38,054 nucleotides of DNA from positions 1 through 38,054 of IMG/VR virus record IMGVR_UViG_3300007345_000101. One strand, written 5' to 3'. The position numbers were made by a program, and so were the translations under genes. The notes below the pieces were generated by a model that worked only from the letters and a program-made list of their open reading frames with translations, ran no database searches and was not told where the DNA came from. This stretch comes from a virus. Shown one piece after another: positions 1 to 38,054 of this stretch (positions are counted from its first letter, which is position 1; each line of letters starts with the position of its first letter).

Positions 1-564
1 ATCAGCAGTTACACCAGTGTATCCGTTACCATCAAACTTTTCACCATTCCAGTTTTCTCTGGTTACTCTTGTTTCTGTGGTGATACCAGTTGCACTGCTG
101 CGAATTACATAAGAATATGTTCCTCCATCATCCTCAAAGTAAACACCATCAGTCTCACTAAACAATCCGAATCTTCTGCGAACTCCAGGAGTAGGTGCTT
201 CTAGACGAATTGCAAATGCAAGTGTTGCTGGTCTACCAGGAATGTATCTCATTACTGTTTTGGTCTGTCTGACAACCTTACTACCAGCAGTAGAACCAAC
301 TTCCATAACCACATTACTGGAAGCAGGATTATGAGTAGCAGTTCCAACACCAACTACACTTTCATCCCAAACATCAGTCTCCTTACCATACTGGAAAGTA
401 TTGAAGAAAACTGTTTGGAAAGGAGCAACCTTTAATCTGTTATTGTCAGAAAACTGAGGTCTCCAGTCTGTCTGGTTTCCCCAGTGATCTGCAATGTTGT
501 AAACCTCAAAAAGACTTCTCTCTTGATTCAAGAAGTCTTGTGTAGTCTTATTCCACTGAGCCAT
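1..564 (-). CDS. Virion structural protein, N-terminal part (cut by left edge)
   Basis: An open frame of 188 codons starts at 564 with MAQWNKTTQDFLNQERSLFE and runs off the left edge without a stop. I recognise this N-terminus (followed by EVYNIADHWGNQ, then WRPQFSDNNRLKVAPFQTVFFN) as a conserved structural protein of T4-like cyanophages; its exact place in the virion is not known to me. The visible part is rich in beta-prone Thr/Val/Gly and has no signal peptide or membrane segment. The start lies four bases after the TGA of the upstream 103-aa gene, consistent with the same late operon. In related phages the large terminase (gp17) and sheath (gp18) genes would be expected further left, but they are not in the window. 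Confidence 0.85.
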   Translation of the reverse strand, partial: MAQWNKTTQDFLNQERSLFEVYNIADHWGNQTDWRPQFSDNNRLKVAPFQTVFFNTFQYGKETDVWDESVVGVGTATHNPASSNVVMEVGSTAGSKVVRQTKTVMRYIPGRPATLAFAIRLEAPTPGVRRRFGLFSETDGVYFEDDGGTYSYVIRSSATGITTETRVTRENWNGEKFDGNGYTGVTAD

Positions 565-568
565 AATT

Positions 569-880
569 TCAAATCCAGTCTAATTTTCCAGGATGATATC
601 TTTTAGACGATGTGATATTCACATTACCAGTTTGTACTGGATAAATGTTTTGTACAATCGCTCCAGGATATTCACCTTGAAGTTGCTCAGCTAAACCTTT
701 ATTTGATGGTAAAGATTCTGCTGTAAACTCTAATCTATGTAGTGAACCATTCCACATGATATCGGCAACATAACTCTCACCAACCCTTTGAGGTTGTGGC
801 TCAGAGTTCATGTATAGATTTCCATTAAAGTCGCCAGAGATATTGACGCTTTCGGATAGAAATTGTTGAAAGGATTTCAT
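569..880 (-). CDS. Small virion-associated protein with T4 capsid-targeting-like N-terminus (103 aa)
   Basis: The protein starts MKSFQQFLSES, which resembles the capsid-targeting sequence at the N-terminus of T4 internal head proteins (MKTYQEFIAEA type, recalled). Residues about 33-80 (GESYVADIMWNG ... YPGAIVQNIYP) align by eye with a segment of the 605-aa protein encoded just upstream (GKTYTVFFTFRG ... YPDAILVNYFE), so the two genes share a domain. The start ATG overlaps the upstream TGA (TGATG), implying translational coupling. A role as an internal head or prohead-core protein is inference; the family is otherwise uncharacterised to me. Confidence 0.75.
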   Translation of the reverse strand: MKSFQQFLSESVNISGDFNGNLYMNSEPQPQRVGESYVADIMWNGSLHRLEFTAESLPSNKGLAEQLQGEYPGAIVQNIYPVQTGNVNITSSKRYHPGKLDWI

Positions 881-2697
881 CAGCAGTTCCAGGCTCTAAG
901 GGACTTATTGATTCTGCTATCGGGATCGTTAGCAGTTTTGGCAGAGGTAAGTTTGCTCTTCATACCTTTCATTCTTGCACAGAATGATGCTCTTCTCTTA
1001 TTACCAACCTTCTTGGAAGGTGCTTTAAGATCAGATCCAGGATTTTCTCTTTCGTAGGACTTACGTCCCTTTTCATTTAGGCCACCTTCTGGATTCTTAC
1101 CAGACTTTTTAGTCCAGGCAGCACCCTCAACCATCTCACCTTCAGTTTCATAACCAGCCAATTGTGTGGTTGCTTTTTTCTTTGCTTGAGTGCGCCGGCC
1201 GCCAGTTCTGATAGCATCAAGTAGTTTACGTGTTGCGTCTACTTCTGTTGAACCTGCTGTACCTCTATTAATATCGTCTTTATTTCCTTGATTATATCCA
1301 AGGGGAGAGGCCTCTGCCATAAATTTTCCAAAAGATTTGGCACCCTCAACCTGAACTAGGGGTTCATTCTCAACACGATCTCTTTCAAAATAGTTAACAA
1401 GAATTGCATCGGGATATACTTTTCTGAGTTGAATTAGAACGTCCTCTCTTGAGGGCCTTTTTGCAGTTGGGAAGAAGAATTGTAAAGACTTATATTGTCC
1501 TCTGAATGTAAAAAATACAGTATAGGTTTTTCCTTGTCTTTGAATTCTTTCATACTTCTCAGTCACATGCTCTTCATTAGCTGGAGCAACAGTTGCAATA
1601 TCAAACTTCTTTTGATTTGGAGTTAATCTAACAGGCATAGAATACATGTCCCAGGTTCTAGGACCATAAGAACACTCATCTCTAGTCTCATTTTTTCCAC
1701 ACTTGGGACAATATCTCATCATCTTTGGTTCTTCACAACCACAGTTTTCTTTAACAGGAACACAATTAGGAACCATTCTATTGCCCTTTTTCTTCATTCC
1801 TTTTTCTGTATATCCATCCCAACATTTTTCTTGCATCTCAAGTTCCTCTCCCCAATTAGCAGCACCAACTTTACGACACTTAACTAAAGCACCAGATGCA
1901 TATGCGGAAGGCCAGACATCATAACGTGATTTGACTTTGTGATAACAAGCGTCTTTTTTACCACTACCCTTCCCTTTCTTATCCTTTGCTTCTCCAATAT
2001 CTTTTGGTTTTACAGTTGGCATTGGAGCTGGATTTTTGCGTGACCTTACAGTTGGCATTGGAACTGTCTTTTTATATGGTTTGACAGTTGGCATACCACT
2101 TTCATCCATATATCCAGATGCTGCATCTACATTATGATCAGCATGAGTAATTTTTGCTTGAACCCATGCTGGAATATTTTTTTCCTTCGATCCCAAATCT
2201 TTTTTGAGTTTCTTAGCATTTTTTATAGTCTTATCAAGTTGCTTATGCGCCATAGAAACTTCATGATCTTTTTCCTCTTTTTTGATTGCCTTTGCAATCT
2301 CATGAGCTTTGGTTATAGTGCTCTTTTTAAGAGGTGGTTTATCACCAGTAGACTTCATCGCCTGTGCCATACCAACAGCATAAGCATTTCTAACCTCAGA
2401 AAAAGTCAATAGTTTTTCTTCTTTCATCTTCTTTTGGGGATCTGTAGAAACATATGTTGGTTTAGCAGCACCAGACTTTTGTTGTTGGCCAGGATCTGCT
2501 GCTTTCTTTCTTCTTTGTGCAGATTTTCTTTCTGCAGGTGTCATTGATGCTCTCTTAGCAGAAGAAACACACTTGGGAGTTCCCTCACCAGGTTCATCAC
2601 TTGCACATGTTCCACCAGTGACTACGTTCACCCAACCTTTTTTACCATCTTTTGATTTGGATTTACCAAACCAATCACGTAGTCCTTCTTCGTTCAT
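880..2697 (-). CDS. Lys-rich mosaic protein of several marine-phage modules (605 aa), function unknown
   Basis: A very basic, Lys-rich protein that looks assembled from short modules. In order: an N-terminal block (GLRDWFGKSKSKDGKKGWVN, then SAKRASMTPAERKSAQRRKK); Lys-rich charged helices (about 90-195); three MPTV(K/R) repeats (about 200-230); a KDACYHKVKSRY...VWPSAY block; a CWDGYTEKGMKKKGNRMVPN block; a Cys cluster like a zinc ribbon (CGCEEP...YCPKCG...DEC, about 317-342); a domain shared with the downstream 103-aa protein (about 381-434); a KSFGKFMAEA motif (454-463); and a C-terminal block (GRKSYERENPGSDLKAPSKK ... RASFCARMKGM ... DPDSRINKSLRAWNC). I recall the end blocks from proteins of marine T4-like phages. 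The ATG overlaps the gp16 stop (ATGA). The composition suits a DNA-associated head-core or packaging factor, but that is inference. Confidence 0.8.
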   Translation of the reverse strand: MNEEGLRDWFGKSKSKDGKKGWVNVVTGGTCASDEPGEGTPKCVSSAKRASMTPAERKSAQRRKKAADPGQQQKSGAAKPTYVSTDPQKKMKEEKLLTFSEVRNAYAVGMAQAMKSTGDKPPLKKSTITKAHEIAKAIKKEEKDHEVSMAHKQLDKTIKNAKKLKKDLGSKEKNIPAWVQAKITHADHNVDAASGYMDESGMPTVKPYKKTVPMPTVRSRKNPAPMPTVKPKDIGEAKDKKGKGSGKKDACYHKVKSRYDVWPSAYASGALVKCRKVGAANWGEELEMQEKCWDGYTEKGMKKKGNRMVPNCVPVKENCGCEEPKMMRYCPKCGKNETRDECSYGPRTWDMYSMPVRLTPNQKKFDIATVAPANEEHVTEKYERIQRQGKTYTVFFTFRGQYKSLQFFFPTAKRPSREDVLIQLRKVYPDAILVNYFERDRVENEPLVQVEGAKSFGKFMAEASPLGYNQGNKDDINRGTAGSTEVDATRKLLDAIRTGGRRTQAKKKATTQLAGYETEGEMVEGAAWTKKSGKNPEGGLNEKGRKSYERENPGSDLKAPSKKVGNKRRASFCARMKGMKSKLTSAKTANDPDSRINKSLRAWNC

Positions 2698-3107
2698 TGT
2701 TGTTGCTTTAGGAACTTTGCTAATTCGGCAGTTGATCCAACAAAAAGTGCATTATTAGTGACAGACTTGGGACCACCGTCATCTTCTTTATTTAGTTCCT
2801 TCATCTTTTTCTGCAAATCAATAAGTTTATCAGTAGTGTCGGCAACACTCTTCATTATTTGCCCAGCAACTTCATATGCTCTGGGAGAATCAGACTCTTG
2901 AGCCAATTCCATGATTCCATCAAGACTCTCTTGACCCTTTTCTATTAATGAATATAAATTTCCCCTTGTATATTCATAATCTTTTTTAATCTGATCCACC
3001 AAATGATCATTGTTTGTTTTTACAACTTCTGATTTTGTTGGTGTTATATCAACAATATCTGTTTCTGTGTTGAGTGATTCACTAATTTTGTCAAATGATT
3101 TTTTCAT
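2694..3107 (-). CDS. 16: Terminase small subunit (gp16)
   Basis: 137 aa, a little shorter than T4 gp16 (164 aa). It follows the T4 pattern by eye: an acidic N-terminus, then KDYEYTRGNLYSLIEKGQES, then ELAQESDSPRAYEVAGQIMK (T4 has TAKNADSPRHMEVFSTLM in the equivalent place), then DLQKKMKELN and a C-terminal NALFVGSTAELAKFL (T4 NATVFMGSPTEL). The central helices form the coiled coil of the gp16 ring, which regulates the gp17 packaging motor and DNA recognition. It lies directly after gp15 and overlaps the next gene by four bases (ATGA). The C-terminal Gln codons create a CAACAACA run just before the next start. The large subunit gp17 is not in the window. Confidence 0.9.
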   Translation of the reverse strand: MKKSFDKISESLNTETDIVDITPTKSEVVKTNNDHLVDQIKKDYEYTRGNLYSLIEKGQESLDGIMELAQESDSPRAYEVAGQIMKSVADTTDKLIDLQKKMKELNKEDDGGPKSVTNNALFVGSTAELAKFLKQQQ

Positions 3108-3118
3108 GGTAGTTCACA

Positions 3119-3916
3119 TTAGATGTCTTTGTCCTGAGATGGGCTGTACTTTTTGCTGTCATTAAAGAATTCCAAAGTTTCACTAAACCCAAAATCATCC
3201 CCAGGTTCAGCGTCTATTGGATCTGGTACTGCGGTATATCTAACTTCTCTCTTGGCATTTTGTACATCAACACTATTATAGTAATCAACCTGTACCTTAC
3301 GAATGAGACCATCGGAAGATTCTGCGATTGGTCCAAATAGATATGTGTTTGCTGTGAAACTTAAGGTATAAATTATAGCTCTTCTTGACTCAAAATTTCC
3401 CTCATATTCATCCTGCATTGTGATATTGTTGAGTGCAATTGGAATATCTCTTTTTTCACCAATAGAACTGATAAGATCTACAGTAACTTTGAATGTTGGT
3501 TGGAAATATGGTAAAATTTGCTCCACTATTTGTAGAGCATCTTCATTTAATTTGGCATAAATTGATAGTTGAAAATCTACATTATATGGAACTGGAAGAA
3601 AAACTTTCTTTAGATTCTCACCATCAACGGCTTTAAATGTTTTTGTGATATTTGATTTTCTTGATGGATCATAATTAATACCTGTCATCTCAAATGACAT
3701 TCTTGGTAAAGTTATTGCGATTGGTTTATCTAGTTTTGCTTGCTGCTCCAATCGTGCAAGAAATTTTTGCTGGGGTGCATATGCGAGAGGAACTTTTATA
3801 TCACTTACAGTAGAAGCATCATCACTTGTATGTCTGATGTGAATATCATTAAAAATTGTACCAAAAGCAATGATGGTTTTTCTAAGTATTTCGTGATAGT
3901 AATAAGTTCCTAACAT
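3119..3916 (-). CDS. 15: Proximal tail sheath stabilisation / tail terminator protein (gp15)
   Basis: 265 aa, close to T4 gp15 (272 aa). The N-terminus MLGTYYYHEILRKTIIAFGT, followed by IFNDIHIRHT, is a signature of this family in T4-like phages. The middle contains the typical VPLAYAPQQKFLARLEQ stretch and PRMSFEMTGINYDPSRK. gp15 forms the hexameric ring capping the tail tube and sheath and provides the docking surface for the head. The start overlaps the gp14 stop (TGATG), and gp13-gp14-gp15-gp16 order is as in T4. The end is acidic and disordered-looking (EPGDDFGFSE ... SPSQDKDI). Confidence 0.93.
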   Translation of the reverse strand: MLGTYYYHEILRKTIIAFGTIFNDIHIRHTSDDASTVSDIKVPLAYAPQQKFLARLEQQAKLDKPIAITLPRMSFEMTGINYDPSRKSNITKTFKAVDGENLKKVFLPVPYNVDFQLSIYAKLNEDALQIVEQILPYFQPTFKVTVDLISSIGEKRDIPIALNNITMQDEYEGNFESRRAIIYTLSFTANTYLFGPIAESSDGLIRKVQVDYYNSVDVQNAKREVRYTAVPDPIDAEPGDDFGFSETLEFFNDSKKYSPSQDKDI

Positions 3917-5286
3917 CAGTATGTACCAAATGGATTAGATTCTGTAAAGTCTAGTATATCGTCAGCCAATTCTTCAAGTTCTTCATTTTGAGAGAATTCA
4001 ATCTTATTTCCAGGATCGGAATCAAATGAAGATAATGTAAACTGTGCGTTTGATGTTTCGCCAGTAATAATTTCGCCAGACGTAAAGTTACCACTATTTA
4101 TGTAGACTTCAAGAGTTTGAGCATCTTGATCATATTTCTTGACTCTAGCCTTTGCTCCAGACAGACTTCCTGTAACGATTTCATTTCTTACATATGTTCC
4201 AATTCCAGAACTTGGTGCAGAAGAAATTGCAACAACAGGAGTTGATACATATCCAAATCCACCATCAGTTAGACGAATTTCAGAAATACTTCCACCAGCA
4301 CCAACTACAGATTTTGCTGTTGCGGTAACTCCTGATCCTGGGCCACCAATAGTAACTATTGGTGCAGTTACATATCCAGCACCAGTAGTTGCAACGCTGA
4401 TAAATTGTACGGATCCATTACCAAGGACTGCTGTTGCTGCTGCACCAGACCCACCACCACCAGTAAATGTTACTGTCGGTGTTACTGTATATCCAGCACC
4501 AGCATTTGTAATCAATATTTCACTAATAGCTTTATTACTTACGACTGCAATTGCCTTTGCATCTGTTCCACCAACTGGAGCTGTAGAGATTGCAACAGTT
4601 GGAGTGGATTCGTAACTGTATCCATCATTTGTAACTTCAATTTTTCTTACTGATCCAGTAAGTGCAATATTTGCTATCGCTGTAGCGTTAGTACCAGAAT
4701 TTTCTAATAGTAGTTGAGTTACATATCCATAATCTTCCATTAGACCATCAATCTCATCAACATTAGTTTCAATGATTTCATCTTCAAGTTCTAGAAGTTC
4801 GCATGATAATTGATAGATATAGTTTTTACCTAGTTGGAAAAAAGGTTTTTCGTGCTCTACACTCTTGATTTCATATAATCTTTCCCCAAGAGGAAAATAA
4901 ATTACATCACCTTCTCTTGGACGATTTGTTATTAAAATTTCTCCAGGTTCTGAAGCTTTAAGATCTTTTAGAAATGGTTCAATGAAAAGTTGAAATCTTT
5001 CTTCGGAAATTGTTAGAGAAATTTCACTCTTCAATTGAACACCAAACTTCGATAAAATTTCAGTGTTTGCACCATACCCCTCATAGTTATCAAGATAAGC
5101 TTCGATAATAAAATTGTCATCAAGTTTAGATAAAGTAACCTCTCTTGATATAATTTCAGAACCTAATATTTTTCTTGGGATATAATAAACATCAATCCCA
5201 TATATTTTAAGTTGTTCATTTACAAGATCCTGCATTAAAAACTGCTCGTTAGCGGATCCTTGTAGAAAAAAGGGATTGAGTGCCAT
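3916..5286 (-). CDS. 14: Neck protein gp14 with inserted GxGY beta-repeat region
   Basis: 456 aa. The first about 200 residues match the T4-like neck protein gp14 (MALNPFFLQGSANEQFLMQD, DVYYIPRKIL, YEGYGANTEILSKFG, TNRPREGDVIYFPL, FFQLGKNYIYQLSCELLELE). gp14 works with gp13 to join the DNA-filled head to the tail. T4 gp14 is about 256 aa, so this protein is much longer. The excess is mostly residues about 209-358, a run of four related segments with the pattern I-x-I-T-x-x-G-x-G-Y-x-x-x-P-x-V, followed by an SGAKARV...NSGNFTSGEIITG module. The C-terminus (EFSQNEELEELADDILDFTE, then SNPFGTY) resembles the gp14 end. Starts overlap at both junctions. gp14 identity is firm; the role of the insert is unknown. 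Confidence 0.9.
   Translation of the reverse strand: MALNPFFLQGSANEQFLMQDLVNEQLKIYGIDVYYIPRKILGSEIISREVTLSKLDDNFIIEAYLDNYEGYGANTEILSKFGVQLKSEISLTISEERFQLFIEPFLKDLKASEPGEILITNRPREGDVIYFPLGERLYEIKSVEHEKPFFQLGKNYIYQLSCELLELEDEIIETNVDEIDGLMEDYGYVTQLLLENSGTNATAIANIALTGSVRKIEVTNDGYSYESTPTVAISTAPVGGTDAKAIAVVSNKAISEILITNAGAGYTVTPTVTFTGGGGSGAAATAVLGNGSVQFISVATTGAGYVTAPIVTIGGPGSGVTATAKSVVGAGGSISEIRLTDGGFGYVSTPVVAISSAPSSGIGTYVRNEIVTGSLSGAKARVKKYDQDAQTLEVYINSGNFTSGEIITGETSNAQFTLSSFDSDPGNKIEFSQNEELEELADDILDFTESNPFGTY
4207..4662 (-). repeat. Four-copy GxGY protein-repeat region inside gp14
   Basis: The coding sequence repeats a 35-40-codon unit four times: VRKIEVTNDGYSYESTPTVA, ISEILITNAGAGYTVTPTVT, VQFISVATTGAGYVTAPIVT and ISEIRLTDGGFGYVSTPVVA, each followed by a Gly/Ala-rich tail of the type GSGAAATAV. 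The units are diverged in DNA but aligned in protein. Similar units occur in gp8 and in both giant proteins of this window. Confidence 0.85.
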
Positions 5287-6125
5287 TATCCGATCATATC
5301 GAGAGGTGGTAATTCGTATGTTGATTGCATCTTAGATTCAATGTCTGCAAGTTCATTTACTGCATCATCATAATATTGCCTTCCATTTAGCTCTACACCA
5401 CCAGGAAGTTTTGTTCCACTAAATTTAATCATATTCATACCCCACTGCTTTTTAATCATTGCAGTTAGATATTTTTTCAACCAACTATCATTATATATTT
5501 TGGGGAAATCTGATGGATTTAAGGCCCTTTCACAGTCGATAACAATATAATCTCCAGCAGTTTGTGCTGTCCAATCAATATCTAAATATAATCTTCCTTG
5601 TCTTTTTGAATATCTAATTTGCTTATCCGTAGTGAGAAGAAAATCAATATCTTCAAGATAAGTCTTTACCATTGAGTAGTGTAATAAATCAACGCTACTG
5701 AAAAAGTAAAGATCATTCAAAAATAATTGATACTTAATACTAAACATTCCACCAGAAATGGAATTTGTATCAAATTTAAAAATTTTATTAATACCTAAGA
5801 CTTGATCAGGTACTTTTATATAATTATTGTTCTCTTCAAATTTAAATTCGGTTGTATTCCCGACAGATTCTGATACTGTAGTGGTAGTAATTCCACTCAC
5901 ACCGTTGGCACTTGGGCCTCTTCCACGATCAATATCATCTTGAGTAATTTGATATTTCAAATACATTCTTTCGGAACCATCATAATGACGCTCCTGAAAA
6001 TATTGAATAGCATCGTCAACCAAATCATCAATTTGATCATCATCAACGTTAATTTCTAATACGGGTGCTCCAAGTCTTCTCAGACAATAGTCCACCAGTT
6101 CTTGTCTAGTGCTAGGAGTGGCCAT
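5286..6125 (-). CDS. 13: Neck protein (gp13)
   Basis: 279 aa (T4 gp13 is 309 aa). The N-terminus MATPSTRQELVDYCLRRLGA, followed by PVLEINVDDDQIDDLVDDAIQYFQERHYDG, is highly characteristic of gp13 in T4-like cyanophages. The rest includes KVPDQVLGINKIFKFD, a LLHYSMVKTYLEDIDFLLTT segment, and ALNPSDFPKIYNDSWLKKYL followed by IKKQWGMNMIKFSG and PGGVELNGRQYYDDAVNELA. gp13 docks on the portal ring and binds gp14 to complete the head neck. The ATG shares its A with the TAA of the upstream 72-aa gene, and its own stop overlaps gp14. Confidence 0.93.
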   Translation of the reverse strand: MATPSTRQELVDYCLRRLGAPVLEINVDDDQIDDLVDDAIQYFQERHYDGSERMYLKYQITQDDIDRGRGPSANGVSGITTTTVSESVGNTTEFKFEENNNYIKVPDQVLGINKIFKFDTNSISGGMFSIKYQLFLNDLYFFSSVDLLHYSMVKTYLEDIDFLLTTDKQIRYSKRQGRLYLDIDWTAQTAGDYIVIDCERALNPSDFPKIYNDSWLKKYLTAMIKKQWGMNMIKFSGTKLPGGVELNGRQYYDDAVNELADIESKMQSTYELPPLDMIG

Positions 6126-6343
6126 TAATATGTTCCTCCATCAATCTCTAAGGTATATTCAGAACCCTCAGTCAAAGTATTTGTTGCAACCCAAATACTT
6201 CTATTGCTATCATATACTAAAACGGACCCATTAGAAAGTCCTTGTGCATCAACATCCTGTAAATTATTTAGTCTGCCAATAACATCAGATGCTAATACTT
6301 TCGTGCTGTTTGTTTGACCAACTCTTACAGTAAACTGGCTCAT
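6125..6343 (-). CDS. Small conserved structural-type protein (72 aa)
   Basis: A short protein with the pattern RLNNLQDVDAQGLSNGSVLV, then YDSNRSIWVATNTL and an ELEIDGG-like end (YTLEIDGGTY). This NL.DVD...G.VLVYDS....WVA pattern is common in phage tail-fibre repeats and in a small cyanophage protein found next to gp13, so a minor tail, fibre or whisker component is plausible. It starts within the ATGA overlap with the 112-aa gene and ends in a TAATG overlap with gp13. The start codon is preceded by TACAACAAC rather than a purine-rich ribosome site. No specific function can be assigned. Confidence 0.75.
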   Translation of the reverse strand: MSQFTVRVGQTNSTKVLASDVIGRLNNLQDVDAQGLSNGSVLVYDSNRSIWVATNTLTEGSEYTLEIDGGTY

Positions 6344-6678
6344 GTTGTTGTAACTCCTGCTCTTACTAGTGCGGTTCCTTCAACAACTCTGGTTGTTTCG
6401 GATGGATTTGTAATTAGTACATCATAAACATACCTTCCCTCTTTAAGACCAGAAGTTACCGATGAATCTAATGTAAGAGATATTGTTCCATCACTTGGAA
6501 CTGTAATTGTCGATGCAAATGATGTGGACGTAGAACTAGTATAAGTTTTTTTCAGTTGGGCAGAAGCCGAATATCCAGTTAAATCTTGGGGGGAATTTGT
6601 TTGTGACCCCTCAACAGTGAATGACAGTGAAAAGTCTGCACCTTGATTAATTGTAATATTGTGGACATATACTGCCAT
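6340..6678 (-). CDS. Ig/BppU-N-like beta-sandwich structural protein (112 aa)
   Basis: The sequence has the alternating beta-strand pattern of small phage baseplate/fibre attachment domains: ITINQGADFSLSFTV, DLTGYSASAQLKKTY, TITVPSDGTISLTLDSSVTS, GLKEGRYVYDVLIT, RVVEGTALVRAGVT. The QG-x-D/T-F ... P-x-DLTGY ... G-x-Y-x-YDV layout is what I associate with N-terminal BppU-like domains, but I could not run a profile search. It is the first gene after a short gap (6679-6702) and overlaps the next gene by four bases. Probably a small virion protein that decorates or anchors fibres. Confidence 0.75.
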   Translation of the reverse strand: MAVYVHNITINQGADFSLSFTVEGSQTNSPQDLTGYSASAQLKKTYTSSTSTSFASTITVPSDGTISLTLDSSVTSGLKEGRYVYDVLITNPSETTRVVEGTALVRAGVTTT

Positions 6679-6702
6679 TTTTCATAAATTAGAGATATAT
6701 TC

Positions 6703-6909
6703 TTATTTATTATTATCAATAAGAGTCTTTAGTAGATCTTTGATTTCAGAGATTTCATCTTTAAGATCTTCTATTTCTCTTCTTTTTTGATCCCTAACCT
6801 TCTTAGACTTTATATAATTCTGGTATGCCATCTCATTTGTATTGATGATGGCACCAGTTTTCATGTCTCTCGAATAATCAGAATCTTGGTCAACTTTTTT
6901 CAAATTCAT
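6703..6909 (-). CDS. Small coiled-coil protein (68 aa), conserved in cyanophages
   Basis: Starts MNLKKVDQDSDYSRDMKTGA, followed by IINTNEMAYQNYI, then a charged helix (KSKKVRDQKRREIEDLKDEI then SEIKDLLKTLI) with heptad-like Ile/Leu spacing, so it probably forms a coiled coil. I chose the ATG at 6909, two bases after the stop of the large upstream gene; a TTG nine bases further upstream (6918) would overlap it and is less likely. I recall close relatives with DY.RDM.TGAIINTNE between the large tail protein and the neck genes of cyanophages. Function unknown; perhaps an assembly factor. Confidence 0.8.
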   Translation of the reverse strand: MNLKKVDQDSDYSRDMKTGAIINTNEMAYQNYIKSKKVRDQKRREIEDLKDEISEIKDLLKTLIDNNK

Positions 6910-6910
6910 A

Positions 6911-9900
6911 TTATGCAAGTGCTAAAGTTCTAAGGTCATTTAGTCTGGGAGTAAAGGCCTCATTTGTACCACTGAATACAATCTTAATTTGATATCCAGT
7001 AAATGGTGGTAAATTATCAACAGAGAATTGATATTCTCTAAGTTCGCTTCCACCAGTGGTTACAACTTGCTGATCTGGACGACCAGAGTTCCTTGCTGCA
7101 TCAATAACCAGATCACCAAATCCATCGCCATCAGTATCCCTAAGATTATCATAACCTGGGAAGAGCACAAATGATTGATCAGTATTTGCGCTATCAACTG
7201 GGAATATTCTATAAAGAGCTCTGATATCAGATGTAGTATCAACAAATGCACTTGTCAGTAATTTCAATGAAGTGGCAGGATTCTTCATATCAATTCTATC
7301 CGAAACATAGATAGCTGCATGTGGATCATTATTAAGACTGTTAACTCTAGAATCGGTTACATAATCTGTAATGGGGGAATCAATTCTACTTCTATCAAAA
7401 TCTATTGCACAGTTGTCAAGATAGATGAAAGGTGAATATCTACCATCTTCGGTATTTAAATCAACTTCAATTGCGAATGATTTGTTTCTTGGTAGATTAT
7501 CAAGTTGTGAATCTTCATTTACTTTAGATGCAACCATCATTGGTTGTCCAAATAGAAGTGTTGAATTAGGTACTGCAATAGCAAATCCATTGTCAATGAA
7601 TGATGGTTCAATACCACCAGCACTAGTTCCTGTTATTGTTCTAATACGAGTGTCAATAGATGTTGTTTTGGGAAGAACAATATCAAGTCTTGCATTTACT
7701 CTATCATATTGAATATTACCAGAAGCCCAGGCATTATCCCCACCAGCAACCAATTCAGATTCAAAACTGAGTTGATTTTCTCCAGTCTTTCTATTTCCAC
7801 GATCAATTTCTAGATAATATGTGTCAATAGTTTTATTTGCCTGGAAAATAACATCATTGGGCATTTCATGAGTTTTATTAATTTGAGTTAGAGAAATACC
7901 ATTGAACTCATATGGATAAATTTCATCACCAACTGCATGTGAAGATGCAGATGTTCCTTCAGCTCCTCTTGTACTAATACCAAGAGTTCCACTTCCAATA
8001 GTGTTATAGTAAACAACTTCATTGCCGATGAGAGCAAATCCAGCGGAAGTTGTGATTCCTTGGAAGGTTGCAAAAGGTGTTGTATCCGCTACAGAAACTG
8101 TAGCAGTAGTTGCATTAATAGCAGCTGACAATGTTGTTGGTGTTCTTGTTGGCTCTACCCCGTAAATTTCAACAGAGTTTCTAATGTCTTTCATACCATG
8201 ATTGGGATGTAAGACTTCAATTACATTACCAGAATATAGATTATTTGTTAAGGTTGAGTTTAAGATAAAAGTATTTCCAAGAGAAACTGCAGTTTCAGAA
8301 TCATCATAATAGACTAAAGATTCATCTACAGTAAACTGTTCGCCCCTCACACCAGTAAGATACAATCGATCATATCCACTAATGTTTGATACGGATATTT
8401 GAGATCTTCCACCTTTGGTAACATCACTGGTTGTAATACCCAGAGTATCACCAACAACATATCCGTTTCCAGGTGTCGTAATTGAGACCTCTGTAACAAC
8501 GTTAGATGCCACTGTAACGACTCCTACAGCACCAGAACCACTTCCAGTAATGGAGAAGAAAGAAACGTCATTATAGGTCCCGTCAGAGTAGCCAATTCCA
8601 GCTATATTAACCTTAATATTTGATAGTGGGCCACCAACATTGCCAATATAACCAGTTACTGTACTACCAGAACCAACCTTTCTACCAATATTAAGCAATT
8701 CCTGCATAGATGTTTGTGTTACCGTAGTGATACCAACATCCAACTGTCTTGGTAAAGATTTGATTGGATTTTGTGGTAATTCAGGAAGAATGTCAGAATC
8801 ATGATCAATATCTGGGTTGTAGAATGTCGCAGTTCCCTCCTTAGATATAAATTCACACCTATTGACCCTGAATTTAAGATCTTCAAATTGTGTTGGCGTC
8901 CAGGTAGATCCGTTTTGGGATTTGAATAGTGAACCAGCACCATACTGCTTCGTATATTGAAGTTGATCAGGGCCGGATAATTCCTTAGTGTTTACAGTTT
9001 TCTCTCCGAGTTTTGCAATCCATGCATTATATCTGTCACTTGTAGGTGCAAGTAGAACTAATGCATATTCAGTTTCTGGTAAAACTGGAATTGGTGCTGA
9101 GAATGTTACTCTAGTTGCCACAGATGCATCATCTGAGGTTTTTACCTGAGATGGGTCTAGAACAACTTGAGCTTCTAGAGATACTAGTTGTCCTGTGGGT
9201 AAACCAAGATCAATGGTTCTCAACTCAACTGTTAATGGTGCTTTGTTATCCTTTGTTGCCATAAAAATGTCAACAGATGTAATAAATGCACCTTTTTTAT
9301 CTGTCAAGAATGATTGTGCTAGTGGGTCTCTCCTTGGGGCCTCAACTACATTTCTGACATTAGTTACGTTAGTTACGTTAGTTACATTAGTAACCCTAGT
9401 AATTTGAGGCCTAATGGTCCTAGTTCTGTCAATAACTGTGGTTCTTCTAATAATCTTCGGTGGTGGTAGTTTCTGGAATCTAAATGTATTTGTTTGGGTA
9501 ATTGTGTTTACAACATTTCTTGTTGTTGTAATCGTTCTTATTTGAGTAGTTGTAAGAGTGGTTCTCTGGATAGTACCAGTTGCAGAGTATACAGCCTCTG
9601 CTTCACTGTGTTTTTTACTTCCAGGAAGTGGAAGAGTGTCGTTACTGACATTTGTTAATTTAAATGTTTTTGTTCCAGTTCTAAATTTAATTTTTTGTTC
9701 TTTTGTTGGGGTTCTAAAGAAGAATGACCCATACAAACTACCAAGACCATCAGAAACTAATCTATTTGTTTTAACAGTTGCCTGAGCCCCACTAGTTCTA
9801 CCAATAAGTTTCATTCCTGGAGTGATGAAACCGAAGAAAGAACCCTGAGCAGCTAAACTGAGAGCATTTACGTCAACATTCAAAAATGTTGACGATGTAT

Positions 9901-12900
9901 TATATGTTTTCGCATTCTCTAATGATTGATTTTTATTATATGGATTAAAGTCTAGGGTTAAATCGGGATTCTTAAAGTCTCCAGTTTTATGGTTTGGAGC
10001 ACAAAGTCTAAAAACAATTCTTCTTACAGTTTTACCATTTTTGTTTCTTGTAAAACCTTCAACTGTTTCACCAACTCTAAATGAACCAACAACATTTCCA
10101 ATCTCTAAAAATTTTGGAAAAACGTCAAGTTTCCTAGAACCATCGAAGAAAGAATAGTATCTTGTAAATGGTTTCAATCCATCAGCAAAGAAAGAAACAT
10201 TTCTACGTCTGATGAACGGATCGCTAGTTGATTTTGTATCAATATCAGTTGATACATCCGTAATTGCAGATGTTCTTGATGATGTTACTTTTGTATCTCT
10301 TGATGTCTTTGTAGACATCGTAGTTCTTCCACTTCTTGGCTTACCAACGACATTAACAGTTCTAAACTGTCTACTTCTATTGGTAAGTGTCTTAAATTTA
10401 TTTTTAGTTACTTTTTTGGTTTCAGATTTATTTGTTACCCAAGTATCAGTGGATGGTTCTAGTCTTATGGTTCCAGTATATTCAATGATATTGAATGGGT
10501 TTACATTTTCAATTCTAGTAGCAAATGCTTGCTCTATATATTTTTCTTCATTATATCTTAAACTAACAACATTGCCAGTCTTTTGTAAGAAATTATCCAA
10601 CAATTCATAATTTGTGGTATAATCAAAAGTTTTTGCTAGATTGGAAGCTGCTGGAGCTATTTGTGGTGATAAAGTAATTCTACTTGTGGGTACAGAAAGT
10701 TGTTTAATGCCAGCATCTACAACACATGTTGTATATTCTTGGTCAAATAGATCACCATTCTTAAAATCATCAGCAAAGAATCCACTCTTAAACCTACTTA
10801 ATCCATCAGCATCTTGAATCTGTAAAGACTTAGTATCATTTTCTAGAATTGAAAGTGAAGTAACCTCTTCAAGATTGCTCACCCTGGATTCAATTTCTCC
10901 AATATCTCTCATTGTATATCTCTTATTATCCATAAGAGTAATTTGTGCATCATCAATATCATAGAGATATGGTGGCAATTGAATAGTTGCCAGAGTCATT
11001 GAATCCTCAACAATTGTTGGAGTTTTTGGATCATCTGAGGATTGCCCTTTTACAACTCTAAAGAAACCATCAGCAGTTAGAATCACTCTATCCATTCTTG
11101 GTAGATAGTATTCATAACCAACTATTGTACTCTCTCCAGCTTTAGGAATTAGATTTGTAGTTGATCCTGTAGTAGAGAAATCTCTTGAATCGTAGTCAAA
11201 TGGTGAGGATGTTGTTCCAGTAAATGGAGATACTCTTGGCCTAAAGTCGATGGTATCTGACGCTCTAATAATAGAGAATCCATTCACAGAGTTTGGAGTA
11301 AAGATTGTTGGAATATCTGACTTATATCTTTCTGCATCATATGATAGAACAGTAAATGCATCACCTTCATCTGTAGATAGAATAGTGTAATGATCAAATA
11401 TTACCAAGAGTTGTTTTGCTGGAATTTTAATTCCAGCATTTCTTACAAGTCTTGAATAATCATAAATGTCTTGTCTTTGACCATCATCTAAAATAAAATC
11501 ATCTGTTCTATCAATATAATTACCATTCACTACAGATTGAATAGTTCCAATGATTCCAGATTCCTGGAATGTAACCTCTTCACCAACTGCAAAACGCTGA
11601 TCATTTAAATAAACAATTTCAACAGCTGTTGGCGAAGATCTAGTTACAATCTTAGCTACAGATTGATTATTTGGTCCTTTTATTAATTCCCCTAAAATTG
11701 AATTTGTATCCAATCCAAGACCAGTTTCAAAAACTAATCTATCTAAAACTGGGGCATCACTTGTATTCGATTCATAAATTGCAACGACATTGGCAACATC
11801 TGGATAGTTTAGAGAAATCTCTTCATCTTCAACTCTCAATCCATAAAATGAATTGAAATCTAGGCCATTAGCGAGATTTGTTGACACTCCCGCTGATCTG
11901 TTTTTTGATTTATTTACTGTTACTTTAGTACTTCTTGTATATTGTTTAATTTTTGACTTTAGTCCCCTCTTTTTAGCAGTAGCAATAAGAGTAACATTCG
12001 TTTCACTTGCAGTTAGTCCATTAAATACAACTTCTGTACCATCACTGTTGATAGTGAATTGATCTGAAGTTAGATCTTCGATAGATCCATCTGAATAGTG
12101 TATTGAATATCTTTCAGCATCAAAATTCTCAAATAGGGCACTGGATACTCCAACTGAACTTATATTTACAGTTAATGCCCCAAAAGAATCTGTTGATAAT
12201 CCATCAATTTGCTGATAAATTGGAAGATTTGCTGAAGATAAGTCAATAGTACTGATGTTGTCTCTATCGAGTTCAATAAAAAGCGACCCTCCATTATCTC
12301 CAAAGGAGAAATCTGTTTCTCCAATTCTAAAATCAACTGTTGTTGTTGATGATGGAAGTAATCCAGTGGCAACGCCTGCAATATCAGAAATAGCAACAAC
12401 GGTCATTGAATTTCCATCTGAGGAAACATTCGTTACCCTATTATAAACCTCATCATCATATGCATCTGCAGTATTTTGATATCTTATAATTGAATTTGTT
12501 GCAATTCCTGTAAATTTATTTCCAGGAGATGTTACTGTTCCTCCACTCGTGATGGTAATTTTGTCAGTGGCTCTAAATCCATCAGCAACTCTAGATTTTA
12601 GGACAACATCAGCAACAAAATCTGATTGTAGTCCAAGGGTTGATGCATCTTGATATACTGACTTTACATCATTAAGAGTATGGATGATAATATCCTTAAT
12701 TGATCTTGGATATTCTGTTATACCATCAATTGATATTTGCTCTCCTTCCATAAAGGAGCCGGAGGTTTGATGTAGTTTTACAGTGTCACCACTTACCCAA
12801 TTCTCACTTGCATATCCAGTGGCGCCACTACTTAATCCTTTAAAGTAGGTTCCTTTTGAGTACTGATATTCTTCATTTAGGGTTAGTTGTGTATATGTTT

Positions 12901-14296
12901 GAATATCAAATAATCTTAGATCCCATTCTGTGGTATCATCTGAATATGATGCATCACTTACACCAAAAGAATATATTCTAGCTTCTCCTATCTTTTCTCC
13001 AGTTCCAGCAGTATTGCTAGTTGTTCTCTGATTATAAAGTTCAATAACATATGTCGAATCTCTGTTTAAACCAATAACAGGACTACCAAAAACGTTATTT
13101 ACTTTTAAAATATTTCCAAGATCAAGTGGAACCAAAGAATTTTCTACTGGTTTAGTATCTCTTGGTTTTTCTACATCAATAATTCTAGATCCAACTACCT
13201 CAATATCATATCCATTTACATAGGCCTTTCCAGGACCAACGGTTAAACAAAATAAATCATCTGATGGAATATTATCTTGTCTTGTTGTTTGTGTGTCTTC
13301 ATATATACCACCATTTCCAATCTCATCATTTAGACACTCATCTAATGTTAAATCAAAAGGAACTACGGAATAATCTCCAGATTCATCATATGTTCTTTTT
13401 GCAAAATAATCTTTGATAATATTGTATTGGGTTTTTTGTTCAGATTTTTCTGTAATTCCCTCATTTAGTCTTAAAAGTTCCACAAAAGAACGATCATCAA
13501 TATCATCAATATCTTTTTTGATTAGTTTTAACTCAAACTGAAATCTATCTGCACCTGGAGCTGAATAGTTATTAAATCCCCTAGCATTATCAAATAAAGT
13601 TTCATCTTCATTTGCGTTTACAGTTCTTTCAATAATACTCAAACCAATTCTATAAGATGGTTCATTTGTATATTGATCAAGAATTATTGTTTGTGAGTAA
13701 ACATTGACAAAATAACCACGAACAAAATACACACCTTCAGCAATTGATATTGCTGAACCAATAGCTGTTGCATTATCGGAAACTACCTGTGCAAAAGAAG
13801 ATCCTTCAGTAATAGTTGTATTTCCATATACTACATTTTCTTCAGCAAGAAGAAGTTCACTTTCAATAAAACTTACGTCTTCTCCATCATCATTTGAGTT
13901 TATGTACTTTACATATAAAGTAAGTTCTCCATCATCAGAATCTTCAGCTGATAATACATTTACAACTCTTGCAGTTACCTGAGTTGTTTGTCCTCTAATT
14001 ACAGTACCAATAAAATTATCGGCATATGTAGATACAGGAATCCCCAAAAACTCTGAGTTAATCTTTACAGAAAAATATTCATTATCGTAAGAAAGTCCCC
14101 CAGGTATTACTACAGAACCATCTTTAAAAAAGTGATCGCCAAAATTTTCAATCTGATTCTGAAGAATGGATTGTAGGTTGTTTAATTCCCTAGCTTGAAC
14201 TGGAAATCCAGGTTTAAACAATACCTTATAAAAATTATCAATGGGATCATAGTCATCAAAATAAGGTGAAACATTTAAATTTGTTTTTTGTGCCAT
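6911..14296 (-). CDS. Giant DUF4815-type tail/baseplate structural protein (2,461 aa)
   Basis: The N-terminus (NVSPYFDDYDPIDNFYKVLF, then KPGFPVQARELNNLQSILQNQIENFGDHFFKDGSVVIPGG) is the hallmark of the DUF4815 family of large phage tail/baseplate proteins. Visible later: an SSGATGY...GSFMEGEQISIDG module; two tracts resembling DUF4815-region beta domains; a Thr/Arg-rich low-complexity linker (about 1500-1650) ending in VTN repeats; a DPLAQSF motif (about 1656) followed by a jelly-roll-like SVDIFMATKD...LTVELRTID segment; GxGY units (about 1892-1935); an IGNEVVYYN...STRGAEGTSASSHAVGD module (about 2080-2124); and a beta-rich C-terminus. It occupies the place where T4 has gp9-gp12, so it probably supplies peripheral baseplate or fibre functions; that assignment is inference. 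Confidence 0.88.
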   Translation of the reverse strand: MAQKTNLNVSPYFDDYDPIDNFYKVLFKPGFPVQARELNNLQSILQNQIENFGDHFFKDGSVVIPGGLSYDNEYFSVKINSEFLGIPVSTYADNFIGTVIRGQTTQVTARVVNVLSAEDSDDGELTLYVKYINSNDDGEDVSFIESELLLAEENVVYGNTTITEGSSFAQVVSDNATAIGSAISIAEGVYFVRGYFVNVYSQTIILDQYTNEPSYRIGLSIIERTVNANEDETLFDNARGFNNYSAPGADRFQFELKLIKKDIDDIDDRSFVELLRLNEGITEKSEQKTQYNIIKDYFAKRTYDESGDYSVVPFDLTLDECLNDEIGNGGIYEDTQTTRQDNIPSDDLFCLTVGPGKAYVNGYDIEVVGSRIIDVEKPRDTKPVENSLVPLDLGNILKVNNVFGSPVIGLNRDSTYVIELYNQRTTSNTAGTGEKIGEARIYSFGVSDASYSDDTTEWDLRLFDIQTYTQLTLNEEYQYSKGTYFKGLSSGATGYASENWVSGDTVKLHQTSGSFMEGEQISIDGITEYPRSIKDIIIHTLNDVKSVYQDASTLGLQSDFVADVVLKSRVADGFRATDKITITSGGTVTSPGNKFTGIATNSIIRYQNTADAYDDEVYNRVTNVSSDGNSMTVVAISDIAGVATGLLPSSTTTVDFRIGETDFSFGDNGGSLFIELDRDNISTIDLSSANLPIYQQIDGLSTDSFGALTVNISSVGVSSALFENFDAERYSIHYSDGSIEDLTSDQFTINSDGTEVVFNGLTASETNVTLIATAKKRGLKSKIKQYTRSTKVTVNKSKNRSAGVSTNLANGLDFNSFYGLRVEDEEISLNYPDVANVVAIYESNTSDAPVLDRLVFETGLGLDTNSILGELIKGPNNQSVAKIVTRSSPTAVEIVYLNDQRFAVGEEVTFQESGIIGTIQSVVNGNYIDRTDDFILDDGQRQDIYDYSRLVRNAGIKIPAKQLLVIFDHYTILSTDEGDAFTVLSYDAERYKSDIPTIFTPNSVNGFSIIRASDTIDFRPRVSPFTGTTSSPFDYDSRDFSTTGSTTNLIPKAGESTIVGYEYYLPRMDRVILTADGFFRVVKGQSSDDPKTPTIVEDSMTLATIQLPPYLYDIDDAQITLMDNKRYTMRDIGEIESRVSNLEEVTSLSILENDTKSLQIQDADGLSRFKSGFFADDFKNGDLFDQEYTTCVVDAGIKQLSVPTSRITLSPQIAPAASNLAKTFDYTTNYELLDNFLQKTGNVVSLRYNEEKYIEQAFATRIENVNPFNIIEYTGTIRLEPSTDTWVTNKSETKKVTKNKFKTLTNRSRQFRTVNVVGKPRSGRTTMSTKTSRDTKVTSSRTSAITDVSTDIDTKSTSDPFIRRRNVSFFADGLKPFTRYYSFFDGSRKLDVFPKFLEIGNVVGSFRVGETVEGFTRNKNGKTVRRIVFRLCAPNHKTGDFKNPDLTLDFNPYNKNQSLENAKTYNTSSTFLNVDVNALSLAAQGSFFGFITPGMKLIGRTSGAQATVKTNRLVSDGLGSLYGSFFFRTPTKEQKIKFRTGTKTFKLTNVSNDTLPLPGSKKHSEAEAVYSATGTIQRTTLTTTQIRTITTTRNVVNTITQTNTFRFQKLPPPKIIRRTTVIDRTRTIRPQITRVTNVTNVTNVTNVRNVVEAPRRDPLAQSFLTDKKGAFITSVDIFMATKDNKAPLTVELRTIDLGLPTGQLVSLEAQVVLDPSQVKTSDDASVATRVTFSAPIPVLPETEYALVLLAPTSDRYNAWIAKLGEKTVNTKELSGPDQLQYTKQYGAGSLFKSQNGSTWTPTQFEDLKFRVNRCEFISKEGTATFYNPDIDHDSDILPELPQNPIKSLPRQLDVGITTVTQTSMQELLNIGRKVGSGSTVTGYIGNVGGPLSNIKVNIAGIGYSDGTYNDVSFFSITGSGSGAVGVVTVASNVVTEVSITTPGNGYVVGDTLGITTSDVTKGGRSQISVSNISGYDRLYLTGVRGEQFTVDESLVYYDDSETAVSLGNTFILNSTLTNNLYSGNVIEVLHPNHGMKDIRNSVEIYGVEPTRTPTTLSAAINATTATVSVADTTPFATFQGITTSAGFALIGNEVVYYNTIGSGTLGISTRGAEGTSASSHAVGDEIYPYEFNGISLTQINKTHEMPNDVIFQANKTIDTYYLEIDRGNRKTGENQLSFESELVAGGDNAWASGNIQYDRVNARLDIVLPKTTSIDTRIRTITGTSAGGIEPSFIDNGFAIAVPNSTLLFGQPMMVASKVNEDSQLDNLPRNKSFAIEVDLNTEDGRYSPFIYLDNCAIDFDRSRIDSPITDYVTDSRVNSLNNDPHAAIYVSDRIDMKNPATSLKLLTSAFVDTTSDIRALYRIFPVDSANTDQSFVLFPGYDNLRDTDGDGFGDLVIDAARNSGRPDQQVVTTGGSELREYQFSVDNLPPFTGYQIKIVFSGTNEAFTPRLNDLRTLALA
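9358..9396 (-). repeat. 9-bp tandem repeat encoding Val-Thr-Asn repeats
   Basis: On the plus strand a unit close to TTAGTTACG repeats about four times. Read on the coding strand it gives (V/N-V-T-N) repeats, ITRVTNVTNVTNVTNVRNVV. It sits in the low-complexity linker just before the DPLAQSF motif of the DUF4815-type protein. The 9-bp period keeps frame, so copy-number change would alter linker length without breaking the gene. Confidence 0.85.
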
Positions 14297-14300
14297 TGCT

Positions 14301-15863
14301 TCAGAATTCCAGTACTACTTTGATGTCTTCTTTTTGACGAGAATTTCGCGATATAGTGGGCCTATTATCAATATAGACAATTTCTCCCGACCTCTTATTT
14401 ATCTGGGACTTCGCAAGTCCGTCTGTAAAGTTGACACCGAGATTAATTGTATTATTGCCAATAATAGTCGTAATTCCACTGAACGTAGTATCAACAGAAG
14501 CTGAAAATCCACCATCAGTAGTAATTGACTCAGCACTAGTCTCAAAATCTACATATTTTGATTCTGACGTGACACCAATGTAATCACGTTGAGTTCCAGT
14601 CGTCTTATTGAAATAAAGTGATCTATCTTGAATGTATTTGACAACATTAGTTTCTTCATCAAAAGATGCAACATATCCAACTGCTGTAGTCACCCCAACA
14701 ATTTGTTTAATAATATCACCAACAACTAGATTGCCATTTGGATTTATAACTTTAATTGATCCAGTTGATGTATAATCATTTGAAGAAAATACAGCAGTCG
14801 ATCCAAATGATGTTGGATTTTTTATAATCCCTACTTGGGCAAATTGAGTATCAGTTGGGAAGTTTCTAGTTGAATCATCAAAACGTGAATAAACTAGAAC
14901 TTTTTCTGCTCCAAGTTCTTTATATAAATCATATCCATGTCCTTTTGATGGTGGAATAATTGGAATTAATTCAGCAAATTCTGTCAGACTACCACTTTGT
15001 ACTGGGCCCAAGTCAACAATTCCATAACTATATCCTTGACCACCAGCAGAAACCTGAGCATTTGTAATTCTTCCACTGCTATCTGTGGAAACAACTACCT
15101 TTCCTCCAGTCCCGTCACCCAAAATATCAAGTTCAACGTTTAATCCAAGACCATATCCAAAACCAGCCTTTTCAATAGAAACAGTCTTTATCTGATTATT
15201 ATTAATCTCAGAATCACCATTATTACGAACAGCTTGAATCTGTGGATCTGTTGATGTATCCCAATTTGGGGGTAAAGTGATATATTCGGTGGAATCAAAC
15301 TTAATAATATCTGTTGGATTTACGGTGAAGAGATATTTCCAAATATAACCATCACCACTTTCACCAGCTCTGTTTGGCTCTAGATCGGTAAATGTTGGTT
15401 CATCTTGAGATGAGTTGCCAGCTGGATTTGATGGGGTTGCACCATTTTCAATACAGATATAAACTCTAAATTCACTATTCATTACATAATATCTTGAATC
15501 ATATAGTCTCGTAGATCCAGTTGTTGGTGATAGTCTATTTGCACTATAATCATGACGATATTGTTCATAAACATTTCCCTGATCCCAATCAATTCTTCTT
15601 ATAACTCTACGAATGTTTGCTGGAGTAATTTTTCTCCCAAACAACATCGTATCATAGACATGATTATTGTAATTAAAATTGTCAGTGGGAACTGGTGGTC
15701 CAGACGTGTTTGTATTCCAGTCACTCGTTCTACCAAATCCAATGGATAGGGTTGGATTTGGTAGAGACGTAAAAATATAATATGAATTGTTAGAATTTTC
15801 TACAGAGTCAATAAAATTATTAACATTCAGTATCCTAAATTGGTCTGTTACAATAGCCGCCAT
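14301..15863 (-). CDS. 8: Baseplate wedge protein (gp8)
   Basis: 520 aa. The N-terminus MAAIVTDQFRILNVNNFIDS, followed by VENSNNSYYIF, then GFGRTSDWNTN, DTMLFGRKITPANIRRVIRR, YRHDYS, and FRVYICIENG...PSNPAGNSS...GYIWKYLFTV is the pattern I know for gp8 of T4-like cyanophages. T4 gp8 is 334 aa; the extra length lies mainly after residue 220, where two GxGY units (VSIEKAGFGYG, AQVSAGGQGYS) and a GNLVVGDIIKQIVG module occur. gp8 links gp7 and gp10 in the baseplate wedge. The gene is separated from the giant gp7-position gene by 39 bases that hold a late-promoter-like sequence, and ends four bases before the DUF4815-type gene. Confidence 0.9.
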   Translation of the reverse strand: MAAIVTDQFRILNVNNFIDSVENSNNSYYIFTSLPNPTLSIGFGRTSDWNTNTSGPPVPTDNFNYNNHVYDTMLFGRKITPANIRRVIRRIDWDQGNVYEQYRHDYSANRLSPTTGSTRLYDSRYYVMNSEFRVYICIENGATPSNPAGNSSQDEPTFTDLEPNRAGESGDGYIWKYLFTVNPTDIIKFDSTEYITLPPNWDTSTDPQIQAVRNNGDSEINNNQIKTVSIEKAGFGYGLGLNVELDILGDGTGGKVVVSTDSSGRITNAQVSAGGQGYSYGIVDLGPVQSGSLTEFAELIPIIPPSKGHGYDLYKELGAEKVLVYSRFDDSTRNFPTDTQFAQVGIIKNPTSFGSTAVFSSNDYTSTGSIKVINPNGNLVVGDIIKQIVGVTTAVGYVASFDEETNVVKYIQDRSLYFNKTTGTQRDYIGVTSESKYVDFETSAESITTDGGFSASVDTTFSGITTIIGNNTINLGVNFTDGLAKSQINKRSGEIVYIDNRPTISRNSRQKEDIKVVLEF

Positions 15864-15887
15864 TACTATTTGTGGTTCGTTTTTTTC

Positions 15888-15895
15888 TATTTATG
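15888..15895 (-). promoter_or_regulatory. Candidate T4-type late promoter core upstream of gp8
   Basis: On the minus strand CATAAATA, seven of eight matches to the T4 late consensus TATAAATA, lies 24 bases before the gp8 ATG in the 39-base gap after the giant gene. Position is right, but the same CATAAATA occurs inside genes (for example near 4094 and 30245), so chance cannot be excluded. Confidence 0.35.
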
Positions 15896-15902
15896 TCAAA
15901 AA

Positions 15903-18900
15903 TTACAATAGAACTTGTTTAGCAACATTACCAGTGTTTCTCAGACCAACACCTCTTCTAGTAATAGAAGGATATGTGGTTAGTCCTACATCAAATGTAT
16001 TTCCATAAACTGTTAAAGAAATTGGACTATTACTTCTACTAAACTCACTCAATTTACCCCAAGAGAATTGGCCAACATCAAAACCAGTTGTTGTAGCAAT
16101 TCCAACGGTATCTGTGTCAGACTTAATATTGCAAGTCATGATTCCAGTATTACCAGTAACTGAATATTCATGGACAATATAGATATTGTCAACGTGTGTT
16201 GATCCAATACCAATCACTTCAGAATCCGAAGAATCAACAGAAGTCACTCCAGTTCCAGTTACAGTATTTTTAACAACAATTGGATAACCAGGCAATAGTG
16301 TTCTGAATAGTGAAACTGGCCCAGAATCGCTCAAATCAACTTGGAATTGGAGTGCTAATGGATGACCACCAGAACCATTTGCTGTACTGATTCCAGTTAT
16401 AATACCAGAATAACCGAGAACAATTTCTGCACCAGTGATTGTATCTGTTATTGGTGATGGAACTTCAACTATAACCTGTGGTGGATTTGTTACTGTATAT
16501 CCAAATCCAGGATTTACAATTGTTACAGAATCTAGAACACCATTAACGGCCGTTGCTGTAGCAGTGGCAGTTGTACCAACACCAATAATTCCATACTTTT
16601 CATTATCAACTTTTTGGGGACTTGAAATCTTAATAGAAACACTTCCATCATAATAACCAGATCCACCATCATTAATTACCAATGAAGAAATTGTTCCAGA
16701 AGAAGATACTACAGCGGAAACGGCAGCAGAAACTGGATCATTATAATCAACAATTAATCCATCACAAACAATTTCACCAAAATTAGATCCATCGGCATCT
16801 TCCTCATATTGGAAGAACTTTGCATCATCTAGGAAAATTTCAGTATCTGATGCTCCAAAATTACCAATAATTTTTCCTACTGGCATGATTTGAGATTCTA
16901 AAGAGTCTCTTGACTTAAATTGAATCTCTTCAGAGATGATAATGTCTCTCTTCTGTCTTGTGAAACTGATTGGGCGGAATTGAATATCGTTAATACCACG
17001 ATTACGATAGACATTTGTTTCAATATCCGTGGAATCAATAATTGAGAAGATGGTTCTCTCATCCTGAGTTTGAATATTTCCAGAGTTGGATTTCAACATC
17101 TGAACTTTATCACCAGGTTTGACTGTTTCATAAACAGTAACCAATTGACTATCAACACCTCTTGTACCTCTATAGAAGTAAATTGAGATCTCATCCTCTG
17201 GTCTTGGTGCAGATGTAAAGTTAAAGTTGAAACTTGTACCACCCTCAAAGAAATAATCTCTTCTAGGCACCTGAACAACACCATTAACAAAGATCAATAG
17301 GACAGCATCCAAATCGATTTCTACAGATTGCTGATCTGTAATATCTCTCTGGAAACTTAGACCATTTCCATTTAGATTGAGTGGGAATCTTGTTCTGAAT
17401 CCATCTTGTAAACTCCTAATAGAGTCAATATAATCAATTTGGCCAAAGTTCCATGCTGAGAATGTATCATTAAGAACATTAAGAACTTCTAATGTGAATT
17501 CGCTATAGTTTGTTCCAACACCAGCAGCGGTTACTAATCCAACAGGTCTAAATACATCACCTCTTAGGAATGCAAATCCAGGATTACTGATAGTGAAGTT
17601 AGTAATCGCAAAACTAGTTGTTCCGATTCCAGTTGTTGCTCCTGGACCAACGTTTACAGATACTGTTAAACCTTTTCCAGAATCAGTTGTTGAACCAAGT
17701 CCAATTCTACTTATACCTTCAATAGGTAAATTTGCATATGATGGATCAGAAACATTAATAGTTGGATTTGTATAACCAGATCCTTCACCAACAATATTGA
17801 ATGAGAGAGATCCGCCTTCATTAATATTTGCTGTTATCGTTGCGGCTGCACCTGTGTGTCCATCTTCTTCAATAGAAACTTGTGCAGATCCAAAATATCC
17901 AGAACCAAATGTTAACCCTTGATTAAACTTGGCAACTTCGCCACTTGCTACTCCAAATCTTCTGCTTGGAACGTAAGTATGTGCAAATCCGACTTTAAAT
18001 ACATCAACTTCAAATTCAGTTGGTGATTTAATAGTTTTTACATTATATGGATTGGCCGCCTTAACACCAAATACAATACCATGATCATCATAGATATGAT
18101 CAATTGTAGAAATACCCACATTGGTAATGATTTGATTTGATGCTGGAATATCAAATATCTTAAAGGTATTACCCTGAGTTCCATCTGGGAAGATTGAAGT
18201 TGTAATACCGATTCTGATCTTACCAGTTCCAGAAACATATGTATGATCAATTGTTGAAATACCAACATTGGTAACAATTGTTGTTCCAGCACTTCCAGCA
18301 TTGACATTGAAGTAGAAACCTTGAGTACCATCTGGGAAAATAGTTGTGGTAACACCTGCATGGGGAGCTGCACATGAGAATTCAATGTCACGAAGCATTA
18401 CCAAATCACCATCAGTCAATCCATGATCTTCATTCACTAGAATTGTACTTACACCAGTTGAAGCAGTGTAGTCAAAGTCATAGATGGCAATCTCATTGCC
18501 ATAAGCTAGACACGTAAAGGCAATTCCAGAAAGATTGATTTGATCACCAATTGCTAGGCCGCTATGATTCTTCTTAGTTGTAATTGTGGAGAAACCAGTG
18601 GTCTTATCATATTCAAAATTACCAATCGCAAAAGGAATGCCTCTAGGATCTGGGAATCTAGTAGTTGTAAATCCAGTTTCAACAACTCCACCAGAAACAT
18701 AGGTATGTGCAAACCCAACAGGAAGGACATTAGTGACAAATGTAGTTGGGCCAACAACGGATTGTACGAGATAACTATCAGCGTACTTAACATTTATCAT
18801 AAATCCACGTCTATTTGCACTAACAAATGTGTGTGCAATAGTAGAGACTCCAACATTAACTTCAAATGTTGTTGGGTCAGTTACACCTGTAACTTCAAAT

Positions 18901-21900
18901 TCATCAACAACTGTATCTGGGAATATAGTTGTTGTGACACCTGCATGGGGAGCTGCACATGAGAATTCAAGACCAGTTAGTCTTACGATATCACCAGTAG
19001 AGACATTGTGGTTTCTTCTTGTTGTTAAGGATAGTGCTCCAGTTGACTCAGTGTAAGTGGCATCCGATATTGCTCTTTCGACACCAAGATCACTTGGGAA
19101 TTTAGTTGTTGTGATTCCAACTTCAACCAAACCACCACTTTGGTATGTGTGTGCAATGGTAGAAATACCAACATTAACAACAAATTCAGTATCACTAACT
19201 ACAGAAGTTACTTCATTGAATATTCTTCCGTTAGTTCCATCTGGGAAGATCGTTGTGGTAACACCAGCGTGAGCTGCAGCACAAGAGAATTCAATATCTG
19301 ATAACCTTATAGTCATTCCAACATTGAGATCATGTGTGGAACTTGTAGTTACATTCAATGTTCCAGTTGTTTCATCATAAGTTGCATCAATAATTGAATA
19401 TGTGGTATCAAAATCTCCTTTTGAACATTCAAACTCAATATCTCTGAATTTGACTCTCATGTCCTTATTCAGATAGTGATCATCTGATGTGGTTACAGTC
19501 ATGATTCCAGAAATATGATCATAATCAATGGCGCTGATGCTAACAAGACTGTCATACCCACTGGTACAGTCAAGATCAATGTCTCTCATAGAAACAAAAT
19601 CATCACTGACTAATCCATGAGCCTCTAGAGTTGTTACTGTTGCAATACCACTAATACCATCATATACAAAATCAGTAATTGTACTATACGTACCAACAGT
19701 ATCAACACCAACAATGTTTGTAATAGTTCCACCTGCACCGACCTCAGCAATAACTTTAGCTCCAACAAGGGGTGCAATTCCTGTTCCACCAGAAGACGCA
19801 ATAGAGACGATTCTACCACCCACAGGGAGTTTATTTAAGATTGCATCAGATTCACTTATAAATGGATCACCACTGAGCAGTTTAACTCCGCTAAATTCAA
19901 CATTAACTTTATCTGAAGTTGGATTTAATTCATAAACATTACTTGGATTATTATCAGTTGTTTGTCCTTGGTGAATTCCATTGATGAATAAAACACCACT
20001 ACCACTTGAAGTATCCAATCCAACTGGATATTGGTTAGCAACTGTTAAGGAGAATGTTTTTGCAATTCCAGTAAAATCTGGTGAAACATCATCATAAATT
20101 TCATTTGTACTATAGTCCTGCTTCAGATAAACCCTTCCATTAAAATCGGATCTTGTATATTCAAGACCTCTTTCATCAAGAATAAAATCTCCACCAGCAC
20201 CTTTAGGTGCATCAACAAAGTGAACTTTACTTTCAACAATATTATAAGCACCTCTATGAACAATAGCTATTGTGCCATCGGCATGATCTGTTTCTTCGGT
20301 TCCAACAAACCCTCTTTGAACGTTTACAAGAGGGAATGTTCCACCACCACCAATTGGACCTGAAGATGATGTACCAAAACCAACATTAAGGATGTTCATG
20401 AATTCATCATCAATCCTTAAAATATAATCTGGAACCAAGGTTGAAATTCCAGACAGTGGAATATATGATAATCCAATACCAACATCAATTTGAGTTTCAT
20501 ATTCAACAAGTGTTCTCGCAATTGGAGCCTGAACAACACCGTCAAGGACAAATAGTGACTTCTCAAGTTTTTTAGTTGTATCAATTAGATGGTTGTTTCC
20601 AGAACCAGTTGTGGTGGGTTCAATTCCAATTCCTCTTAGTGCAAAGTCTTTCTTGGTTGCCAATTTGATGTTGTTATTATCAACTCTAATAGCAAATAGA
20701 TTTGATGGTAAAATATCAGTGGTAATACCAGAAGTAAACTGTTGTCTGCTAGTATTAGCAGTAGATACTACAGATAATGAAATTCCAATACCAAGTCTTT
20801 CTGAATAATAGGTACTACCAACACCAACAGGAACGTTATTGTCAACAGAAATTGAGTTTATACCAATTGATGTGATAGTTCCGAAACCAGTTTCGGATGA
20901 TAACTCTACAATAGTGTCACCAATGGCCAATACTGAGGTATTTGCGACGGATGTAATTACATTTGTACCATCAGAATTACCAATAAAGAATCTAAATGTT
21001 GATCCAATACTTACGATAGTTGCACCAGCACCAATTCCTGGACCAAAGAATTCTTCTGATACTGACAATCCAATATTTGTACTTGCAGAAGAAACAATCT
21101 TACTATCAACAAAAATATCACCAATTACACTATCACCACCAGAAATAGTTGTTCCAATTCCAATAGATTCTGAGTTTACACCAATAATAGATGATCCTGG
21201 AGTATAGACAATCTCTTGCCCACTTTGTAGAAAATGACTTTCTATGAAAATATTTCCAGTTATGGGATCTAATATAGTTGGGTTTTGTGGATTGAATCTT
21301 CTTGCAAAAATTGGGAAACCTTCATACTCTAGATCAAATTCAAGTTTTGCATTTGGAGTATATCTTGACTGAACTACATTTTCAATTACGGATCCATATC
21401 CAAAATCAGGAATAGATAAAACATTTGTATCCTGATCAATATAAACAATCTCAGTAAACTCTTCAATTCTAATAGCATCGCCATTGAACTTACTATCGGG
21501 ATTGAAGATTAGTTTCACAAAGTTTCCATCAAATTCAGAACTAAATGTTCCAAATCCAATGGCAGTATTGATACCAACTTGTGGATATTCAACAACAAAT
21601 GATTCAATAGTGCCAAAATCTTGAGTCATCATTACTTGACTCATTGATTGAGTATTTCCAGAAGAAACTCTAACAATGGATTTTGCAACACGATCATTTA
21701 GTGATGAAATTCCAACCACTGTAATGCCATATCCAGCCACAGTCTCTTCAATTACATTGGATTCCAATCTAGCAGTTCTTTCTGAACCACCATCTTGAGT
21801 TTCTAATTTGAAGAACTCAGATCTTAATCCAACATTTGTTGTCTTGAATCCAACAACATTTGCTTTAAGAGTTACTTGGTTTGTAAGATTATTTGTGTAG

Positions 21901-24900
21901 TTTAATGCAAAAACATCAGAGGATTGGTCATATTCTGTTCCAAAAGTACCAATTGGGTTGAATGATAGAAGTCTATCTTCAGTATTAAACCCATATTCTG
22001 CAATATATGCATTAGATTCATCATGTACGACTGATACTTCAACATAATCTCTTTCCTGAGTAACAACATCAGTAATCTCAACATAAGCAAAGAATGAATT
22101 AAATGTTGATGATCCAACAGAAACAATATCTACACTACCACTTGATGGAACGGTTGATGTTACACCAGTAATAACTGAATCGCCAATAGTAATACTACCC
22201 CTAGCTTGTGGTCTAGAATCAAATAGTTGACGGAAAGCTTTTAAATCATAGGTTTTGAGTGGATTTGATGGTGTAAATCTTAAAGAAACAGTTCCTGATG
22301 CGTCATCAACTTCTGAAGTTATTTCACCAAGAGTTGCCTTTTCAAGTTCATCTGTTACTTGAATTTGAGGATTTGATTTAATTCTCGTTTTTTGAAGAAT
22401 AAATGAATTTGGTGTAGAATCAGTAAGAACAACAACTTCATGAACTTCATATGAAGTAACATCTACCACATCCCTAACAATAACGATAAATCTAGATGCT
22501 CCAGTCCCACTTGGATATACAATAATATCTTTAAAGTTTCCAACAGTGTTTTCGAAATCAATAAATTCCGAAGAAATATCATCAACAACAAGAACCCTAT
22601 TTGTTAAACATTCAATATAATTTGTCAATCTTCTATTGCCAAATTTAATTGAGTTTGTAATTGCAAATGGATCATAGACAACATCTGTATCAACAGCAAA
22701 ATCAAAGTTATTGATTGTAGTAACATCAGCTTCAGAGAATACATCCAGTACAAGAGATTGTGCTCCCTCTTCAACAAAATTTGTAGATGCTACAGCAACT
22801 GACTCAATTTGAGTATCAGCAAAGTTTTTGGTTCCTGAAATATGGGCTAATCTGTTTACTGGATCAATAAAATCTTCAAATTCAATTGGACTCTTGATAG
22901 AGTATGCCATTCTCTGATAATAATCATTATCTGGAATAACTTGAGAGTCATTATTCAAGAATCCTCTATTATCTGTCCAACCATATCTGATAGATGAACC
23001 ATAATCAACTTCATAAAGGCCATCATATCTAACAATTCTTTCTATGGTAGATTGTGTTCCAGAAACCTCACCAATAATTACATCACCAACAACAAGATCA
23101 TAATCTCCGAATGTTTTAAGTCTAAAATCATCAGAAAGAACAACTTTCAAGTCAGTTTTGATTTTGTTGTTTCCTTTTACAACAATTAAAGTTTCATTAT
23201 TAATAAATCTCGCACTCTTTGTTGTTACAGAGAAAGTTGGATAATTTTCTTTCTTGACAATGCTTCCAAAGTTTACCGATGTTACGGCAACTCCAGGATT
23301 TGTGCTGATACCAGATAAATCAATTGTAACTGTTGATGGAACGATGCCACCATTGAAACTCAAGACATTAAAGAATCTAAATTTATAATCTTTAGAGTTA
23401 AATCCAGAACCTTCGCCAGTATATTCTTGAATACCATCAACAAAAACTTCATCGCCAGGATTTAAAGGATTTGTACTGAACCCAAGAACTGGAGTTACAA
23501 CGGTAAATGTTGCAATACCAGTACTTACACTATCGGCAGAAATAACGCTTAGGCCATTATCTCCAATCAGAGCATACACTGAATGAGCAACTCCAGCTAA
23601 TCCAGTTCCAGGTGATATAATTTCAACATCTTTTATTGATCCAGATTCAATGTCACAAATTAGAGAAGCATTTTCAACCTGTTTGCCAGTTGATGAATTC
23701 ACTAGAACCAAATTTGGAGCAGAAATATAATTTTTTCCACCAGACAATGGCATAACTTCATCTAATGTTTTGTTATCTGTCAACTCATAATATGTTGGAA
23801 TATCTGCAATTGGTTTTAATGTTTTATCAACAGAGAAATCGTAACCAGACTTTTGTACCTCAGTTGAAACTAGAATACCAATTTTAGATGAAGATGCAAT
23901 TAATTCTGCATCTCTACCAAAAGCAGATATTACTGTAGAAATTCCAGGAGATATTACGTAATCACTCCCATCTGAAATTATTCTTGTGTCAGAAATTCCA
24001 CCAAATGCAGTCTTGGATCTTGTAGTATATGAAAGAACATCACACTCTGAAGATGTATATGAACTCTTCTCTGCAGATTTTTTGAGATTGACTAAAAATG
24101 ATGTTGATGCTACGCCAACAACACTTGTTCTTCCACTGTAAGCACTATCCACAAATAAAATTCTGGAATAGTTCTTTGCAAAAGTGTCTGATTCGATTAA
24201 GGTATTTGTTGAAACTTTCTCAAGATTGTAATATAATTGATTTGGTAAAAGATCATTAAATTTAATAGTTAGAGTAGCTGTGGTTGTACCAATTCCAATA
24301 GTACCTTCTTTTTCAATTTCAAAAATACTAGATTGACCACTTCCAACAATTCTATTTCTAAAAGTTTGATCATAATAAACTTTAAAATCATATCCAGACA
24401 GTGAAGAATCTGATAGATCAAATATTAAATCATTATTTTTAATAACTGGAATTTCTGGATTTACTTTTGATATAGTATGATTGGTTCCACCAATTGATGT
24501 GAAGTTCAATAAGTTTAATTCATTTCCTGTGATATCACTAATAGTTTCTGCCAGGGAAAAACTGTCTGGATCGCCTGAATACACAAAATATTTGCCAGTC
24601 TCTATACCACCTGGAAGTTCATCTGCATTATAGAAAACTAAATCTCCAGTAATAAAACCATGGCCATCAACTAAAATTTTAGAACTAGACAGTCCAACTG
24701 ATGAAGAGGTAAATCCAATTGGATTCACTACAAGATTTTGTGTGAATTCTTCAAAGAGAACTTTTATTGATGTTGAGGTTCCAATTCCTACAGATAGGTT
24801 TGGTTTTACTGAAATATTAACTCTATCACCAACAACCAATCCATGTGAAGATGCTGTGGAAACTCTAGATGACAATCTATCAATATTTGCTGTAATTTTA

Positions 24901-27900
24901 TTGTTGATAGTTTCTATGTAATATTCGTAACTATCACTATCAGAATTGCTAAAGAATAACTGATCAGAGTCCAAAGTTGTCTTAAGACCAATTAAATTTT
25001 TGCTTTTGTTGACAACGTATAAAGTTTGACTATTTCCAGACTCTGGTAGATTAAATGTTGAACCAGCACTTACAGTCGCAACAGCCACTGGATTGCCAGA
25101 AGATGTCTTTACAAACTTGATTAGTTGGTTATTTCTTAGTTTGTGATCCTCAATGTATATTGATTGTGTTAATATGCTCCTATTTGTTGTTACACCAAGG
25201 ATATCATAATCTCTTACGGTAGAGACGCCAACTTCTGTACCAAAACCAATAACCTCTGTTGGATTAAAATAATATACATCATCAACTTTAGAATCAAAAT
25301 TATCTCCAGGGAAATCGATAATTATGTTATTTGCTTTTGATGTGATTGCAACTGCAACAGTATGAGCACTGCCGGCTATTCCTCTTACTGCCCTTACAAT
25401 TCCCCTAAAATTATCAAAAATATTTTTAGATTTAAATACATTTAGAACGGTCAGTGTTTCATCACTGATCTGAATATCAGTATTTGGTCTAAGATACTCT
25501 GGTAGTGGAGTTATTGGAATATCAGTAACCATACCACCCACTGCTTCTGGAGGCATCTCAGATAACATTGTAAAATTATCAGCAGCAACACCAATAACTT
25601 TATCTCCACTTAGGCCAGAAATAAATGTTGATAGACCACTTATTTTAACAATATTTCCAGCTTCTAAATCATGATATGTTGAGATATATCCAACAATTTG
25701 ATTTCCATTAAGACGCTCGAAAGTAAAATTTTCATAAGAAAGTATTTCTTCGGTAATACTTTCAACTTGATTTCCAGTTAACTCAAGAACCTCGGCAGAG
25801 GCTCCTCCTCCACCAGTTCCCTCATTGTCAAATATTATATTATCACCAACTTTATAATTTGTTCCAGGGTCAATAATTGATATTGTCTCAACACCACCAT
25901 CTTTTTTGGATTTTACTAGAATTCTCTGTAGTTCGTCTTTGTATGGTTCTGTAAAGAAATCATATCCTGCATTCTCTTCAGTTACATTATATGGGAATGT
26001 ATTTCTAATTAATCCATCTGCGTTAAATTCATAATCCTGATTAATTTCTACAGAAGATCCTATAATATTTTCTTCTAATAATGTTGATCTATAAGTGTTT
26101 CCGATAAAATATGGGAAACTTGATATAATATTGCCAGTCAGGGGATCATTTTCAATAGTGGCATAATAAGCATAAACTCCATTGGGATATTCAGGTGTTT
26201 TTGAAAATCTTCCATTATGTACATCTAAATCACCAGATCCTTTGAATACATAGTCATCAACAAAAGTTCCAGATGGGAATCCAGAAGGCCTATTTTCAAT
26301 ATTACTTACATCTAATTCGTATCCAGATTCTATTTGCTTGATTGTAGATCTTGAATCTTCTGGATCAGTATATGCATATGCACCATAAATTGGATTTCCA
26401 TCATATGCATAACCAATTAGAGGTGAGTGTGCATTTACATTAATATCTTCAAAACTTGTTTTTAAGTTTTCATTATACCCAACTATACCATATTCTAGTT
26501 GATTTTCTCCACGATCAAAAACAGTCTCTCCATTATATTCAGAGAATCTTGTTCTATTATTTAATGATAGACTTCTAACTTTAACGTTAAATGTAGCTTC
26601 TGAACCCCTTGATTGACCAATTACAAAAGTGTCCGATGGGTCATAATTTGTTCCAGGGTTTAATACAATTACATCGATAACTTTACCAGTTTCGTCAATA
26701 ACTGCTCTTGCCTTTGCTCCAAATCCAGATCCACTTGTAATTATTACGTCTGGTGGAGAGAAGTAATTTTGTCCAACTTGTGCAACTGTAATATCAATGA
26801 TTTTTCCATCAATAATTAGTGGTATAAACTCAACCCCAGTTCCATTCAATATGGTGATTCCAGGTTTTTTCTCAAAGTTTAAAATATCTGAACCATAATC
26901 CGTACCCTTTTCATATACTAAAATATCTACCACTTCACCTTTTACAATTGGAGTTGCCGTTATGACACCAACCGTATTTGCAATTGAAACATTTATATTT
27001 ACTTCAATTGGTTGATAATTAAAAATATGTAGCCCAGTTCCAATTCCAGATATTTTTTTAACTAATCCACGATCAAAATTAGTGGTATTTGTTCCACCAA
27101 TTCCAGCGTCTGATAGTCTAAAATTATCATCATCTACTTTAATTACATAATATTGATTTGCAGTACTCAACCCAACAATTTCATCCCCAGTTGTTGAATA
27201 TGTAACAATTTCTCCAGTGTTATATCCATGAGATTCGAATCTAAGGGAATTTGTGATCGTTGAAATACCAGTGGTTTTAATAGCCACTTCTCTATTTGAA
27301 TATCCAGAACCAGAATTAAGTACATTAACACCTGTCAGTTTCTTCGTGGAATCTTGCAATCTAAAAATATGTTTACCACCAGAAATAGATCCAGTACTAA
27401 ATCCTACAGTATTAATACCACTATTAAAATCTGATATTGTATCATATAATCTAAAACTAACTGAATCTATGATTTCCGCATAATAAACCCCGCCAGTTTC
27501 CAGGAAATTTCCAGTTAAATTGGTTTGCCCAAATCCAGTGATTGGAATTGATGGGTTTCCATTTGGATCATAAATTATTGCTTCGCCATTTTTAAAATTG
27601 TGATTGTTTATTGATCGAATAGAGTCTTGATATACAGAAACACCCCCACCATCACTTGCATATTTTCCACTAAAGTCAACCTCTCTAAAATAATCAATTA
27701 AGATTGGTTCAACTTCAGCTCCAGATCCATTTCCACCAACAATTGAAATGTCACTAACACCATTGATATTAAAGTCTTGAGGGTTAATTAAAATATCTTG
27801 CAAAGAACCAACAATGGCAACATTGGCTTGTGCATTTGTTGCTCCAACTAAACTTGGGCTAGTGATATTGACTTTTGGTGGGTTAACAACATCATATCCA

Positions 27901-30152
27901 CTACCACCATTGAATAGTGTGATTTCTTGTAGTGGTCCATAATAAATTTTATCATCAACTTTATAGTTAATGATTTCTACACCATTAATTAACATTCCAG
28001 TTGGGCCAGGAATTGTTTTAATTTCACTACCAGTATCAAAAGATCTTACTAGATTAAATTTTTTGAGTAGTTTTTGTGGATTAATCTTTTTATTATATTG
28101 AGATGCTAAGATAAACTGATGACTTCCAGTATCGCCATCAGATGGCTCATCAATTTTAATATTTTGACTTGCCTCAATAAATGATCTTGCAACATATAAT
28201 TTAATTTTATTACTTGGTGATAGAACCTCTATAAAATAATTTCTACCAAATTCTAGTCCTTCAATAGGTGTTACTGCAGTTCCAGCAGTATATACAATCT
28301 CATCACCAGTTATGAATGGAACATTTCCAGCAAAAGAAATAATGTTATATGTACCATCTGCATTCTGATCCTGAATAGATCCAGATCCAGTAGATGCTTC
28401 GTTTATTGATCTAGAAATAGTCTCAATATCAATCTCATAATCTGGTAAAGAGTTTGAGGCTACAAAGATCTCATTACTATCTTTGGAAAGATAGGTATTT
28501 AGAATATTTGCATTAATAGTATCATTTCCATATTGAAGTTCAATTCCAGAACTACTAGATTTCTTTAGTTTTCTTCTAATGTCATAATTGGCATTTGGAA
28601 TAAGATTGCTAATTCCAGTACCAGATAATACAACTTCATTATCACCAGTAATTGTTACGGTGGCTTCGTTTACTGCTATATTATCACTACCTCTAAATAG
28701 GACTTCTACAGTATCATTATTACGAAGGTATGCTTTATCAATATTAGTACCAAGAACAAAAACAGATCCAGAAAAACTGATAATTCGAATTCTAGATGAT
28801 GTATTATATTTCCAGGAGTTGAATGTAATTTGACTTACAGTTTTATTACCGCTGGGATTTTTAATTTTTCTACCGACTGACTTGACTCTAAAAACATCAT
28901 TAATTTCAGTATTAGTAATTTCTTTCCCTTCAATTTCTTGAAATTTTGAAATGGTTCCAGTTAAACGAAGTTCAACCTTTTCATTTGTACCTCTCGTATA
29001 TCCATAAATGATGTCATTTGTTCTTACACTATCATTTGTTTGAATAGTTTGAACAATACCAGAACAATTTAAAAATTGATTGACTGTTTTATCCGTATAT
29101 GTGATTGTATTATTTCCAACAACTAATAATCCGCTTTTTGGAAATCCAATTGTTGTGTCAACGGTGAGTACGTTTGATCCTATTGAAGCTCCACCAATAC
29201 ATTTTGTTTCTGGTGTGATTGAAAATGTACCTTCAAATCCAGGTGAGGGATCAACATACTTCTGAAATAGATAAATGTTGTAATAGTCTTTACCATCTCT
29301 ACTATTATATTCTACCTCTGAAATGGGAGCAGATGCTCCATTTATATTTGAATTATTTGAGTTTGAGTCCTGATATAAAGTTTGACCAGATAGTAAAAGA
29401 GGGTCTCCTCCAGATATTTTTTCGGCTACTAAAAATAGTCTTCTTCTGAATTCTGATTCTGAAGAAGAAAATAGAGAATTGGTATTATTCGTAATCGATG
29501 CATTCTCACCAAATAAGCATGACATTAAAATGTTAAAGGAACCTTCAGTGCCTTTAGATTGGTAGAATGATCTTAAATTTTTGATGAAGTTGTTTACGTT
29601 CAAATCTGAACTAAAACTCTCATCCTCAAATCCAGGAGCAAAAATTACCTTTAAGTTTCTAAAAAATTCTTTGAGGAAAAGAGCACTTAGATTTGTTACA
29701 GTATCTCCAGAAGTATGTGATTCGGCTGAGGTCTTCTCAAATACAACTTCCCCAGAAGAATAGTCACTTATACCACTAAATCCACGAACACATCCAGTAA
29801 ATGAATTTGCTGTAATTTGAGTATAATAAACAATTTCATTGCCAACTTTAAAGAGTCCATTCTTATTTGGATAACCCTTTGTTGACTCTACGTAAAATAC
29901 CGAATCATCTTCAGTTACATTAGCAGTTAGAGTGGTTGTTCCACTAATAACTTCTGGTGTTAAATTATCAAACTTTAGATATTGATCTAAATTATCAATA
30001 ATATCTGCAGATAAACCCTGAGAATCTTGAGAAAGATAGTATTGCTTTAAAAAATCTATTGATTTGGGATTTTCAATTGCCACATAAGATGGCAATTGCC
30101 CTTGAATAATTTCACTTACTTTTACGCGCTTATCAATTCCTGGCTCTATCAT
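15903..30152 (-). CDS. Giant baseplate wedge protein in gp7 position (4,749 aa)
   Basis: One uninterrupted frame of 14.25 kb, over a third of the window. Placement between gp6 and gp8 matches T4 gene 7. Near the N-terminus, FIKNLRSFYQSKGTEGSFNI, followed by LMSCLFGE (about 188-215), resembles the T4 gp7 segment with FYSTKGIEAS...LYNE that I recall, supporting a gp7-like core; T4 gp7 is only about 1,032 aa. An N-terminal GNEIVYYTQI...GCVRGFSG module (about 95-150) precedes it. The rest is a very long beta-rich array with several GxGY units, a tandem repeat block (about 3490-4065) and repeated VGIST-type strands. The C-terminus (FDVGLTTYPSITRRGVGLRN) recurs, from memory, in large cyanophage proteins. 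The ATG follows the gp6 stop directly (TAA-A-ATG). It probably initiates the wedge and adds a large peripheral structure. The gene symbol is left blank because homology over the full length is unproven. Confidence 0.85.
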   Translation of the reverse strand: MIEPGIDKRVKVSEIIQGQLPSYVAIENPKSIDFLKQYYLSQDSQGLSADIIDNLDQYLKFDNLTPEVISGTTTLTANVTEDDSVFYVESTKGYPNKNGLFKVGNEIVYYTQITANSFTGCVRGFSGISDYSSGEVVFEKTSAESHTSGDTVTNLSALFLKEFFRNLKVIFAPGFEDESFSSDLNVNNFIKNLRSFYQSKGTEGSFNILMSCLFGENASITNNTNSLFSSSESEFRRRLFLVAEKISGGDPLLLSGQTLYQDSNSNNSNINGASAPISEVEYNSRDGKDYYNIYLFQKYVDPSPGFEGTFSITPETKCIGGASIGSNVLTVDTTIGFPKSGLLVVGNNTITYTDKTVNQFLNCSGIVQTIQTNDSVRTNDIIYGYTRGTNEKVELRLTGTISKFQEIEGKEITNTEINDVFRVKSVGRKIKNPSGNKTVSQITFNSWKYNTSSRIRIISFSGSVFVLGTNIDKAYLRNNDTVEVLFRGSDNIAVNEATVTITGDNEVVLSGTGISNLIPNANYDIRRKLKKSSSSGIELQYGNDTINANILNTYLSKDSNEIFVASNSLPDYEIDIETISRSINEASTGSGSIQDQNADGTYNIISFAGNVPFITGDEIVYTAGTAVTPIEGLEFGRNYFIEVLSPSNKIKLYVARSFIEASQNIKIDEPSDGDTGSHQFILASQYNKKINPQKLLKKFNLVRSFDTGSEIKTIPGPTGMLINGVEIINYKVDDKIYYGPLQEITLFNGGSGYDVVNPPKVNITSPSLVGATNAQANVAIVGSLQDILINPQDFNINGVSDISIVGGNGSGAEVEPILIDYFREVDFSGKYASDGGGVSVYQDSIRSINNHNFKNGEAIIYDPNGNPSIPITGFGQTNLTGNFLETGGVYYAEIIDSVSFRLYDTISDFNSGINTVGFSTGSISGGKHIFRLQDSTKKLTGVNVLNSGSGYSNREVAIKTTGISTITNSLRFESHGYNTGEIVTYSTTGDEIVGLSTANQYYVIKVDDDNFRLSDAGIGGTNTTNFDRGLVKKISGIGTGLHIFNYQPIEVNINVSIANTVGVITATPIVKGEVVDILVYEKGTDYGSDILNFEKKPGITILNGTGVEFIPLIIDGKIIDITVAQVGQNYFSPPDVIITSGSGFGAKARAVIDETGKVIDVIVLNPGTNYDPSDTFVIGQSRGSEATFNVKVRSLSLNNRTRFSEYNGETVFDRGENQLEYGIVGYNENLKTSFEDINVNAHSPLIGYAYDGNPIYGAYAYTDPEDSRSTIKQIESGYELDVSNIENRPSGFPSGTFVDDYVFKGSGDLDVHNGRFSKTPEYPNGVYAYYATIENDPLTGNIISSFPYFIGNTYRSTLLEENIIGSSVEINQDYEFNADGLIRNTFPYNVTEENAGYDFFTEPYKDELQRILVKSKKDGGVETISIIDPGTNYKVGDNIIFDNEGTGGGGASAEVLELTGNQVESITEEILSYENFTFERLNGNQIVGYISTYHDLEAGNIVKISGLSTFISGLSGDKVIGVAADNFTMLSEMPPEAVGGMVTDIPITPLPEYLRPNTDIQISDETLTVLNVFKSKNIFDNFRGIVRAVRGIAGSAHTVAVAITSKANNIIIDFPGDNFDSKVDDVYYFNPTEVIGFGTEVGVSTVRDYDILGVTTNRSILTQSIYIEDHKLRNNQLIKFVKTSSGNPVAVATVSAGSTFNLPESGNSQTLYVVNKSKNLIGLKTTLDSDQLFFSNSDSDSYEYYIETINNKITANIDRLSSRVSTASSHGLVVGDRVNISVKPNLSVGIGTSTSIKVLFEEFTQNLVVNPIGFTSSSVGLSSSKILVDGHGFITGDLVFYNADELPGGIETGKYFVYSGDPDSFSLAETISDITGNELNLLNFTSIGGTNHTISKVNPEIPVIKNNDLIFDLSDSSLSGYDFKVYYDQTFRNRIVGSGQSSIFEIEKEGTIGIGTTTATLTIKFNDLLPNQLYYNLEKVSTNTLIESDTFAKNYSRILFVDSAYSGRTSVVGVASTSFLVNLKKSAEKSSYTSSECDVLSYTTRSKTAFGGISDTRIISDGSDYVISPGISTVISAFGRDAELIASSSKIGILVSTEVQKSGYDFSVDKTLKPIADIPTYYELTDNKTLDEVMPLSGGKNYISAPNLVLVNSSTGKQVENASLICDIESGSIKDVEIISPGTGLAGVAHSVYALIGDNGLSVISADSVSTGIATFTVVTPVLGFSTNPLNPGDEVFVDGIQEYTGEGSGFNSKDYKFRFFNVLSFNGGIVPSTVTIDLSGISTNPGVAVTSVNFGSIVKKENYPTFSVTTKSARFINNETLIVVKGNNKIKTDLKVVLSDDFRLKTFGDYDLVVGDVIIGEVSGTQSTIERIVRYDGLYEVDYGSSIRYGWTDNRGFLNNDSQVIPDNDYYQRMAYSIKSPIEFEDFIDPVNRLAHISGTKNFADTQIESVAVASTNFVEEGAQSLVLDVFSEADVTTINNFDFAVDTDVVYDPFAITNSIKFGNRRLTNYIECLTNRVLVVDDISSEFIDFENTVGNFKDIIVYPSGTGASRFIVIVRDVVDVTSYEVHEVVVLTDSTPNSFILQKTRIKSNPQIQVTDELEKATLGEITSEVDDASGTVSLRFTPSNPLKTYDLKAFRQLFDSRPQARGSITIGDSVITGVTSTVPSSGSVDIVSVGSSTFNSFFAYVEITDVVTQERDYVEVSVVHDESNAYIAEYGFNTEDRLLSFNPIGTFGTEYDQSSDVFALNYTNNLTNQVTLKANVVGFKTTNVGLRSEFFKLETQDGGSERTARLESNVIEETVAGYGITVVGISSLNDRVAKSIVRVSSGNTQSMSQVMMTQDFGTIESFVVEYPQVGINTAIGFGTFSSEFDGNFVKLIFNPDSKFNGDAIRIEEFTEIVYIDQDTNVLSIPDFGYGSVIENVVQSRYTPNAKLEFDLEYEGFPIFARRFNPQNPTILDPITGNIFIESHFLQSGQEIVYTPGSSIIGVNSESIGIGTTISGGDSVIGDIFVDSKIVSSASTNIGLSVSEEFFGPGIGAGATIVSIGSTFRFFIGNSDGTNVITSVANTSVLAIGDTIVELSSETGFGTITSIGINSISVDNNVPVGVGSTYYSERLGIGISLSVVSTANTSRQQFTSGITTDILPSNLFAIRVDNNNIKLATKKDFALRGIGIEPTTTGSGNNHLIDTTKKLEKSLFVLDGVVQAPIARTLVEYETQIDVGIGLSYIPLSGISTLVPDYILRIDDEFMNILNVGFGTSSSGPIGGGGTFPLVNVQRGFVGTEETDHADGTIAIVHRGAYNIVESKVHFVDAPKGAGGDFILDERGLEYTRSDFNGRVYLKQDYSTNEIYDDVSPDFTGIAKTFSLTVANQYPVGLDTSSGSGVLFINGIHQGQTTDNNPSNVYELNPTSDKVNVEFSGVKLLSGDPFISESDAILNKLPVGGRIVSIASSGGTGIAPLVGAKVIAEVGAGGTITNIVGVDTVGTYSTITDFVYDGISGIATVTTLEAHGLVSDDFVSMRDIDLDCTSGYDSLVSISAIDYDHISGIMTVTTSDDHYLNKDMRVKFRDIEFECSKGDFDTTYSIIDATYDETTGTLNVTTSSTHDLNVGMTIRLSDIEFSCAAAHAGVTTTIFPDGTNGRIFNEVTSVVSDTEFVVNVGISTIAHTYQSGGLVEVGITTTKFPSDLGVERAISDATYTESTGALSLTTRRNHNVSTGDIVRLTGLEFSCAAPHAGVTTTIFPDTVVDEFEVTGVTDPTTFEVNVGVSTIAHTFVSANRRGFMINVKYADSYLVQSVVGPTTFVTNVLPVGFAHTYVSGGVVETGFTTTRFPDPRGIPFAIGNFEYDKTTGFSTITTKKNHSGLAIGDQINLSGIAFTCLAYGNEIAIYDFDYTASTGVSTILVNEDHGLTDGDLVMLRDIEFSCAAPHAGVTTTIFPDGTQGFYFNVNAGSAGTTIVTNVGISTIDHTYVSGTGKIRIGITTSIFPDGTQGNTFKIFDIPASNQIITNVGISTIDHIYDDHGIVFGVKAANPYNVKTIKSPTEFEVDVFKVGFAHTYVPSRRFGVASGEVAKFNQGLTFGSGYFGSAQVSIEEDGHTGAAATITANINEGGSLSFNIVGEGSGYTNPTINVSDPSYANLPIEGISRIGLGSTTDSGKGLTVSVNVGPGATTGIGTTSFAITNFTISNPGFAFLRGDVFRPVGLVTAAGVGTNYSEFTLEVLNVLNDTFSAWNFGQIDYIDSIRSLQDGFRTRFPLNLNGNGLSFQRDITDQQSVEIDLDAVLLIFVNGVVQVPRRDYFFEGGTSFNFNFTSAPRPEDEISIYFYRGTRGVDSQLVTVYETVKPGDKVQMLKSNSGNIQTQDERTIFSIIDSTDIETNVYRNRGINDIQFRPISFTRQKRDIIISEEIQFKSRDSLESQIMPVGKIIGNFGASDTEIFLDDAKFFQYEEDADGSNFGEIVCDGLIVDYNDPVSAAVSAVVSSSGTISSLVINDGGSGYYDGSVSIKISSPQKVDNEKYGIIGVGTTATATATAVNGVLDSVTIVNPGFGYTVTNPPQVIVEVPSPITDTITGAEIVLGYSGIITGISTANGSGGHPLALQFQVDLSDSGPVSLFRTLLPGYPIVVKNTVTGTGVTSVDSSDSEVIGIGSTHVDNIYIVHEYSVTGNTGIMTCNIKSDTDTVGIATTTGFDVGQFSWGKLSEFSRSNSPISLTVYGNTFDVGLTTYPSITRRGVGLRNTGNVAKQVLL
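17960..19680 (-). repeat. Tandem protein-repeat block in the giant baseplate protein
   Basis: Units of roughly 70-110 codons repeat about six times, with diverged copies. A full unit has a strand like YDxTTGxLxVTTxxxHxL, then VRLxDIEFSCAAPHAGVTTT, IFPDGT, a variable strand, NVGISTIAHTYVSGG and a GITTTxFP. DNA copies of the SCAAPHAGVTTTIFP segment are near-identical around 18,335-18,380, 18,920-18,965 and 19,240-19,290. Unit boundaries vary and some copies lack the Cys-containing strand. Confidence 0.85.
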
Positions 30153-30153
30153 T

Positions 30154-32064
30154 TTACCTAGTTAGATTTCCGTTTGAATAACTTGAAGTGACTGGGAATC
30201 CGATTCCCGAAACCTGCTCACCAGAACTAATAGTGTCCTTCACCATATTTATGGTGCTTTTTGAAACAGATAGTTCAACAAATAAGTTTGTTAACCCTAT
30301 AACATCATTACTCTCTGGGAAGGCTTGGACCTCAACAATTCCAGATGGCAAATCTGTAGATATGATATTAGTTGTAAAGAGTCTAATTTCTCCATTCTGA
30401 TAATCAACGATCCCTGCATTTTGAACAGCAGTGGATGGTTTTCCATTTGTATCAATTTGAATGAATGATATAATACCAGTCTTCATATCATCATTTGGAG
30501 TATCAGTCATATAAAGTCTTTGAGAAACTCCACTGATAAAAAATCCAGTTGATTTGATATTTCTTCCAGTACTAACAACGTGGAATTTATTTCCAAAACA
30601 CAATTCATATTGTGCTGGTTGATTCAGTTGGGATTTCATATCCCTTCTGATTTTGACCTTTGTAATATTTGAAGTGATTGCAGGACTGGTATCATCAACG
30701 ATCTTTAATAGTTTACTATACTTAAATCTTCCACCAAAGTTATTCAAATCCTCTGATTCCGAAAATGTTCCCAATGTTGAGGAAACACTTGACTTCAAAT
30801 CATTAACACTAGTGACTTTACTGCTATTATAATAAACAAAACAATCAAGTTCAATAGAAAGGACCTCAATATCCACAATACTCTGTTTTATTCCAGCCAA
30901 AGAATAGTTCTTAAGTCTATTCAAAATACTTTGCTTGTTAAAATCCGATATAAAATAATCATTCTTTGGTTTAATACTAATTTGAACCTCACCAAACTTT
31001 GGTGGATTTAATTCTTCACCACCAACGACTGATACAGATTCAGCATCAGGATAAATGAGTTTTACAATAGACTCATAATCACTAGCCGTAACCGCTCTGT
31101 ACTGCGATGAATATGTTTTGGGTGCAAAGTACTTGACAGACTGTAATGACTCTATCTCGGTCCCTCCCTGTGCCTTAGAAGTGGTACTTACGGTAATACT
31201 TCCAAGTGGTGAAATATTTTGATCCGAAGAACCTCTCAATACACCAGAAAAACTGAAATTGGTTACATCATTTCCTTCAATACCATCGGTAATAATATAT
31301 GATGCAACAATTTGACTACCAGTTTCTAGTTTTTTACCAAGAATGCCGTCTCCAAACAAAAGTTCGTATTTTTCATCCTTAACTTCTTGAACAAAATAGA
31401 TCTCAGAACCTGCTTTTACATTTACAATACCATCAGCTTTCACATATTGCTTTCCAGCAGTTGGATCTCCTGGGCCTTTCACTCTTACAATTAATGTCGC
31501 GGTATCTACGAAAGAATTGTTAATAATAAATCTCTGATCTAGTGAAGTATCAACATTAAACTTCTTGGTTGCATAAGATCCCTGATAAATGTCAATATTA
31601 GTGAATGTGGCCGTCCTATCTCCAATTAGTCCATCAGTAGGATCATCAAGAGGTGATGTAGTTGTAATATCTTCGGGTATGGAAAACACAAAACTACTAT
31701 TTTTTGTGGTTCCGACGCAAACTAGTCCAGCTTTAAGCGTAACCGTTGGACTTTCTCCGTTAAATTTTACCTGAAACGATATTTTTGCTTTAGATGCTGT
31801 CCTTGAACGCGGAACATATCCAATATTACGCGCAAGTGAGACAACATTTTCTCTTAAAGTTGCGGAATCTATGAAAGATTCGTTCACTGCCATGTTCGCA
31901 TTGAAGGCAGTGATGTATGTATTGTAGGCTAAGGTATCAATTAGAACAGAAAAGTTGGATCCTTCAAAATCAAAGTCAGTAAAGTCTGAATTTGCTCTCA
32001 AATAGTCTTTAATTTGATCCTTGATCTGTTCAAAGTCTAAATTTGTATATTTTGTGAATGGCAT
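30154..32064 (-). CDS. 6: Baseplate wedge protein (gp6)
   Basis: 636 aa, close to T4 gp6 (660 aa). The N-terminus MPFTKYTNLDFEQIKDQIKD, then YLRANSDFTDFDFEGSNFSV, LIDTLAYNTYITAFNANMAV and NESFIDSATLRENVVSLARN is a clear gp6/Baseplate_J-like signature. Later YVKADGIVNVKAGSEIYFVQ ... LLFGDGILGKKLETGSQI and KTYSSQYRAVTASDYESIVK are typical of the Baseplate_J core. gp6 dimers form the continuous ring that ties the six wedges together around the hub. It overlaps the gp25 stop (TAATG), and gp25-gp6-gp7 order is as in T4. Confidence 0.94.
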   Translation of the reverse strand: MPFTKYTNLDFEQIKDQIKDYLRANSDFTDFDFEGSNFSVLIDTLAYNTYITAFNANMAVNESFIDSATLRENVVSLARNIGYVPRSRTASKAKISFQVKFNGESPTVTLKAGLVCVGTTKNSSFVFSIPEDITTTSPLDDPTDGLIGDRTATFTNIDIYQGSYATKKFNVDTSLDQRFIINNSFVDTATLIVRVKGPGDPTAGKQYVKADGIVNVKAGSEIYFVQEVKDEKYELLFGDGILGKKLETGSQIVASYIITDGIEGNDVTNFSFSGVLRGSSDQNISPLGSITVSTTSKAQGGTEIESLQSVKYFAPKTYSSQYRAVTASDYESIVKLIYPDAESVSVVGGEELNPPKFGEVQISIKPKNDYFISDFNKQSILNRLKNYSLAGIKQSIVDIEVLSIELDCFVYYNSSKVTSVNDLKSSVSSTLGTFSESEDLNNFGGRFKYSKLLKIVDDTSPAITSNITKVKIRRDMKSQLNQPAQYELCFGNKFHVVSTGRNIKSTGFFISGVSQRLYMTDTPNDDMKTGIISFIQIDTNGKPSTAVQNAGIVDYQNGEIRLFTTNIISTDLPSGIVEVQAFPESNDVIGLTNLFVELSVSKSTINMVKDTISSGEQVSGIGFPVTSSYSNGNLTR

Positions 32065-32465
32065 TATCTTGTTGCCTCTAAGATGAACGTGAATTCTTGT
32101 GTGGGAGCTGGTAATCCGATAATATCATATGCAATAACACACTCAAATTCATTCAAATCTGGCATTGGTCTTACAGCCACCTCTACATTATCTACTCTAG
32201 GTTCAAATTGTTCGATTACTGATCTTATTTGCTCCTGAATTTGACCCGAAGCACCATAATCTACGAACTCAAAAAGCAAATCTCCTACGGGTGAACCTAA
32301 TTCTGGATTAAAAAATCTCTCATTAAAGTGTGTTTCAACTAAATTACGAACAGCCCTCTGAATTGCTCTCTCATTTTTTAAAATTGGTAGGTCTTTTGTG
32401 ACAGGATGAGGCTCAAAAGACAAGGAAATGTCCTTAAATGCCCTTGAAACTCTCTTGACTGCCAT
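32064..32465 (-). CDS. 25: Baseplate wedge protein, gp25-like
   Basis: 133 aa versus 132 in T4. The core aligns by eye with T4 gp25: RAIQRAVRNLVETHFNERFF, NPELGSPVGDLLFE, IRSVIEQFEPRVDNVEVAVR (T4: EFGCDLSDQLFE, IESAVRNYEPRIDKLAVNV). This is the small gp25/GPW family protein that joins gp6 and contacts the sheath, a universal part of contractile baseplates. It is the first gene after a perfect late-promoter core 21 bases upstream and overlaps gp6. There is no convincing Shine-Dalgarno before the ATG. Confidence 0.95.
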   Translation of the reverse strand: MAVKRVSRAFKDISLSFEPHPVTKDLPILKNERAIQRAVRNLVETHFNERFFNPELGSPVGDLLFEFVDYGASGQIQEQIRSVIEQFEPRVDNVEVAVRPMPDLNEFECVIAYDIIGLPAPTQEFTFILEATR

Positions 32466-32485
32466 TAATCGACCATGAACTTTAT

Positions 32486-32493
32486 GTATTTAT
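32486..32493 (-). promoter_or_regulatory. T4-type late promoter core upstream of gp25
   Basis: The minus strand reads CTATAAATACATAAAG; the eight-base core TATAAATA is a perfect match to the late promoter recognised by T4-type gp55 sigma. It begins 28 bases upstream of the gp25 ATG and overlaps the stop codon of the preceding 200-aa gene. It is well placed to start the transcript for the whole baseplate-neck block. Confidence 0.65.
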
Positions 32494-33092
32494 AGGGTAT
32501 CCAGATAAAATCCCTCTCTCAAATAATCTGGATCCTCAACAAATACTAAATTTTCTCTTTTTTTTATATTTTCACCTTTCCAGACGGGTATTGCTACCGA
32601 ATTTCCGTATCTAAAATCTGGATTTTGACGAAAATGTACCTCAATTAGATGATCGCCAATGAATTCACAATTAATCCACTCATATGCACCGACCAAATTA
32701 TTCAAAATTGAAGGAAATTTTACTTTTTTGTCAATTTTAGTCCATTTTTTCCACTTGTAAAGAGGATCCGATGCATCTCTTTCACCAAGAATGACTAATT
32801 TTGATTCTTTATATTGATAATCCACACTCATATGTGGGCCATGAAAGATCTCACACCAAAATTCTGCAGGATGGAAGTGATCTGTCGAATCTTTTATAGT
32901 CTCTATGCGAGAAAAGCGGCCCATCCCTAGAAGGTTCATACTGGGTCGAACGATATAATCCCCAGAAAATGGAACAGGCACCCCTGTAGGTCCACAGAGA
33001 TGCCTTAGACGTTGATTTAAAATGAGTTTGTTATAAACCCAAAGATCTTGTGGATGTATTTGGTTCCATTCTTCTTTGGGTTCCATAATCAT
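32490..33092 (-). CDS. Conserved cyanophage protein of unknown function (200 aa)
   Basis: The protein begins MIMEPKEEWNQIHPQDLWVY, then NKLILNQRLRHLCGPTGVPVP, GDYIVRPSMNLLGMGR, then FHPAEFWCEIFHGPHMSVDY, and ends FVEDPDYLREGFYLDTL. I recall similar proteins next to the baseplate genes of T4-like cyanophages, annotated as hypothetical. I prefer the ATG at 33092 (or 33086) to the one at 33152, because the longer version would run over most of the C-terminus of the 49-aa gene upstream with an atypical Arg/Val-rich extension. The G-V-P-V-P...Y-x-V-R-P...N-x-x-G-M-G-R core hints at a nucleotide- or metal-handling enzyme fold, but this is not enough to assign a function. Confidence 0.8.
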   Translation of the reverse strand: MIMEPKEEWNQIHPQDLWVYNKLILNQRLRHLCGPTGVPVPFSGDYIVRPSMNLLGMGRFSRIETIKDSTDHFHPAEFWCEIFHGPHMSVDYQYKESKLVILGERDASDPLYKWKKWTKIDKKVKFPSILNNLVGAYEWINCEFIGDHLIEVHFRQNPDFRYGNSVAIPVWKGENIKKRENLVFVEDPDYLREGFYLDTL

Positions 33093-33096
33093 TTCT

Positions 33097-33246
33097 TCAG
33101 CGACCCTGACCACGATAAGGCTTACGAGCCGAGTTACGGGACGACGCCGCATATTTTGTGTTCTGAGAACATCCCTGACGAGTTTTTTTGGGTTTGCCAG
33201 GTTGGAAATTAGTCTTGTTTAGGCCGACTTTTGCACGTACTGCCAT
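33097..33246 (-). CDS. Small basic cyanophage protein (49 aa)
   Basis: A 49-codon gene: MAVRAKVGLNKTNFQPGKPK, then KTRQGCSQNTKYAASSRNSA and RKPYRGQGR, stop TGA. It is strongly basic (Lys/Arg about a quarter of residues) and lacks hydrophobic segments, so it is likely a nucleic-acid-binding or packaged peptide. I recall near-identical small proteins in many T4-like cyanophages. A GGAG ribosome site lies ten bases upstream of the ATG, overlapping the end of the preceding 61-aa gene. Its stop lies just before the next gene, whose ATG is five bases beyond. Confidence 0.8.
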   Translation of the reverse strand: MAVRAKVGLNKTNFQPGKPKKTRQGCSQNTKYAASSRNSARKPYRGQGR

Positions 33247-33253
33247 AATTAAT

Positions 33254-33439
33254 TCACTCCTCTAGTAGTTGTTTCATTTCGTGACGGAAGTTTCCAGGAT
33301 TCAATGTGGGATCCTGAGTCATATAGTACTCATGAGCGTACCATTCCATTTGATCCATGAACTCTTCTTCGGTGAGTTCTTCGTGGACAAGTTGTTGCCC
33401 ACGGTAGATATTATAGTAGTGATTCTTTTTCTTAGCCAT
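33254..33439 (-). CDS. Small acidic conserved protein (61 aa)
   Basis: Reads MAKKKNHYYNIYRGQQLVHE, then ELTEEEFMDQMEWYAHEYYM, TQDPTLNPGNFRHEMKQLLE and E. Basic N-terminus and acidic, aromatic helical middle. An ATG two codons upstream (33445) exists, but the AGG at 33449-33451 is only three bases from it and nine from the ATG at 33439, so the latter is chosen. Stop and downstream ribosome site overlap the 49-aa gene. Function unknown; I recall small relatives in cyanophages. Confidence 0.75.
   Translation of the reverse strand: MAKKKNHYYNIYRGQQLVHEELTEEEFMDQMEWYAHEYYMTQDPTLNPGNFRHEMKQLLEE
33257..33263 (-). promoter_or_regulatory. Shine-Dalgarno of the 49-aa gene
   Basis: AGAGGAG on the minus strand, inside the last codons of the 61-aa gene and ten bases before ATG 33246. 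It is one of the few strong purine-rich ribosome sites in the window. Confidence 0.6.
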
Positions 33440-33448
33440 TTGCATGTA

Positions 33449-33453
33449 CCTCA
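33449..33453 (-). promoter_or_regulatory. Shine-Dalgarno deciding the start of the 61-aa gene
   Basis: TGAGG on the minus strand combines the glycosyltransferase stop codon (TGA) with an AGG ribosome site, nine bases before ATG 33439 and three before ATG 33445. The spacing favours 33439 and indicates coupling of the two genes. Confidence 0.55.
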
Positions 33454-34209
33454 GATAACACGAGTCTTTTCGTGACCGACCCTGATGCGGGGATCACACC
33501 AAATCTCATATCCTGCTTCCTTTGCATCCAGACAGAAGGAAACATCCTCTCCACACATATCTTGTACATCACCACTCTCAAAGACTTGCATCTTCGGTGC
33601 AAACCATGGATACTTCATCTCCTTATTCTCAAAGACTCCGTGCTTGATGAGGATCCATCCGAAGCCTGCATAATCAACCGTGAATGGTTTGCGACGATTC
33701 TTCATCGTATCCAGTGTCTCATGATTCATGACTCCACCATTCTTCGCAAAGTCATCCTCCTCTAGCCAGTGTGCCACAGAGGTTGTCCGACCATCCTCGG
33801 TACAGTACCATCCAGATGCAATGTCCTGATCCATCAGTACCAACTGATAGAACTTCTCGGTATTGAACACAATATCACTATCAATCCATAACTGATAATC
33901 GTACTTCAGTTTACCATCCCAGGGAATCTGATCGGGACCCCTCAGAACATTTGCTCCGAGACACTTACAACGAGCAAAGTTTACCATGCTGCTGTAGTCC
34001 TGTGAAATCTGAATCGCGGCCCCTGCCTGTACCAGATCAAAACACAGTTGTACAAAATTCTTAAGATACGTATATGATACTCCCCTTCCTGGTAGACAGA
34101 AGACAATCGTCTTCCCCCTTACCATCTCACGGGCTTTCTCATAATCCCACTCTTCGGTTGTTGTTTTCGCTGCGGGTGGTTTCGCTTTAATTGTAAATCC
34201 TTTCGCCAT
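33451..34209 (-). CDS. GT-A-type glycosyltransferase (252 aa)
   Basis: After a short basic leader (MAKGFTIKAKPPAAKTTTEE), a first strand KTIVFCLPGRGVSYTYLKNF opens a nucleotide-sugar fold. A DSD metal-binding motif sits in LWIDSDIVFNTEKFYQLVLM (about 112-118), followed by DIASGWYCTEDGRTTSVAHW, DYAGFGWILIKHGVFEN and a GEDVSFCLDAKEAGYEIWCD PRIRVGHEK end; the EDVSFC acid is the usual GT-A base position. This layout matches the small GT2-like transferases seen in cyanophages. Targets may be host surface glycan or virion proteins; unknown. It has its own sigma70-like promoter overlapping the upstream gene's stop, unlike the baseplate genes downstream. No membrane segment is visible. Confidence 0.85.
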   Translation of the reverse strand: MAKGFTIKAKPPAAKTTTEEWDYEKAREMVRGKTIVFCLPGRGVSYTYLKNFVQLCFDLVQAGAAIQISQDYSSMVNFARCKCLGANVLRGPDQIPWDGKLKYDYQLWIDSDIVFNTEKFYQLVLMDQDIASGWYCTEDGRTTSVAHWLEEDDFAKNGGVMNHETLDTMKNRRKPFTVDYAGFGWILIKHGVFENKEMKYPWFAPKMQVFESGDVQDMCGEDVSFCLDAKEAGYEIWCDPRIRVGHEKTRVI

Positions 34210-34231
34210 AGTTGGAATGATGAACTCAGTT

Positions 34232-34260
34232 ATTCTAACGTATTATATAGTGGCTGTCAA
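34232..34260 (-). promoter_or_regulatory. Sigma70-like promoter for the glycosyltransferase
   Basis: Minus strand TTGACA (34260-34255), 17-base spacer, TAGAAT (34237-34232): perfect -35, five of six at -10 and ideal spacing. The predicted start is about 15-17 bases before the glycosyltransferase ATG. The -35 contains the TGA stop of the AbrB-like gene. Confidence 0.75.
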
Positions 34261-34436
34261 TCTATCGTCTCACACGTTTCGATGACAAGATCATTGCCAT
34301 CTAGAGACGCTGAGAGGCACGTCCCATCGTACCATCCCATATCATTTACAAGATACTCTGGAAGTAATATCATATACTCATGAGTCACTGGATCGACCTC
34401 TACGGTTAATTTTATTGGCCCAGAATTTTTTTTCAT
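34257..34436 (-). CDS. AbrB/MazE-like small protein (59 aa)
   Basis: Reads MKKNSGPIKLTVEVDPVTHE, then YMILLPEYLVNDMGWYDGTC and LSASLDGNDLVIETCETID. The pattern beta-strand, LPE-x-hydrophobic-x-x-x-x-G-W-x-x-G-T/D, then a final strand with LVIE, fits the SpoVT/AbrB swapped-hairpin fold of small DNA-binding proteins and MazE-type antitoxins. No cognate toxin is visible immediately beside it. I chose the ATG at 34436; an upstream ATG at 34523 would add 29 aromatic/basic residues spanning a TATATAAT promoter-like stretch, which is unlikely. The fold call is by pattern only. Confidence 0.65.
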   Translation of the reverse strand: MKKNSGPIKLTVEVDPVTHEYMILLPEYLVNDMGWYDGTCLSASLDGNDLVIETCETID

Positions 34437-34657
34437 CTCGATGTTTATTCTCTTGGAATTATATATGGGGTGGGGGTTTTTGAAAAAGTATTCGATGAAA
34501 CATAAAGCCCTCTTGGGTAACACTTTATAGATTGGGGGATCCTTCCCGTTTTAAACACGGGGGGCCCATCGCCGCGCTAAGTAACACAAACCGCGCCGCT
34601 AATAACTGTCAATTAACGGTGCAGCTTGTGTGTGGTTGATGATGCTTAGGCTGTGTC
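34437..34657. other. Intergenic region with promoter-like and hairpin sequences, no gene
   Basis: No credible gene on either strand. On the minus strand a TATATAAT stretch lies about 30 bases before the AbrB-like start and could be its -10 (the -35 is weak). A short dyad CCCGT-7-ACGGG lies at 34545-34561, without a T-run. A TTGACA at 34612-34607 (minus) has no good -10 partner at standard spacing. The segment 34,540-34,600 is notably G+C-rich compared with the flanks. Confidence 0.4.
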
Positions 34658-34843
34658 TCAGACTGTCTGTAATGCCCTGCGAATGTCCCGCTGAATGTTC
34701 TTCAAAGCCCTGTGATCTGAGACTGTCTTAGAGGTCGTAATTACAGCTCCTGTGTGATGCTTCCAAACGCGATGTTTCTTCTCCCTGATCAAGCTGAATT
34801 CTGCTGCTGTCATCATCTCTGTGACAAGCTTATCGAATTTCAT
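34658..34843 (-). CDS. HicA-like small protein (61 aa)
   Basis: Reads MKFDKLVTEMMTAAEFSLIR, then EKKHRVWKHHTGAVITTSKT and VSDHRALKNIQRDIRRALQT V. The core F-x-L-x-R-x-K-K-H-x-V-W-x-H-x-x-G-x-x-(I/V)-T-x-x-x-T-x-S-D-x-R-A-L-x-x-I-x-x-x-I-R resembles HicA-type dsRBD-fold proteins found as orphans in phages. No HicB partner is recognised next to it. The ATG at 34843 is chosen over one ten codons upstream (34873), which would overlap the preceding gene and add an unrelated extension. It may bind RNA; toxin activity is not implied. Confidence 0.65.
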   Translation of the reverse strand: MKFDKLVTEMMTAAEFSLIREKKHRVWKHHTGAVITTSKTVSDHRALKNIQRDIRRALQTV

Positions 34844-34869
34844 AATGAAACTGTTTGGTGGGTTAATTA

Positions 34870-35055
34870 TCACTCAAAGGAGGGAAGCTTATCGATTGCT
34901 TCCTGGTGATATTTCTCGGCATAGACACCAGCAAAGAATGCAGCTGTGCCTGGGTAGCGTTGCCCCAGGGCAGGCTGAATATCGGTCTGACTGTTACGCT
35001 CAACCAGACGAATTTCTTTGGTTTTGATGTCAGAGCAGACGGAGAAAATAGCCAT
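34870..35055 (-). CDS. Small protein of unknown function (61 aa)
   Basis: Reads MAIFSVCSDIKTKEIRLVER, then NSQTDIQPALGQRYPGTAAF, FAGVYAEKYHQEAIDKLPSF and E. A mixed alpha/beta small protein with no motif I recognise. Start support comes from its position directly after the TAACAACAAC leader (ATG two bases later) that also precedes two other small genes. It ends 26 bases before the HicA-like start, so the two are probably co-transcribed. Confidence 0.6.
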   Translation of the reverse strand: MAIFSVCSDIKTKEIRLVERNSQTDIQPALGQRYPGTAAFFAGVYAEKYHQEAIDKLPSFE

Positions 35056-35057
35056 TA

Positions 35058-35072
35058 GTTGTTGTTAATTAA
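35058..35072 (-). promoter_or_regulatory. CAA-type leader before the 61-aa gene
   Basis: Minus strand TTAATTAACAACAAC, two bases before ATG 35055. The 10-mer TAACAACAAC recurs directly before the starts at 36532 and 37056. There is no Shine-Dalgarno, so this unstructured A/C leader is the likely initiation context. Confidence 0.5.
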
Positions 35073-35093
35073 GAAAGAAAGAGTGAGTGAGAA

Positions 35094-35447
35094 TCAGACC
35101 AGAAGATCTGCAGTGGTGAGAGCACCAAGCCGCATTCCAGAACGAAACTCAGTGGTGAAGAATTCAGTGCCATTGTAGAGACGAATGAACCACTCAAAAT
35201 TCTTCTGAAACACACACTCTCCAGAGATTCCGTGCTCAGAAAGAATAGCATTCAGGCGAGACTTAGTGGTAGCAGTCTGATGGTCACCATCATAAAGCTT
35301 GATGCCGTTGCTATCAATCTCAGCGATCAGATTACCATGCAGATAGACACTGGAAAGATCACCAGTGGTGAACACTGAAGTGTTATCTGAAGTCCAATCG
35401 ATGCCATCGGTGATAGCTTTGTTCATTTGGATTTCGATTTTACGCAT
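35094..35447 (-). CDS. Conserved phage protein of the MRKIE..MN type (117 aa)
   Basis: Begins MRKIEIQMNKAITDGIDWTS, then DNTSVFTTGDLSSVYLHGNL, IAEIDSNGIKLYDGDHQTAT, TKSRLNAILSEHG. The YLHGNLIA and QTATTKSRLNA segments are, from memory, the conserved core of a small protein family common in cyanophages and other phages, without known function. I chose the ATG at 35447 because the family normally starts MRxIExQM; an upstream ATG at 35501 lies inside the repeated promoter element and adds 18 unrelated residues. A pyrimidine-rich CTTCTCTTTCTC precedes the ATG instead of a ribosome site. Confidence 0.75.
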   Translation of the reverse strand: MRKIEIQMNKAITDGIDWTSDNTSVFTTGDLSSVYLHGNLIAEIDSNGIKLYDGDHQTATTKSRLNAILSEHGISGECVFQKNFEWFIRLYNGTEFFTTEFRSGMRLGALTTADLLV

Positions 35448-35492
35448 GAGAAAGAGAAGAGAAAGATTTGAAGGGGTGCGGTTTGATCCGCT

Positions 35493-35510
35493 TGTGGCCA
35501 TTGTAGGGCC
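35493..35510 (-). promoter_or_regulatory. Repeated 18-bp promoter-like element, copy C
   Basis: Minus strand GGCCCTACAATGGCCACA. It contains a -10-like TACAAT; at 17 bases upstream lies TCGTCA (four of six to TTGACA). The predicted start is about 46 bases before ATG 35447. It differs from copy B at one base and copy A at two or three. Confidence 0.5.
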
Positions 35511-35518
35511 TGGGGTGA

Positions 35519-35707
35519 TCAGTGACGATCGCTGATGTTCCAGCTCCCCGACTGTCCATCGTTGGAGATGCGACCCTCACGAATCGCTTGGCAGCGGGCG
35601 GCATCCCGCTTGGTCTGCTGCATGTAGGATGCCAACGCCATCTGAATGGCGGGGTTGGCAGCAGCGGTATCGTTGAGCAGGAATGCTCCGTTGTGTTTTT
35701 TGATCAT
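35519..35707 (-). CDS. Small protein of unknown function, possibly leaderless mRNA (62 aa)
   Basis: Reads MIKKHNGAFLLNDTAAANPA, then IQMALASYMQQTKRDAARCQ, AIREGRISNDGQSGSWNISD RH. Ala/Gln-rich helix in the middle; no recognised family. Its ATG lies just six bases after the -10 of a good promoter (copy B element), so transcription would start at or next to the start codon. Base composition is G+C-rich like its two upstream neighbours. Confidence 0.6.
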   Translation of the reverse strand: MIKKHNGAFLLNDTAAANPAIQMALASYMQQTKRDAARCQAIREGRISNDGQSGSWNISDRH

Positions 35708-35741
35708 GTGGCTATTGTAGGGCCTGGAGGGTCGGTTTCAA
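35707..35741 (-). promoter_or_regulatory. Sigma70-like promoter containing repeated element copy B
   Basis: Minus strand TTGAAA (35741-35736), 16-base spacer, TACAAT (35719-35714). The repeated element itself, GGCCCTACAATAGCCACA, spans 35724-35707 and ends at the A of the ATG, so the transcript may be leaderless. Confidence 0.6.
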
Positions 35742-35757
35742 GGGGATGGTGGCCGGT

Positions 35758-35976
35758 TCAGCGGCCGAACACCGTATCAGCGATGGCGTTGGTATTTTCA
35801 TCACAGCGGCACCAACGGTAGGCGTTGCCGTTATGGGGCACAGCCCAGATCATGCAGGGCTCATCCCATGCCTGACCCAAGCGGTAGGCGTGGTGGATGT
35901 CTGTAGCCCACTGGCAAGCGTGCTCGTCAAAGGACTGCCAAGCGGTGGGCTGAACGGCGAACGAAGAAAAGAGCAT
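35758..35976 (-). CDS. Small Trp/Cys-rich protein of unknown function (72 aa)
   Basis: Reads MLFSSFAVQPTAWQSFDEHA, then CQWATDIHHAYRLGQAWDEP, CMIWAVPHNGNAYRWCRCDE, NTNAIADTVFGR. It has four Cys (C-17ish, MIW..., WCRC) and six Trp or Trp/Tyr positions, suggesting a compact, perhaps metal-binding fold. The ATG at 35976 is chosen because an upstream ATG at 36060 would translate straight through the promoter-like element at 35995-36012. Plus-strand open frames over the same stretch are G+C-driven shadows. Family not recognised. Confidence 0.55.
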   Translation of the reverse strand: MLFSSFAVQPTAWQSFDEHACQWATDIHHAYRLGQAWDEPCMIWAVPHNGNAYRWCRCDENTNAIADTVFGR

Positions 35977-35994
35977 GAAACGGATTCGTTTGGA

Positions 35995-36012
35995 TGTGGC
36001 CAGTATAGGGCC
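35995..36012 (-). promoter_or_regulatory. Repeated 18-bp promoter-like element, copy A
   Basis: Minus strand GGCCCTATACTGGCCACA with a -10-like TATACT (36007-36002); the -35 region is weak. Predicted start about 18-20 bases before ATG 35976. It lies between the 70-aa and 72-aa genes. Confidence 0.5.
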
Positions 36013-36056
36013 CCCATGGGGCAGATCAGTGGTGAAGTGGGCCGGTAGCCCGACCG

Positions 36057-36269
36057 TCACACGTAGTGCTTCGCCAGTGCGATCAGTTGAGAATCCTCAA
36101 CCATGACAGGGTTGGGATCGCACTCCCACTTGTGGAAGGTCTTTCCCTCGTCACCCTCCCATTGGATGGACTCCACAAGGGTAGGAGAGACAGCGGGAAC
36201 CACAAAGGTTCCGACATAGGCGCCGCCGTAGTGGGCGGTCAGGGTTTCGATTGCTTGTGTTTTGTTCAT
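36057..36269 (-). CDS. Small protein of unknown function (70 aa)
   Basis: Reads MNKTQAIETLTAHYGGAYVG, then TFVVPAVSPTLVESIQWEGD, EGKTFHKWECDPNPVMVEDS, QLIALAKHYV. Alternating strands and a helical C-terminus, soluble. I prefer ATG 36269 over ATG 36287 because it gives the natural-looking MNKTQAIETL start. It is the first gene after the terminator at 36326-36345, so a promoter between 36,270 and 36,325 is expected. Family not recognised. Confidence 0.6.
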   Translation of the reverse strand: MNKTQAIETLTAHYGGAYVGTFVVPAVSPTLVESIQWEGDEGKTFHKWECDPNPVMVEDSQLIALAKHYV

Positions 36270-36303
36270 GATCTTAGGCTTGCACACTTTGGCGTTTTTT
36301 GCT

Positions 36304-36317
36304 GTATCGGTTGATAC
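36304..36317 (-). promoter_or_regulatory. Dyad upstream of the 70-aa gene
   Basis: Perfect inverted repeat GTATC-4-GATAC, 35 bases before ATG 36269 in the only gap where its promoter can lie. It could be an operator or a small hairpin; no clear -35/-10 pair was found with it. Confidence 0.3.
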
Positions 36318-36325
36318 CGTTGTGG

Positions 36326-36345
36326 AAAACCAGTTGGCGAACTGG
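36326..36345 (-). terminator. Rho-independent terminator after the 54-aa gene
   Basis: On the minus strand a perfect stem CCAGTT / AACTGG with loop CGCC (36345-36330) is followed by TTTTCC. It lies 22 bases after the stop of the gene at 36368-36532 and separates it from the G+C-rich small-gene island. The T-run is short, so strength is uncertain. Confidence 0.6.
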
Positions 36346-36367
36346 CCCCTGGCATTTCTTTAAGCTT

Positions 36368-36532
36368 TCAGTCTTCAATTTCAACGTGGTGAATCTGAAA
36401 CTGTGGATTAAGGCGGTTACATGTAGCAATTGCCTCTTCAGCTGTTGTTGACAGATAGGAGAGACAATCGCTCATCACCCAACCATTCGAACGGTGATGT
36501 TCGCCATGAATCAGAAACTTAAGCTCTTGCAT
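36368..36532 (-). CDS. Small protein of unknown function (54 aa)
   Basis: Reads MQELKFLIHGEHHRSNGWVM, then SDCLSYLSTTAEEAIATCNR, LNPQFQIHHVEIED. A His-rich strand, then a helix with AEEAIATCNRLNP, then a final strand: the layout of a small alpha/beta sandwich in which an EAI-type helix follows a variable loop. The ATG directly abuts the TAACAACAAC leader. Too short for usual cutoffs. A terminator follows it. Confidence 0.65.
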   Translation of the reverse strand: MQELKFLIHGEHHRSNGWVMSDCLSYLSTTAEEAIATCNRLNPQFQIHHVEIED

Positions 36533-36543
36533 GTTGTTGTTAA
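36533..36543 (-). promoter_or_regulatory. CAA-type leader before the 54-aa gene at 36532
   Basis: Minus strand TTAACAACAAC directly followed by ATG; same 10-mer as before the starts at 35055 and 37056. Confidence 0.5.
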
Positions 36544-36569
36544 TCAGTTGGTAAAAATGAATAGTTTAA

Positions 36570-36794
36570 TCAAAGATCTTTCATCATTTCATTAACTTCA
36601 ATGCCGTCAATATTGGCATCATCCCACTTAACACCATCAGGGGTTTCTGTGAAACCACAATCATACAAAAAATTGACCAATTGTTGATAGTTTGCACAAC
36701 GCTTTGCTTCTTTATACAAACCCTCTTCATTCTGAATCCAGAGAGCAACATTCCAGGTCTCCCAATTTGCCCAACCGTTGTAAGTTTCAGTCAT
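36570..36794 (-). CDS. TYNGW/WETW conserved small protein (74 aa)
   Basis: Starts MTETYNGWANWETWNVALWI, then QNEEGLYKEAKRCANYQQLV, NFLYDCGFTETPDGVKWDDA and ends NIDGIEVNEMMKDL. TYNGW.NWETWNVALWI.N.EGLY is the signature of a small conserved family of phage and bacterial proteins of unknown function (I recall a DUF for it but not with certainty which). The ATG at 36794 is chosen because the family starts there; the open frame extends 37 codons upstream without homology. The stretch 36,795-36,891 upstream is non-coding and contains a TGTGGCCACA palindrome. Confidence 0.85.
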   Translation of the reverse strand: MTETYNGWANWETWNVALWIQNEEGLYKEAKRCANYQQLVNFLYDCGFTETPDGVKWDDANIDGIEVNEMMKDL

Positions 36795-36891
36795 CAGATT
36801 TGTGTGTGTTTGTTTGTATGTGGCCACAATGCCATGGATTCGGGGAGAGATCAAGCGGGCTTGTGCCAGCCCCCCAATTGGTTTTTTCTCT

Positions 36892-37056
36892 TTACTTTTC
36901 TGCAAAGATTGCAGTCAATTTGGATTGCACACTCATGGCAATTTTTTCCTCATTCTCACCATGATCCTGAAAGTCTGCCATGGCATCATAAATGGCATCC
37001 AATTCCTCATCGGTGAATATTTCCAGGAGTTGGAGTTTCTGAATGTTTGTGGTCAT
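36892..37056 (-). CDS. Small acidic helical protein (54 aa)
   Basis: Reads MTTNIQKLQLLEIFTDEELD, then AIYDAMADFQDHGENEEKIA, MSVQSKLTAIFAEK. Mostly helical and acidic, with an FTDEELDAIYDAM segment reminiscent of short phage proteins that bind host factors, but no family is recognised. Start ATG 37056 follows TAACAACAACTCC; an upstream in-frame ATG (37095) would overlap the 45-aa gene's stop and is Gln/Asn/Thr-rich, so unlikely. Confidence 0.65.
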   Translation of the reverse strand: MTTNIQKLQLLEIFTDEELDAIYDAMADFQDHGENEEKIAMSVQSKLTAIFAEK

Positions 37057-37059
37057 GGA

Positions 37060-37070
37060 GTTGTTGTTAG
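37060..37070 (-). promoter_or_regulatory. CAA-type leader before the 54-aa gene at 37056
   Basis: Minus strand CTAACAACAAC, three bases before ATG; a second AACAAC run lies just upstream (about 37,073-37,081). Confidence 0.5.
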
Positions 37071-37091
37071 TTTGTTGTTTGTGAGTTGTGA

Positions 37092-37229
37092 TCAATAATC
37101 GATGTTGGAGTTGATGTAATCTTCTACATCAAATTTGTTCTCCTTTTCTTCCCATTCTTCCTTGTAATCTATCACGTCAAAGATTTCACCTTGAGCATCA
37201 TTGATTTCGGACCAAAGTTCATCAAACAT
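37092..37229 (-). CDS. Small acidic protein (45 aa)
   Basis: Reads MFDELWSEINDAQGEIFDVI, then DYKEEWEEKENKFDVEDYIN, SNIDY. Very acidic, aromatic-rich, predicted helical; no recognised family. The composition is typical of small early phage proteins. The start codon lies one base after the T-run of a terminator-like hairpin, which makes expression conditional on read-through or a start within the run. Short length makes this tentative, although codon use and composition are gene-like. Confidence 0.5.
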   Translation of the reverse strand: MFDELWSEINDAQGEIFDVIDYKEEWEEKENKFDVEDYINSNIDY

Positions 37230-37230
37230 G

Positions 37231-37271
37231 AAAAAATCCCGTCAACATGTATACATTACACGAAGACGGGA
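37231..37271 (-). terminator. Terminator-like hairpin before the 45-aa gene
   Basis: Minus strand TCCCGTC (37271-37265) and GACGGGA (37243-37237) form a perfect 7-bp stem around a 21-base loop that itself contains TGTATACA; six T follow (37236-37231), then the next gene's start. It could end transcripts from the right or attenuate the 45-aa gene. Confidence 0.55.
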
Positions 37272-37289
37272 CCAATAGGGAGATGAGTG

Positions 37290-37348
37290 GACAGTTTGAG
37301 AATTGGCCGCGGCCCAGAAATGGCCCAACTGCCAATCCACGAACTGTC
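37290..37348. other. Nested stem-loop between small genes
   Basis: Three nested perfect arms: GACAGTT (37290-37296) with AACTGTC (37342-37348), TTGGC (37303-37307) with GCCAA (37331-37335), and GGCC (37311-37314) with GGCC (37322-37325), separated by symmetric six-base internal loops. It lies in the 150-base gap between the 57-aa and 45-aa genes. No T-run follows on either strand. It may be a structured 5' or 3' RNA element. Confidence 0.5.
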
Positions 37349-37379
37349 ACAGTATCTCTTGATTAATGTTTATTTAAAT

Positions 37380-37553
37380 TTAAAATGAATAATTATCATC
37401 TTTAATTGTTGTATATAACTCTTCGTCTCCTTCTAATCCCAACAGCTTTGACCAATTCTCATCATCTTGTGGAAGCTCCAGATCATCATAAACATACATG
37501 TCTAATATGACACGTACGTGACGTTTTTGTGCGACAGACATTGCGTATGACAT
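37380..37553 (-). CDS. Small protein of unknown function (57 aa)
   Basis: Reads MSYAMSVAQKRHVRVILDMY, then VYDDLELPQDDENWSKLLGL, EGDEELYTTIKDDNYSF. A basic N-terminal helix followed by an acidic half (DDLELPQDDENWSKLLGLEG). A second ATG three codons in is possible. No family recognised, though short proteins with V.VL.MYVYDDLELP.D..W. seem familiar from cyanophages. Confidence 0.6.
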   Translation of the reverse strand: MSYAMSVAQKRHVRVILDMYVYDDLELPQDDENWSKLLGLEGDEELYTTIKDDNYSF

Positions 37554-37582
37554 GTGATGTGTGAATCTAGATGTACATTATA

Positions 37583-37729
37583 TCATGCGTAATGCTTGTA
37601 TGCAAGCTCTACGAGATCGTATGTGTTGTGTGCATATTCCTCGTCGAGATTATGTGCATATGTGTCAATCTCGTCGAGACTTTCATAATGCACATCAATG
37701 ATGTGATCTAGTGCGAAATCGTCGTACAT
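37583..37729 (-). CDS. Small acidic protein (48 aa) downstream of repeat-flanked promoter
   Basis: Reads MYDDFALDHIIDVHYESLDE, then IDTYAHNLDEEYAHNTYDLV, ELAYKHYA. Acidic and Tyr/His-rich, with SLDEIDTY / NLDEEYAH internal repetition that corresponds to two TCTCGACGAG copies in the DNA. Expected to be expressed from the TATAAT at 37765-37770. No family recognised; probably an early phage peptide. Confidence 0.55.
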   Translation of the reverse strand: MYDDFALDHIIDVHYESLDEIDTYAHNLDEEYAHNTYDLVELAYKHYA

Positions 37730-37733
37730 GTGT

Positions 37734-37830
37734 GAATCTAGTCGAGATGTTTGTGTACTTGATGATTATAGCACTATATATGCGAATCTAGTCGAGATCT
37801 GTGATATGTGTTCATAATCTAGTCGAGATC
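37734..37830 (-). repeat. Three copies of ATCTCGACTAGATT around a promoter
   Basis: Minus strand copies ATCTCGACTAGATTC at 37748-37734, the same at 37798-37784, and GATCTCGACTAGATTA at 37830-37815. Each contains an ATCT-5-AGAT dyad. Starts are 50 and 32 bp apart. Two diverged copies (TCTCGACGAG) fall within the 48-aa gene at about 37,641-37,680. Confidence 0.7.
37765..37795 (-). promoter_or_regulatory. Candidate sigma70-like promoter of the 48-aa gene
   Basis: Minus strand TATAAT (37770-37765), perfect -10. The best -35, TCGACT (37795-37790, four of six), is 19 bases upstream and lies inside repeat copy 2. The predicted start is about 30 bases before ATG 37729, with repeat copy 1 in the leader. 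The long spacer and weak -35 suggest activator or repressor control. Confidence 0.5.
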
Positions 37831-37991
37831 TCTGATAGAAATCTCTGATAAATCTGGGGGTTGACAAAGACTCTCTCCTGTGTTATGACGGGCTTTACTC
37901 ACAACGGCCCCGCACATTCTCTACACATTCTCAGACGGATTTTTAAAGGTTTATCTAAAGGTATTATTGGATAGTATCCAGAGAATTCTTC
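37831..37991. other. Non-coding stretch with short palindromes
   Basis: No credible gene on either strand. It holds GGATA-G-TATCC (37969-37979), GAGAATTCTTCTC (37981-37993) and, on the plus strand, TTGACA-17-TATGAC (37861-37889), which would point right against the direction of all genes here. Confidence 0.4.
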
Positions 37992-38054
37992 TCAATAATA
38001 TAACATTTCCAGCCATGTAGTTTTATCCATTTTTAATATATCTTGAAATGCTAA
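37992..38054 (-). CDS. Possible C-terminus of a gene entering from the right edge
   Basis: An open frame enters at the right edge and ends after LAFQDILKMDKTTWLEMLYY at a TGA (37992-37994). The last 20 residues look protein-like (helical, balanced composition), but the start is outside the window, so the call rests on little. Confidence 0.35.
   Translation of the reverse strand, partial: LAFQDILKMDKTTWLEMLYY

Follow-up and report, generated by a model that had tools for sequence, protein, structure and literature searches.

The locus examined in this study raises the question of what three identical copies of a short dyad are doing around the promoter of a small phage gene, and whether they act as the operator that their layout recalls. 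The window, by which we mean the whole stretch of DNA that was analysed, is the 38,054-base IMG/VR virus record IMGVR_UViG_3300007345_000101. T4-like tail, baseplate and head genes are among its genes, and its alignment with Synechococcus phage S-T4 covered 91% of the 24 kb searched at 78.7% identity; by these sequence features the window is placed as a fragment of a T4-like cyanomyovirus near S-T4. The repeats lie on the minus strand at the upstream edge of a series of small genes, ahead of the baseplate genes, which are themselves adjoined by two giant ORFs (15903-30152, 4749 aa, and 6911-14296, 2461 aa).

The earlier note had described three copies on the TATAAT promoter of a 48-aa gene, here called gene A, with one copy on the -35, one in the leader and one upstream; exact matching together with shuffling confirmed the copies, which are exact and share one strand, and the layout is as it was claimed (Table 1). 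ATCTCGACTAGATT is the sole 14-mer with at least three copies in the window, and in none of 200 dinucleotide shuffles of the window did any 14-mer occur three times within 120 bp. A simple scan allowing three mismatches gave six matches, a number reached in 25 of 100 shuffles and thus not significant alone, so the significance comes from the exact clustering and not from the count of 3-mismatch matches. The TATAAT (37765-37770, minus strand) is preceded by TGC, making an extended -10 element, and the transcript of gene A is predicted to start near 37758. This promoter was not listed by the automatic sigma-70 scan of the window, in our opinion because its -35 is poor. The ATCT-5-AGAT dyad formerly ascribed to each copy is better described as a 15-bp pseudo-palindrome, AATCTCG-W-CGAGATT, the consensus of 351 sites before gene A; the window copies (TAG form) are a single-arm variant, one arm position off this consensus. 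A shortened site-like string, AATCTAGAT, was also noticed at 37564-37582 before the downstream gene B, with a TATAAT at 37577-37582 (minus strand) just past the end of gene A, as if B had a small copy of the promoter layout.

Table 1. Sites, promoter element and genes of the array locus, listed in the direction of transcription
Feature	Position	Strand	Basis
Site copy 3, upstream site	37816..37829	minus	exact ATCTCGACTAGATT
Site copy 2, covers -35 position of gene A promoter	37785..37798	minus	exact ATCTCGACTAGATT
Extended -10 element TGCTATAAT, gene A promoter	37765..37773	minus	sequence; top 9-mer there in relatives, 31/103
Site copy 1, leader, ends 5 nt before ATG at 37729	37735..37748	minus	exact ATCTCGACTAGATT
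Gene A, 48-aa acidic protein, ends ELAYKHYA	37583..37729	minus	50 related loci; profile match in 166/198 viral loci
In-gene site GTCTCGACGAGATT, 0-mismatch core at 37669, encodes S-L-D-E-I	37667..37680	minus	core scan; codon test
In-gene site, 1 mismatch, encodes N-L-D-E	37639..37649	minus	core scan
In-gene site, degenerate, 2 mismatches, encodes D-L-V-E-L	37606..37616	minus	core scan
Gene B, 57 aa, phrog_12516, downstream partner of A	37380..37553	minus	B at most 400 bp downstream of A in 86/104 loci

Gene A is under purifying selection, with pN/pS of 0.23-0.56 in six pairs among five loci, and its 122 distinct copies are 42-71 aa long, carry a net charge between -18 and -6 and share a conserved end that reads LAYRHYA in the consensus. 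Its profile was made from 17 seeds, PSSM2_098 of P-SSM2 among them, and some of the 198 viral loci profiled had been fetched through gene A itself; with reduced seeds, gene A was still recovered in 160-161 of the 198 loci, compared with 166 with all seeds. Family matches of gene A are weak (Pfam at E 0.09, which misses the cut-off, and phrog_19393 at E 0.007) and its structure model is poor (67.5). Gene B had no Pfam match; its model (pLDDT 85.5) is an extended chain plus one helix, with a best PDB match of E 5.1. In neighbour clustering of 109 gene-A loci, gene B was the sole tight partner (86 loci), the next family accompanying gene A in 56 of the 109 at varying distance.

The genes and the array can part, as the combinations seen in three genomes indicate. 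Sf-CH5 carries gene B and a relative of gene A (E 1.6e-4 with a profile made without the Sf-CH5 copy) behind a plain promoter, with no sites, no array and no LDE at the locus; the gene A protein therefore does not need the repeats, and the LDE repeats come with the array. In a 172-kb genome (G010), gene A was not found and the array precedes gene B. Many half-sites (ATCTCG) surround the eight full sites there and stand before gene B (G010:C1:82100-82850). Gene B also possesses a separate TTGACA/TATTAT pair, whose spacer contains a half-site; the locus looks to have lost gene A. In P-SSM2, no gene B was found, and PSSM2_098 occupies gene A's place by the array. It is weakly recognisable as A, with E 0.005 when it and four other seeds were left out of the profile, and was not listed at E 0.1 by a profile lacking the P-SSM2 and Sf-CH5 seeds.

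The arrangement found in the window is conserved among relatives. For the count of placements, the 166 gene-A loci were reduced to 122 without identical regions, to 109 by distinct protein and to 107 with 130 bp upstream. A -10 box (at least 5/6) was present in 103 of these 107 loci, and among the 103 a site with up to two mismatches lay in the -35/-10 spacer in 80, where 72 of the 80 start 17 or 18 nt before the -10, while a leader site stood against the start codon in 96; both occurred together in 77. Loci found by protein gave the same picture, with at least one site (up to one mismatch) in 27 of 28 distinct upstream regions, at least two in 26, and 0/28 in the reversed controls. These 28 regions are the 50 related loci minus one with too little upstream and 21 duplicates, and the peptide patterns used included LDE stretches, so that the search was not wholly blind to the in-gene sites. 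In the other direction, gene A lay within 350 bp in 101 of 141 motif-found loci, a count that is not de-duplicated, further off in 8, and was absent from 32. Because the loci are related, the placement counts and the codon counts given below are not independent. Taken with this limit, the conservation in relatives strongly supports the operator-like placement on the promoter that had been proposed.

We consider it rather likely that the triplet belongs to an operator array through which a dimeric DNA-binding protein represses the A-B operon. A putative dimeric protein would recognise AATCTCG-W-CGAGATT as duplex DNA and, when occupying the -35/-10 spacer (or the -35 itself) as well as the transcript start of gene A, would block host RNA polymerase at an early-type sigma-70 promoter. 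The upstream and in-gene sites may assist through cooperative binding, and the A-B operon would stay silent, or be silenced after an early burst. When spacers of 16-18 nt were scored, the best was 17 nt in 77 of the 103 promoters, 18 in 17 and 16 in nine, and 17 nt is a normal length, which fits a blocking operator. It is unlikely that the bound protein is instead an activator, recruiting or remodelling RNA polymerase in a MerR-like way from the spacer and turning the A-B operon on. The site between -35 and -10 with further sites upstream, and the weak -35 of many promoters (TTGCAT in 27 and TTGCAA in 18 of 103), would suit an activator, but a perfect TTGACA stands in 34 of the same 103, the prevailing spacer among the lengths scored is not the 19-20 nt of the MerR type, and another site sits on the transcript start and leader, a blocking position.

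The motif is spread over phages of Synechococcus and Prochlorococcus. Exact site pairs with a free gap were found in 24 viral stretches, and the pair TCTCGWCKAGA-N8-38-TCTCGWCKAGA in at least 120 IMG/VR stretches, S-T4's own record included. Arrays are present in S-T4, S-SRM01, S-SKS1, P-SSM2 and P-SSM5, and site clusters also in the single-cell virus contig AG-345-L05. Whole-genome PWM scans located six high-scoring sites within 210 bp in S-T4, eight within 250 bp in G010, five within 165 bp in P-SSM2, two that are 97 bp apart in S-SKS1, and fourteen in S-SRM01, grouped in three clusters within 5.5 kb, with a further isolated site at 154369. All places scoring at least 14 in S-T4, G010 and P-SSM2 sit in one cluster of 164-248 bp per genome, and the five array genomes scanned whole hold one to three arrays each. 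By gene layout, about 9.5 kb of the start of the S-T4 record (MH412654) recurs at its end (positions 1 and 171570), probably through assembly overlap, which gives the genes concerned a double annotation. In this end repeat the array region is identical and the first 85 bases match; since its two copies belong to the duplication, the S-T4 array was counted once.

An exact core scan detected no clusters, and at most one exact core match each, in 12 cyanophages (Bellamy, S-PM2, Syn9, S-RSM4, S-SM2, S-SSM7, S-RIM32, Sf-CH5, Sf-CH1b, S-CAM9, S-PRM1 and S-RIM4). In Bellamy, a 45-bp match near gene B is without a core site. PWM matches above 9 show no excess over the reversed control in P-SSM2 (6 vs 8) or S-SKS1 (2 vs 4) and array-free genomes have lone matches (Sf-CH5 15.8; S-SM2 14.7 and 14.0), so the signal consists of score height and clustering. 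In a stretch of S-SKS1 (L099:5630-6276, reverse-complement coordinates) and its relatives, gene A was seen with many one-orientation half-sites (ACGAGATA-like) and not with full palindromes. As a host check, a genome collection was scanned for site pairs, a scope that is not informative on single sites in host promoters. It returned 65 stretches, nine of them with at least three sites within 300 bp; no cyanobacterium was named in their titles, and none encoded gene A or B.

Other small genes also carry arrays. Among 162 motif-found clusters, again not de-duplicated, 101 precede gene A, 24 family D (53 aa), 14 family C (62 aa) and eight gene B without A, while 15 precede none of these. Under the stricter test, a clear sigma-70 promoter was present at 5/15 C arrays and 2/21 D arrays compared with 101/106 A arrays, and a bare TATAAT-like hexamer at 9/15, 11/21 and 104/106, respectively; likewise, a fixed placement relative to promoter elements was found at gene A, not at the C and D arrays. 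Promoter occlusion cannot be the whole story, because the C and D arrays are mostly without a clear promoter, and such arrays may be roadblocks, titration sites or DNA-organising centres. The expectation of the site near other promoters is borne out in part: other phages have it again at the orthologous promoter and ahead of further small genes, but the strong sites of S-T4, G010 and P-SSM2 are confined to a single cluster, and the other small-gene arrays mostly lack a clear promoter. On the sense strand, the linkers between sites contain little G (a fraction of 0.125 before A and of 0.07 before D), which the operator reading does not explain.

Several individual arrays deserve mention. Arrays before gene D (e.g. 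L188, L168) have linkers that are A/C-rich on the sense strand. In S-SRM01, the A array is followed downstream by two more, of which one precedes gene C (L098:8120-8255) and the other lies in the gap before an opposite-strand HNH endonuclease gene (L098:10908-11007). Upstream of gene A in two loci (L076, L077), the tandem-duplicated unit consists of a site plus a NATAAATA-like late promoter string (cgcataaataatgc), and judging from such strings late promoters may carry sites as well.

By analogy with T4 oriE, the arrays could be a replication or DNA-organising element around small early genes, such as an iteron-like origin or a partition-like or packaging site, which we regard as improbable. 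It would agree with the low number of arrays per genome (one to three in the five scanned whole), the C and D arrays without clear promoters, the G-poor, strand-biased linkers, the position upstream of baseplate genes as in T4, and the S-T4 cumulative GC skew, whose maximum falls in the 1-kb bin adjoining the array. But in the five array genomes the cumulative skew has a single direction and reaches its extremes no more than about 5 kb from the record ends, so that it marks nothing at the arrays outside S-T4, where the array lies about 3 kb from the end of the record. The T4 oriE stretch is without the core site beyond two weak 2-mismatch matches, its tandem repeat is a 24-bp period inside gene 5, and repEA/repEB are antisense within gene 5 whereas A and B are not. 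The sites before gene A are, moreover, tied to the -10 and the ATG.

The central W of the motif bears on whether DNA or RNA is recognised. Spacer sites have an A:T ratio of 28:52 at this base, and the ratios are 27:20 for the C arrays and 34:30 for the D arrays, compared with 100:51 upstream of gene A and 93:3 in the leader. Both orientations occur, and recognition of duplex DNA is therefore favoured over RNA, although the A bias in the leader and upstream of gene A is not predicted by pure duplex recognition. We find it quite doubtful that the sites work in the transcript, as hairpins or as motifs bound by a protein or sRNA. The nearly fixed leader orientation (A centre in 93/96), the upstream bias, the G-poor linkers, the arrays between co-directional genes, and the location of sites by the ATG, in coding sequence and in promoter-poor intergenic regions would all accord with such a role; against it, the spacer sites are outside the transcript of the gene A promoter and the centre base is near balance in the C and D arrays. 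Arm variants before A comprise eight double (pair-keeping), 138 single and 163 none, so that the pair-keeping double change is rarer there than independence predicts, though it occurs at 8/111 sites before C and D. The predicted RNA fold of the array in the window does not stand out (z -0.74), and Rfam gave no match in window positions 37300-38054 at E up to 0.1.

The sites continue into the coding sequence of gene A, and the claim that diverged in-gene copies are mirrored in SLDE/NLDE residues is sustained by three cores found there (Table 1) and by codon use. In gene A relatives, LDE/LVE is spelled CTCGACGAG in 125 of 172 cases, and Asp is GAC:GAT 141:21 within LDE/LVE vs 349:712 elsewhere in gene A. 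In five of six pairs the LDE codons show fewer synonymous changes than other parts of the gene, and in the sixth the two are about equal. As judged from this codon usage, the copies inside gene A dictate its codons (LDE as CTC GAC GAG). Multiplication of a short repeat in an unconstrained region without any binding function is very improbable, since the palindrome and its positions are kept where linkers differ, the LDE codons change synonymously less in those five pairs and the same motif recurs across phages of different genera, even though linkers were duplicated along with sites in at least L076, L163 and L174.

If the arrays are operators, a binder should exist, and it was sought by gene content with blastp of ORFs, comparing five array genomes (S-T4, G010, S-SRM01, P-SSM2 and S-SKS1) with four array-free ones (Sf-CH5, Syn9, S-SM2 and S-PM2); no candidate regulator appeared among the matches listed. 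Among these, two S-T4 ORFs match all five array genomes and none of the four array-free ones, namely a pyrimidine-dimer DNA glycosylase by Pfam (112583-113110) and an ORF without a Pfam match (97307-98926). An 81-aa protein with a helix-turn-helix-like stretch near the G010 array was set aside, as it occurs in three array loci only. Gene B is a tight partner of A, yet present without arrays in Sf-CH5. The AbrB-like protein named in the earlier note as a possible regulator is still a candidate, though one that gains no specific support, its family (phrog_661) being present in 16 of 18 cyanophage genomes, 6/6 with arrays and 10/12 without. A host protein is possible as the binder.

The element is a concrete, conserved cis-element in a setting where control of early and middle genes of T4-like cyanophages is called unresolved in the main text of PMC2984593. 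It is present in the cultured phages P-SSM2, S-SKS1, S-SRM01 and S-T4, which makes the putative binder retrievable with a 15-bp bait, and gene A is a clear example of how regulatory DNA can shape a protein sequence. As a tentative extension, the arrays may mark an undescribed cyanophage regulon, in which one phage-borne or host-borne trans-acting factor, common to Synechococcus and Prochlorococcus phages, would act via AATCTCGWCGAGATT arrays on the A-B operon and on a handful of further small genes, with the in-gene sites dictating part of the protein.

In phage lambda, the OR/OL regions are multi-operator repressor sites over sigma-70 promoters. The gene A array is similar in having several palindromic sites about one promoter, including the -35/-10 spacer and the vicinity of the transcript start, but it differs in that no repressor gene was recognised here, the sites run into coding sequence and the other arrays are mostly without a clear promoter. 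Promoters of the MerR type have a palindromic operator in a -35/-10 spacer of 19-20 bp; they share with the gene A promoter a palindromic site between -35 and -10, whereas the spacer here is mostly 17 nt among the lengths of 16-18 nt scored, and further sites lie in the leader and in gene A.

T4 oriE, as presented in the main text of PMC3016281, comprises iterons, an early-mode promoter and the small early genes repEA/repEB near baseplate genes. The array locus resembles it in its small early genes, early-mode promoter, clustered repeats and nearby baseplate genes, and departs from it in that the array motif is absent there, gene 5 contains the T4 repeat with its 24-bp period, and repEA/repEB run antisense to that gene. 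Since the period of this tandem repeat, which lies beside the oriE mark (L380:1403-1570, T4 gene 5), is a multiple of three, the published oriE iterons may be repeats that code for protein.

No description of the array was found in the main texts of the open-access literature, supplementary files and subscription papers being outside this scope, and the core string appears in the phage literature in a terminator table (PMC5349666, as far as its main text goes). According to the main text of PMC5082946, 95% of the genes that P-HM2 and P-SSM2 have in common are assigned to the same time cluster. For cyanomyoviruses, the main text of PMC2984593 describes early promoters as sigma-70-like and late ones as NATAAATA, calls the mechanism of early and middle transcription unsettled and gives motA and asi homologues as missing. 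The gene A promoter is like the early sigma-70 type, and NATAAATA-like strings near sites in some relatives recall the late promoters; unlike that account, whose passages on promoters, motifs, repressors and origins mention no operator and whose main text lacks the word repressor, the gene A promoter carries operator-like sites. By its layout, the array appears to work like a known kind of switch, and what seems unusual is its spread into coding sequence and promoter-poor gaps.
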